NCBI RefSeq assembly: GCF_017916325.1
Contig: NC_090162.1
Location: forward strand, 367,501 to 427,500
Direction of reading: 5' to 3'
Source: Leishmania martiniquensis
Lineage: Eukaryota > Euglenozoa > Kinetoplastea > Trypanosomatida > Trypanosomatidae
DNA: 60,000 nt
The position numbers and the translations under genes are program-made. The notes beneath the pieces are model-generated. The model was given only the letters and a program-made list of their open reading frames with translations. It was not told the origin of the DNA and searched no databases. Positions 1 through 60,000 of the stretch are shown piece by piece; position 1 is the stretch's first letter, and each line of letters opens with the position of its first letter.

Positions 1-875
1 CGTGTATCTAGAAGAAATGCAGATGTAGTTGGACACGACCGTGCACCTTCGTGGTCTTTTGAGGACTTCTCTAATAGAGTAGCAGGAAGAGGGAGGTGTG
101 GGGGGGGGTTGAAGCTTCTGTGTGGTGACGGCGCTTGCCGTGATACGCCGTCTGTGCAGCGGCCATGTCTCTCCACCTCTAAGGAACGGTCCTCCACGGA
201 CTGCGATGTGATATCGACGGCGTGCGCGAGTTATAACCGAAAATGAGAAGCGACGGGAGCCACACACGGAGCGCTGTCAAAGGGAGGTGAGGAAGGGGGG
301 CGGTACCCGACACTGTGCACACACACACACACACTGCCGCACTTGGCACTGCCGAATACTCCTTACACTGCTCCAGTAGAGGCGAAGAAGGTTGGCGACA
401 GCTGCTTGTCGACAGGGATGACGCTTCCGCCCTTCGCCCTCCAGCACGCACATACACCCTCCTGGTCTGCCAGAATACGAGTAAGGGAAGAGTGCACTGG
501 ATTATCCACGCGCTCGTACGTTCGGGAGAACCCGAAATGCCCCTTCCCCTCCTCCCCCTCCCTCATCTCTCCCCTTCAGGAAGATGCACGTCCGCATGCA
601 CCGCCGCGTCATCCCTCTCCGCTTATCCGCTGTACGTCACACCAAGCATACTGCGCGAGACTACCGCCTTCGCCGTGTCCCGCCGTCACGCAGCACTCTC
701 TTTTATTTTTTTCCACACCTCTTCTCCGTCACTTTTCGTGATCCTATGCTTTACCGCTCTCGCCTCCTCGTCGGATTGCATCAGCGCTCACTATTGCAGA
801 GGCACCGCCGCTCCCATAGCAACCACGGCAGCACCCTCTCCTACACCTCTCTTCCTGCTCCTCAGCTCCTCGGTG
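1..875 (+). other. Upstream region and 5' leader of the PIKfyve-like gene
   Basis: No gene of its own is visible. A short CA repeat lies near 316-335. From about 690 the plus strand is pyrimidine-rich, and the AG at 798-799, 77 nt before the chosen ATG, is a plausible trans-splice acceptor (polypyrimidine tract followed by AG, as in trypanosomatids). The kinase reading frame stays open back to 315, but that extension is low-complexity and lies upstream of the predicted splice site, so I treat it as untranslated. Confidence 0.55.
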
Positions 876-3800
876 ATGCCAACGGACCGCTCGCTGTGGG
901 TGGAGGACAAGTATGCACTGCGATGCCGCGGATGTGGCGAGAAGTTCACAGTCTTTCGTCGCCGCCACCACTGCCGCAGGTGTGGTCAGGTGTTCTGCTA
1001 TGAGTGCCTCAACCCACCACCAATAGCACCGTCCGCATCGCAGAGTATCGTCTCGAGCGTCTACCAGCTGTTTGCGCCGCCGCTCGCGTCGCCCATAAGC
1101 ACGAGCACATCGCCGCAGGCGCCGAGGGCAGCCGGCCAAAGCGCGTTCGATGGGAACTGTCGTCGCGGCGCTTCGGTGGCGGCTTCAGCAGCGGAGCTTT
1201 CCAAGAGGCTTTGCTGTCGCTGCGCTGTCACCATCGCTGAGAACGCTGCTCGTGAAGCCTCTCTGCCGCGCACTGAATTTCAGCCCTCTTCACTCACGGC
1301 CGACTGCAAGGCACAACTTGAGCCGGGTATGGTATCGCCGTGTATGCTGAGTGCATCACTGGCGTGTCTGTCGCTGTCGAAGCTGGATACGCCGGCTGAA
1401 CTCCGCGGGATGAGTCTGCCAGCGGAGGTACTTTCGCCTGCTATACTGCCTGCCACGCCATCCCTTGCAACGATGCGCCAACCGGCAGCCGAAGACTCTC
1501 CTGGCATCGTGGATCCTGAGTCGCTGGACAGCACAGCGGCTGTGCATAGCGAAACATCAGAGGAGCGCGAAGTAACGTACTCCATCGGCCGCGTTCGGCG
1601 GCAACCACCGTCGATCATGGCGCAATGGTGGGCATCTCATCAGCAGGCCCTGAAGAGCAAGGCATCCCGCACCTCATGGCAGTGGACGAGCTCATGTGCA
1701 TCTGCTTTGGAGTCTGCCGGTGCACTTGTGAGGACGCTTAGCGACCCCATCACGTTTCACGCGCGCTTCTCCCTCGTCGAACATACAGCGCAGACGCCAT
1801 TCAGCCCCAATGACAGTGTAATAGGGAGCGCAACCGTCATTTCCATGGCCGAGGCTACGGAGCCGCGACGCAGACTCCTCAACGACCTTAGCGCCGCTTG
1901 CACGACCCATCTCGTGGCGCGTATTCAGCACACCCTGCAATCCTCTTTGCCGGACATGGGCGGATCGCGACTGTGTCACCACCTTGCGGATGCGGCGTGG
2001 TACATCGTGCGCCACACGGCTGTCGCTCTCGGTGCCAATGTGTGCAACCACTCGTGTATCTTTTCCATCGCCGACCCCTCGCAGCCGGCGCAGTGCATTG
2101 TGTATCCCGGCCTGGTGAACCGTCGACGCCTTCCTTCGAAGCGGGTCGTCAGCCCGTGCGACCACCCGCGTGTTCTGCTGCTCGCTGGGAATCTTTCCTA
2201 CCCGGTGCAGCCTGCCGAAGACCTTGTCGACTACGTGCGCTCGTACAGCGGCTACCTGGACAAGCTGTTCCAGCGGCTGGTGATGTGGCACCCCGACGTA
2301 ATCGTTATTGAGGGCGGCATGCACCATTACCTACGTGAGCGCATCGAGGAAGAGGGACAGATGCGACTCGTGCTGGACGTTGGTCGCGACTTTCTGGCGC
2401 AACTCTCTTGGTGCTTGCGTGCCGACATCATTGCCGACCTTCAGTACGTTGGCGTTGGCGATCTGGCCACCACTGCGCCGCTTGGCTGCTGTGCCCGCTT
2501 CGAAGTGCTCGAGTTGGCCGAGGAAGTGCACTGCTGTAGCTTCCGCGGCTTTGATGAACTGTCGTTTCACACCGTCGTCCTCCGCGGCGGTCGTCTGAGC
2601 AGTGGTTCTATGGAGCGCCGCGGTGTCAGTGGTGAGCAGCCGTGGGAGGCAATGGAGAAGGTGGTGAGAGAGGCCGTCACGGTCGCCTATCACCTTGCGC
2701 TGCAGGCACACAGCGTCGTTCCACTGGTACGCGAAGGCTTGCCTGTTTCATTAGGTAGCGTGGGGTCGGCCACCGAGGAAGTCATCGCCAATGCAGCCAT
2801 CACCATGAATCTTGGGTGTCAATTCCCGTCGTCGGTGCAGTCAGCGTACCGCGAGGCGGCAAGTCCCGCTGCGCTGTCCGCCTTGAAGGACAACATCGTG
2901 GTGAACATCGTGCACATGGATCAGCTGTTCGAGGGTGGTAGCGGCAGCGGTGCCGGCCATTCTGTCAACAACAGGTCGGCAGCGGCGGCGGCTGCCAGCG
3001 CCGTCATGAGCACGCTGGCCAAGTCGCGGGGCCCAGAGCCGGTCCTTGACCGCGGGGCCTCTCGTAGCTCGCTTACCCTCTTCCATGGCAGCTCCCATGC
3101 CGATTCCCATGCCAGCGGCATGGCACCAGCATCCCGTAGCGCTCCCCTGCTGGGCTCGCATCTGGCTCGCGCTGAGGCGTCAACGGCGAACGCCTACGCG
3201 GTGGTGCAGCAGACATCACCCCTGAGCTTCTACGGTGCTGGAGACGACAGCCTCTTTCACTTCTTGGTGAACCGCTGCGTGAGGGCAGAGGTGCAGGTGC
3301 TCTACTTGCACGGGGCGCATCGAGTGAAGGTGACGACGTCCACCAGTGCATCTGCTCTCCTCTCTGCCGCTGCCGCACTCACGAAGAGTGGTCTCGCTAG
3401 TATCTTGAGCGCTGCGCAGGTGCAGACGTTTCACATGGCTACCGCGCGGCAGAGCGCTATGAGGGCGTTGCTCGCGACGGAGCCGCCGGACGACGGTGCC
3501 ATAGGGGCCATTGTAGCGCATTTGAGGGGTTACTTTTCTCTTCAAATTCGCGCGGTGGACGAGTGTGTCGGAGTAGCGGCAGCCGATGCGGAGCCCATGG
3601 CGGCCACCCCGGTAGACGCCATGATCGACGTCTGCACACCGCATCTCCTTAACCTCTCCACTGCAGCATTCCTGGAGTGGATGTTGTACGGCTGGGTACC
3701 GGCGCTATCGAGGCACTCCGCGCAGCCGAGTGTGCAGGTGCGCTTCCAGTTTCACTCCCTAGAAACGGCCGCGCAGCAGCAGCAGCCGTCGAGTGCTTCC

Positions 3801-5990
3801 GCTGTGTGCGCCTACGCAAATACGGTGACGTTCTTGGTGGAGAGGGTGTCTCTATCACACGTCGAGTACCCGCCCACTGTGATGCCACGCACCCGTCCTG
3901 CAGAGGAGGGGTGCGGACTTTCCGAGGGGAATGCGATGCGCAGCGAGGAGTGTCTCTACACCGGAACCGACGCTGATGAAATGGAGAGCCTTCTCGCAGA
4001 GCTGCAGCAGGCGATGCGAGCCTCCTTGGGTCGAATGGAGCAGCTGGAGAGCTCCAGGGCAACAACCTCGCCTGTAGTGCCTCCGACGAGCGCCACAAGC
4101 TCTGCAGAGGACGTGGAAGGAAAAGCAGCCATCGCCACCAGGCCGTCCTCGATGCCCACTCTCGAGCGTGCCACCAGAGACCTACGCCAGCTCTCCGAGG
4201 ACGTGCAGCACGCACTCTCAGTCCTTCACGATGCACGCCAGCGTAGCCGGTCGGATGTGACGCTGCTCCTCGCCAACATGCGGAGGCACCTGCTGCCGGC
4301 TCTTTTAGCCGCGTATCGCAGCTGGCACGTTGCGCATCGGAGGATGGGCACCAAAAGCCCCGGCGGTAATCCAACCGACGCTCCCGCGGCGATCGCGCCT
4401 GAATGGCCCGCTTGCCTCCGCCGGCTGGAGGGGTGTCTGTATCACAAGGAGGAGACGCAGTGGCTTCGCCTAGATGAGCCGTCGAGCATACTCGCCGCAG
4501 CGCTGCTGCACCTCTACCGCCCCCTTCCATCCAGCACTCCACAGACGCCGTGCACGCCATCGAACACAAAGGACGCGGCGGCTGCCACGGAGTTGGAGCT
4601 GACCACATCGGTCGACAGCGGAGAAGCAGCGGTGGCAACGACCACACCTCAGGTTACCCTTTCTGGCGAAAGCACCTTTGTTGGTGCCTCAGTCGACGTG
4701 AACTCCACAACGGGGCCAGAGCAATTTCCGTCGCTGTGTACGGTAAGCCAGCTGTCGCCAGCAGAGGCGCTCGAGGTGCTTCGCCAAGGCGGCAGAGCAG
4801 ATGTGGCATCGCCGACGTCACTGAAAGGCACACTCTCAGGGTATCAGTGGGTAGTGCAGCCCGGTGTCGGCGGGCCTGCGGGACTCGCTGGCGGGGCGGT
4901 TGCAACGATCAGCAGCGCCGCTGCTGTGGCGAGCATGATCGGTGGCGGCACATCCAACGCGGAGCCGATCATAACTGTGGATGTGCTCTTTCCTCGCAGC
5001 TTCGCAGCACTTCACGTTCTCTATACAGACGGCGCTCCCCTTGACTTTTGTGCGGCGCTGGTGCGGTGCCGCCCCTTCAGCACCGACGGCGGCAAGTCGC
5101 ATTCACGGTTCTTCCTCACGCAGGACGGGCGGTTTCTCATCAAGTCCGTGAAGCCGATGGAGCTGCGCCACTTTCGAGAGTGGGCGCCGCGCTACTTTGC
5201 GAGGATGGCGGACTATTACGCGGCGTGGCAGCAGCGGTGGTCGCATTCCTCCGACGCTGAGACCAGCGCGCACCTCCTCGGCGCGCAGTCGACACTGGGA
5301 AAGGTCATGGGTCTCTACGCGGTTCACGTGCAAGGGTCGCGCAGCAGAGTGGCGGTGACACCCCCCACGTTCTCCGCCTCGGCACCCGGTGACGCCACAC
5401 CTCAGCTGCGAAGCCTCCTCACAGACGGGACGCACTGCTTCATGGTGGCCGAGCAGCTGCTGTATCATCGGCCGGTGCGGGAGACATGGGATCTGAAAGG
5501 CAGCCAACGCAACCGCACAACAGAGCAGACAGCTGCGGTACGTCTCGACGTTGACCTCGTGCAAGAGCGTCTACGGACGGGCAACTTCTTCTTCTGTACG
5601 CCGGAGGCCAAGCGTCTGCTGATGGATCACCTCTCCCGCGACACCGCGCTGCTGGCGGACAGCGGCATCATGGACTACTCGCTCATGGCCTCCATCGGCG
5701 ACGGCCGCTTGTATGTGGGCATGATTGACTTTTTGCACCCCTATTCCTCTGCCAAGGTGCTCGAGTCGAAGATGAAGTCCGGCCTAGATACCGTGCTCGG
5801 CTACGCCCGGCGCGATCCCACCATCATCGATCCAGAAAGCTATGCGGCGCGGTTTATGCAGTGGATGGATGGCTACTTCAACGGCGTCCCGGATCGACTG
5901 TTCCCGCTCACCCAAGTGCGGCGGCTACACGAGCGCCGAGAAAGCGGCTTGCCTGAGAACACAACCCCGCCTCTCACCTGCGCCCAGTGA
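876..5990 (+). CDS. PIKfyve/Fab1-type phosphatidylinositol 3-phosphate 5-kinase with FYVE finger
   Basis: This 1704-aa protein should convert PI3P to PI(3,5)P2 on endosomal and lysosomal membranes. The N-terminus is a FYVE zinc finger: WVED at 8-11, C17-x2-C20, the basic RRRHHCR at 28-34, C33-x2-C36, C41-x2-C44, and a last pair C113/C116 after an unusual ~68-residue insertion. A central region around residues 400-650 resembles the Cpn60/TCP-1-like domain of Fab1. The C-terminal lipid-kinase domain shows GKSHSRFF near 1405, an IK lysine motif, MDYSLM near 1597 and MIDF near 1614, followed by the DPESYAARF tail typical of Fab1. This order matches the family. I chose the ATG at 876 because it directly precedes the FYVE domain and follows a splice-like AG. 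The neighbour downstream on the same strand is the TMEM222-like gene. The family assignment is firm; lipid specificity is inferred. Confidence 0.93.
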   Translation: MPTDRSLWVEDKYALRCRGCGEKFTVFRRRHHCRRCGQVFCYECLNPPPIAPSASQSIVSSVYQLFAPPLASPISTSTSPQAPRAAGQSAFDGNCRRGASVAASAAELSKRLCCRCAVTIAENAAREASLPRTEFQPSSLTADCKAQLEPGMVSPCMLSASLACLSLSKLDTPAELRGMSLPAEVLSPAILPATPSLATMRQPAAEDSPGIVDPESLDSTAAVHSETSEEREVTYSIGRVRRQPPSIMAQWWASHQQALKSKASRTSWQWTSSCASALESAGALVRTLSDPITFHARFSLVEHTAQTPFSPNDSVIGSATVISMAEATEPRRRLLNDLSAACTTHLVARIQHTLQSSLPDMGGSRLCHHLADAAWYIVRHTAVALGANVCNHSCIFSIADPSQPAQCIVYPGLVNRRRLPSKRVVSPCDHPRVLLLAGNLSYPVQPAEDLVDYVRSYSGYLDKLFQRLVMWHPDVIVIEGGMHHYLRERIEEEGQMRLVLDVGRDFLAQLSWCLRADIIADLQYVGVGDLATTAPLGCCARFEVLELAEEVHCCSFRGFDELSFHTVVLRGGRLSSGSMERRGVSGEQPWEAMEKVVREAVTVAYHLALQAHSVVPLVREGLPVSLGSVGSATEEVIANAAITMNLGCQFPSSVQSAYREAASPAALSALKDNIVVNIVHMDQLFEGGSGSGAGHSVNNRSAAAAAASAVMSTLAKSRGPEPVLDRGASRSSLTLFHGSSHADSHASGMAPASRSAPLLGSHLARAEASTANAYAVVQQTSPLSFYGAGDDSLFHFLVNRCVRAEVQVLYLHGAHRVKVTTSTSASALLSAAAALTKSGLASILSAAQVQTFHMATARQSAMRALLATEPPDDGAIGAIVAHLRGYFSLQIRAVDECVGVAAADAEPMAATPVDAMIDVCTPHLLNLSTAAFLEWMLYGWVPALSRHSAQPSVQVRFQFHSLETAAQQQQPSSASAVCAYANTVTFLVERVSLSHVEYPPTVMPRTRPAEEGCGLSEGNAMRSEECLYTGTDADEMESLLAELQQAMRASLGRMEQLESSRATTSPVVPPTSATSSAEDVEGKAAIATRPSSMPTLERATRDLRQLSEDVQHALSVLHDARQRSRSDVTLLLANMRRHLLPALLAAYRSWHVAHRRMGTKSPGGNPTDAPAAIAPEWPACLRRLEGCLYHKEETQWLRLDEPSSILAAALLHLYRPLPSSTPQTPCTPSNTKDAAAATELELTTSVDSGEAAVATTTPQVTLSGESTFVGASVDVNSTTGPEQFPSLCTVSQLSPAEALEVLRQGGRADVASPTSLKGTLSGYQWVVQPGVGGPAGLAGGAVATISSAAAVASMIGGGTSNAEPIITVDVLFPRSFAALHVLYTDGAPLDFCAALVRCRPFSTDGGKSHSRFFLTQDGRFLIKSVKPMELRHFREWAPRYFARMADYYAAWQQRWSHSSDAETSAHLLGAQSTLGKVMGLYAVHVQGSRSRVAVTPPTFSASAPGDATPQLRSLLTDGTHCFMVAEQLLYHRPVRETWDLKGSQRNRTTEQTAAVRLDVDLVQERLRTGNFFFCTPEAKRLLMDHLSRDTALLADSGIMDYSLMASIGDGRLYVGMIDFLHPYSSAKVLESKMKSGLDTVLGYARRDPTIIDPESYAARFMQWMDGYFNGVPDRLFPLTQVRRLHERRESGLPENTTPPLTCAQ

Positions 5991-8028
5991 GACCGCAAAC
6001 AAGTAGGGAGGAGGTGGGGAGAGCTACTGATGCGTGTACGTCGGTATGTGCCCCTGGGTGTACGCCACCCACCCGGTGGCGTGTCTCCCTGCTGTTGCGC
6101 CATCCCCCTCGTTTTCTCCGCCTCTGATGTTCGATTCGAGACACCACACTCATGTCACGAGTGCCGTGTGGGGTGGGGGTGGGGGGAACCTAGAGACGTG
6201 ACATGTTCCTCCGTTGGTGTGCGGCGCACGATATGCCGCCGCGGATGGGTCCATAAAGGGGGTGAGACGCCGTCGCTGCGGTGAGGCTTCGAACCTCTTT
6301 TTTTTGCTAGTGCATCTCCACCCCACCCCCTCTTGGCGCAATCGGTGCGGCGTTCGACACGACCGCCTTTTCTCCCCCTCCCCTCACTGGCCACGTCGTC
6401 AACAGTTTCTGTTTTCGATGATTCACAGCACCTTTGTCGCGGCGCGCTGGAAATAGGCCAGGCAGCGCTGATCATCCGCATCGTGGCCCTCCCTCTCCCT
6501 CCCCCCTGCACCCCCTTTCATTGCGTTCTCGCTGGCGACCGCTTCTGTGGCGATATCACCAACTGCTACCTGCTCCTTACCGGTCTCGTCGCTTTTTCGG
6601 CGTTGGCCCGTCACCCTCCCCCAGCCCACCCCACTGCCCACCCCCTCGCTGCGGATGGTGCTTCTTCACCTCGATCTTACTTGCCTCATCCAGCGGACGC
6701 CTCCGTTGCCGCGTAGCTCCATTGCTACTCCCCCCTCTTTATTTCCCCTCCCTCCGCGCGCGCGCGCTCTCGTGGAGGTGCGGGTGCGTGTCGGTTCCCG
6801 CCACTAGCGTTGTTGCAGTTCTTTCATCACCCACCGTGATGACATCGCTTGCAGTGTGCGACCCCACTCCATGGCGCACATCCCCTCCTTCCTGCCCCTC
6901 CACCATTCGTTGCAGCCATGAGCATCATCCCTGGTGTAAGTATGGCCGAAACGCTCATCTTTCCTGTGTCGTGTGTCGCGCCGTTGATGGGGCAGACGGG
7001 CTACTGTGACAGCCCAGTCGGTGGCCACCACCTCCCAGGCGCCTTGAAGGCGGGATGTGAGAGGACGCTGCTCCGCGTCCGGTCGACATCGGTGCCCCGC
7101 AAAACTTTGTGGCATCTTCAGCAACACCTAGCGCTTCCTGCACGACCGTTGGGGGCTCTTCTTGTGGAGCGAGTCGGCTGGCGTGATCCTCCTCCTTGTG
7201 CTTGCCTGCTTCCTCTTAGTATCCGAGGCTACGCGTCTGTCTCCCTGTGTGTGTGCCGATGCGCCATGAAGCTCGGCGTCACATTTGTGCGGTTCACCTG
7301 ATGCATCGAGCCCCTCTTGTTTATGCGCGTGGTGTCTTCTGCGCCGCCGCTGCTGCGTATGTTTGCGTGCGCGGCACCCTCTATTTCTTCCCCTGAATCG
7401 CACACGCGCACCTGCTAATCTCCGCCCCCTGTGTCGCGCGTGCGTGCGTCGCTTCACCCCCTTGATTTCGTGGGTGCTGTGGGCAAACGACTGTCCGAGG
7501 ACAACGTAGACGCCGCGCAAAGCGCTTCGGTAGTATGCGCTGCTCTCCTACCCATGGCTGCTGGTGCCCACTCACACGGCACTCAGCAGCCTGCTGCAGC
7601 TGCCCCTTTCCAAGAAGGGTGACTGACTTCCCCCCTCCTCTCTGCCTCCACCTGCTCGTGCGAGCATTCTATGGTCAGTTTAGGCTGTTGGGGATCCTAC
7701 GACTGTCTTGTCCTCTCTCCTCCGCCATGGTCTTCGCCCACCCACCGAGTCCGTTCGAACTGACCTTTTCCCCATTTCTCTGCTCGGCAGCGATTTGCTT
7801 CCGCTTAGCCGCTTCCACTCGCCGACGAGCCCGGGCATCCCTTCTTCGCTCTCTACCATTTCCACTCAGGCGCTCGCGTACGCACGCACCCGCGCCGCCG
7901 CTGCCAAATTGCTGCCTCGCCATATTGGCGCCTCACCACCGGTCCGCCACATCGCCGCTCCGAGCAGCCGCCCTCGGTCTCCCGGGCCAAAGCGAAAAAA
8001 AAAAGCAGTGAGCGATTGCATTCACCCC
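5991..8028 (+). other. Intergenic region (3' UTR / 5' UTR) between two plus-strand genes
   Basis: Two kilobases with no convincing gene. The plus strand is rich in C and T tracts, as expected for sense-strand trypanosomatid intergenic DNA. Open frames here are short and low-complexity. A polypyrimidine tract ending in AG at 7868-7869 is the best candidate splice acceptor for the gene starting at 8029. Confidence 0.5.
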
Positions 8029-8616
8029 ATGGAGTCTCGTAGCAAATTTGAGGCAGAAGTGCCAGTGCAGCTTCCGCCGGCCATCGACCCGGTACATGAA
8101 CACTACCCATTCTGTATCGTTTGGTCGCCTATACCGGTTCTGTCGTGGATTCTACCGTTCGTGGGTCACGTCGCGGTGTGCGACAGCCAGGGCCGCATCT
8201 ATGACTTCCAAGGGTCGTACCTTATCGGGCAAGACCGCATGCTGTTCGGCCACCCAGTCAAGTACTGGGACGTCTCGCGTCATTATGTCCCATCCTTCTA
8301 TAGCACTGAGCTACGCAGCGCGGCGGAGAAGGAGGAGTCGGTGAAGCGTGAGGTGGCGGCGTACGATGCGGCCCTCGCGGCGGCCACCACCCACTTTCGC
8401 CGGGCTGAGATATACAACTTTTTCACAAACAACTGCCATGCTTTCGTGGCGTCGTCGATGAACGAGCAGCAGCTGAAAACGCGGCACATGGGGACGGTGG
8501 GTGTCGCCGTAGGTATGATGCTGCACGGCCGCTACATTAGCTTTAGTCGCTTCATCGAGGCACACGCACCGTTCATTCTCCTCCTCATCTTCGTCGTCCT
8601 CGTTGCGGTGCTGTGA
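8029..8616 (+). CDS. TMEM222 / RTE1-family membrane protein (DUF778)
   Basis: A 195-aa protein of the TMEM222/REVERSION-TO-ETHYLENE-SENSITIVITY1 family, whose members are small endomembrane proteins of poorly known biochemistry. The family signature is clear: CIVWSPIPVLSWILPFVGH at 29-47, a YDF segment near 58-60, HPVKYWDV at 75-82, and the invariant FTNNCHAFV at 132-140. A hydrophobic C-terminal segment (180-195) looks like a tail anchor. H47 followed later by N134-N135-C136 recalls the histidine-then-cysteine order of permuted papain-like (LRAT/PPPDE-type) folds, but enzymatic activity is only a suggestion. The reading frame is open back to 7708, but residues before the ATG at 8029 are low-complexity and do not resemble the family. 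It is the last plus-strand gene before the convergent strand switch. Confidence 0.88.
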   Translation: MESRSKFEAEVPVQLPPAIDPVHEHYPFCIVWSPIPVLSWILPFVGHVAVCDSQGRIYDFQGSYLIGQDRMLFGHPVKYWDVSRHYVPSFYSTELRSAAEKEESVKREVAAYDAALAAATTHFRRAEIYNFFTNNCHAFVASSMNEQQLKTRHMGTVGVAVGMMLHGRYISFSRFIEAHAPFILLLIFVVLVAVL

Positions 8617-8775
8617 AACCTTTTCTTCGATGGCAATCGAATCCAAGTTTTCTGCATTTCAGTGTTACGCTCTGCCTTATTGAAAGTGCCACACTGTGAT
8701 ACGCCCCCACCCCCACCCCCGAGCTTGTCATGCCCCCCATCGCGCGGGCGTGAGGCGGCGACAGGCACATGGCGC

Positions 8776-8810
8776 TACAGCCATGCACCGACTCGGTCAT
8801 CGGAGCACAG
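8776..8810. repeat. Dispersed 35-nt repeat, copy 1
   Basis: This 35-nt stretch matches 53938-53972 at 31 of 35 positions in the same orientation, while the flanking sequence does not align. It may be a remnant of a SIDER-type retroposon family, but I cannot assign it. Confidence 0.45.
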
Positions 8811-8898
8811 CCTCCGCCCACAGACGCTGCCCACTCGCCCCACTGCGCTGGCCGTGCCTCATGCACGGCTCCCATCGTGCGGGCTGCCGCGTCCCCCA

Positions 8899-8913
8899 CC
8901 CCCTCGCAGGGGG
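8899..8913. other. C5/G5 hairpin in the convergent region
   Basis: Five C (8899-8903), a 5-nt loop and five G (8909-8913) form a perfect inverted repeat, followed by further G-runs to about 8926. It could form a strong RNA or DNA hairpin where opposing transcription units meet. Confidence 0.5.
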
Positions 8914-9127
8914 GAGAGGGGGAGGGTGCTGCTCAGCCCTTCGGGGTTCGGCGCACGGCGGCGCTTGCCGTTGATCCGGTGCGCTCCGCCTTGTATCGGC
9001 CCTGAGAAACAGCTGTTCATTATGCGCATTACTGCCGACGATCTCATAAACTCCGTCCCATATCTCCTGCCCGTTGCCACCCACCCCATCAGGCATGTGG
9101 AACTCGTTTCGCAAGGTCCTCGAAGCT

Positions 9128-9156
9128 GCGCTGGAAGCTCTCGTATATACCAGCGC
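9128..9156. other. Stem-loop next to an A7 run between convergent genes
   Basis: A perfect 7-bp inverted repeat (GCGCTGG / CCAGCGC) encloses a 15-nt loop and is followed at 9161-9167 by seven A residues. Seen from the minus strand, a T7 run precedes the hairpin. It may help end or process converging transcripts; the role is inferred from position only. Confidence 0.45.
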
Positions 9157-9339
9157 GGCTAAAAAAAGGTGAAAACTACCATGCTAAACGAGGCTCTTGA
9201 TATCAGCTACGGCGGCATTCCCTAGGCGTTGGGGTGACTCCTCCCTTTCCGTGCCTGCGCGCAGCGCAGCTAGGACACGCTGTGGTCGCCATGCGGCCCG
9301 TTTCATCGGCTGGCGCCTCCCGGGGCGGGCAGCTGGCGC

Positions 9340-9545
9340 GTTCGCCGAGGGCGGTGGCGCCCCCTCCCCGCGGCCCCAGGGTCCCCGCGCGGGGCGGGGG
9401 CCGGTTCCCAGCCGGTTCGGTAGGCGGGGGCGTGGGGGGAGGGTTCCGTGGGGGGCGGGGTGGGCCTCGTTGGGCGGGTGTGGCCGGGGACGGGCGGCTC
9501 GCGTCGGCGCCAAGCGGGCGGGCAGCCGCCGGGGAGGGGGGCGCC
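9340..9545 (+). other. Extremely G-rich block, possible G-quadruplex DNA
   Basis: About 200 bp with very high GC and many runs of three to six G on the plus strand, dense enough for several overlapping quadruplexes. It lies just past the VPS18 stop codon, so minus-strand transcripts from VPS18 would be C-rich here and the displaced plus strand G-rich. This could favour R-loops or polymerase pausing at the strand switch. Composition is seen; function is inference. Confidence 0.6.
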
Positions 9546-9570
9546 GGAAAGCAGAATTAGTTTGAACGGG

Positions 9571-12500
9571 CTAAAGATCCCACGCGACGTCCTTTCGGCA
9601 CAGAGGAATGTCGACCTCCACCACAACGGCCTCGCCGCACAGCACGCAGTCCTGCTGCGCGAGCTGACGGGTGTCGCTGACGCCGTCCAGGACGTGCGGC
9701 GCGATGCCCTCGTCGGCCAGAAAGGCCTCAAGACCGCCGATCGACTCGAGTCGTGAGATTGCGCAAGCCTCGTGCACCACATGGCCGCAGTTGGGGTACA
9801 CTAAGTATGGCGTATTGCTCTGCAGCAGTGTCCGGTGGCACAGTGGACAGCGCTGGCTCGCTGTGATGTACCCAAACTGTTCGCGCGCCTGCCGCAAATC
9901 CTTCTTCACGCCTTCTGCGGTCTGGTACACCTCATCCTGCGTTCGGCTCAGCTGCCGCTTCTGTTGCGCATAGGTGTCGAAGTACTCGCAGATGGCGTCC
10001 CGGAAATCGTCGACGAGATTCACGTCGTCGATCCTACGGAGGACATCCTCGGTGTGGAGAATGCCGCCGGATTCCTGTACGACTGCGAGGGCCGCGGCAA
10101 CGTTGTGGCTGGCGAGCGCCTGCTCCGCCGTCAGCATCCACAGATGGCGCAGTTCGTCTTTACCGACCTTTCCGACAAGCCCGCGCAGCGTGTCTTCGGC
10201 GGCGACAATCCCCGGAAGCGCATCGTCGTCTTCCAACGGCTTGGCTACGTTCGCATCCTCGCTCGCGCCGCTGCCTGTGAGACGCTCGTGAGGTGCGTAC
10301 AGGGCTGTGGTGACGGCGTCGCGGTAGAGATGCATGTGTTTGTATAGGGCCACGGCAGCGGTCGTGCAACGGTGCTCCAGGCACATGCGCAGCGCGTAGC
10401 CCGTGTCGAAGAAAAGAGAGCTGCTGATGAAGTCGTCGAGGCGCACGGCATCGCGTGTCTGCGCAAGCAGGCGAACGTAGTAGTTATGCACGGCGCCCGA
10501 GGGGCAGCCATAGCGATGAATGCACTGATCGAGCAGCACCACCACCTGATGCTCCACATTACCGGCCACCTCGTTCATCGAAATATTGTAGCGCATAAAC
10601 GACGGTATCAGCCGCTCCATCTGCAGGGGAAGCACCCGACCCCACCGCGCCTCTTTCGCAAGCGCACGCAGCAGTGCCGTCACCAAGGCCACCGGCCGAT
10701 GCTGCATCAGCACAGAGGTAAACTCGTACCAGGGCAGAAGGCGGGCCGCAGAGCCGTGGCATGTGCCGAGGACCTTGACGGCCTCGTCGAACTGCTGCTG
10801 GGCGACGTGGTAGGCGACAACGTAGCGTGTGTGCTGCATTGTCTTGGCAAACAGCAACGCACTCTCGCCGTAGCCCTGCTCCTCCAGCAGCCGTACCACC
10901 AGCTCGTACACCGCCTTCTCCTTCAGAAAAGAACCGCACCGCTCCACTGTGCTCAGCAGGAACTCGTGAAGGTCCGCCTCGGCGGCGGGCGCCGCGGCAC
11001 TGCGCGCAACGCAGTCTAATTTCGCGAGGAGGAGAAGCACAAACAGGCAGGTTAGCTGCGGCGCCCAGTCGTCGAGCGAGACGAGGTGCGACAGCAGAAA
11101 CTGAAAGCGGGCCTCCACAAACGCCGTGCGCAGGTCCGTGTGGCGGTATGCCGTCAACAGCGCGTAGATGTCCTCGAACCAGTCGCACATGGCGAACTGG
11201 GTGATGGCGTGGCGTGTGGCGCCGCAGTCGAGAAAGAATCGGCCGCGATGAAACAGGCAGAGGTTGCGCTGGGTGTCCGAGTAAAAGGCAAGGCGGCACG
11301 CAGCATCCATGTAGCGTTTACGCACCGCCAATGACGCCTGCGCATCCTGTCCGCGCTCCAGAAAGAGACGCCACTGCTGGTGCGCCTCGTCCTCAATGAG
11401 CACTTCCCACAGGTGCGTGCGGCTGAAAAGAAAAAATCGGCGCGCCTCTGCGTCGTGGATGGCGCCGCACAGGTCAGAGGACGGCGGCGGTGATGCCCGG
11501 AACGGATCGAAGCGAATCCTCTGCGCCACCTCAGCCGGCAGCGGGGGTGCGAAGCGCCCGGCGGCACCGCCGCCGCTGTCGGCAGGGCTGCGCCACGAAG
11601 CTCCTGGAGGCTGGTGCAGCACCAGACATCGACGCGGGTACACTACAATCATGTGGAACGCCGTCGGGATCACTGCGATGGGGGCAACCGACGGTGGCAG
11701 CGCGCCCTTGTCAGCTCCAGAGCCAGTCGCGTCAGGGCTGTCTGCGAACCTTGCAAGCGAGAGCGACTGCTGATTCACCCGAGCCCCCTCCTCCTCCTCC
11801 TCTTCCGCGGAGGACGAAGCACCAAACGGCAGCCGCTCGTTTTCGTCGACAATGTCCGAAGAAACATCGCGGCGAAACAGTCCGTGCACGACACCCGCGG
11901 TACTATTCCACACGTACGACTGCGGCGCGGAGGCGCAAGAGGCACGGTAGACAAGCACCCGCCCGTCCACCTCCGGTGCGGAGGCGGAGCCGGCGTACAA
12001 GGGCACCGTCTGCGTGCGGAGCTTGACGTCGCCCGAGCTGAGGGCATGAAACAAAAGGGCTGGGGAGGAGATGCTGCGGCTGTGTGCTTCGTGCAGAGTG
12101 GTGGCAGTGGACATCAGCAGCACGCAGCCGCTTGCCCCCATTTTCGCAAAAACAATGGAGCGAATCGGGAAGAGGGACATTGCTGGCGAGGGCAGCGACC
12201 ACGCCACCTCTGCGCGCAGCTTGAACCGACTGGAGTTGCTGCTTCGGGCGTGCACGTGCAGAGCAAAGATGGCACGCCCCTTGTTCACCCCCATCAAGCA
12301 GCTCCACTCGGCGCCGCTCACCATTGCCGAGCCTTGCGTGGTAGACACGGACGCGGTATGGGCTCCCAAGGCGTCCGCGCTGTCTTTCAGCGCCGCCCCA
12401 TAGCTGTCCTGTGGAAGCCACCCAACGCACTCACCAACGACGACCTCCCGCGACCCCTGCACAAATCCACTGAGAGTGTCGGTCGCCTGTAGCTGAGTGG

Positions 12501-12840
12501 TGGCGCACATGCGTGCATCGAACGTGCGTTGCACGCTGACCTCACCGTCAGAGGCTGTCGCCACAACATAAGTGCCTTGGGGATGCACAAAGACTTTGTG
12601 AGGGTTGCGCACGAGTGTGCGGAGCAGCACGCGGTCCTCCCCAGCATCCCGGACCTCGAGCCATCCACTGCGGCGCAGCACCGCCATTACACCGGACTGG
12701 CAATTGACATCTTCAATAGGGTCCTGTCTATCAGAAAGGGGGTAGGTGACAAGCTCGAAGTGCGGTACCACAGGGTCGTGCAACGCATCAACGTGGCTCC
12801 GACTGTCACGCGGGGCCGCGTGTGCCATCGCCATATGCAC
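9571..12840 (-). CDS. VPS18: VPS18-like HOPS/CORVET tethering subunit
   Basis: A 1089-aa protein of the Pep3/Vps18 family, a core subunit of the HOPS and CORVET complexes that tether endosomal and lysosomal membranes before fusion. The first ~450 residues have the hydrophobic, strand-rich pattern of the Pep3/Vps18 propeller. The middle is alpha-solenoid (clathrin heavy-chain-like repeats), with a charged coiled segment near 960-990. The C-terminal RING-type finger is visible: C998, C1001, C1018, H1020, H1023, C1026, C1065 and C1068. The length fits the family. The first ATG (12840) is used; methionines at residues 3 and 5 are alternatives. It is the last gene of the minus cluster before the strand switch, and the tandem array lies upstream of it in transcription order. 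The alternative family, VPS11, also has a RING, but the overall pattern fits VPS18 better. Confidence 0.85.
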   Translation of the reverse strand: MHMAMAHAAPRDSRSHVDALHDPVVPHFELVTYPLSDRQDPIEDVNCQSGVMAVLRRSGWLEVRDAGEDRVLLRTLVRNPHKVFVHPQGTYVVATASDGEVSVQRTFDARMCATTQLQATDTLSGFVQGSREVVVGECVGWLPQDSYGAALKDSADALGAHTASVSTTQGSAMVSGAEWSCLMGVNKGRAIFALHVHARSSNSSRFKLRAEVAWSLPSPAMSLFPIRSIVFAKMGASGCVLLMSTATTLHEAHSRSISSPALLFHALSSGDVKLRTQTVPLYAGSASAPEVDGRVLVYRASCASAPQSYVWNSTAGVVHGLFRRDVSSDIVDENERLPFGASSSAEEEEEEGARVNQQSLSLARFADSPDATGSGADKGALPPSVAPIAVIPTAFHMIVVYPRRCLVLHQPPGASWRSPADSGGGAAGRFAPPLPAEVAQRIRFDPFRASPPPSSDLCGAIHDAEARRFFLFSRTHLWEVLIEDEAHQQWRLFLERGQDAQASLAVRKRYMDAACRLAFYSDTQRNLCLFHRGRFFLDCGATRHAITQFAMCDWFEDIYALLTAYRHTDLRTAFVEARFQFLLSHLVSLDDWAPQLTCLFVLLLLAKLDCVARSAAAPAAEADLHEFLLSTVERCGSFLKEKAVYELVVRLLEEQGYGESALLFAKTMQHTRYVVAYHVAQQQFDEAVKVLGTCHGSAARLLPWYEFTSVLMQHRPVALVTALLRALAKEARWGRVLPLQMERLIPSFMRYNISMNEVAGNVEHQVVVLLDQCIHRYGCPSGAVHNYYVRLLAQTRDAVRLDDFISSSLFFDTGYALRMCLEHRCTTAAVALYKHMHLYRDAVTTALYAPHERLTGSGASEDANVAKPLEDDDALPGIVAAEDTLRGLVGKVGKDELRHLWMLTAEQALASHNVAAALAVVQESGGILHTEDVLRRIDDVNLVDDFRDAICEYFDTYAQQKRQLSRTQDEVYQTAEGVKKDLRQAREQFGYITASQRCPLCHRTLLQSNTPYLVYPNCGHVVHEACAISRLESIGGLEAFLADEGIAPHVLDGVSDTRQLAQQDCVLCGEAVVVEVDIPLCRKDVAWDL

Positions 12841-13756
12841 TCGGGGCGCGCCTGCGCTGCAGAGAGGAGTCGCTACGCGTTGATATCAGCGCCGTATACG
12901 GACAACTGCGCGAACGCTTTTAGATGGCGTCAGGTACTGCGACTAAGCGACGCACCAGCTGCTCTGGTGACAAAGTTCAGTCAGGGCGCGAGCAGTCACT
13001 GCACAAACACACACTGACCCCGCCGAGAAAGGACTACAAAAACTGTTGATCGTGCGAAGGCTGGAGAGCTCTAACGCGGAGGACGTACGCTGTGTTCTAC
13101 CGATAATAAATCGCGGGGACGAACAGCGAACAGCTACAAGAGAGCAACGACTTTGTTGGCGTTCCGCTGCGTCCGTCATCAAAGCCACGCATGGAAGGAC
13201 CAATGATTTTATATGCGCTCGGTACCCGTAGCAGTGAGGTGTAGAGGAGACGGAGACAGGTAAAGATACGGGCTGCACAAATCAAAGGGACATGACGGAA
13301 GCAGTGCAAGAAGACAGCTTCGCCAGAGGAGACTCCGCTACCCCCGACGGCCACCCCTAACGTGAACACTCCCACGGACAGTGAGCTCTCGCGGCGCAAG
13401 GAGACACCACCGTAGACAACTAGCGGTATCCAAGTAAACACCAACGCACAAGCCTCCTGCGCGTGACGCCCTGGCGCTAAGACGTGCGCATCATGAGCAG
13501 AAGAATAGAGCACCCTCCAGAAAAATAACACTCCATCGCCTCACAAACATGCACAAGATGACGCACACCCATAATCACCGATCCTACTCCGCCGTTTGTC
13601 ACTAGCAGACTTCCACGGGCACCATCCCACACTCACTGCCCCCACAAGCATCATGCACCACCGAGCGCCTCCGAAATCACTTAAATGGAAACCTTTCTCA
13701 AAACAAATACCTTCAACACCGACATCGATATGCTCCCATACACAGCGCCCGTTTCG
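12841..13756 (-). other. 5' flank of VPS18 up to the array edge
   Basis: About 0.9 kb with no gene that I can support. Open frames on both strands are short and unlike any family I know. The array begins abruptly at about 13757, inside the shared core of its repeat unit. Confidence 0.5.
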
Positions 13757-13773
13757 CGTGCGCCCGCGCAGCG

Positions 13774-13858
13774 TCAGTGTGAGCTGAGTTGAAAAGTGCT
13801 ATGACCCCATTGCCGTGCTCGGACTGACAGGAAACTACGTGAATAGTGCTCTCATCAC
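13774..13858 (-). ncRNA. C/D box snoRNA in the shared core; predicted guide for LSU Am2946 (yeast numbering)
   Basis: An 85-nt minus-strand element with a perfect box C (GTGATGA), a D'-like CTGT 21 nt later, and a perfect box D (CTGA). One nt upstream of box D, the guide pairs over 12 contiguous bases, one of them G-U, with the conserved LSU rRNA segment GUGAGCUGGGUU. The fifth nucleotide from box D faces the A that corresponds to yeast 25S A2946, the target of yeast snR71. The flanking stem is weak (GCG/CGC). The 33 copies start at 13774, 14381, 14887, 15492, 15998, 16602, 17107, 17714, 18220, 18826, 19433, 19939, 20545, 21049, 21554, 22160, 22666, 23271, 23777, 24383, 24888, 25394, 26000, 26504, 27111, 27616, 28122, 28728, 29234, 29840, 30345, 30951 and 31457. 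The copy at 21049 carries one substitution between C and D'. The rRNA sequence is recalled, not looked up. Confidence 0.78.
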
Positions 13859-13946
13859 GCGCGTGCGCCTCGCGCATCGACGACAGGGCATGAAGGGGGA
13901 AGGGGGCAATACCGCCGATGTGGTCGGCGGGGCGCGCCACCGCACG

Positions 13947-14011
13947 GCATCTCGGAGAGTTGATGCTCCTACTCGCCCACTCGTGCGGGACGGCAGGACT
14001 CAATGCACTCC
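13947..14011 (-). ncRNA. Candidate H/ACA-like RNA with AGA box in module A
   Basis: A 65-nt minus-strand stretch ending in AGA plus three nucleotides, the 3' end format of trypanosomatid single-hairpin H/ACA-like RNAs. A short lower stem (GGAG/CUCC) closes just before the AGA, and an upper hairpin (UCCU/AGGA outer, CCC/GGG inner) can form. The lower stem is only 4 bp and I could not identify an rRNA target, so this is a weak call. Copies would lie in all 15 A units, about 132 nt after each A anchor. Confidence 0.35.
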
Positions 14012-14053
14012 TTTACGCATATGCGGCGCGCAGCAGTGCGCCACGGCAGCGCG

Positions 14054-14137
14054 TCAGACCTGTTGAGTTTTGACGTTTGGCTCGATATGTGCGCTCATGG
14101 CCTCGCTCGCGCACAACAGTGATGGATTCCTCATCAG
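14054..14137 (-). ncRNA. C/D box snoRNA in module A; predicted LSU target in the CCUGUUGAG segment
   Basis: An 84-nt minus-strand element with box C CTGATGA (first base off consensus), a D'-like CTGT, and box D CTGA. Starting one nt upstream of box D, the guide pairs over nine contiguous Watson-Crick bases with the universal LSU segment CCUGUUGAG, then two more pairs after a mismatch. The fifth nucleotide faces the G after CCCU. I know of no yeast methylation at exactly that base, so the site may be kinetoplastid-specific or the guide may act through another site. Copies lie about 238-239 nt after each A anchor, 15 in all. Confidence 0.6.
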
Positions 14138-14227
14138 AGCTACCCCGCGCTCGCACATAAGCACGCCATGCAGCAGTCGCACCAGCCCCCTTCACACACA
14201 CACATACACACACGCGTGCCGCCCAAG

Positions 14228-14306
14228 TCAGCCGAAAGGTGATTTGTGTGTCTGTATTCTCATGCGCCGGTCAAACTGTTTGGACCAACATCAATGCGTG
14301 CATCAT
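14228..14306 (-). ncRNA. C/D box snoRNA in module A; predicted guide for LSU Am807 (yeast numbering)
   Basis: A 79-nt minus-strand element with box C ATGATGC and box D CTGA, closed by a GCCGC/GCGGC terminal stem. The guide lies directly against box D and pairs with the conserved LSU segment CCGAAAGAUGGU at 11 of 12 positions (one mismatch, one G-U). The fifth nucleotide faces the A corresponding to yeast 25S A807, a known conserved 2'-O-methylation guided there by snR39/snR59. Fifteen copies, about 413 nt after each A anchor. Copies in the A units at 21595 and 28163 carry a G-to-A change on the plus strand inside the guide, which turns a C-G pair into U-G and so keeps pairing. Confidence 0.68.
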
Positions 14307-14421
14307 TCAGCGGCAGCGACGCGCACGCGCCAACACGCAGACCGCACACACACACGCACCCCGCGTGCGCCCGCGCAGCGTCAGTGTGAGCTGAGTTGAA
14401 AAGTGCTATGACCCCATTGCC

Positions 14422-14927
14422 GTGCTCGGACTGACAGGAAACTACGTGAATAGTGCTCTCATCACGCGCGTGTGCCTCGCGCAGCGGCAACGCAGGCCAC
14501 ACTCTGGCACAACAGGACAAGGACTTGCGTGGGAGGGGGCGCCCACCATTCCAAGGGAGTTGCGCGGTGGGCTTGGAGAAGGCATCATACGACAGGTCAC
14601 ACACACGCAGGCGCACAGACACACACAAAATCGCGCACGCACACACACCAGGCGCGATGGCACGGCACCACCAGCGCGGGACAGCGCCCGGCTCACCGCC
14701 GCTGTCACCCTCTCTTTCTCTCTTGAACTTTCGGGCGCTAGTGTCACTGACAGGTGTAAAGACAGGCGCCAGACAGGTCAAGATAACGCGGCCGTCCGCG
14801 CCGTTGTTTTCGCCCTCCCCTTCCGCCCCCTCTCTCCGTTACGCAGACCGCACACACACACGCACCCCGCGTGCGCCCGCGCAGCGTCAGTGTGAGCTGA
14901 GTTGAAAAGTGCTATGACCCCATTGCC
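14422..14927. repeat. Module B, first copy (506 bp)
   Basis: Reference copy of module B. Its specific part carries one H/ACA-like RNA on the minus strand, several CA tracts and a C/T-rich stretch near 14809-14845. A single-base variant (CCACCAG versus CCACGAG, at about 14668-14674 in this copy) separates two B subtypes. The CCACGAG subtype occurs in the units at 21090, 24929, 27657, 28769 and 30992. Confidence 0.9.
14500..14565 (-). ncRNA. H/ACA-like single-hairpin RNA with AGA box in module B
   Basis: A 66-nt minus-strand element with the compact trypanosomatid H/ACA layout: a 7-bp lower stem GCGCAAC/GUUGUGC (one G-U), an internal pocket of 12 and 15 nt, a 5-bp upper stem GUGGG/CCCAC with an 8-nt loop, then C-AGA-GUG, so the AGA box sits exactly 3 nt from the end. 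Seventeen complete copies lie 78 nt after each B anchor. In the B units at 20586, 21090, 24424 and 29881 a 1-nt deletion falls in the apical loop and leaves both stems intact. The truncated last unit keeps only the 3' half. I did not find the pseudouridylation target. Confidence 0.62.
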
Positions 14928-17900
14928 GTGCTCGGACTGACAGGAAACTACGTGAATAGTGCTCTCATCACGCGCGTGCGCCTCGCGCATCGACGACAGG
15001 GCATGAAGGGGGAAGGGGCAATACCGCCGATGTGGTCGGCGGGGCGCGCCACCGCACGGCATCTCGGAGAGTTGATGCTCCTACTCGCCCACTCGTGCGG
15101 GACGGCAGGACTCAATGCACTCCTTTACGCATATGCGGCGCGCAGCAGTGCGCCACGGCAGCGCGTCAGACCTGTTGAGTTTTGACGTTTGGCTCGATAT
15201 GTGCGCTCATGGCCTCGCTCGCGCACAACAGTGATGGATTCCTCATCAGAGCTACCCCGCGCTCGCACATAAGCACGCCATGCAGCAGTCGCACCAGCCC
15301 CTTCACACACACACATACACACACGCGTGCCGCCCAAGTCAGCCGAAAGGTGATTTGTGTGTCTGTATTCTCATGCGCCGGTCAAACTGTTTGGACCAAC
15401 ATCAATGCGTGCATCATTCAGCGGCAGCGACGCGCACGCGCCAACACGCAGACCGCACACACACACGCACCCCGCGTGCGCCCGCGCAGCGTCAGTGTGA
15501 GCTGAGTTGAAAAGTGCTATGACCCCATTGCCGTGCTCGGACTGACAGGAAACTACGTGAATAGTGCTCTCATCACGCGCGTGTGCCTCGCGCAGCGGCA
15601 ACGCAGGCCACACTCTGGCACAACAGGACAAGGACTTGCGTGGGAGGGGGCGCCCACCATTCCAAGGGAGTTGCGCGGTGGGCTTGGAGAAGGCATCATA
15701 CGACAGGTCACACACACGCAGGCGCACAGACACACACAAAATCGCGCACGCACACACACCAGGCGCGATGGCACGGCACCACCAGCGCGGGACAGCGCCC
15801 GGCTCACCGCCGCTGTCACCCTCTCTTTCTCTCTTGAACTTTCGGGCGCTAGTGTCACTGACAGGTGTAAAGACAGGCGCCAGACAGGTCAAGATAACGC
15901 GGCCGTCCGCGCCGTTGTTTTCGCCCTCCCCTTCCGCCCCCTCTCTCCGTTACGCAGACCGCACACACACACGCACCCCGCGTGCGCCCGCGCAGCGTCA
16001 GTGTGAGCTGAGTTGAAAAGTGCTATGACCCCATTGCCGTGCTCGGACTGACAGGAAACTACGTGAATAGTGCTCTCATCACGCGCGTGCGCCTCGCGCA
16101 TCGACGACAGGGCATGAAGGGGAAGGGGCAATACCGCCGATGTGGTCGGCGGGGCGCGCCACCGCACGGCATCTCGGAGAGTTGATGCTCCTACTCGCCC
16201 ACTCGTGCGGGACGGCAGGACTCAATGCACTCCTTTACGCATATGCGGCGCGCAGCAGTGCGCCACGGCAGCGCGTCAGACCTGTTGAGTTTTGACGTTT
16301 GGCTCGATATGTGCGCTCATGGCCTCGCTCGCGCACAACAGTGATGGATTCCTCATCAGAGCTACCCCGCGCTCGCACATAAGCACGCCATGCAGCAGTC
16401 GCACCAGCCCCTTCACACACACACATACACACACGCGTGCCGCCCAAGTCAGCCGAAAGGTGATTTGTGTGTCTGTATTCTCATGCGCCGGTCAAACTGT
16501 TTGGACCAACATCAATGCGTGCATCATTCAGCGGCAGCGACGCGCACGCGCCAACACGCAGACCGCACACACACACGCACCCCGCGTGCGCCCGCGCAGC
16601 GTCAGTGTGAGCTGAGTTGAAAAGTGCTATGACCCCATTGCCGTGCTCGGACTGACAGGAAACTACGTGAATAGTGCTCTCATCACGCGCGTGTGCCTCG
16701 CGCAGCGGCAACGCAGGCCACACTCTGGCACAACAGGACAAGGACTTGCGTGGGAGGGGGCGCCCACCATTCCAAGGGAGTTGCGCGGTGGGCTTGGAGA
16801 AGGCATCATACGACAGGTCACACACACGCAGGCGCACAGACACACACAAAATCGCGCACGCACACACACCAGGCGCGATGGCACGGCACCACCAGCGCGG
16901 GACAGCGCCCGGCTCACCGCCGCTGTCACCCTCTCTTTCTCTCTTGAACTTTCGGGCGCTAGTGTCACTGACAGGTGTAAAGACAGGCGCCAGACAGGTC
17001 AAGATAACGCGGCCGTCCGCGCCGTTGTTTTCGCCCTCCCCTTCCGCCCCTCTCTCCGTTACGCAGACCGCACACACACACGCACCCCGCGTGCGCCCGC
17101 GCAGCGTCAGTGTGAGCTGAGTTGAAAAGTGCTATGACCCCATTGCCGTGCTCGGACTGACAGGAAACTACGTGAATAGTGCTCTCATCACGCGCGTGCG
17201 CCTCGCGCATCGACGACAGGGCATGAAGGGGGAAGGGGGCAATACCGCCGATGTGGTCGGCGGGGCGCGCCACCGCACGGCATCTCGGAGAGTTGATGCT
17301 CCTACTCGCCCACTCGTGCGGGACGGCAGGACTCAATGCACTCCTTTACGCATATGCGGCGCGCAGCAGTGCGCCACGGCAGCGCGTCAGACCTGTTGAG
17401 TTTTGACGTTTGGCTCGATATGTGCGCTCATGGCCTCGCTCGCGCACAACAGTGATGGATTCCTCATCAGAGCTACCCCGCGCTCGCACATAAGCACGCC
17501 ATGCAGCAGTCGCACCAGCCCCCTTCACACACACACATACACACACGCGTGCCGCCCAAGTCAGCCGAAAGGTGATTTGTGTGTCTGTATTCTCATGCGC
17601 CGGTCAAACTGTTTGGACCAACATCAATGCGTGCATCATTCAGCGGCAGCGACGCGCACGCGCCAACACGCAGACCGCACACACACACGCACCCCGCGTG
17701 CGCCCGCGCAGCGTCAGTGTGAGCTGAGTTGAAAAGTGCTATGACCCCATTGCCGTGCTCGGACTGACAGGAAACTACGTGAATAGTGCTCTCATCACGC
17801 GCGTGTGCCTCGCGCAGCGGCAACGCAGGCCACACTCTGGCACAACAGGACAAGGACTTGCGTGGGAGGGGGCGCCCACCATTCCAAGGGAGTTGCGCGG

Positions 17901-20900
17901 TGGGCTTGGAGAAGGCATCATACGACAGGTCACACACACGCAGGCGCACAGACACACACAAAATCGCGCACGCACACACACCAGGCGCGATGGCACGGCA
18001 CCACCAGCGCGGGACAGCGCCCGGCTCACCGCCGCTGTCACCCTCTCTTTCTCTCTTGAACTTTCGGGCGCTAGTGTCACTGACAGGTGTAAAGACAGGC
18101 GCCAGACAGGTCAAGATAACGCGGCCGTCCGCGCCGTTGTTTTCGCCCTCCCCTTCCGCCCCCTCTCTCCGTTACGCAGACCGCACACACACACGCACCC
18201 CGCGTGCGCCCGCGCAGCGTCAGTGTGAGCTGAGTTGAAAAGTGCTATGACCCCATTGCCGTGCTCGGACTGACAGGAAACTACGTGAATAGTGCTCTCA
18301 TCACGCGCGTGCGCCTCGCGCATCGACGACAGGGCATGAAGGGGAAGGGGGCAATACCGCCGATGTGGTCGGCGGGGCGCGCCACCGCACGGCATCTCGG
18401 AGAGTTGATGCTCCTACTCGCCCACTCGTGCGGGACGGCAGGACTCAATGCACTCCTTTACGCATATGCGGCGCGCAGCAGTGCGCCACGGCAGCGCGTC
18501 AGACCTGTTGAGTTTTGACGTTTGGCTCGATATGTGCGCTCATGGCCTCGCTCGCGCACAACAGTGATGGATTCCTCATCAGAGCTACCCCGCGCTCGCA
18601 CATAAGCACGCCATGCAGCAGTCGCACCAGCCCCCTTCACACACACACATACACACACGCGTGCCGCCCAAGTCAGCCGAAAGGTGATTTGTGTGTCTGT
18701 ATTCTCATGCGCCGGTCAAACTGTTTGGACCAACATCAATGCGTGCATCATTCAGCGGCAGCGACGCGCACGCGCCAACACGCAGACCGCACACACACAC
18801 GCACCCCGCGTGCGCCCGCGCAGCGTCAGTGTGAGCTGAGTTGAAAAGTGCTATGACCCCATTGCCGTGCTCGGACTGACAGGAAACTACGTGAATAGTG
18901 CTCTCATCACGCGCGTGCGCCTCGCGCATCGACGACAGGGCATGAAGGGGGAAGGGGGCAATACCGCCGATGTGGTCGGCGGGGCGCGCCACCGCACGGC
19001 ATCTCGGAGAGTTGATGCTCCTACTCGCCCACTCGTGCGGGACGGCAGGACTCAATGCACTCCTTTACGCATATGCGGCGCGCAGCAGTGCGCCACGGCA
19101 GCGCGTCAGACCTGTTGAGTTTTGACGTTTGGCTCGATATGTGCGCTCATGGCCTCGCTCGCGCACAACAGTGATGGATTCCTCATCAGAGCTACCCCGC
19201 GCTCGCACATAAGCACGCCATGCAGCAGTCGCACCAGCCCCCTTCACACACACACATACACACACGCGTGCCGCCCAAGTCAGCCGAAAGGTGATTTGTG
19301 TGTCTGTATTCTCATGCGCCGGTCAAACTGTTTGGACCAACATCAATGCGTGCATCATTCAGCGGCAGCGACGCGCACGCGCCAACACGCAGACCGCACA
19401 CACACACGCACCCCGCGTGCGCCCGCGCAGCGTCAGTGTGAGCTGAGTTGAAAAGTGCTATGACCCCATTGCCGTGCTCGGACTGACAGGAAACTACGTG
19501 AATAGTGCTCTCATCACGCGCGTGTGCCTCGCGCAGCGGCAACGCAGGCCACACTCTGGCACAACAGGACAAGGACTTGCGTGGGAGGGGGCGCCCACCA
19601 TTCCAAGGGAGTTGCGCGGTGGGCTTGGAGAAGGCATCATACGACAGGTCACACACACGCAGGCGCACAGACACACACAAAATCGCGCACGCACACACAC
19701 CAGGCGCGATGGCACGGCACCACCAGCGCGGGACAGCGCCCGGCTCACCGCCGCTGTCACCCTCTCTTTCTCTCTTGAACTTTCGGGCGCTAGTGTCACT
19801 GACAGGTGTAAAGACAGGCGCCAGACAGGTCAAGATAACGCGGCCGTCCGCGCCGTTGTTTTCGCCCTCCCCTTCCGCCCCCTCTCTCCGTTACGCAGAC
19901 CGCACACACACACGCACCCCGCGTGCGCCCGCGCAGCGTCAGTGTGAGCTGAGTTGAAAAGTGCTATGACCCCATTGCCGTGCTCGGACTGACAGGAAAC
20001 TACGTGAATAGTGCTCTCATCACGCGCGTGCGCCTCGCGCATCGACGACAGGGCATGAAGGGGAAGGGGGCAATACCGCCGATGTGGTCGGCGGGGCGCG
20101 CCACCGCACGGCATCTCGGAGAGTTGATGCTCCTACTCGCCCACTCGTGCGGGACGGCAGGACTCAATGCACTCCTTTACGCATATGCGGCGCGCAGCAG
20201 TGCGCCACGGCAGCGCGTCAGACCTGTTGAGTTTTGACGTTTGGCTCGATATGTGCGCTCATGGCCTCGCTCGCGCACAACAGTGATGGATTCCTCATCA
20301 GAGCTACCCCGCGCTCGCACATAAGCACGCCATGCAGCAGTCGCACCAGCCCCCTTCACACACACACATACACACACGCGTGCCGCCCAAGTCAGCCGAA
20401 AGGTGATTTGTGTGTCTGTATTCTCATGCGCCGGTCAAACTGTTTGGACCAACATCAATGCGTGCATCATTCAGCGGCAGCGACGCGCACGCGCCAACAC
20501 GCAGACCGCACACACACACGCACCCCGCGTGCGCCCGCGCAGCGTCAGTGTGAGCTGAGTTGAAAAGTGCTATGACCCCATTGCCGTGCTCGGACTGACA
20601 GGAAACTACGTGAATAGTGCTCTCATCACGCGCGTGTGCCTCGCGCAGCGGCAACGCAGGCCACACTCTGGCACAACAGGACAAGGACTTGCGTGGGAGG
20701 GGCGCCCACCATTCCAAGGGAGTTGCGCGGTGGGCTTGGAGAAGGCATCATACGACAGGTCACACACACGCAGGCGCACAGACACACACAAAATCGCGCA
20801 CGCACACACACCAGGCGCGATGGCACGGCACCACCAGCGCGGGACAGCGCCCGGCTCACCGCCGCTGTCACCCTCTCTTTCTCTCTTGAACTTTCGGGCG

Positions 20901-23900
20901 CTAGTGTCACTGACAGGTGTAAAGACAGGCGCCAGACAGGTCAAGATAACGCGGCCGTCCGCGCCGTTGTTTTCGCCCTCCCCTTCCGCCCCTCTCTCCG
21001 TTACGCAGACCGCACACACACACGCACCCCGCGTGCGCCCGCGCAGCGTCAGTGTGAGCTGAGTTGAAAAGTGCTATGACCCCATTGCCGTGCTCGGACT
21101 GACAGGAAACTACGTGAACAGTGCTCTCATCACGCGCGTGTGCCTCGCGCAGCGGCAACGCAGGCCACACTCTGGCACAACAGGACAAGGACTTGCGTGG
21201 GAGGGGCGCCCACCATTCCAAGGGAGTTGCGCGGTGGGCTTGGAGAAGGCATCATACGACAGGTCACACACACGCAGGCGCACAGACACACACAAAATCG
21301 CGCACGCACACACACCAGGCGCGATGGCACGGCACCACGAGCGCGGGACAGCGCCCGGCTCACCGCCGCTGTCACCCTCTCTTTCTCTCTTGAACTTTCG
21401 GGCGCTAGTGTCACTGACAGGTGTAAAGACAGGCGCCAGACAGGTCAAGATAACGCGGCCGTCCGCGCCGTTGTTTTCGCCCTCCCCTTCCGCCCCCTCT
21501 CTCCGTTACGCAGACCGCACACACACACGCACCCCGCGTGCGCCCGCGCAGCGTCAGTGTGAGCTGAGTTGAAAAGTGCTATGACCCCATTGCCGTGCTC
21601 GGACTGACAGGAAACTACGTGAATAGTGCTCTCATCACGCGCGTGCGCCTCGCGCATCGACGACAGGGCATGAAGGGGGAAGGGGGCAATACCGCCGATG
21701 TGGTCGGCGGGGCGCGCCACCGCACGGCATCTCGGAGAGTTGATGCTCCTACTCGCCCACTCGTGCGGGACGGCAGGACTCAATGCACTCCTTTACGCAT
21801 ATGCGGCGCGCAGCAGTGCGCCACGGCAGCGCGTCAGACCTGTTGAGTTTTGACGTTTGGCTCGATATGTGCGCTCATGGCCTCGCTCGCGCACAACAGT
21901 GATGGATTCCTCATCAGAGCTACCCCGCGCTCGCACATAAGCACGCCATGCAGCAGTCGCACCAGCCCCTTCACACACACACATACACACACGCGTGCCG
22001 CCCAAGTCAGCCGAAAAGTGATTTGTGTGTCTGTATTCTCATGCGCCGGTCAAACTGTTTGGACCAACATCAATGCGTGCATCATTCAGCGGCAGCGACG
22101 CGCACGCGCCAACACGCAGACCGCACACACACACGCACCCCGCGTGCGCCCGCGCAGCGTCAGTGTGAGCTGAGTTGAAAAGTGCTATGACCCCATTGCC
22201 GTGCTCGGACTGACAGGAAACTACGTGAATAGTGCTCTCATCACGCGCGTGTGCCTCGCGCAGCGGCAACGCAGGCCACACTCTGGCACAACAGGACAAG
22301 GACTTGCGTGGGAGGGGGCGCCCACCATTCCAAGGGAGTTGCGCGGTGGGCTTGGAGAAGGCATCATACGACAGGTCACACACACGCAGGCGCACAGACA
22401 CACACAAAATCGCGCACGCACACACACCAGGCGCGATGGCACGGCACCACCAGCGCGGGACAGCGCCCGGCTCACCGCCGCTGTCACCCTCTCTTTCTCT
22501 CTTGAACTTTCGGGCGCTAGTGTCACTGACAGGTGTAAAGACAGGCGCCAGACAGGTCAAGATAACGCGGCCGTCCGCGCCGTTGTTTTCGCCCTCCCCT
22601 TCCGCCCCCTCTCTCCGTTACGCAGACCGCACACACACACGCACCCCGCGTGCGCCCGCGCAGCGTCAGTGTGAGCTGAGTTGAAAAGTGCTATGACCCC
22701 ATTGCCGTGCTCGGACTGACAGGAAACTACGTGAATAGTGCTCTCATCACGCGCGTGCGCCTCGCGCATCGACGACAGGGCATGAAGGGGAAGGGGGCAA
22801 TACCGCCGATGTGGTCGGCGGGGCGCGCCACCGCACGGCATCTCGGAGAGTTGATGCTCCTACTCGCCCACTCGTGCGGGACGGCAGGACTCAATGCACT
22901 CCTTTACGCATATGCGGCGCGCAGCAGTGCGCCACGGCAGCGCGTCAGACCTGTTGAGTTTTGACGTTTGGCTCGATATGTGCGCTCATGGCCTCGCTCG
23001 CGCACAACAGTGATGGATTCCTCATCAGAGCTACCCCGCGCTCGCACATAAGCACGCCATGCAGCAGTCGCACCAGCCCCTTCACACACACACATACACA
23101 CACGCGTGCCGCCCAAGTCAGCCGAAAGGTGATTTGTGTGTCTGTATTCTCATGCGCCGGTCAAACTGTTTGGACCAACATCAATGCGTGCATCATTCAG
23201 CGGCAGCGACGCGCACGCGCCAACACGCAGACCGCACACACACACGCACCCCGCGTGCGCCCGCGCAGCGTCAGTGTGAGCTGAGTTGAAAAGTGCTATG
23301 ACCCCATTGCCGTGCTCGGACTGACAGGAAACTACGTGAATAGTGCTCTCATCACGCGCGTGTGCCTCGCGCAGCGGCAACGCAGGCCACACTCTGGCAC
23401 AACAGGACAAGGACTTGCGTGGGAGGGGGCGCCCACCATTCCAAGGGAGTTGCGCGGTGGGCTTGGAGAAGGCATCATACGACAGGTCACACACACGCAG
23501 GCGCACAGACACACACAAAATCGCGCACGCACACACACCAGGCGCGATGGCACGGCACCACCAGCGCGGGACAGCGCCCGGCTCACCGCCGCTGTCACCC
23601 TCTCTTTCTCTCTTGAACTTTCGGGCGCTAGTGTCACTGACAGGTGTAAAGACAGGCGCCAGACAGGTCAAGATAACGCGGCCGTCCGCGCCGTTGTTTT
23701 CGCCCTCCCCTTCCGCCCCCTCTCTCCGTTACGCAGACCGCACACACACACGCACCCCGCGTGCGCCCGCGCAGCGTCAGTGTGAGCTGAGTTGAAAAGT
23801 GCTATGACCCCATTGCCGTGCTCGGACTGACAGGAAACTACGTGAATAGTGCTCTCATCACGCGCGTGCGCCTCGCGCATCGACGACAGGGCATGAAGGG

Positions 23901-26900
23901 GGAAGGGGGCAATACCGCCGATGTGGTCGGCGGGGCGCGCCACCGCACGGCATCTCGGAGAGTTGATGCTCCTACTCGCCCACTCGTGCGGGACGGCAGG
24001 ACTCAATGCACTCCTTTACGCATATGCGGCGCGCAGCAGTGCGCCACGGCAGCGCGTCAGACCTGTTGAGTTTTGACGTTTGGCTCGATATGTGCGCTCA
24101 TGGCCTCGCTCGCGCACAACAGTGATGGATTCCTCATCAGAGCTACCCCGCGCTCGCACATAAGCACGCCATGCAGCAGTCGCACCAGCCCCTTCACACA
24201 CACACATACACACACGCGTGCCGCCCAAGTCAGCCGAAAGGTGATTTGTGTGTCTGTATTCTCATGCGCCGGTCAAACTGTTTGGACCAACATCAATGCG
24301 TGCATCATTCAGCGGCAGCGACGCGCACGCGCCAACACGCAGACCGCACACACACACGCACCCCGCGTGCGCCCGCGCAGCGTCAGTGTGAGCTGAGTTG
24401 AAAAGTGCTATGACCCCATTGCCGTGCTCGGACTGACAGGAAACTACGTGAATAGTGCTCTCATCACGCGCGTGTGCCTCGCGCAGCGGCAACGCAGGCC
24501 ACACTCTGGCACAACAGGACAAGGACTTGCGTGGGAGGGGCGCCCACCATTCCAAGGGAGTTGCGCGGTGGGCTTGGAGAAGGCATCATACGACAGGTCA
24601 CACACACGCAGGCGCACAGACACACACAAAATCGCGCACGCACACACACCAGGCGCGATGGCACGGCACCACCAGCGCGGGACAGCGCCCGGCTCACCGC
24701 CGCTGTCACCCTCTCTTTCTCTCTTGAACTTTCGGGCGCTAGTGTCACTGACAGGTGTAAAGACAGGCGCCAGACAGGTCAAGATAACGCGGCCGTCCGC
24801 GCCGTTGTTTTCGCCCTCCCCTTCCGCCCCCTCTCTCCGTTACGCAGACCGCACACACACACGCACCCCGCGTGCGCCCGCGCAGCGTCAGTGTGAGCTG
24901 AGTTGAAAAGTGCTATGACCCCATTGCCGTGCTCGGACTGACAGGAAACTACGTGAATAGTGCTCTCATCACGCGCGTGTGCCTCGCGCAGCGGCAACGC
25001 AGGCCACACTCTGGCACAACAGGACAAGGACTTGCGTGGGAGGGGGCGCCCACCATTCCAAGGGAGTTGCGCGGTGGGCTTGGAGAAGGCATCATACGAC
25101 AGGTCACACACACGCAGGCGCACAGACACACACAAAATCGCGCACGCACACACACCAGGCGCGATGGCACGGCACCACGAGCGCGGGACAGCGCCCGGCT
25201 CACCGCCGCTGTCACCCTCTCTTTCTCTCTTGAACTTTCGGGCGCTAGTGTCACTGACAGGTGTAAAGACAGGCGCCAGACAGGTCAAGATAACGCGGCC
25301 GTCCGCGCCGTTGTTTTCGCCCTCCCCTTCCGCCCCCTCTCTCCGTTACGCAGACCGCACACACACACGCACCCCGCGTGCGCCCGCGCAGCGTCAGTGT
25401 GAGCTGAGTTGAAAAGTGCTATGACCCCATTGCCGTGCTCGGACTGACAGGAAACTACGTGAATAGTGCTCTCATCACGCGCGTGCGCCTCGCGCATCGA
25501 CGACAGGGCATGAAGGGGGAAGGGGGCAATACCGCCGATGTGGTCGGCGGGGCGCGCCACCGCACGGCATCTCGGAGAGTTGATGCTCCTACTCGCCCAC
25601 TCGTGCGGGACGGCAGGACTCAATGCACTCCTTTACGCATATGCGGCGCGCAGCAGTGCGCCACGGCAGCGCGTCAGACCTGTTGAGTTTTGACGTTTGG
25701 CTCGATATGTGCGCTCATGGCCTCGCTCGCGCACAACAGTGATGGATTCCTCATCAGAGCTACCCCGCGCTCGCACATAAGCACGCCATGCAGCAGTCGC
25801 ACCAGCCCCTTCACACACACACATACACACACGCGTGCCGCCCAAGTCAGCCGAAAGGTGATTTGTGTGTCTGTATTCTCATGCGCCGGTCAAACTGTTT
25901 GGACCAACATCAATGCGTGCATCATTCAGCGGCAGCGACGCGCACGCGCCAACACGCAGACCGCACACACACACGCACCCCGCGTGCGCCCGCGCAGCGT
26001 CAGTGTGAGCTGAGTTGAAAAGTGCTATGACCCCATTGCCGTGCTCGGACTGACAGGAAACTACGTGAATAGTGCTCTCATCACGCGCGTGTGCCTCGCG
26101 CAGCGGCAACGCAGGCCACACTCTGGCACAACAGGACAAGGACTTGCGTGGGAGGGGGCGCCCACCATTCCAAGGGAGTTGCGCGGTGGGCTTGGAGAAG
26201 GCATCATACGACAGGTCACACACACGCAGGCGCACAGACACACACAAAATCGCGCACGCACACACACCAGGCGCGATGGCACGGCACCACCAGCGCGGGA
26301 CAGCGCCCGGCTCACCGCCGCTGTCACCCTCTCTTTCTCTCTTGAACTTTCGGGCGCTAGTGTCACTGACAGGTGTAAAGACAGGCGCCAGACAGGTCAA
26401 GATAACGCGGCCGTCCGCGCCGTTGTTTTCGCCCTCCCCTTCCGCCCCCTCTCTCCGTTACGCAGACCGCACACACACGCACCCCGCGTGCGCCCGCGCA
26501 GCGTCAGTGTGAGCTGAGTTGAAAAGTGCTATGACCCCATTGCCGTGCTCGGACTGACAGGAAACTACGTGAATAGTGCTCTCATCACGCGCGTGCGCCT
26601 CGCGCATCGACGACAGGGCATGAAGGGGGAAGGGGGCAATACCGCCGATGTGGTCGGCGGGGCGCGCCACCGCACGGCATCTCGGAGAGTTGATGCTCCT
26701 ACTCGCCCACTCGTGCGGGACGGCAGGACTCAATGCACTCCTTTACGCATATGCGGCGCGCAGCAGTGCGCCACGGCAGCGCGTCAGACCTGTTGAGTTT
26801 TGACGTTTGGCTCGATATGTGCGCTCATGGCCTCGCTCGCGCACAACAGTGATGGATTCCTCATCAGAGCTACCCCGCGCTCGCACATAAGCACGCCATG

Positions 26901-29900
26901 CAGCAGTCGCACCAGCCCCCTTCACACACACACATACACACACGCGTGCCGCCCAAGTCAGCCGAAAGGTGATTTGTGTGTCTGTATTCTCATGCGCCGG
27001 TCAAACTGTTTGGACCAACATCAATGCGTGCATCATTCAGCGGCAGCGACGCGCACGCGCCAACACGCAGACCGCACACACACACGCACCCCGCGTGCGC
27101 CCGCGCAGCGTCAGTGTGAGCTGAGTTGAAAAGTGCTATGACCCCATTGCCGTGCTCGGACTGACAGGAAACTACGTGAATAGTGCTCTCATCACGCGCG
27201 TGTGCCTCGCGCAGCGGCAACGCAGGCCACACTCTGGCACAACAGGACAAGGACTTGCGTGGGAGGGGGCGCCCACCATTCCAAGGGAGTTGCGCGGTGG
27301 GCTTGGAGAAGGCATCATACGACAGGTCACACACACGCAGGCGCACAGACACACACAAAATCGCGCACGCACACACACCAGGCGCGATGGCACGGCACCA
27401 CCAGCGCGGGACAGCGCCCGGCTCACCGCCGCTGTCACCCTCTCTTTCTCTCTTGAACTTTCGGGCGCTAGTGTCACTGACAGGTGTAAAGACAGGCGCC
27501 AGACAGGTCAAGATAACGCGGCCGTCCGCGCCGTTGTTTTCGCCCTCCCCTTCCGCCCCTCTCTCCGTTACGCAGACCGCACACACACACGCACCCCGCG
27601 TGCGCCCGCGCAGCGTCAGTGTGAGCTGAGTTGAAAAGTGCTATGACCCCATTGCCGTGCTCGGACTGACAGGAAACTACGTGAATAGTGCTCTCATCAC
27701 GCGCGTGTGCCTCGCGCAGCGGCAACGCAGGCCACACTCTGGCACAACAGGACAAGGACTTGCGTGGGAGGGGGCGCCCACCATTCCAAGGGAGTTGCGC
27801 GGTGGGCTTGGAGAAGGCATCATACGACAGGTCACACACACGCAGGCGCACAGACACACACAAAATCGCGCACGCACACACACCAGGCGCGATGGCACGG
27901 CACCACGAGCGCGGGACAGCGCCCGGCTCACCGCCGCTGTCACCCTCTCTTTCTCTCTTGAACTTTCGGGCGCTAGTGTCACTGACAGGTGTAAAGACAG
28001 GCGCCAGACAGGTCAAGATAACGCGGCCGTCCGCGCCGTTGTTTTCGCCCTCCCCTTCCGCCCCCTCTCTCCGTTACGCAGACCGCACACACACACGCAC
28101 CCCGCGTGCGCCCGCGCAGCGTCAGTGTGAGCTGAGTTGAAAAGTGCTATGACCCCATTGCCGTGCTCGGACTGACAGGAAACTACGTGAATAGTGCTCT
28201 CATCACGCGCGTGCGCCTCGCGCATCGACGACAGGGCATGAAGGGGGAAGGGGCAATACCGCCGATGTGGTCGGCGGGGCGCGCCACCGCACGGCATCTC
28301 GGAGAGTTGATGCTCCTACTCGCCCACTCGTGCGGGACGGCAGGACTCAATGCACTCCTTTACGCATATGCGGCGCGCAGCAGTGCGCCACGGCAGCGCG
28401 TCAGACCTGTTGAGTTTTGACGTTTGGCTCGATATGTGCGCTCATGGCCTCGCTCGCGCACAACAGTGATGGATTCCTCATCAGAGCTACCCCGCGCTCG
28501 CACATAAGCACGCCATGCAGCAGTCGCACCAGCCCCCTTCACACACACACATACACACACGCGTGCCGCCCAAGTCAGCCGAAAAGTGATTTGTGTGTCT
28601 GTATTCTCATGCGCCGGTCAAACTGTTTGGACCAACATCAATGCGTGCATCATTCAGCGGCAGCGACGCGCACGCGCCAACACGCAGACCGCACACACAC
28701 ACGCACCCCGCGTGCGCCCGCGCAGCGTCAGTGTGAGCTGAGTTGAAAAGTGCTATGACCCCATTGCCGTGCTCGGACTGACAGGAAACTACGTGAATAG
28801 TGCTCTCATCACGCGCGTGTGCCTCGCGCAGCGGCAACGCAGGCCACACTCTGGCACAACAGGACAAGGACTTGCGTGGGAGGGGGCGCCCACCATTCCA
28901 AGGGAGTTGCGCGGTGGGCTTGGAGAAGGCATCATACGACAGGTCACACACACGCAGGCGCACAGACACACACAAAATCGCGCACGCACACACACCAGGC
29001 GCGATGGCACGGCACCACGAGCGCGGGACAGCGCCCGGCTCACCGCCGCTGTCACCCTCTCTTTCTCTCTTGAACTTTCGGGCGCTAGTGTCACTGACAG
29101 GTGTAAAGACAGGCGCCAGACAGGTCAAGATAACGCGGCCGTCCGCGCCGTTGTTTTCGCCCTCCCCTTCCGCCCCCTCTCTCCGTTACGCAGACCGCAC
29201 ACACACACGCACCCCGCGTGCGCCCGCGCAGCGTCAGTGTGAGCTGAGTTGAAAAGTGCTATGACCCCATTGCCGTGCTCGGACTGACAGGAAACTACGT
29301 GAATAGTGCTCTCATCACGCGCGTGCGCCTCGCGCATCGACGACAGGGCATGAAGGGGGAAGGGGCAATACCGCCGATGTGGTCGGCGGGGCGCGCCACC
29401 GCACGGCATCTCGGAGAGTTGATGCTCCTACTCGCCCACTCGTGCGGGACGGCAGGACTCAATGCACTCCTTTACGCATATGCGGCGCGCAGCAGTGCGC
29501 CACGGCAGCGCGTCAGACCTGTTGAGTTTTGACGTTTGGCTCGATATGTGCGCTCATGGCCTCGCTCGCGCACAACAGTGATGGATTCCTCATCAGAGCT
29601 ACCCCGCGCTCGCACATAAGCACGCCATGCAGCAGTCGCACCAGCCCCCTTCACACACACACATACACACACGCGTGCCGCCCAAGTCAGCCGAAAGGTG
29701 ATTTGTGTGTCTGTATTCTCATGCGCCGGTCAAACTGTTTGGACCAACATCAATGCGTGCATCATTCAGCGGCAGCGACGCGCACGCGCCAACACGCAGA
29801 CCGCACACACACACGCACCCCGCGTGCGCCCGCGCAGCGTCAGTGTGAGCTGAGTTGAAAAGTGCTATGACCCCATTGCCGTGCTCGGACTGACAGGAAA

Positions 29901-31456
29901 CTACGTGAATAGTGCTCTCATCACGCGCGTGTGCCTCGCGCAGCGGCAACGCAGGCCACACTCTGGCACAACAGGACAAGGACTTGCGTGGGAGGGGCGC
30001 CCACCATTCCAAGGGAGTTGCGCGGTGGGCTTGGAGAAGGCATCATACGACAGGTCACACACACGCAGGCGCACAGACACACACAAAATCGCGCACGCAC
30101 ACACACCAGGCGCGATGGCACGGCACCACCAGCGCGGGACAGCGCCCGGCTCACCGCCGCTGTCACCCTCTCTTTCTCTCTTGAACTTTCGGGCGCTAGT
30201 GTCACTGACAGGTGTAAAGACAGGCGCCAGACAGGTCAAGATAACGCGGCCGTCCGCGCCGTTGTTTTCGCCCTCCCCTTCCGCCCCCTCTCTCCGTTAC
30301 GCAGACCGCACACACACACGCACCCCGCGTGCGCCCGCGCAGCGTCAGTGTGAGCTGAGTTGAAAAGTGCTATGACCCCATTGCCGTGCTCGGACTGACA
30401 GGAAACTACGTGAATAGTGCTCTCATCACGCGCGTGCGCCTCGCGCATCGACGACAGGGCATGAAGGGGGAAGGGGCAATACCGCCGATGTGGTCGGCGG
30501 GGCGCGCCACCGCACGGCATCTCGGAGAGTTGATGCTCCTACTCGCCCACTCGTGCGGGACGGCAGGACTCAATGCACTCCTTTACGCATATGCGGCGCG
30601 CAGCAGTGCGCCACGGCAGCGCGTCAGACCTGTTGAGTTTTGACGTTTGGCTCGATATGTGCGCTCATGGCCTCGCTCGCGCACAACAGTGATGGATTCC
30701 TCATCAGAGCTACCCCGCGCTCGCACATAAGCACGCCATGCAGCAGTCGCACCAGCCCCCTTCACACACACACATACACACACGCGTGCCGCCCAAGTCA
30801 GCCGAAAGGTGATTTGTGTGTCTGTATTCTCATGCGCCGGTCAAACTGTTTGGACCAACATCAATGCGTGCATCATTCAGCGGCAGCGACGCGCACGCGC
30901 CAACACGCAGACCGCACACACACACGCACCCCGCGTGCGCCCGCGCAGCGTCAGTGTGAGCTGAGTTGAAAAGTGCTATGACCCCATTGCCGTGCTCGGA
31001 CTGACAGGAAACTACGTGAATAGTGCTCTCATCACGCGCGTGTGCCTCGCGCAGCGGCAACGCAGGCCACACTCTGGCACAACAGGACAAGGACTTGCGT
31101 GGGAGGGGGCGCCCACCATTCCAAGGGAGTTGCGCGGTGGGCTTGGAGAAGGCATCATACGACAGGTCACACACACGCAGGCGCACAGACACACACAAAA
31201 TCGCGCACGCACACACACCAGGCGCGATGGCACGGCACCACGAGCGCGGGACAGCGCCCGGCTCACCGCCGCTGTCACCCTCTCTTTCTCTCTTGAACTT
31301 TCGGGCGCTAGTGTCACTGACAGGTGTAAAGACAGGCGCCAGACAGGTCAAGATAACGCGGCCGTCCGCGCCGTTGTTTTCGCCCTCCCCTTCCGCCCCC
31401 TCTCTCCGTTACGCAGACCGCACACACACACGCACCCCGCGTGCGCCCGCGCAGCG

Positions 31457-31604
31457 TCAGTGTGAGCTGAGTTGAAAAGTGCTATGACCCCATTGCCGTG
31501 CTCGGACTGACAGGAAACTACGTGAATAGTGCTCTCATCACGCGCGTGCGCCTCGCGCAGCGGCAACGCAGGCCACACTCTGGCACAACAGGACAGGGTC
31601 TTGC
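31457..31604. repeat. Truncated chimeric last unit of the array
   Basis: The array ends in a partial unit. Its core junction has the A-type base (GCGTGCGCC) but continues as B (CGCAGCGGCAAC), then loses similarity at about 31594-31604. It holds the last complete copy of the shared-core C/D RNA and only the 3' half of the B-type H/ACA-like RNA. Confidence 0.75.
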
Positions 31605-33096
31605 GTGTGTTAGGGGAAGAAACATGATGGCTGTGGCGGTTTATGGAATCGGGAGAGGGTGTGAGCTGTTTAAGTTCATAGCTGATTGGCGGTGAGTGTT
31701 AGGGAAGCTGAGAAGAATCAGTGGCGTGGGAGGACGGAAGACAGTGGGGCTATTTGTTTGGTGGGGACAATGGTAAGATGGTGCTCGAAGCGCGGAAGTA
31801 ATCGAGCTCGGAAGGTGAATGCAATGACGGCGGAGCCTTCTACGGAGGTCGGATCACACACACGAGAGAAGCGGCAACGAGCGCGAGAAGAATCATGAGA
31901 GAGAAAGGAGGGTGGCGCGCGAGGAACAAGGTGGAGGCGTGCCGCGTCAAATCGATGCGTGTGCTGCTGCTGGCACGCACGCTCTTCACAGAGCGTACGG
32001 AGACAGAAGACCAGCGCAGCAGCTCCCACACACATTTGCACACACTAACGCACAGGACAGCTCGACCCGGGCATGCGGCGTCCTCGAGTGCTGCTCTGAC
32101 TTTATGCTTGCTCTTCTCGATTCTTCAGTTGTTTCTATTCGGCCTGCGAGCATGGCAGCAAGTAAACGCGTATGGCCACAGTTTACTCGCTTCTCCAACA
32201 ACTTTGCTGAATTTCGTTCGCCGGAAAGGAACTGGCCTTCCTGCGAATGGGGCCCTGCACCTTACAGGCTTTTCTGGTCCCTTCACGCATACGTACTGCG
32301 CGACAGGCACTGGACGAAACCGGGTGGACTTCACGTCTTGCTAATGTCAAGCGGGCTGCGGCCAGAGCGCTGCTCGAGGGCGCTGTTGGTGGCGTCTACC
32401 GTAAAAATAAGAGATCGTTGTCTAGGTGCTTTCCGGACAAGCTTGAGGAAGAAGCTGGTCAGCCACCGCTTAAGGGCCCTCGGAGGCCATCAGCCATGCC
32501 TCCATGTCACAAGTCACCCCGAGTGGCTTCCATCGACTGAATGCCATAATGAGTTGTGGAGACTCTCCACAGGCGCGCTTCCAGCGCTCGATGGTGCGAA
32601 GCGGGGGGGCGGTGCTCCCGCCAAATCCGCAGTTTTTTGTGCCCCATCGCACTCTCTCTCTTCTCCTCTCTCTGGGCTAAAATGAGAGAGTTCGCACTTG
32701 TCACACGCACAAGCTCTGGGACGAACTGGCAGCTGATCGCCTTTATCACTGCGGTCGTCATCGTCGACAGAGGCAGCCGTGAGCCGAAGGAAATGTGATC
32801 ATGACCACGTGTCTTCTCTGAAACGCAGACACCCCAAACAATCCTATCGATACCAAAGAGTTTGCAGCCGTACCGGAGGAGGGCTGCGTGGCGCTTGGAC
32901 TCGCCGCAGATTTGTTAACGACCCCTGGCACATCGCACACAGGTGGCTGGCGTCATGATGGACGCGTCTGCGTGGCTAAGGCGGCGGCAGACGGCTCCTA
33001 CCGCCCACTCTCTCCCCATTCCGTGGCTGTGAGAGGGCGAGAGGTTGGACTCGGGTAGAGGGCGCAGAAGCCGCTGTGTGGAAGTTGGTGCGGTGA
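31605..33096 (-). other. Intergenic region between array and DUF1295 gene
   Basis: About 1.5 kb, presumably the 3' UTR of the DUF1295 gene plus spacer on the minus strand. A plus-strand open frame at 31912-32685 (257 codons) runs against the direction of the cluster and resembles no family I recognise. I do not call it a gene. Confidence 0.45.
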
Positions 33097-34032
33097 TTAC
33101 TTCATCTTTCGCAATTCCAGCGCGAACAGCACCTCCTCCGATGTCGAGTAAAGGGAGGGAAAGAGCATGGGCGTGATCGACTGGTACACCGCGTAGCCGG
33201 CATATTTTTGAGCGGACAGTCGCTCAGTTATCGTAGCTGTCGACGTGAAGACGAAAAGCCCAAGTATGGCGCACCCGGGCCACTGCCACCAAGCCATCGG
33301 CGCTACCCCACAGCAGTGCGCCGCCACCGCCAACATCATCCACAGTGACGCCTCACAGAACACATTTAGGTGCCGACTATAGCCGAAGCAGCCTGTCACA
33401 CAGAATCCGTGGCAGTAAGGGGTCTGACGCGGCGTACGGGCCTTTGCGCACTGAAAGCGCCACTGCTGCTCATCGCAGATCGTCTCAACGGCGATGAGAG
33501 TCAATAGTATGAGTGCAAGCGTGACGTCCTTCGCTGTTGCCGGCCGAGCTGGAAACTGCATGACCGGCAGCGTAATGGCCCACAGCAGACACGTTTGAAA
33601 GACTGAGATCACAACGAGGTGGAAGAGCGTCCACACGATGGGTGAGCCGGAGAAGACGCGCCACGAGCGTACGTAGGCCCACCGATAGTCCTCGCCGCCA
33701 CGGGCGTACCCGCCGCGGCGGTAGAAGTTGAAGGTCAGGCGGCATCCCCACAATGTTATGACGAGGCCGAAGAGGATGGCGCAGCTCAGCGGGAACGAGG
33801 GCTGCTTTCCAGCGCGGTTGACAGCAGCCCAGCGTGCCTCCCTGTGCGTGTAGTACACCTGGATCCACGTGTGCACCATCGGTATAATAGACCACAGCCT
33901 GTCTACCCACGAGTAGTTGTTGTTGTGGAGCGCGACCACAAACAGCACAACCGACGCCAAGGCTGTCAGGGAGCCGGAAAGCGTCATGGACGTCGCCGTA
34001 ATGGCTGCGACCGCGCCGGCGAGCGATTCCAT
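33097..34032 (-). CDS. DUF1295 family multi-pass membrane protein (steroid 5-alpha-reductase-like)
   Basis: A 311-aa integral membrane protein of the DUF1295 family, related to the C-terminal part of steroid 5-alpha-reductases and isoprenylcysteine methyltransferases. Family marks are visible: the SWVDRLWSI motif near residue 41, WGCRLTFNFYRRGGY near 95-109, then ETICDEQQWRFQ and a C-terminal region with GFCVTGCFGYSRHLNVFCE, where aligned enzymes hold the NADPH-binding GLFxxSRHPNYxxE pattern. Here SRH and N are kept and the usual proline is leucine. At least six hydrophobic segments are evident. The likely place is ER or another endomembrane. Substrate unknown; a reductase role is inference from the fold. 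In transcription order it comes just before the snoRNA-like array. Confidence 0.82.
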   Translation of the reverse strand: MESLAGAVAAITATSMTLSGSLTALASVVLFVVALHNNNYSWVDRLWSIIPMVHTWIQVYYTHREARWAAVNRAGKQPSFPLSCAILFGLVITLWGCRLTFNFYRRGGYARGGEDYRWAYVRSWRVFSGSPIVWTLFHLVVISVFQTCLLWAITLPVMQFPARPATAKDVTLALILLTLIAVETICDEQQWRFQCAKARTPRQTPYCHGFCVTGCFGYSRHLNVFCEASLWMMLAVAAHCCGVAPMAWWQWPGCAILGLFVFTSTATITERLSAQKYAGYAVYQSITPMLFPSLYSTSEEVLFALELRKMK

Positions 34033-35067
34033 TCCGTGTCTCCGTGTGCGTGTTCTCTTCGGCCTCCGCTAAGAGGGTGACTGGGCAGTTGCCCTCCACT
34101 GACGAAGAACACCGAACGGGGGAGGGGCCGCACAGGCGCCGAAGAGATGGTGGACGGGAGCACAGTTGTGCCTTCGGCGACTGTAAATGTGTCCCTCTCC
34201 AAGCGTGCGCTTCTCTGCAATGGTTGACGTTCCAACTCGGGACACGCCGGCTCGGCTTGCAAGACAGTGATAGAGAGAGAGAGCGGCGAGGAGAGGGACG
34301 AAAGCGAAGCAAGTGTACAGGCTGGGAGTGGGAAGGCGAAGGCGTCCTTTTTGCATACAGGGCAGAAGATGTGGACGGGGGCGTGGTCAAGTGGGCGAAA
34401 GGAGGGGAGAAAATGGAAGGGTAGGCTGGATAGGAGTGGTACCGTCCACGGCACGGGGAGGAGAGGAGCAGAGCGGAATATTAGGTGTAAAAAAGGGGGA
34501 AACGTTTGTCGGTTATACTTCTTCCCTCTTTTTGAGGTGGGTTGAGGGTTTCGTCGGGGGTGCGGCAGGGGCGTCGGTGAACCGCGTCGTCTCAGCGCGT
34601 ACGCCGCGAGGGGAAGGGGGAGGGGAAAGGGGAACGGAGAGAAGAGGAGGGCTCCGCTGCCTTTGTGTGTGTGCGTGGAGGCGTGTGTGCCGGCTTCTCC
34701 TGCGTCTTTGCGGCGCACCCGTCCGCAGCGGCAGTACTCAGGAAGATGTGGAGGAGACGTTTTTTTCTTTAACGACAACGACACGCAGACACCTTCTCCG
34801 CCACCGTTTAGAGACTGTCTCACAGGTGAGGCCAACATGTTGGAGGGAAAAGAAGAGCATAAGACAGCGCCGTTGGTCGTCTTGGCGGTGCTCCTGCACG
34901 CACTTGCGCCAGACGAGCCTGCAGTGCAGTGTTTACACAAGCTGCACACGGAGAGTCGCATACCGCACCGCGAGACGACTCGCCGCCAGCAGGGGGTGGA
35001 AGCGCCAAGCCGCCCGCGAGCAACCCCCCGTGTACCACACTTGAGCATAACAGCATAAAAAATGGGG
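34033..35067 (-). other. 5' flank of the DUF1295 gene
   Basis: About 1 kb without a gene. The plus strand is purine-rich, so the transcribed minus strand is pyrimidine-rich, as expected for a region holding the trans-splice signals of the DUF1295 mRNA. A minus-strand frame spanning 33984-35117 is low-complexity (Ser, Pro, Leu) and partly overlaps the retroposon; I do not accept it. Confidence 0.5.
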
Positions 35068-35665
35068 CTGTGCCGCCGCGTGTGGATATCGGCAGAGGAG
35101 TCGCTCCCACTGCGCACATGGCGCGCGGGTGCAGTTTTGGGTGCGTAGCACGACGCGGACGTGCCTCCTCGCTGCCCGCACCCCCATTCCTCTGTCCCGC
35201 AGAGCAGGTCAGTCTGACGCTACTCGGCCCGCCTCGCACGAGCCTGAGTTGCCGCGTGCAAAGCAGCTCCAGGCACACGCGCCACAGGCCATGCACAGCC
35301 TCGGCCTAAAAACTCTGCCCATCACCACAGCGCCACAGCTCGCCTCACAGCTGCCCCCATCGTTCTCGCTGCCGTGTCCTCACCCCCACCCCTCGGGGTC
35401 GCGCAGGCTTCCCACGCCAGTGGCCAGAGCGAGAGACGCTCACGTCATGGTCGAGCTTCGCCTGTCCTGCAGACGCAACGGACGTGTGGACGAGAGCAGA
35501 GCCCTGCGGTGCCACGCCGCCCAGGGCCTGGTCACCACTATCAGAAGCGATGCACTGCGCTGACTCCGCCGCGCTGCGGGGTACGTGAGCCAGGCACCAT
35601 CGTGCGCGGCTCAGCATCGAGCAGGAGATAGAGGAGCTGCGTGGCTCCTCCACACACACACAGAG
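35068..35665. mobile_element. SIDER-like short retroposon, copy 1
   Basis: A 598-bp element that matches 41165-41762 without indels at a constant offset of 6097. All open frames inside translate identically in both copies, so identity is near or at 100%. It starts CTGTGCCGCC and ends in a CA-rich tail followed by AGAG. Length, lack of coding content, CA tail and intergenic placement fit the Leishmania SIDER families (degenerate ingi/L1Tc-related retroposons). The family assignment is from memory. I did not find a convincing target-site duplication. Confidence 0.7.
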
Positions 35666-36787
35666 AGCGGAATACTGGGCCCTTGAGAAGCCACCAGTTG
35701 AGAAGCACTTCGTCATTGCGGCAAGGGAGCCAAAGAACGGAGAAGAAACAGGAGAGACTGTTGTGGGGGTTTACGTAGGATGCGTCTCTCTCATGCGAAG
35801 AAAGGCCTCCACCCCTATTTGCGCGTGCATGTGACCGCGCGCTTCTGGGCACATCGTAGGCCCCTTTCCCCGCACCCTATGGCACCTTCGCGTCGCACTT
35901 GAGAGAGAGAGAAAGGGACGGCAAAGTGAGAGGGGGACGCGGCGGAGGAGGAGAGGAGATGCAGAAAGGGATTCCGTGGAGAGAGCAGATGGGCATACGC
36001 AAAGGAAAGGGGGAAAAAAGGGCGCCGCTTGCCAGTGAGGCCGACATGCTGCCATTCACGGAGGAAATGAAACCGAACAAACACAAGAAGACGCGCCACT
36101 GGCCTGTGCGCGCAAAGAGAAGCGGAGGAGAACGCTGCGCAGGAGGGAGCCGCGTCCAACGCTTCTTTGTGCACGTAAACGCGCGAGCGCCTTAACACTG
36201 GCCCGAGCACCTCCCGTGCCAACTTGTCGCAGGTGGTACATCGACACAGCAACTGGGCATCGTAACAAGAGACGCCGCAAGGAGAAAAAAAACAAGGACA
36301 AAGAGGGAGCGCCGAGCGACAGAGGTGCGAGGAGGACAGGAAAGTAACTCAAGGGCCTGTGGAAGGCGCGCCTCCACAAGCGCAGAGAGCAAGAGAGAGG
36401 GAGGGATGCATCGCCGCGTCTGAAGCCCCAGCATTACCCTTCTCCACCTCCCCCCATCCCCATACCCGCAGCACACCCAGCGTGCGCATGGACAAGATGA
36501 TTCGTTTTCTTTCCTTCTCTGTGTGTGTAAGTGTGTGTGTCGGCGTTTTTTCTTGGTATGTGTCCCTTATGACTTAGTGGTAGCGGGCCGACTCGCTGCT
36601 CCTTCACGGGCGCTCGGCGAAGGGAGAATCCTCAATCGAGGAAATGCGGCCTTCCTGCGGCACGCGGGTGAGCGGTCACGCGATGGTGGGCAGCACGCCC
36701 AAAGGACACCCACCGCCCTGCCTAGCGCCCCATACCATTCTTTACACACGCCAGGTAAAGATATGAGAGGTGCTTCTCCTCTTGCGT
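35666..36787 (-). other. Intergenic region, 3' side of isovaleryl-CoA dehydrogenase
   Basis: About 1.1 kb with purine-rich plus-strand tracts and no supported gene. It likely contains the 3' UTR of the dehydrogenase gene, whose stop lies at 36788. Confidence 0.5.
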
Positions 36788-38020
36788 CTATTTCAGCCCC
36801 TTGATGAGATCCTTAGCAATGTTCCTGTGGTGCGCCTCGATCGTGCCGCCACCGATCTCCAGCAGCTTCGCATCGCGCCAAAGTCGCTCCACCGGCATGC
36901 CTTTCGAATACCCCATGCCGCCCATCACCTGCATAGCTGAGTCGGCCACTTTCTTTGCAATGGGCGTAGCGAACAGCTTGGCGGCGTCGCTGCCCAGGCG
37001 ATTTTTGTTGTCTGGGCGGACGCTGTGGCTGACGGCGTACACAAATGCCTTTGCGGCCTCGCTATCGGCGTAGCCCTCCGCAATGTGGCGCTGGACCTGA
37101 CCAAAGCGACAGATGGGCTGGCCAAACGCTGTCCGCTGCGAGGCATACGACGTCATGAGCTCAACAGAGCGCTCCGCGATGCCGACCGCCATAGCAGCCA
37201 GAGTGACGCGCTCCAGCTCGAGGTTGCGCATCATGCTCATCATGCCTTTGCCCTCCACGCCGAGCAAGTTTTCCGCCGGGATGATAACGTCGTCGAAGAA
37301 GAGCTGGCACATGTGCGAGGCGCGCATGCCACATTTGTCGATCTTTGGGCCCTGCGAAAACCCCTTTGTGCCACGCTCCACCACGAAGGCCGTGATGTTG
37401 CCGTCCACCTTAGCGTAGATGAGAAACACATCGGCGACCGTGCCGTTTGTGATCCAAATCTTGCTGCCGTTGAGAACGTAGTTGCCGCTGCCGTCTTTCT
37501 TGGCAGTCATCCGCATTCCCAAAACGTCAGTGCCTGCGCTCGGCTCTGACATGCCCATCGCGCCAACATGCTCACCGGTGAGAGTCTTGGGAAGCCACCG
37601 CGCCCGCTGCGCTGGCGACGCGCTGTGGTAAAAGTTGTTCACAAATAGCATCGAGTGCGCGAGGTAGGCGAGGCAGAACCCCGGGTCGTACTTGGAGAGC
37701 TCGTGGTGGACAATGACAGCAGCCACAGCGTCCATGCCGGCGCCGCCGTCTGCCTCGGGAACCGTCACGCCCATGACGCCCAGCTCCCCAAGCTGCCTGA
37801 AAAGGTCTCGATTGAAGTGGCCATTGATGTCGTCCTCTCTGGCGTGCCTGTCAACCACCTCACGAGAAAACTTGGCCACAGTCTCACGCAGTGCGGCGTG
37901 CTCCGGTGTTGGGTTGTACAAGTCCGTGAAGGCGCGGTGAGCCAACGTCAAGGTGGCCGCCGCTGTCCACCCACACGTAGGGGAGCCTCGACAGAGCGAT
38001 GACTGCAGGACGCGACGCAT
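36788..38020 (-). CDS. IVD: Isovaleryl-CoA dehydrogenase, mitochondrial
   Basis: A 410-aa acyl-CoA dehydrogenase that should oxidise isovaleryl-CoA to 3-methylcrotonyl-CoA in leucine breakdown, passing electrons from FAD to ETF in the mitochondrial matrix. The first ~30 residues are arginine-rich without acidic residues, a likely presequence. The FAD/substrate signature MGMSEPSAGTDVLGM lies at 155-169 and KIWITNG at 187-193. In NLELER the glutamate at 270, followed by R271, sits where IVD has its catalytic base (helix G), the feature that sets IVD and LCAD apart from other family members. The C-terminus keeps GGTIEAHHRNIAKDL. Length fits. It lies between two near-identical SIDER-like copies together with the XRN gene. 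Short-chain acyl-CoA dehydrogenase is the main alternative and is less likely. Confidence 0.93.
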   Translation of the reverse strand: MRRVLQSSLCRGSPTCGWTAAATLTLAHRAFTDLYNPTPEHAALRETVAKFSREVVDRHAREDDINGHFNRDLFRQLGELGVMGVTVPEADGGAGMDAVAAVIVHHELSKYDPGFCLAYLAHSMLFVNNFYHSASPAQRARWLPKTLTGEHVGAMGMSEPSAGTDVLGMRMTAKKDGSGNYVLNGSKIWITNGTVADVFLIYAKVDGNITAFVVERGTKGFSQGPKIDKCGMRASHMCQLFFDDVIIPAENLLGVEGKGMMSMMRNLELERVTLAAMAVGIAERSVELMTSYASQRTAFGQPICRFGQVQRHIAEGYADSEAAKAFVYAVSHSVRPDNKNRLGSDAAKLFATPIAKKVADSAMQVMGGMGYSKGMPVERLWRDAKLLEIGGGTIEAHHRNIAKDLIKGLK

Positions 38021-38825
38021 GGTACTTAGCTTGACGAGCGAGGCTAATCCGCTCGGAAAATCAAAGTGAGCGAGACGTACGTACTCGTGGGCAGAGACAA
38101 GAGAGAGAGACCGAAAGAGGAGACGTTAATGCCTGTCGTGGCCTACACCAATTCGAAGCGGGGATAAGCCGAAAAAGGGGGAGAGGGAGAGGGGAGGATA
38201 AGCCAACTACAGGGCCGAAACTTTGATGATGAGGGGGCGGGTTGACGCTAGCAGTTGAATCAACGGGAGAGAGGAAGAAGGAGAGGCGGTTGGCCGAGGA
38301 TGCGGGTGCTCGTTGTACAGCACACACACACACACGCACAAGGAGAAAGAGAGAGTACGACTCGCCTGCGTGGGCGTCTCTCACCAAGCAAAGCGAGTCG
38401 TCAGCGGTATCGCGCGCCGTCCTCGACGGAAGACGGGGACGACGCAGCGACGTGTGCGAGAGAGAAAAAGGAAAGAGCACATTTACGGCGGAGCGCCAAC
38501 AACTGTGGCGGTGCCCGAAATCCTCCCTGTCAGCTCTTCTTCGCAGCGCTCAGGTATGCGGATAGCAGAAGACGGCTATTGGTAAAGGTCAAAGTTCTTG
38601 TGATGAGGTGCGATGGGGATGGAAGGCGAGACGGGTGGGGTTACTCGGTGCAGGGCACCCGTAAGTTGGTGACGCGTGCGAAGCATCAGTGACATCCAAC
38701 GTTGCACACGCAAGCGCGACGAGGCTGCATCCGTAGCGGCGGCCAAGGAGACCTGTAAAGGAGGTGGAGCGATACAGCAATGCGCCTGCCGCACCCATCA
38801 GACCGATCAACTTCGTCTTCACGCG
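38021..38825 (-). other. Intergenic region between IVD and the XRN-like gene
   Basis: About 0.8 kb. The plus strand is rich in GA tracts and CA repeats (near 38322-38341), giving pyrimidine-rich sequence on the transcribed strand. I see no gene. Confidence 0.5.
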
Positions 38826-40574
38826 CTACCCCGATGTCGCGTCGGCATCCTCTGCGTCCTCCCTGTCACTCTCTGTCGTCCTCGTATGCAACAACTGCTC
38901 TGCTTCACGACGTCGCTTCGCCTCCTCAGCAGCGGCCGAATTCGCCTTCTGGGACCGAATGGCGGCCAAACGCATGAATGCGCCAATATCCTCGTCCTCC
39001 GCGTCGGCATGCTGATGAAGACTCAACCGCCGCTCCGCCTCGGTTAGCAGTGTTGGGTCCAAAGATGCCATAATGCCCTTTACGGTCTCCGTCAGAAGCC
39101 CGGCAGACGTGCTTCTCGTCAGTGTGTAGCCATCGTCTTTGGTGCTCGCACGAATGGCACGACTCAGCTCAAGTGAGAAGCGCCCGCGAATGCCCAGTAC
39201 GGCAATGCATTGCTCGAGCGGCGCCAAGATGGGGTCGGCAGGTCGCGTCGCCTCCTCTGCCTTCCCGGCGTCGGTCATCTCTCTCTTGGCCACCATCTCT
39301 GCGGCAGCGGTACCGATCTTCCGACTCAGTCCCGGCGCTTGCGCGGCAGCCCGCAAGGAGCCCATGGACGGAGGTCCCGCCTGGCGCGCCAAGAAGCCGT
39401 AGTCGCAGCAGTGGCCGAACACGTAGCCCCGCAAGCTCCACATCGCCGCCGCGAGAAGCTGTGTCCCCTCCTTGACGTTTCCGCCGCCGCCACCACCGCG
39501 CAGAAGTGCCTTGGCCGTCTTGCGCTTGTTGCGCGGCACGCGTGAGAGGTGCGCCGCCATCGATCCGCAACGCGCGAGGACCGCGCGCAGAAACTCGGCA
39601 TCCAGCTCGAGGCTCTCTCCAGAGACGAGGGCTCGGCGAAAGTACCCCTCATTGGCGCGCAGATGGCGGTACCGCCGCCACAGCGCAACGCTGTCGCTCC
39701 CGATCCCCTCGTAGTAGTCGTCGCCGGAGAGCAGCATCAGGAAGACAAAGTCGATGCGGTAGGAAGGGAGCAGCTCCGCTGGCAGCGGAGGGTGTGGCAC
39801 GGCCTGGGACCAGTGGTCCATCAGCTCCGACAGAGAAGTGAGGCCGAGGTCGTAAGGGTCGATCAGGGTGTAGTACGTATACGGAACAGCCACCATGGCG
39901 ACCAGAATGAGGTCTGAGTCGTTGCCCACAATCGTTACGGTATCGTCGGGACGGTAGCTGCCATCGGCGACGGTCGTTGCCCAAAGCCTGCGCAGTACCG
40001 CAGATATCTTCACCTCTCCCTCCCCTGGATCACGGCACCCGCTGACGATTAACGTTCTCCACGAGCTCTGCGCCTTGCGTCGCTGCATGTAGGCCGTAAT
40101 GTATTCCTCGCAGGCGAGCACAAACTCCGCGCCGCAAAGAATCTCCTCACGATGCAACGGCACCTCGCTCACCACAGGGTCGCACGTGTACCACGGAGAT
40201 ACACGTATGCTGCTGTTGCCGTTGCTCCTCGAAGTCGCCGCTGTGGCGGGACGTGGTGGGTGCACAGAGAGACAGTCGCGGCGCTCTTTCTGCGTCTTCA
40301 GCTTTGCAATGGGCGCCACGCCGTCGTACACGAGGGCGAGTGTGTCGTGCGAACGCACACGCGTGAGCAGCTCATCCAGCTTTGCTGCCACCGCGCGCAG
40401 CGTTGCTGCAGTGGTCGGCGTCCTGGGGTCGTAGGCGACGTGCAGCACGGCATTCATGTCAATCAGAAGATGGCGTGGGTTGACGGCGTAGCAGTCTGCG
40501 CGGGTACTTTTGTTGGGGTATGCATATTGGATGTGGTGATGCTCCACGTAGCACCACAGTCCCTTTACGCCCAT
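38826..40574 (-). CDS. XRN-family 5'-3' exoribonuclease (short form)
   Basis: A 582-aa protein with an XRN N-terminal nuclease domain, expected to degrade 5'-monophosphorylated RNA. It opens with MGVKGLWCYV, the usual XRN start, and keeps the metal-binding acidic residues: D39 in LLIDMN, D84 in VYDGVAP, E185 and E187 in PGEGE, D219 and D221 in GNDSD, and D285/D286 in LLSGDD. The KLKTQKERR segment at 91-99 matches the XRN KMNQQRxRR helix. At 582 residues it is much shorter than XRN1 or XRN2, which fits the smaller trypanosomatid XRN paralogues (XRNB, XRNC, XRND have been described); I cannot say which. I chose the ATG at 40574 because the 31 residues upstream in frame are unlike XRN. Decay or snoRNA/rRNA processing are both possible roles. 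Confidence 0.85.
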   Translation of the reverse strand: MGVKGLWCYVEHHHIQYAYPNKSTRADCYAVNPRHLLIDMNAVLHVAYDPRTPTTAATLRAVAAKLDELLTRVRSHDTLALVYDGVAPIAKLKTQKERRDCLSVHPPRPATAATSRSNGNSSIRVSPWYTCDPVVSEVPLHREEILCGAEFVLACEEYITAYMQRRKAQSSWRTLIVSGCRDPGEGEVKISAVLRRLWATTVADGSYRPDDTVTIVGNDSDLILVAMVAVPYTYYTLIDPYDLGLTSLSELMDHWSQAVPHPPLPAELLPSYRIDFVFLMLLSGDDYYEGIGSDSVALWRRYRHLRANEGYFRRALVSGESLELDAEFLRAVLARCGSMAAHLSRVPRNKRKTAKALLRGGGGGGNVKEGTQLLAAAMWSLRGYVFGHCCDYGFLARQAGPPSMGSLRAAAQAPGLSRKIGTAAAEMVAKREMTDAGKAEEATRPADPILAPLEQCIAVLGIRGRFSLELSRAIRASTKDDGYTLTRSTSAGLLTETVKGIMASLDPTLLTEAERRLSLHQHADAEDEDIGAFMRLAAIRSQKANSAAAEEAKRRREAEQLLHTRTTESDREDAEDADATSG

Positions 40575-41164
40575 CACTTCAGTCCTCGCGTCACCCTCGT
40601 CGACCGCTTCTTTTTGGGCAGGCGGCGGCTTCCGTCTTTCGCCTAATCGCCGAATGCCGAAGAGCAAAATTCTGTTTGCTGCTAACCGAAGGATGGGGAG
40701 ACACAGAAAAGAGAGACAGAGGATTGGGGCAGAAGGGGCAAGAGAGGGGGAAACACCAGCGCACGATCGTGCATGACGGCAGCATGACCGGCATCACTGA
40801 CACACAGAAAAAAAAACCGCGGCGTAGGCGACGTGAACGCGGATGCGCGGGAGTCAGACGAACAGAGCTGACGCTCCGTTGTAACGGCGGAAAAAAGGGA
40901 GGAGCGGGGTCGAGAGAAGCCCACGTATCACCTGCTTGCAAAGATACATGGATGCGGCACGGCACGCATGCGCACGACGTTCATGATTAGCCGCTGTGTA
41001 TCCCTCGTATCGTCAACTGTGGAGCACTTCCACTTGACTTCATGGGTGCAACCTCCCCCAGACTCCTGCGCGATGGCCGGCGTTCCGGTCACTCGCTGCC
41101 GTTAAAGCTGCCCTTCTCTTGTGTGATTCGGCGCTTTCTCGGCGGCTCTACTCGAAACGTTATT
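40575..41164 (-). other. 5' flank of the XRN-like gene
   Basis: About 0.6 kb without a gene. The transcribed strand is pyrimidine-rich next to the start codon, consistent with trans-splicing signals. Confidence 0.45.
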
Positions 41165-41762
41165 CTGTGCCGCCGCGTGTGGATATCGGCAGAGGAGTCG
41201 CTCCCACTGCGCACATGGCGCGCGGGTGCAGTTTTGGGTGCGTAGCACGACGCGGACGTGCCTCCTCGCTGCCCGCACCCCCATTCCTCTGTCCCGCAGA
41301 GCAGGTCAGTCTGACGCTACTCGGCCCGCCTCGCACGAGCCTGAGTTGCCGCGTGCAAAGCAGCTCCAGGCACACGCGCCACAGGCCATGCACAGCCTCG
41401 GCCTAAAAACTCTGCCCATCACCACAGCGCCACAGCTCGCCTCACAGCTGCCCCCATCGTTCTCGCTGCCGTGTCCTCACCCCCACCCCTCGGGGTCGCG
41501 CAGGCTTCCCACGCCAGTGGCCAGAGCGAGAGACGCTCACGTCATGGTCGAGCTTCGCCTGTCCTGCAGACGCAACGGACGTGTGGACGAGAGCAGAGCC
41601 CTGCGGTGCCACGCCGCCCAGGGCCTGGTCACCACTATCAGAAGCGATGCACTGCGCTGACTCCGCCGCGCTGCGGGGTACGTGAGCCAGGCACCATCGT
41701 GCGCGGCTCAGCATCGAGCAGGAGATAGAGGAGCTGCGTGGCTCCTCCACACACACACAGAG
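41165..41762. mobile_element. SIDER-like short retroposon, copy 2
   Basis: Direct-orientation twin of 35068-35665, with the same 598-bp length. It abuts the retroelement remnant that follows. Flanking bases beyond the CA tail differ in detail (AGCGGCGAATC versus AGAGCGGAATAC) but still look alike for about 25 nt, so either the duplicated segment once extended further or the two insertions share a related target. Confidence 0.7.
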
Positions 41763-42360
41763 CGGCGAATCACTGGCCTTGAGGGTTTCAGCAGGAGCTA
41801 ACCTTTTTTGGGAAGAGCTTAACGCGACCGGCAGAAATGGCCGGAAGCTCAACTACTTTGGCGAACGGCTAAAGGACTGGGCAAAAAAGAGGCGTCGCTG
41901 CCCGTGTCGAGCTCCATGCACCCTCAAGCCACCAGTCACAGCGATGGCGGTAGCCGAAGCCCTTTTTTGTGTCCCAGATAGCTTCCACAAGTCTGCGTCA
42001 GCATTTAACGCCATGACAGGGGATGAGGGGGAGGTGTACGACAGCATCCGAGCTCGCCCGCCCACCACAGCTGCACATTGGTCAAGCATCGATATCGCGA
42101 GGACGCTGAACTGTGCGGCACAAGCGTCATGCATATGGACTGCTTGATGCTGCCGAGAAGCGCCCTGAGCAAGATCATTTCCACTGCTTTCCACGGAGGC
42201 CGCGCCGCATATGGCAGGGGGCGCGACCGACCGAGAGGAATAACCCCGACCGCCATGCAGGGAGGCATTTTGCAAGCGGGAACACGCTGTTCCTGTGTGG
42301 GAGTGGCCTCACACTTGTTTACGAGGCAGACGGGCAGCAGGGGGCGGCAGCGGACGTATC
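41763..42360 (+). other. Unassigned sequence next to the retroelement remnant
   Basis: About 0.6 kb between the SIDER-like copy and the recognisable recombinase. A plus-strand frame at 41779-42147 and shifted frames after it have protein-like composition and may be decayed upstream parts of the same element, but I recognise no domain. Confidence 0.35.
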
Positions 42361-42893
42361 CGCTTTAAAGCAGCAGGCGGCCCAGCTCGGGAAGCGCTTT
42401 AACGGCGATTACCAAGTGCATGCCACCACCGCGTATGCCCGGCTGCGGAGCGAGGAGATGCAGAGAGCCTACAGGGAGCTCTGCCCGCACCCACCCGCGC
42501 GCCGCGCTCTTCCTGAAGCTGGCGTGGCACTGCGCCGCACGAGCGGGCGACCTGGGGACACTCCTGAAAAAGGACGTGCACATCTCCGCACTCTCGGAGA
42601 GCTCGCCGACGGCCTCAGTGAGTATCACGATCCGCTATGGAAAGGGTGCGAGGTTCCGCGGGCCCTATGCGATAGGGACGCGATTGCAGCGAGAGGACGC
42701 GGCCCTGCTGCTGAAGCTGGTGAGGAGCCGAGGCCCAACGCAGCGCCTGTTTGCGGACGTGACGAGCCTCCGCGATCAGGTGCGAGCAGCGCTGCGCCGC
42801 GTGAACCCTGCGGCGGCCCTCCCATCCATCCGGAAGGGCGCCGCCCGTTACCTGGCAGCGAGCAGCCGCAAAAAGGAACGAGCTCCTGGCTGA
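42361..42893 (+). pseudogene. Tyrosine recombinase remnant of a TATE/VIPER-like element
   Basis: Decayed coding sequence on the strand opposite to the surrounding genes. One frame gives an N-terminal part up to about 42490; the sequence then continues in another frame with LKLAWHCAARAGDL (the box I arginine region of tyrosine recombinases), then SITIRYGKGARFRGPY (the strand with the catalytic lysine), and PSIRKGAARYLAA near the end, where box II H-x-x-R is degenerate. A stop follows at 42891-42893. Tyrosine recombinases with this pattern occur in DIRS/Ngaro-type elements, including trypanosomatid VIPER and TATE. The frameshift and missing catalytic parts make it non-functional. Confidence 0.68.
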
Positions 42894-43446
42894 CGTGGGC
42901 GCAGGCGGCCTTGGAAACCTACGAGGATGGCACGTACGACGCCATCTGCTTCACGGACGCGTCGGCCGACGGGTGAGGAGCGGTGGTGCGGTACGCGAAC
43001 GGCACCACCGACGCCCTGCAGCAGAGGTGGGCCACGGACTTGCACCCGAAAGGTCGCGTCGGCGAAGGCTCGCCACGCACGCGGGTGCCGGACCCGCTGC
43101 CGAACGACGAATACTTCACCGCCAAGCACTCGGCGCACGCGGAGCCACGGGCCGCGATGCTGTGCCTGCAGTACCTGATGGCGCACGGGCTGGTCGCGAG
43201 AAGGGGCCCGATCATGCGCATGGCGGTGGTCACGGACCACTTTGCGATTGTGCGGGCGCAGCGGAAGCACAACGGCTTCGGCGGCATCGGCAGAGGGTAC
43301 TGCCTGAACCGCCTGTACGCGTACACGACGGCCTCTACTTTACCGAGCGCGTGCAGGTGGTGTTCTTTTACATCGCCGGCCAGGTGAACCCCGCGGATGA
43401 GCTATCACGCAATTTCGCCGATGACGGCGGTACGACACGGGGGTGA
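42894..43446 (+). pseudogene. RNase H domain remnant of the same retroelement, with in-frame TGA
   Basis: The retroviral-type RNase H pattern is readable: CFTDASADG near 42949-42973 (first catalytic Asp), HAEPRA (Glu) near 43138-43155, VVTDHFAIV (Asp) near 43228, and FFYIAGQVNPADELSR (final H/D-type motif) near 43363-43410. Right after DASADG there is a TGA at 42974-42976 where related proteins have Trp before GAVV, so a TGG codon has mutated. A second break, a frameshift near 43320-43345, separates the last motif. No reverse transcriptase sequence lies between recombinase and RNase H. The strand is opposite to the gene cluster. Confidence 0.72.
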
Positions 43447-44706
43447 CGCGGCGCGCGAGCGGTTATTTGCCGGTGTCACAGCGCCGTGAAGGGTGACATG
43501 TCCGTTGCGTGTAGAGTGGATAGACACCACCTCACAGAAAAACAAAAAGAAATCGCTGCTTGATCCTCTCTCTGCCACTCCCTGCTGGAAGGCTTGCTCT
43601 CCAATACGGCATGCGCACACACACTTTCTGCGGTCGGACTGATGGTCCGTCACGCGCCGGGGCGGCCAACTCAGCCGTGACGCCTTTGACGGGTGCGAGT
43701 TGCCTGGCGGGGCCTTGTTACTGCCTTGCAGTGTTGCGCCACCCTCTCCCGAGTGAGATGCGCCCGACGCTGGTGGCAGTGATGCTGGTCACCGGACGAG
43801 TACGAGAGCCGTGGAGAGCGATACAGTAATACGGCGGAAGGCCGACACCCGCGATGGCATTCGACGCTTCGCCACAGAGAGTGAGGAAGTTAGGCGAGAG
43901 GGAGCGCAGTCGCTGAGCACAGACGGCATGGAGTGTCGCACGAGATAGAGATTCGGCGTACGGAGACAGCGAGCCGGAGGGCATGCGTCGAGGTCATGCA
44001 TAGGCCGGATTCAAAATATATAGCTGGTACGCGAGAACCGCCATCGGCCATCGTCTTTTTCTTTTCTGCAAAGATGCTGAACAGTTGTCTTTTCTGCTGA
44101 TTTTTTTTCTTCTTTGCTTCGTCGCCCGCCATGCTGCGGTTGCCGAGCAGTGGTGTCCGCGGGTCCCCACACGGCCGTGTTTGGTGGGGGCGGCGCGGTC
44201 AGGGTGGCACTCAAACGGCCGTCCATAAAATATAAGATGCGACTCAAACAGAACAGCGGGCGAAAAAAAAAGGCAGCGAAAGAATTCCACTTAGCAAAGG
44301 CACAGGGGCGGCGGATTCACTGAGCAGTGCTGTTGTACACTTTCCTTCGTCCCTTTGTGCACGCCTTCAAAGTGCCCTTTGATGAGTCGCCTCAGTGCAT
44401 CACAACTTCTCCGCCTTTTCGGCCTACCGCCGACGGCATCGGTGAGGTGAGATGAGCGACAGATGCTCCTCTTCACAACCTGCCCGTCAGTATGTGGCCA
44501 CCCACGCACCCCCGTCTGCTCCCCGTGGCCGTGCGTATGCCTCCCTGTGTGGTGCTCTGTAAGAGGGCGGGGAGTACACGTGACGCTTCGCGGCACCTTC
44601 TCTTCATGCGCACCTCCAAAGTAAGCACCGAAAATGGCAAGAGTAGTCGGCAGGACCGACTACCCCTTTCATCGGAGGCACACAGACACCCTCGTACACG
44701 CACGCG
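43447..44706 (-). other. Intergenic region, 3' side of the 888-aa gene
   Basis: About 1.26 kb with no supported gene. It contains homopolymer T and A runs near 44100-44115 and 44265-44275. The right part is probably 3' UTR of the gene ending at 44707. Confidence 0.45.
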
Positions 44707-47373
44707 TCATATCGTGTGCACCCTTTGAAGCACATCTTGGATGCCGCGTTGCACCATCAGCCGAAGAATTGGCGCGCCTAGGGTGCACAAGATGTTCAAC
44801 TTCGTCACTGACGTCGACGCCCGAAAGGAGCCCACAGAAACGGTCGTCTTTTGGAAGGCGATATGCGTTCTGCCAGAGGCCATGAGCCACACGTACACCA
44901 AGCCCTTCACACGGACATTAGCAGCCTTGATAGTAGCGGTGCCGCGCGTCACGCCCTCGGTGTACTGCTCTGGTTGCTTGCGACGCAGAGCCCACGCCGC
45001 CTCACGCGAGCTAGACACCGGCATTCCGCGCTGCCATTGCCGCGCCAAGCGCGCTTGGCGGGCGGCGGCCGCCTCGCTTATGTAGGCAAACTGAATCGGC
45101 GCCACCGACAGAAGCTTTAGATCTAGCTTCACCTTCAGTCGTGACCCCCCTTCGCAAAATTCAATGGAGCACTTCTCCTCACGAAAGCTAAGGTCGGTGA
45201 GCTTGATAGGGGAGGTGGAGAGCAGTATCGGACCAAAGAAGGGCACCTCGAGCGGCTCCTCTGTCATGCCTTCCGCCAGCTCTTTGCCACACAGAGCCTT
45301 CCTGACGACGCGCAGCAGTCGCGTTAGAATGAGTGTCACGTTGGCACGCAGTTTGGGGCACTCATTGTAGATGCACTGCACAAGCTCGCAACGCAACTTA
45401 CAGCCGAATACCCGCTCATATGGAGCCAGCATCGTCACAACCGTCTCCCAGCGCTCTTCCTCAGCGTCCAGGAAGGCAGCGGGGTCTAGGCTCGAGCACC
45501 CATCGTGCGCGGCAGGAATGTGAACCGTTCCTGCGTTGAATGGACACTCGCCGCGTCGCTCGCCCACATCCCTCCCAGCTGTATCGCCCTCGTCGGCTGG
45601 TATATCCTGCCAGCTGTCCAGCGCAGCCCCCGCCTGCTGATGCTGCGAGGCGCTGATAGAAAACGTACTTGTCTCCTCGCCGGGGCGTTTGCTGCTAACC
45701 TTTATATGCTGCGGCAACAGCTCACGGGCGTGCAGAGAGGTCTCGCGAAAAATTACGTTGCCGACGGGACTCAGACTCAGCATGCGCTGTCTCACCATTA
45801 CCGATGTTGTGAGAGGGTGCGGCTTGCGTGCCCTCAGCGCCTTGCAGGCCGCATCGCGCATGCTGGACCGCGCCTTCAGTGCACCGGTCGAGGACACAGC
45901 GTCGTCCTCACCCAAGATCCGCTGTGTTCTGTCGGTGGTGCCGCCGCCCGTGCTCACGCTCGCGCCGACCTGTGCGCCCACAAACGCTGCTGGCAAGCAG
46001 CTGCTTGTGCGGCGGTAAGAGCTCGGCGCGGGCAGCCCCTCTGCGCTAAAGCGCTCTTCAGTGCTTCCACTGCCCAGGCCGTTGCGGTCGCCAAGTTGAG
46101 GGATTGGCGTGCCGCACGATTCAAACGGCTCGTGGTCTTCACTCTTTTCGTTGAAGAGCGTATCGATACACTGCGGGGCTGCTAAAGCAGCAGTGTCACT
46201 CGACTGGGCACCAGCGGGGACGCTGACTGCAGGGACGTGGACTTCGCCGACCGCCGTAGACGACGATGTGATGGCAAGATCGAGCGGAGACATGTTCACA
46301 TGCGCCCGAGCCCAATGCGAAGGCGGGGTCTCCACCTGCAGCAGCGGGTCTCTAAAGAACGCTGCTTCGTCAAACACGCGCAGAGCTCCTTCGCGCTCCC
46401 GTCTCGCCTCTGCTGGCTCCACACGGATTGCCTCTGGAGCCCACGCTATAATCGGCGCTGCGCATGGTGGGTCGTTGCTCTGGAGATACACAACACCGGC
46501 AGTGGGATTACCGTCACCGTCGCCGTCGCGTGGACCTGTCAGTCGCTCATCGGCGGCATCACGTAACTGTGCCCAAGAGCCTTTGCAGGGCTTCCCTGCC
46601 GCTTGCGGTGTGGACGCGGCGTTGTCAGCGGCGCGCAGTATGCTGCGCGACCGCCGGTCTGCGAACCCGTTCGAGCCGCTAGGCATGGCGAGCGAGCTGC
46701 TGGGTGCCCACCATCGGCCGTCTCGTTTACGCTCACTGCCGTTATCGCTATCACAATCGATCGTAGTCACGACTGTCTCGTAAGTGGTCGGCTCCTCGCG
46801 TAAAGGTAGATCCTTGAACATCATCTCCCCCAAGTCGGCTGGGGGCAGCAGCGTCGCGCGGTCCCAATCTGATGTGTCCACAATGAAAAGCCCCACCGTC
46901 TCCTCATACTCCTGCAGCTGCGAGAGATTGCCGAAGCCCCCAGCCCGGAAGGCGTTCGCAGCCCGCTCCTGCAGAGACTCCTTCAAGCCCACAAACGCGG
47001 TCGCCCGTTGGGTACTCGGTAGCTTTGCGTTGGTGGAAAGGTCGTGCTGCTCTTTGAGGTAGGGGAAGCCGGCATAGTCGGGGTTCAGCGCCTCGTAGGC
47101 GCGGTTCGCTGCCTCGTCTGCGCCGTCAGCGTTGCCAATGACAGCAAGGAGCTGGTCATGAAGTGCGTAGGGATACAGGGCTTGGAGGTAGAGCAGCTGA
47201 TCGCGCGGCGTCGCCACACTCTCCCTGTGATGCGCCCACCCTTTGCCGGTGTCCTCCGGCGCCGCCTCTGGCCAGATATCTAGGCTGCTTCTGGCAGGTT
47301 GCGTCACGAGAGGCGAGGAGCCCATCGCCACCTCCGTAGTGGTTCCTTGCGGGGATAAGTGAGATCGGCCCAT
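44707..47373 (-). CDS. Conserved-looking hypothetical protein with possible CUE-like N-terminus and lipid-binding-like C-terminus
   Basis: An 888-aa protein that I do not recognise as a whole. Residues 58-97 (LYLQALYPYALHDQLL onward to AYEAL) have the helical pattern of UBA/CUE ubiquitin-binding domains. A long disordered, Ser- and Glu-rich middle follows. From about 630 to the end the sequence is ordered: a conserved cysteine-rich helix (CKLRCELVQCIYNEC), then alternating hydrophobic strands (VPFFGPILLSTSP, LKVKLDLKLLSVAP) and a hydrophobic end. That order recalls SMP/TULIP lipid-transfer domains of membrane contact sites, but this is a guess from pattern. The start at 47373 (MGRSHLS) is preferred over the frame start at 47541, whose extension is low-complexity; a later Met at residue 17 is possible. 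Confidence 0.75.
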   Translation of the reverse strand: MGRSHLSPQGTTTEVAMGSSPLVTQPARSSLDIWPEAAPEDTGKGWAHHRESVATPRDQLLYLQALYPYALHDQLLAVIGNADGADEAANRAYEALNPDYAGFPYLKEQHDLSTNAKLPSTQRATAFVGLKESLQERAANAFRAGGFGNLSQLQEYEETVGLFIVDTSDWDRATLLPPADLGEMMFKDLPLREEPTTYETVVTTIDCDSDNGSERKRDGRWWAPSSSLAMPSGSNGFADRRSRSILRAADNAASTPQAAGKPCKGSWAQLRDAADERLTGPRDGDGDGNPTAGVVYLQSNDPPCAAPIIAWAPEAIRVEPAEARREREGALRVFDEAAFFRDPLLQVETPPSHWARAHVNMSPLDLAITSSSTAVGEVHVPAVSVPAGAQSSDTAALAAPQCIDTLFNEKSEDHEPFESCGTPIPQLGDRNGLGSGSTEERFSAEGLPAPSSYRRTSSCLPAAFVGAQVGASVSTGGGTTDRTQRILGEDDAVSSTGALKARSSMRDAACKALRARKPHPLTTSVMVRQRMLSLSPVGNVIFRETSLHARELLPQHIKVSSKRPGEETSTFSISASQHQQAGAALDSWQDIPADEGDTAGRDVGERRGECPFNAGTVHIPAAHDGCSSLDPAAFLDAEEERWETVVTMLAPYERVFGCKLRCELVQCIYNECPKLRANVTLILTRLLRVVRKALCGKELAEGMTEEPLEVPFFGPILLSTSPIKLTDLSFREEKCSIEFCEGGSRLKVKLDLKLLSVAPIQFAYISEAAAARQARLARQWQRGMPVSSSREAAWALRRKQPEQYTEGVTRGTATIKAANVRVKGLVYVWLMASGRTHIAFQKTTVSVGSFRASTSVTKLNILCTLGAPILRLMVQRGIQDVLQRVHTI

Positions 47374-49005
47374 GACCGCTAAAGAGGGCAGAGGGCGCCC
47401 TGGCGCCGAAGGCGACGCGGATGGAGACAAGAGAAAAAAGGGGGCAGGCGGAAGGCAATGGCTAACGTGATGTGTACGTGTGTGTGCACTCTCTAAGATA
47501 TACGGCCGTGGCACGGGTGTGTTTGTGCGCCCTCTCTGCACTCATGTTCACGGCTTCTCCCGGAGTGGCTGTGGCAAACGAAATGGTGACGTTCGCCGGG
47601 AGGAAAGGAAGCGCAAAAAAAAAAGGGCAAAAAAATTTTTCCCAGCGTTGGAAAAGGCGTATTGGATCTCACAGAAAAATACAGAGAGAGAGAGAGACAG
47701 GAAAGGACGAGAAGACTTGAGCAATGACCGACAAAGTGTGGCCCGCCTGCATGCCAACACGAGGCAGGTGCGAATCAGGCTCGCACGCAGTGCGACACAA
47801 ACCCACACAGACGTGCACACAAACAGACAGACAGACACGTGCGGGCGCTGACTCTCAGTCGTCGCGTAGGAGAGGTATGAGAAAAGAACGGTAAGAAGCG
47901 CAAAGCTCAGCGTTGCCAGAACAAAAAAAAAAGGATGTTGACCCCCCCGTCCTGTGCAATCCTCTATGAGCCAGAGGCGTATGATCTGAAGCAAAGAACA
48001 GGTGCTGCGGAAGTCTAAAATGAAAAAGCAGAAGAGGGCTTCTGAACCGTGCACACCACCAAGACGTAGCGGGCAAGAGACGCGGGCAGTCGAGGGGGTT
48101 GGGGGAGGTTGGAGGAGGAGGGCATAGACACCGGGGGAGAGAGAAGAGAGGGCGTCGTCAGCGTGCGGGCGAAAGGGAGAAGGTAAAGGGGAAGGAGAGT
48201 GAAGACCAACAAGCAGAGCGTCTGAGACAAGGCAAAGGCGCATAGCAGCGGCAGAGGAGATGCGCAGACCCACAGCACCGCTGGGCCATGCCACCGCCGA
48301 GTGCCACGATAGAGACGCCCGGCGGTGAAGAAGCCCGTGAAATGTAGGGACGGACGGGTATGGTCGGGAGAAGGGACAGCGGGGAGGTCCACGCTCTCGT
48401 CGGAAGGGAGCACGCCTACGCGAGTCAGAGCGGTCGCGGTAATGGCGGTGCCTGTGGGCATCGTTTAGCCCTTCTGTTTTCTCTCGTCGTGATGGCGAAA
48501 CGATAAAAAGATGTGCTCCATGGAGCAGCAGCAGCAGCAGCCAATGCCCTCTCTCGCCCGCTTTCCCCATCAACATCTCCGCGCACCCACACCACAAAGG
48601 CCGGAGGACAAAGACGTGGGAGCGAGGATGGAGGGGGGAGAGGAGAGGAGTGGAGGGGAGACCGTGAAAGATGCGGAAACGTGGAGGGCAGCAGGAGCCC
48701 ACACACACACACACGCACACGCAAAGGAAAGGATAGAGGAGCTATGGTGAATGCCCGCATATGTGTCATCGCGGCAGTGAAAAACCTGCCACCCCATTCT
48801 TGTTTCTCTGCTCCCCCCCCGCTCTCTCGATGAGACAGCAAGCGATGCGCGTCCACTCCAACGACCCTGACAAGAGGACAAGATAGGGGCGCCGCTTCTC
48901 ACGCGGCCCTCGAAGCGGACAGGAGGCCGTCCTGCGAAAGTCACAGCGGCGTAGAGCTCGAGAGACGAGGGGCAAAACGGAAGATGGGGGGCTTCGTCGG
49001 CTTCA
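47374..49005 (-). other. Intergenic region between two unknown genes
   Basis: About 1.6 kb with long GA-rich and A-rich plus-strand tracts, so the transcribed strand is pyrimidine-rich. A 390-codon minus-strand frame (47548-48720) is an artefact of these tracts, being mostly Ser, Leu, Pro, Phe and Cys. Confidence 0.55.
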
Positions 49006-52000
49006 CTAAGCAGGGATGCAGGGATCCCTCAAGCAGGACATCAGCTCAGATACAGCCGCATCGAGCTCTCGCGTGAGGCACATGACAAGTAGGCTGTGAA
49101 GACTCTCCTCTGCTCCCGTGCACCGCGCCGTCGAGGGTGCAGCGCCTTCGCTTTGAAGAGATGCTGAGGATAGTGGCCCAAGGTAGAGCTCCTGCTTGCA
49201 CGTTCTGAGGCGCGACCGCACCCAGATGAGCTGTTGCGTGCACGGAGCCGAAAAGAGCCGCGGGTGATACATGGCGATGCATTCGAGGAGGAGGACGTGC
49301 ATCCATGTCAAGACGACAAGTTGCACGCCGCAAAGAAGATGCACCTGCATGCCTCTGGGACCGGCAAGCACAAATGGGTGACAGGGGAGAAGCCGCTGCA
49401 CGTAGACCGCCATGGGAGAAGTCATTGAACTCTCTCCCTCACCGCCCACCGCCGGAGTTGCGCCATGGTCTGCGCCCATTGAGAGGATGGCGTCGCGTAG
49501 AAAACTAAATGGACGCTGCGTGCCTTGTGCTGTAGAGTCGAGCCAGTGCCGCTGGCAGAGGCTCGCCCTCAACTCACTCACCGCCAGCTCCAATGCTGCT
49601 TGGTCTTCCAACGGCTCAGACGGCTCCGCACCCACCAGCCTCTGCTGCCCCGCTGGAATAGCGCCAGACAACGCCGCTTGCAGGCACCACCAGAGACGCT
49701 CCTGTGCTGGTTCACATTTGGCGGGAAGGGGTAGCTGACCGCCGATGTGGCTCGTAAAGAGCTGCAGGCGCCATAAATCTGACAGGACTCCTCGAATCGG
49801 CAGACGGCACTTGCTCATCTGTGATGTCGCCGGACTCGACTCTACGGTGCAGCAATGCGCGCTACGCCAAATCAGCGGCAGGAGCAGCTTCGTTGCCTGG
49901 TTCTGGGCAGCCGTGAGTCCATGTGCGCTGCAAGATGGCTTCGCCGACGGTGATGCGTTGCTGAAGTGGCGGCTGAAGCGGCGCCACGCCACGGCGCCAG
50001 CGATCGCCAGAGCCTCTGCCCCTTTGATGCAGGCAGGCGCCTCTTCGTCGCCACGCGAGCCAGGCTTCGACACCGCGCACCGAGCAAGAACGTCAGCCAG
50101 CCGCCGACAATGCTCCCAAAAGCGAAGACACAGCTCAGCGTAGAGGGCCTCTGCTGCCATAGGAGGCTGAAACGGGGGTAGAGGTCCACAGAGGGAGGAC
50201 GACGCTACACCGCCCTTGAAAGCTGGCACACAGTCTGAAGAAAACGCAGGTGACGGCGCAAAAAGGGATGCGCCGCTCGCGTTAAGCGGCACTGCTGCCC
50301 TTGTCAGTAGCGCGACCATCTCGCACAGCGTCACGAGCACGCCCGTGTCTCGTGCGGAGGGCTGTCCAGGCGGCTCGTCAGCAGATTCGCCGGTGGTGCC
50401 GCCTCGGTTGGGGTCCCCCAACGGCTTGACTGCTAAGAAGGCACCTCCTGCGAGAATCACCGGTGTGTCGTCGCGGTACCATATGCGGTAGAGCGTCGCT
50501 GTCGCGCCAGAGAGGTCAGGCGGCAAGGCACTCACACCATCGTCTCTGCCTCGCAGCGTGTCCAGCGCCAACATGCCAGAACGCCACTGCCACGCGACAA
50601 GAGCCTCGATGCTGCACATAAGCGCGTTTGTGAGTCCTTTGGCACACGTAAAGAGAGAAACCTTCGTCGGAAGCGGCTCGCTGATTGCTGGTATCGGTAG
50701 CGGCTCGGTTAGGTTGGCCCTGGCGAACAGCGTCAGTGCCCCGGGCGCGTGGTACTCAGCGCCAGTCTCACCGTCGCCCTGCATTTCCCATTGCGAGCCG
50801 TCCGCACCCCACTCGCGCTCACGGCTCTCTCGCGGCTCGTGGGAGGCTGCACTGGGGCGCTGGGGCGAGGCAGAAGTGCGCAGACTCACTGCCAGAATCT
50901 GGTATGGCCAACGCGCCGGCAACCTGCACGGGGAGGAGGAATCGGCAGGGATGCAGGTGTTGTTGATCGTACTTGGGTGAAATAACGCGCAAAGGAGCAG
51001 CATCTGCGCAGCTTGCAGCGACATGGAAGTGCCGGAAGCAGAGGCCTTCTCCGACCACCACACACGGCGCCGCCACCGCTCTCGCTGTGTCTCTGCTTCC
51101 GCATGGCAGGGGAGGGTTTGTCTAGGCCTGTCGGTGTCGTGCGCTTGCGCCACCTCCAGCGCAGTGCAAAGGGCATCTGGCAGTGCGGAGTCGCTGATGG
51201 CATCGGCCAAGGAAATCAGAGAAGGCAGCATCTGCGCCTCGCCACTGCGTTCCCGCGCCCTCCGGCGCGGGTCGAGCGAGTCCGCCATGATGACAAGAAG
51301 ATCTGTTTCCAAGACCATGGCGGGGTAAGGCGACCCTCTGGTAGCTGCGCTCCAGTCAGAACCGTGAAGATGTGCCGTGGTTTCTGCAAGCATCCCTTGC
51401 CATATCTGCCGAAAGGGAAACCACCGTGAAGTGAGGTGCGCCAGAGGCAACGTCGCACATATGTGCAGTTGCCGACTTTGGCGAGCGCGTTGCAGCCATG
51501 CATCCAACAGGTGGGCGATGCACCAGTGCAACCGCCACTCGTGCACACCGAGTCCAACACACAGAGGCGCCGCGCTGTTCCCCCTGTCTGCACGGACGAG
51601 GGTGTCCGATCGACACTTCTTTGCCATGGAGCTTTTACATACCACCGCACCTCTACGATTGACCCAAAAGTTGCACCATCGTCTTATCAGCGCGTCCCGC
51701 GCATCACGCTGTGCCGTCAAGAGACACCGCCACATATGCGACGCATCGCCGCTCCGCTGCAGCGCCGCTTCCAGCCAGTGAGCAAACGAGGCACCTGCTG
51801 GGTTAGAAGACGGAGCGTGCAGGTCAAGCAGCAGGGTTAGCAGCTCCCACTCTCCCTCGTGCCCCGCGCCATCGCCAGCTAAAGAGGCAACCCTGTGCAG
51901 GCAAGTGACCAGCCGCTGCACCGCCACGAGCACCTCCGAGACTTGCCTACTACCGGCAGAATCATCGGCGAGACAGTCAGCCGCCGCGCACCCCAACGAG

Positions 52001-53292
52001 CTGGCCACCTCGTCTGCTTTGGCGTGCTCGATATGAAGCAGCTGTAGAAGGGCAATGCACAGCTGAACAGCTTCTCGAGCTGCGCCTTCGCAACGCGCGC
52101 GACTCGCCGCCGCGTTCGCCATGCGGCCTCCTTCCATCGCCGACCTCGGCAGAGCTCCCATCCACCATCGCAGTGCAGGTCCACGCATCTGAGCGCCGAA
52201 CTCTGCCGCCAGTAGGCAAAATAGAGCAGGCGTCAGAAGGCCCACCAGCTCGTTCGCCTCCGCACCTCGCACTTGTGTCAACGGCTGGCTTGCAAGTCGC
52301 CAGACGACACACCGAAGTAGAGCGTACCGCTCCCCTGGAGGCAGCCCCTCCCACACGCAACACCCGACCTGCGCCGCATTCGAAAAATCGCCGCTGCAAC
52401 GCCACGCGTCGTCTTCAGCGTCCTGCTCTCCTGTCACAGGTGATGCTCGTCGACAGCTCCACAGGTCAACCCATTTTGTGCTACGTGCGCGGCCGAGGAT
52501 GTGCTCGGTAAGCGTGTTCTGCACGAGGCGCGCAGCAGAGACGCCCGCAGCGCACGCAACTCGCCGGTGGGCAGCGGCAGCTGGAAAGAGTCGGCTGTAC
52601 ACGTGCAGCAGCTCAGACAGGGAAAAAAAAGCCCACGGAGCCCGGGAAATCATATGTAGCAGCCACGCCGGCGTGTGCGGCGCCGCCACGCGCACGCGCG
52701 CGTTCACATACACCTCGAGGATGAAGAGCAGCTCTAACACCATTTGACGAGCCGAGGCGGGAGAGGTGCTGCTGGCCCCTCCATCCCTCTTTCCATGTTG
52801 TGCCGACGTGGGGTGTGCGCCACCGCCAGAGGTCATGATCGGGGCCAGGGCCCTCTCCGCCGCGGCGAGAAAGGCACGCACCGTTCGCTGGGTATGATGC
52901 ACCTGTACAACACGCACCATACTCGCTACCTTGGCCAGCTGGTCACCCGCAGCGCACCGTAGTGAGCTCCCTGCGTGCACCGGCGAAGTGGGGACCTTTG
53001 CACTGCCGCCGTCCCGCGTGAGGGCCGCGAGAAACAATTTGAGAATGTGGGAAACGAGCATGTAGTGCGCCACACGCAGCCTGGACAGCCCTACAAGGAC
53101 GCGGGTCAGCTGCGTCGCGTCGCAGTGCGGTAAGGCAGGGGTGAGACTCACCAGGAAGGCCGTCGTGGATGGGGACAAATCGTAGTTCAGCTCTCCAAGA
53201 GCAGCGACGGCAACGCTTGCGTCAATGGGGTCGTACATGCGAAGGTGGCGCACCGCTTGATTCGCAAGCTGAAGCAACCTCCATGGGTACAT
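49006..53292 (-). CDS. Large hypothetical protein, possibly mitochondrial helical-repeat protein
   Basis: A 1428-aa protein of unknown function. The N-terminus MYPWRLLQLANQAVRHLRM is basic and amphipathic without acidic residues up to Asp20, compatible with a mitochondrial presequence. Residues ~25-95 (SVAVAALGELNYDLSP onward, with LVGLSRLRV) have the helix-pair rhythm of FASTK/OPR-like or PPR-related RNA-binding repeats. The rest is Leu/Ala-rich helical sequence with long Ser/Gly/Pro insertions, common in trypanosomatid mitochondrial RNA-processing or mitoribosome assembly proteins. I see no C-terminal RAP domain. The frame opens at 53544, but the 84 extra residues look like leader sequence, so I prefer the Met at 53292. 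A role in mitochondrial RNA metabolism is inference only. Confidence 0.72.
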   Translation of the reverse strand: MYPWRLLQLANQAVRHLRMYDPIDASVAVAALGELNYDLSPSTTAFLVSLTPALPHCDATQLTRVLVGLSRLRVAHYMLVSHILKLFLAALTRDGGSAKVPTSPVHAGSSLRCAAGDQLAKVASMVRVVQVHHTQRTVRAFLAAAERALAPIMTSGGGAHPTSAQHGKRDGGASSTSPASARQMVLELLFILEVYVNARVRVAAPHTPAWLLHMISRAPWAFFSLSELLHVYSRLFPAAAAHRRVACAAGVSAARLVQNTLTEHILGRARSTKWVDLWSCRRASPVTGEQDAEDDAWRCSGDFSNAAQVGCCVWEGLPPGERYALLRCVVWRLASQPLTQVRGAEANELVGLLTPALFCLLAAEFGAQMRGPALRWWMGALPRSAMEGGRMANAAASRARCEGAAREAVQLCIALLQLLHIEHAKADEVASSLGCAAADCLADDSAGSRQVSEVLVAVQRLVTCLHRVASLAGDGAGHEGEWELLTLLLDLHAPSSNPAGASFAHWLEAALQRSGDASHMWRCLLTAQRDARDALIRRWCNFWVNRRGAVVCKSSMAKKCRSDTLVRADRGNSAAPLCVGLGVHEWRLHWCIAHLLDAWLQRARQSRQLHICATLPLAHLTSRWFPFRQIWQGMLAETTAHLHGSDWSAATRGSPYPAMVLETDLLVIMADSLDPRRRARERSGEAQMLPSLISLADAISDSALPDALCTALEVAQAHDTDRPRQTLPCHAEAETQRERWRRRVWWSEKASASGTSMSLQAAQMLLLCALFHPSTINNTCIPADSSSPCRLPARWPYQILAVSLRTSASPQRPSAASHEPRESREREWGADGSQWEMQGDGETGAEYHAPGALTLFARANLTEPLPIPAISEPLPTKVSLFTCAKGLTNALMCSIEALVAWQWRSGMLALDTLRGRDDGVSALPPDLSGATATLYRIWYRDDTPVILAGGAFLAVKPLGDPNRGGTTGESADEPPGQPSARDTGVLVTLCEMVALLTRAAVPLNASGASLFAPSPAFSSDCVPAFKGGVASSSLCGPLPPFQPPMAAEALYAELCLRFWEHCRRLADVLARCAVSKPGSRGDEEAPACIKGAEALAIAGAVAWRRFSRHFSNASPSAKPSCSAHGLTAAQNQATKLLLPLIWRSAHCCTVESSPATSQMSKCRLPIRGVLSDLWRLQLFTSHIGGQLPLPAKCEPAQERLWWCLQAALSGAIPAGQQRLVGAEPSEPLEDQAALELAVSELRASLCQRHWLDSTAQGTQRPFSFLRDAILSMGADHGATPAVGGEGESSMTSPMAVYVQRLLPCHPFVLAGPRGMQVHLLCGVQLVVLTWMHVLLLECIAMYHPRLFSAPCTQQLIWVRSRLRTCKQELYLGPLSSASLQSEGAAPSTARCTGAEESLHSLLVMCLTRELDAAVSELMSCLRDPCIPA

Positions 53293-54511
53293 GAGGCAAG
53301 TTCGGTGGTCCGGTGCCTCTTTCTGTATCGTCTGAGCCGTCAATGCGACACGCGGCAGGAGGAGGCAGGGGCGGGTAAAGGTGTCAGAGTGCAGCGTAGG
53401 AAGGGGGCTGGGAAAGAGCACTGCACCAGCGTGGGAGGCGAAACGAAACCCTCGGCGACGAAGAGCGCGCACCGGAATTGGGCGTCTTCGATCCTTTCTC
53501 TTCTGTGCGTCCGCCACAGAGTCACAAGACAAAGGGAGCGTCATACCAACAGGAAAACGAATAACAGAGCTGCTGAGAGCCCCCCGCCTCCCCTCCTACC
53601 CTCTCTCTCTGCGCGCATGTGTAGTGTGTGTTTGTGTGTGTGTGTAATGGGGCGTGTGAGAAAGCGTCACACGAACCTAATAGGGTAGAGGTGTGGGTAA
53701 CCACGTCGGCAGCGCGGCTGCCTTTTAATGCAGCACGCTAGACTGGCTCGTTGCAGAATAGACGCGGCAGCAGGCAAAACAGCAGCACCGGCAGACGAGA
53801 GAAGGGGCAAGGAAATTTTGTCCAACCTGTTTACCCCTCTCCTTTACAGAACGCACGAGTCGAGGGCCCCTCCCCAGGCATCTCGCAGACCCATCGCCGC
53901 CAGGTTGCGAGCCAGCGGGACACACACATACACACGGTACAGCCATGCGCCGACTCGATCATGGAAGCACAGGCTCGACCTCGAACTCTGCTCAGTCTCC
54001 GCTTCGCCAGCCGCCACGAAACCGCTCTTTCCACCAGGCTGGTCGCCGGATGATGCGTCTCTCTCGTGGAGTGGCACAGGCTTCTCCCTACACGTGCGCA
54101 GAGAGATGCAGGTGAGAGCCACTCATGTTGCGTCGACGCCCCAGCCATCGCAGAGATAGCGCCAACAGGCGTGTAGTAGCTGATACCTCTGCAGCGACTC
54201 CAGCCGGGGCCTCGTCACCAACATCCCCCGCGGCAAATCGCTCGAACCACTTCACGCCACAGGGGCATGAGCCCTCCTCTCGACATCAGCAAAGGATCGG
54301 CATCGGCAGGAAAGGGAGGGGAGCTGCCCCCGGCTCCCCTATGGGATGGGTGCAGTAGCCCCCTCAGACCTGACAAGTTGAGCAGTGCCCCCGTTGCCGT
54401 GGAGAGGACGAGGAGAACAAACGTTAAGAAGAAAAGGGCCGCGCACGACGGTGGTACCGTCAAGTGAAATATGCCGCGGATGCCTGCCCGTGCGATCACG
54501 ACGGCATTCAG
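53293..54511 (-). other. Intergenic region with a short dispersed repeat
   Basis: About 1.2 kb. It includes a T/G microsatellite (53622-53645) and the second copy of the dispersed 35-nt repeat at 53938-53972. An in-frame continuation (54215-54499) of the small upstream coiled-coil ORF is discussed with that gene. Confidence 0.45.
53938..53972. repeat. Dispersed 35-nt repeat, copy 2
   Basis: Matches 8776-8810 at 31 of 35 positions in the same orientation. Both copies lie in intergenic DNA, one at the convergent strand switch. Confidence 0.45.
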
Positions 54512-55009
54512 CTATGTGCAAGGTCCCGTGCTGGGTTGCCCGAGGCACGACTCGCGTGCATCTAGTTCAGCCAGTCGCTCTGCGTACTGAGCCTCCCACA
54601 GCCGGCACCGCGTCTCCCACATAGCGACCCTTTCCTGAAAAAGCTGCTCCGAGTACTGGAGGGCTGCCTCTCGCCTGTCTATTGCCTCTTGCCGGCTCTG
54701 CAACTCCCGAGAGAGGACAGCCTTTGCCGCTGAGGCAGGGAGTAAGTGGGGAGACGTCGAAGAATTTTCCACTCGAGAACCATGTACAAACGCATCATGA
54801 TTCGCTTCAAATAGCCGCAACGGGCTCGCTGGCCCCGCAGGCACGCAAGAATGAGATGAGGTAGACGGCGTAGGCACTCCCGGCGGGCGCCTCGTTGGGG
54901 GACGCTCCAGCTCCATTCGGACTTCACTGTCAGAAACGCCAGGTAGCCACGCCACGATAGCGGCAGGGTGGTGAGCCCGGTGTGTCGAGGTGCCTCGATA
55001 CGAGCCCAA
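54512..55009 (-). CDS. Small hypothetical coiled-coil protein
   Basis: A 165-aa frame on the strand of the cluster. The first ~90 residues are Pro/Ser-rich; residues ~93-155 form a strongly charged heptad-like coiled coil (SRELQSRQEAIDRREAAL and onward). A TAG stop follows. After the stop the same frame stays open from 54499 to 54215 and encodes a hydrophobic helix (FFLTFVLLVLSTATGALL) that could be a membrane anchor. The TAG may therefore have split one coiled-coil/tail-anchored gene, or the downstream part may be chance. No family recognised. Coding potential is moderate. Confidence 0.45.
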   Translation of the reverse strand: MGSYRGTSTHRAHHPAAIVAWLPGVSDSEVRMELERPPTRRPPGVPTPSTSSHSCVPAGPASPLRLFEANHDAFVHGSRVENSSTSPHLLPASAAKAVLSRELQSRQEAIDRREAALQYSEQLFQERVAMWETRCRLWEAQYAERLAELDARESCLGQPSTGPCT

Positions 55010-58000
55010 GGTTGCGTGCGCCCGCCAGTGTGCCCCTGTCGGCGTCCTCGTCTATGTCCACACCTTCACGAGCGTCGATGGAGGATAGAGAGCGCGCACC
55101 GCTTCTGCGCATCGCACATGGATATCAATATCCACAACAGGAGAGATGATGCTATTCAGGGGCGCATCGCAATTGAAGTGCACATTGGGGGCATAACAGA
55201 CTCACGGGCAGCAGGGAAGAACGTCCACTGCCTGCTCTTCAGGTCGTCGTTGTTGCCTTCAACACCGCCGGTCTCTCACGAGTAGAGTGTACTCGCTGCA
55301 GAGACGCGGACCAGCAGAGGGGGTGGGGGAAGGGGGACAACACAGCAACGCTCTTGTCTCGCTTTGAGTTCACGAGGTGATCACTAAAACAGTGGAACGA
55401 AAATAAAAAATACCGGCATCGTCTTGGGCGGTGATCGCCTACACGCCGCATCGATGGGCGGGGCGCACTGACGCTTCCGTAACGTCACCTCCGTGTACGC
55501 AGGTGCGTCGGCGCACGAGTGCGCTATTGTTTGCGTGCCGCCTTGCGCGGACGCGTGCAGGAGTCACTCTCGCCTCTGGGGCTAACGGCAGCCTAACACT
55601 CCCTTGCGAGAGCGGGGTGAACGAGACACTCATGCAACACAGCTCACAGGTACGTGCGTTTGTGTGTGTGTGTGTGAAGTGCTGGCCAAGAGTGCATCAA
55701 CATGGAACCGTGCGCAGTGGCAGAGGAAGAAAAGAAAAAAGAAAAGCAAAGTTCGTTCTCTCCCACATGCAGCACGCAGTGCATCAGCCCTGCCTGGCCG
55801 CTACGACGTGCTGTGCAGCAGACATGACATTCCCGCCTAAGACACAGACAACGTGAGGCAGCCCTGTCTGCCCCTAACCCCCTCCCCATCCTCCCTCGGG
55901 CGTGTCAGCGCACTGTTGCCAAAAAAAGGAAAAAACGCAACGCATCACAGCTTTTCTTGCCACCGCGCTTAGCAGCCCGCGCGCCGTCCACCTCCATGCT
56001 CGCATTCCTGCCACAACTGCACGTGGACACTTTCGCCATCGCGTGCTCCCTCGGGTACCGACAGCTATAGCTACGAGGCCTACCTTGCGCGGTGTGCTCG
56101 TCGCGCCCACACCCCCACGGCGCACATCTCATACGGCAAGAGAGGAAAAAGTATGCGAAAGCCGAGCAGAGCACACAGAAGAGAGACACAGACTCACTCG
56201 CAGAGAGGAACGAACACGCACGCCCATGCCCCCCAAAAAAGACGCCTGTGATAACGCAACGGGCGCAACACCGCAGAATGCGAAGACAACGCGTTCAAAC
56301 AGAAACAAAACGCAAAAAAAAAGATTACAATAAGTCGAAAGAGAGAGAGAGAACGAAATGAGTACGACAGTGTGGGAAAAGAGAGTGAGCGGGGGGAGGG
56401 GGCAACAGGCGACCACAGAGTGGGAGGCGGGGGGGAATAAAGTGAAAGACTTAGAAGACTATAAGGAGTAGAGATGGGGAATAGGGTGAGGAGCAGGTGA
56501 ACGCGTCACCCACACGACCGGCGTTCTCGTGTTTCTTTGTAAAAGACACACACCAGAAACTGTGTCTGGGTGTGGAAAGGGAAGGAGGAGGGGAGGGGAG
56601 AGGGAAGGCGGAACAGGAGCGCACACGACAAACTGTGCGAAGAGTGAAAACCAATCCTCTGAATCCAAGACGACTTTAACGAAGGAACGATGGGCGAAAG
56701 AAAGAGACGGGAGTAGGTGCGGCGGCAGTACATTAAGACATACCAGAGATGCCAGGAAGAAACGGCACTCGAGACATGAACTACGCAAGAAACATACGAG
56801 CACGCAAAACGGCCCACATGCAAAAAAAAAGAAAAACAGTTTCGCCTCGCACCAGCGAGTACTATACGTCTCTCTCTATAGATAGATATATATGTAAAAC
56901 CTCTCAGGGATGCCCCTAGCATCCCACAAAAAAGGCACGCAAGCAACTTTTCTTCATCTTTGAAGAATGACTATCCGCCTTTTCGGTCTCTCTCTCGCTC
57001 GCTCGCTCTCGCTCCACTTCTTCTCCCCGGCCTTTTCTACTTGCAGTGCTCTCCGCCCGCATGCTCGCGGCTAGCGATCCCATGCAAGGAAGGCTAGAAA
57101 CGGCCGACAAGTCAACGGAATGTAAACACATCCCCACCGCAGCCACTGAGCTACAGTGAAAGAGAGAGAGATGGAAAGGCACCGATAGAGAAATCACAAA
57201 GGCATAGGCACATATCCAGCAAGCTATGAGCGAGTCCCGTAAGCCATCTGCAGCCGTCTCCAGTCCCTCTGTGTATGCGGGAGGGGGGAGGAAACAGCAG
57301 AGGAGAGCTCCAACCTTCTACAAATAGGATGGACGACGTAGCCTCAGAGCGTGGCGTCTCCTTAAGAAGAAAGAAAAAACAAAAAAGAAACGCTCCGATG
57401 CGTAAGAAAGCAATCAGAAAAAAAGGGAGGGACGCGAAAAAAATGTAAAGGACAGAACGGAACACATAAATGTGAGCAAGCGAGAGCACCATCCATTCCC
57501 TCATCAGCCCAGACGGAGAGGGAAGGCGGACGAATGTGGCGCGGTGGTGACGCAGCATCAGCAACGGCGATGCACACTGCACTCTGGAAGAAAACAATGA
57601 GAAGAGAACGGAGCACTCAAGGGGGGCAGAAATACACCAACGAATCCAACACGTTCTTTGGGAAGGAGGGGGAGCGGTCTGAAGGAGGGGGAAAGGGGCG
57701 GAGGAGGCACGAGTGCAAAATGGAGAGAGGGGTAAACGTATGCCGCGGCGAAGAACACTCGCGCCCCCCTGCCCTATCCTCCGCACGAGAGGCGGAACGA
57801 TACTCGCGAAGCACACAGCTGAGCAGCGGCACATCCCCTAAACAGATAAGCGCAAGACGAGAAGGGAGGGCCAGCCATGGCAAAATAGTGGACAAAGCTC
57901 AGGACAAAGGGGGGAGGAAGTAATGCGAGAAGAAAGTGCCGGAGGCAGGAGATCGCATTGCTCGAAGGCACCCTCAAGGCGGTAAAGCAGATCCGTTGGC

Positions 58001-60000
58001 AGCGACAGCAATGAGGAGAGCTGCTGACACGAAAATACACTGAGTCATGTCGAAGTCAATGCTTACCACCACGACCACGATCGCCCTGCTACACGTCGAC
58101 CCTCCGCGGCTCTGAGAACGGCAGCATCATCCCCATCCCCACAACCAATGGGTGAGCCTACCAGTGTATACGCATAAAGCGGCAGCTTACCTGCCTCTGC
58201 AGCGCTGTGAGAAGATCTGCAAGTCGGGCTGGCAGCACACATTTTTTTTTGGAGCCCTCCAGCACCCTTTTGCCAGCATCCTTAGCCGCGCAGGCAAAGC
58301 TGCAGAGTCACGCGCAGCACAGAAACAGAAGCAGTCAAGCGATGTGCCGCACTGCTACATCATCAATGCGATTCGTCGTGAGCTTGCTCAGTCGTGACCA
58401 CGATCAGGAGACGCATCGAGGAAGCTGCAGCCCACACCTCTCCACTGACGCCAACGAGTTGGCTGGGGCGCACCCGAGGAGAAGCTGCAGGCTGCTGGCC
58501 TCCCCCTCCTCACCCCCCCCAGAACACACACTTAGCGGAGTGGGTAGAGTACCGGGTCTCCTTGATGATGCCACAAACGGAGGTGACCACGCCATCACGG
58601 CTATGCCGATTCGTCGAAAAAATGCAAGAAAGCCGATCGGAACGAGGGGAGAAAACATATGGTAAGCAGACGAACTAACATGTATGTATGTATATATATA
58701 TATACATTAAAACATGTACGTGTACGTGTATTGGTGCGTCCGCAGCCGTCCATACATACATGCTTACACAAGTGTCTGCGTCACTCATCCCAGAGCCCAA
58801 TCGCCACCTCCATCAGCGCTCGCCGCCCACAGGGTGAGGGATATGGAAGAAGAAAGAGAGAAGGCATCTTCTCTGAAAGACGACGAAGAGAGAGTAAGAG
58901 GACAAAAAAAGAGAGAGAGAAAGATGCACGCTTACTGTGGGCCCGAACATCTACCAATCACGAAGATCGAAGCCGCTTCATAACGCACACGCTCCGTCAT
59001 AGGGAGAAGAGAAGGGGGGACGAAAGGAAAACAAAACTGAGCTGAAAACTATAAAAAAAAATCCGCAGGCACTTGCGTCATTGCACGCAAAGAAAAAAGG
59101 AGAAAACGGTTCGCATTTTTTCGCCCACAGCAGAGGCGTTGACAATAGAGACCGACTTCGAAAAGAAGAAGGGGAGCGCGAGATGAATCCTTGCAGCGTC
59201 AGGGACAACGAAGACGAGCGCGAAGGGCCGGAGCTTGCGCGCCGCAGTCTGCCTGTCTTCTTCTGCTTGAGTCGAAAGGCAAGAGGCGAATGCATCAACG
59301 CCAGAGAGAGAGACCGCTGGCGCGCGGTACAGTGACGCGGCACCGGGGTCCCCTTTCGTGGTCTCCTCCTCGTCGCGCCACCTCTCCTAGAGCCCTCCCT
59401 CCCCCCTGCTCACTGCGCCATCCCCTCTCTTTCTTTCATCACTTTCTCCTGCTCTGCCGGGTTCGCCTCTGCCGTTACAAAAAGATCGGGACGCGTGGCG
59501 ATGGTAGTTCGACTCCACCAAGACACTGCCCTCACTTTTCGTTGGCACACTCAACACAGTGACTGCGGTTAAGGCTGACGAGCATTAAGGAGGAAAGCTC
59601 GTCCGTGCGTTGTATAATTTTACATAAAGACAGGTGAGCCGCCCAATGGGCATTAACGATGCCCACCATCCCCACCACTCCGACGCCGCTGAAGAGAAAA
59701 AAAAGTCAGCGAGGTATACGGCCGTTAGCGCCGACGTCACGCTCAGAACACAAACTCGTACAACGCGACAAAGCTTCTAGCGCCTCTTCCCTTTCGCTCA
59801 GGCGGAGGTGCCTACGAGGGTGTATCCCGCCGCCTCTCACTCTCTGTGCGACCCTCACACAAGCTCACACCCGCATCCACATGAAGGACGACAAGCCGCG
59901 AGAGCGAATCAACAGGTTCGATGAGACATCAACGCGTCTACATCCGCTTCAACTTCAACAAATGAAACCTCTCTTCCCGGCTACAGAGCCGTCAGCAGAG
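55010..60000. other. Five-kilobase region without a supported gene; possible start of a divergent strand switch
   Basis: No convincing gene. From about 55.7 to 57.9 kb and again at 58.8-59.2 kb the plus strand is rich in GA and poly-A runs, as on the non-sense side of minus-strand genes. At 59335-59470 the bias flips to C/T on the plus strand, ending near a plausible splice AG, which suggests that plus-strand genes begin beyond the window. A minus-strand frame at 57151-57834 is tract-derived. Short TA and TG microsatellites lie at 56881-56895 and 58684-58730. Confidence 0.4.

Follow-up and report, generated by a model that had tools for sequence, protein, structure and literature searches.

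What is the 17.8 kb of near-identical repeat that lies between two minus-strand protein genes in this part of the Leishmania martiniquensis genome? The window, the whole stretch of 60,000 nucleotides that we analysed, carries it at 13,757–31,604. We are highly confident that the repeat is the Leishmania counterpart of the Trypanosoma brucei TB11Cs4 cluster, amplified into two unit types that are both headed by the same gene, C1.

Architecture of the array

The minus strand of this region is a tandem snoRNA array of 33 units. Of these, 17 (A) measure about 506 bp and 15 (B) about 606 bp; one is a terminal partial unit. Each A unit has the gene order C1-H1-H3 and each B unit the order C1-C2-C3-H2, and about 150 bp around C1 is common to both types.

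13757..31604, minus strand: whole snoRNA array, 17 A units, 15 B units and a terminal C1
14470..14975, minus strand: example A unit (C1-H1-H3)
13863..14469, minus strand: example B unit (C1-C2-C3-H2)
Starts of units 1–11, minus strand: 31545, 31039, 30433, 29928, 29322, 28816, 28210, 27704, 27199, 26592, 26088
Starts of units 12–22, minus strand: 25482, 24976, 24471, 23865, 23359, 22754, 22248, 21642, 21136, 20633, 20027
Starts of units 23–33, minus strand: 19521, 18914, 18308, 17802, 17195, 16690, 16086, 15580, 14975, 14469, 13862
33097..34032, minus strand: DUF1295 gene upstream of the array (PF06966, E 2.4e-28)
9571..12834, minus strand: downstream protein gene, Vps-like (weak clathrin-repeat and Vps41-RING signals below cut-off)

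Read in the direction of transcription, the units follow the order ABABABAABABAABABABAABABBABABABAB (A being the H1 type) and then a final C/D gene, giving three AA junctions and one BB junction. Units of one type are almost the same sequence: mean pairwise identity is 99.66% among A units (n=17, 7 distinct sequences) and 99.62% among B units (n=15, 9 distinct sequences). Neither strand of the array has an ATG-started open reading frame of at least 180 amino acids, and a search of a plasmid collection gave no match.

A sequence-only reading of this DNA had placed a minus-strand array of C/D and H/ACA-like snoRNA genes between minus-strand protein genes, with 15 modules of one kind and 17 of another, nearly identical within each kind. 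The array is present at the coordinates then proposed, our unit counts (17 H1-type, 15 H2-type) and identities agree with that description, and the Rfam matches, guide pairings and gene directions bear out its nature. That reading had also named the two neighbours. The DUF1295 label was confirmed by PF06966, whereas VPS18 is unproven, the clathrin-repeat and Vps41-RING signals being below cut-off. The downstream Vps-like gene adjoins a convergent strand switch.

Six small RNA genes

Two of the H/ACA-like genes, H1 and H2, are identified by covariance models. An Rfam search of the window returned 17 matches to TB11Cs4H1 (RF01539; 78.8 bits, gathering score 45) and 15 matches to TB11Cs4H2 (RF01540; 76.9 bits, gathering score 50), all on the minus strand and with E-values of about 1e-14 per copy. 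The same two models gave zero matches in 14 control genomes. A chance origin of H1 and H2 is excluded by the per-copy E-values together with the empty control genomes.

14717..14786, minus strand: H1, H/ACA-like snoRNA with a single hairpin and an AGA box, 17 copies (RF01539)
13950..14013, minus strand: H2, H/ACA-like snoRNA with a single hairpin and an AGA box, 15 copies (RF01540)
14500..14566, minus strand: H3 (example), H/ACA-like, 17 copies, one per A unit (RF01541, below gathering score)
About 31560..31604, minus strand: truncated H3 copy with which the array starts upstream
14887..14971, minus strand: C1 (example from an A unit), box C/D, about 85 nt, 33 copies; C box GTGATGA, D box CTGA, D' box CCGA
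13774..13858, minus strand: terminal C1, closing the array downstream; homology to the repeat ends shortly beyond its D box
14228..14307, minus strand: C2 (example), box C/D, about 80 nt, 15 copies; C box ATGATGC, D box CTGA, D' box TTGA
14054..14137, minus strand: C3 (example), box C/D, about 84 nt, 15 copies; C box CTGATGA, D box CTGA

These matches also dispose of the idea that the region is simply satellite-like repetitive DNA in which C/D-like motifs occur by chance. Simple-repeat calls do fall within the array, and they come from its GT-rich spacers. Nevertheless, the 32 matches to curated models lie far over threshold, the 14 control genomes have none, and the D guides agree with published modification sites (see below). 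The Rfam matches refute this reading, and we give it practically no credence.

Trypanosomatid H/ACA-like snoRNAs carry an AGA box at the 3' end. The model alignments of H1 and H2 terminate in GAGA, and both RNAs form a single hairpin with a pocket followed by this box. Their fold z-scores are −3.01 and −3.16; that of H3 is only −1.28. Within the A unit the best remaining model match is that of H3 to RF01541, at 26.9 bits (E 0.018 over the 1.8 kb searched), where the gathering score is 40. At an E-value of 0.001 the model has 0 matches genome-wide, and likewise none in the control genomes. From its place in the unit and this partial match, H3 is probably TB11Cs4H3.

Box C/D RNAs have a C box (RUGAUGA) and a D box (CUGA) near their ends. 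C1, C2 and C3 all have the D box CTGA; the C box is exact in C1 and one base off in C2 and C3. The D guide of C2 is similar to that of the snoZ196/R39/R59 C/D family. The model match is weak, however (21.8 bits, far under the gathering score of 55), and the C2 guide lacks three of the family's nucleotides.

Altogether the array holds 63 C/D and 49 H/ACA-like copies, about 112 in all, derived from six genes. The previous inventory of 63 C/D and 32 H/ACA-like copies was right in both counts as far as it went, but it had overlooked the 17 copies of H3.

Few variable columns lie inside the RNA genes. The RNA genes make up 44% of the A unit and contain 2 of its 8 variable columns; in the B unit the figures are 52% and 1 of 6. 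An anchor substitution is found in one of the 33 C1 copies (the unit starting at 21136), and a single substitution in the C2 D guide in 2 of 15 copies. Tandem arrays can contain silent copies, and one might suppose that most of these are dead duplicates with few units expressed. Against this, the copies are near-identical, their RNA genes vary in few columns, and all have the same orientation as the protein genes on either side. We consider widespread silence very improbable.

Guide pairing with ribosomal RNA

Which nucleotides might these RNAs modify? The species' own rRNA was not recovered: an Rfam search found nothing in 19 of 25 ten-kb stretches taken from the same genome, three SSU motifs with one mismatch allowed were found in 0 of 34 loci, and two universal rRNA patterns had 0 matches genome-wide. 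The rDNA is either outside the readable sequence, unassembled, or too diverged for the patterns used. We therefore scored guide pairing on the LSU rRNA of other species, taken from fragments of eukaryotic rRNA present as contamination in IMG/VR and GTDB records; one additional search pattern yielded no such fragment. The guide was read beside box D or D', with its fifth nucleotide opposite the methylated one. Pairing ranks count strictly better positions, and ties share one rank. The LSU motifs for picking test sequences were chosen after their fit to the guides had been seen, and site selection was therefore not blind.

In site-bearing contigs from these other eukaryotes, the D guides of C1, C2 and C3 all pair as box C/D guides should. 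The C1 D guide forms 12 pairs, and in 8 of 8 site-bearing contigs no position scores better than its site, against 0 of 200 site shuffles. Its D' guide forms 12–13 pairs at an A exactly 12 nt upstream of the D-guide site in five of those eight contigs and fails in the other three. The C2 D guide ranks first or second in all eight contigs with the CCCGAAAG motif, and its D' guide fits in only two of eight. The C3 D guide ranks first or second in 12 of 12 contigs. In the first three rRNA pieces scored, C2 D' and C3 D were not above shuffles, although the piece that should contain the C3 site ends before it is complete.

By this pairing, C1 would guide 2'-O-methylation of two LSU adenosines 12 nt apart (A1388 and A1400 of LSU-beta in T. 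brucei numbering), C2 would guide A927 and possibly U916 of LSU-alpha, and C3 would guide G673 of LSU-beta. The predicted nucleotides (two A residues 12 nt apart, an A and a G) coincide with the T. brucei LSU entries for TB11Cs4C1, C2 and C3 in the RiboMeth-seq data of Table 2 of PMC9283944. According to the same table, silencing of T. brucei NOP1 caused no significant fall at A1388, A1400 or A927 (p 0.12, 0.97 and 0.17); the signals at U916, U672 and G673 did fall significantly.

The H/ACA-like pockets give less. H1 is a candidate guide for pseudouridylation at a conserved LSU position, the uridine in ACCGUCG-U-GAGACAGG: this is the top site in 5 of the 9 contigs scanned, which are all five that have a U there, though the pairing comprises only 3 bases 5' of the uridine and was scored without a shuffle control. 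A second pocket register of H1 and H3 gave nothing consistent across the nine contigs, nor did H2 or H3 have a consistent target site among them. A weak candidate for H2, GUUGC-U-UUUUGAUCC, is within the best three sites in three of nine contigs.

The identity of the array follows from gene content, the one level at which we compared it with TB11Cs4. All three Rfam models (RF01539, RF01540 and RF01541) stem from that one numbered T. brucei cluster; H1 and H2 match them strongly and H3 weakly, and the three D guides target the LSU nucleotides listed for its C1, C2 and C3 in the table cited above. The two unit types with C1 in both, and the number of 33 units, may set the array apart from the T. 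brucei cluster.

Copy number and dosage

How far can the assembled count be trusted? The same contig carries 5.0 kb more of the array at bases 1–5000, beginning mid-unit and with 6 H1 and 3 H2 copies, and this makes the copy number uncertain. Runs of N elsewhere on this contig measure 5,000 or 7,500 per ten-kb stretch or set in directly after base 5000; they are probably masked sequence rather than gaps in the assembly. An assembler may have partly collapsed, expanded or broken a near-identical array, so that the assembled unit count differs from the biological one. Several variants between copies differ in the length of a homopolymer, as long-read errors do, and collapsed repeats have been reported for L. 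major (PMC4746890 and PMC8468144). On the other hand, the window contains no N, and its array is gap-free with unique flanks on both sides. The A/B order is non-periodic and substitutions are scattered among copies (A columns 19 and 304; B columns 232, 569 and 571), unlike a pure copying artefact. We regard a wrong count as possible but somewhat unlikely, and it would bear on the number of copies and not on their identity.

The array had been thought to hold unusually many units. That is not established. Section 25 of PMC8959184 gives 1,504 snoRNA genes in 42 clusters for L. donovani, with 160, 193 and 269 on single chromosomes. On those figures the mean L. donovani cluster has 36 genes and our array, with about 112, has roughly three times as many, yet single chromosomes reach 269. 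The snoRNA arrays of L. major, L. donovani and L. infantum likewise lie as clusters among protein genes and amount to hundreds of copies in a genome (PMC8959184, PMC8468144, PMC6222132). Such arrays are ordinary in Leishmania, though the present one is large. We found no published description of it in the literature searched, which excluded the 2015 L. major catalogue and an earlier one. Only the placing of C1 at the head of both unit types is less ordinary.

Gene direction and published work on such clusters suggest how the array would be used. The minus strand would be transcribed within a long polycistron that extends from the DUF1295 gene towards the Vps-like gene, and single snoRNAs would be cut out of that transcript. 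With no promoter of their own and steady transcription, the genes would yield RNA in proportion to copy number; the many copies most likely serve dosage. Because about 150 bp around C1 is common to the units, unequal exchange could occur there and produce the AA and BB junctions. We further suggest, as a speculative and rather doubtful extension, a two-cassette dosage device in which unequal exchange adds or drops the H1-H3 and C2-C3-H2 cassettes separately. If this were so, guide-RNA ratios would be adjustable, with C1 always in about two-fold excess.

Copy-number variation has been described for a snoRNA cluster on chromosome 26 in Leishmania (PMC6222132), and section 25 of PMC8959184 ties snoRNA copy-number change to culture adaptation. 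The presence of C1 in both cassettes makes it possible to model concretely a shift of snoRNA dosage through such a change. A striking repeat is explained as ordinary biology of the genus Leishmania, with predicted target nucleotides named and H3 added to its genes.

Layout of the array

We found that the array lies on a single strand, that its gene content is that of a snoRNA cluster, and that its D guides pair with conserved rRNA. Anchor searches of the window (bases 367,501-427,500 of C27, a 1.14 Mb contig in a genome of 32.3 Mb and 41 contigs) detected 33 minus-strand copies of the box C/D gene C1 (32 exact and one changed), 17 each of the H/ACA-like genes H1 and H3, and 15 apiece of C2, C3 and H2. 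The plus strand of the window has no copy of any of the six anchors. The whole array comprises about 112 snoRNA genes. Cutting at C1, the C/D gene common to both types, delimits two units:

A unit, about 506 bp, minus strand: C1-H1-H3
B unit, about 606 bp, minus strand: C1-C2-C3-H2

The unit order is ABABABAABABAABABABAABABBABABABAB with a terminal C1 after it, giving three AA junctions and one BB junction. From the C1 anchor onwards, A and B units are identical for 135 bases; in the short stretch preceding the anchor they differ at one base. The downstream edge of the array falls just beyond the D box of a C1 copy, the upstream edge within a truncated H3. Unequal exchange inside the C1 block is the simplest account of this layout, in which C1 is present in both cassettes and AA and BB junctions occur.

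Mean identity is 99.66% among A units and 99.62% among B units. The A alignment has 8 variable columns, two of them within RNA genes, and the B alignment has 6, one of them within RNA genes; two of the 8 A columns (1 and 507) vary owing to the cut position of one unit. Of the 15 C2 copies (one of which lies at 14228-14307), two have T in place of C in the D guide, at column 232 of the B alignment, by which a G-C pair with rRNA would become G-U.

Gene families and copy number

Rfam matched two families above gathering score in the 60 kb window, and no further one: TB11Cs4H1 (17 matches, 78.8 bits against a cut-off of 45) and TB11Cs4H2 (15 matches, 76.9 bits against 50). TB11Cs4H3 reached 26.9 bits (E 0.018), under its cut-off of 40, at a permissive threshold on a 1.8 kb piece. 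The three models all represent numbered H genes from one T. brucei cluster. Because the H3 family model gave no match in the whole genome at E 0.001, nor in the control genomes, the candidate H3 gene call rests on position, on the incomplete model match and on the presence of an AGA box.

Genome-wide, H1 was found at no fewer than 23 places and H2 at no fewer than 18, all on C27; these totals are lower bounds, with 64 first-look candidates scored per search. The H3 region turned up in 23 copies, likewise on C27. Six of the H1 and three of the H2 places belong to a second array piece in the same orientation at bases 1-5000 of the contig, which begins mid-unit at the first base, where there is no telomere repeat; past it, bases 5001-8000 are N. 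Because these 5 kb of the same array stand at the contig start, the unit and gene number is soft.

The sequence-only reading had suggested that some 33 units would be unusually many. In L. donovani, 1,504 snoRNA genes are spread over 24 chromosomes in 42 clusters (PMC8959184), a mean of 36 per cluster, and the array holds about three times that mean. However, its size is exceeded by the L. donovani totals for chromosomes 5, 33 and 26 (269, 193 and 160 genes), which are totals per chromosome, not per cluster. The array is probably not very unusual. For L. major, excerpts of the report on a new assembly give a rise in snoRNA, snRNA and SL RNA annotation from 747 to 1,128 genes (PMC8468144).

Guides and predicted rRNA targets

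Guide pairing was scored not on the species' own rRNA but on eukaryotic LSU rRNA pieces of other organisms, present as contaminants in other records. Such rDNA occurs within contigs that GTDB lists under bacterial genomes, such as L113 (a Caedibacter record) and L085 (a Flavobacteriales record), and, in IMG/VR, within contigs where it is linked to other DNA; further loci with it are L037, L040, L059, L060, L065, L083, L088, L089 and L104. Rfam identified LSU in two of three tested pieces (L037 and L040; L041 was not called), and the remaining pieces were recognised through at least two LSU landmarks, short ends through one. The LSU motifs for locating contigs were picked once a fit was suspected, so that the sites were not selected blind; the controls are the ranks, the shuffles and the published sites.

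The C1 D guide forms 12 pairs with GUGAGCUGGGUU, the top position of the entire contig in all eight contigs having the site, and none of 200 shuffles did as well. The predicted target of its D' guide (box CCGA) is an A exactly 12 nt upstream, with 12-13 pairs in five of eight contigs (rank 1 in four, rank 3 in one) and almost none in the other three, in which the site sequence differs. For C2, the D guide points to CCGAAAG at its second A (ranking first in four and second in four of the eight contigs with the motif), and the D' guide (box TTGA) to a U 11 nt upstream of that site, with a good fit in only 2 of 8. The C3 D guide selects the G of CCUGUUGAG, ranking first in 10 of 12 contigs and second in two. 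In an earlier run on three short rRNA pieces, shuffles equalled C1 D in 0/500, C1 D' in 6/500 and C2 D in 0/500 cases; neither C2 D' nor C3 D gave anything on those pieces.

The putative H1 pocket favours the uridine of ACCGUCG-U-GAGACAGG, which we take to be yeast 25S position 2944. It is the top site in five of nine contigs scanned; two others have C at the target base and two lack the region. The predicted pairing involves nine bases on one side and three on the other.

These predictions agree in bases and spacings with the T. brucei sites in the part of PMC9283944 available to us, whose Table 2 assigns LSU-beta A1388 and A1400 to TB11Cs4C1, LSU-alpha U916 and A927 to TB11Cs4C2, and LSU-beta U672 and G673 to TB11Cs4C3. 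A neighbouring entry of the table, G925, corresponds as expected to the G of CCGAA. Counting against target agreement, the same table reports no significant fall on NOP1 silencing at A1388, A1400 and A927 (p 0.12, 0.97 and 0.17); U916, U672 and G673 do fall.

Proposed transcription of the array

The array sits close to the end of its presumed transcription unit, with a convergent strand switch at 8616-9571: among Pfam-matching ORFs of at least 180 aa, those on the plus strand extend to 8,616 and the minus-strand series ends at 9,571.

537-5990, plus strand: FYVE/PIP5K gene, meeting the minus-strand series at the switch
8029-8616, plus strand: RTE1-like gene, likewise meeting it there
38826-40574, minus strand: gene encoding an XRN 5'-3' exonuclease N-terminal domain and lying upstream of the array at a distance of 7 kb

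Compared with its Leishmania enriettii counterpart, the DUF1295 protein adjoining the array shows 82% identity; against the proteins from braziliensis, mexicana and tarentolae the figure is at most 74%. On this basis the organism most likely belongs to Leishmania subgenus Mundinia, perhaps as L. martiniquensis. Positions 56001-58000 have lower GC (0.534) and a strong AT skew (0.41) relative to the rest of the window.

In the part of PMC2679053 available to us, L. major snoRNA clusters have no transcription-factor peaks of their own, one chromosome 5 cluster excepted, which fits read-through transcription. The array would be transcribed together with the adjoining minus-strand genes, and single snoRNAs would be cut out of the transcript and may then direct rRNA modification.
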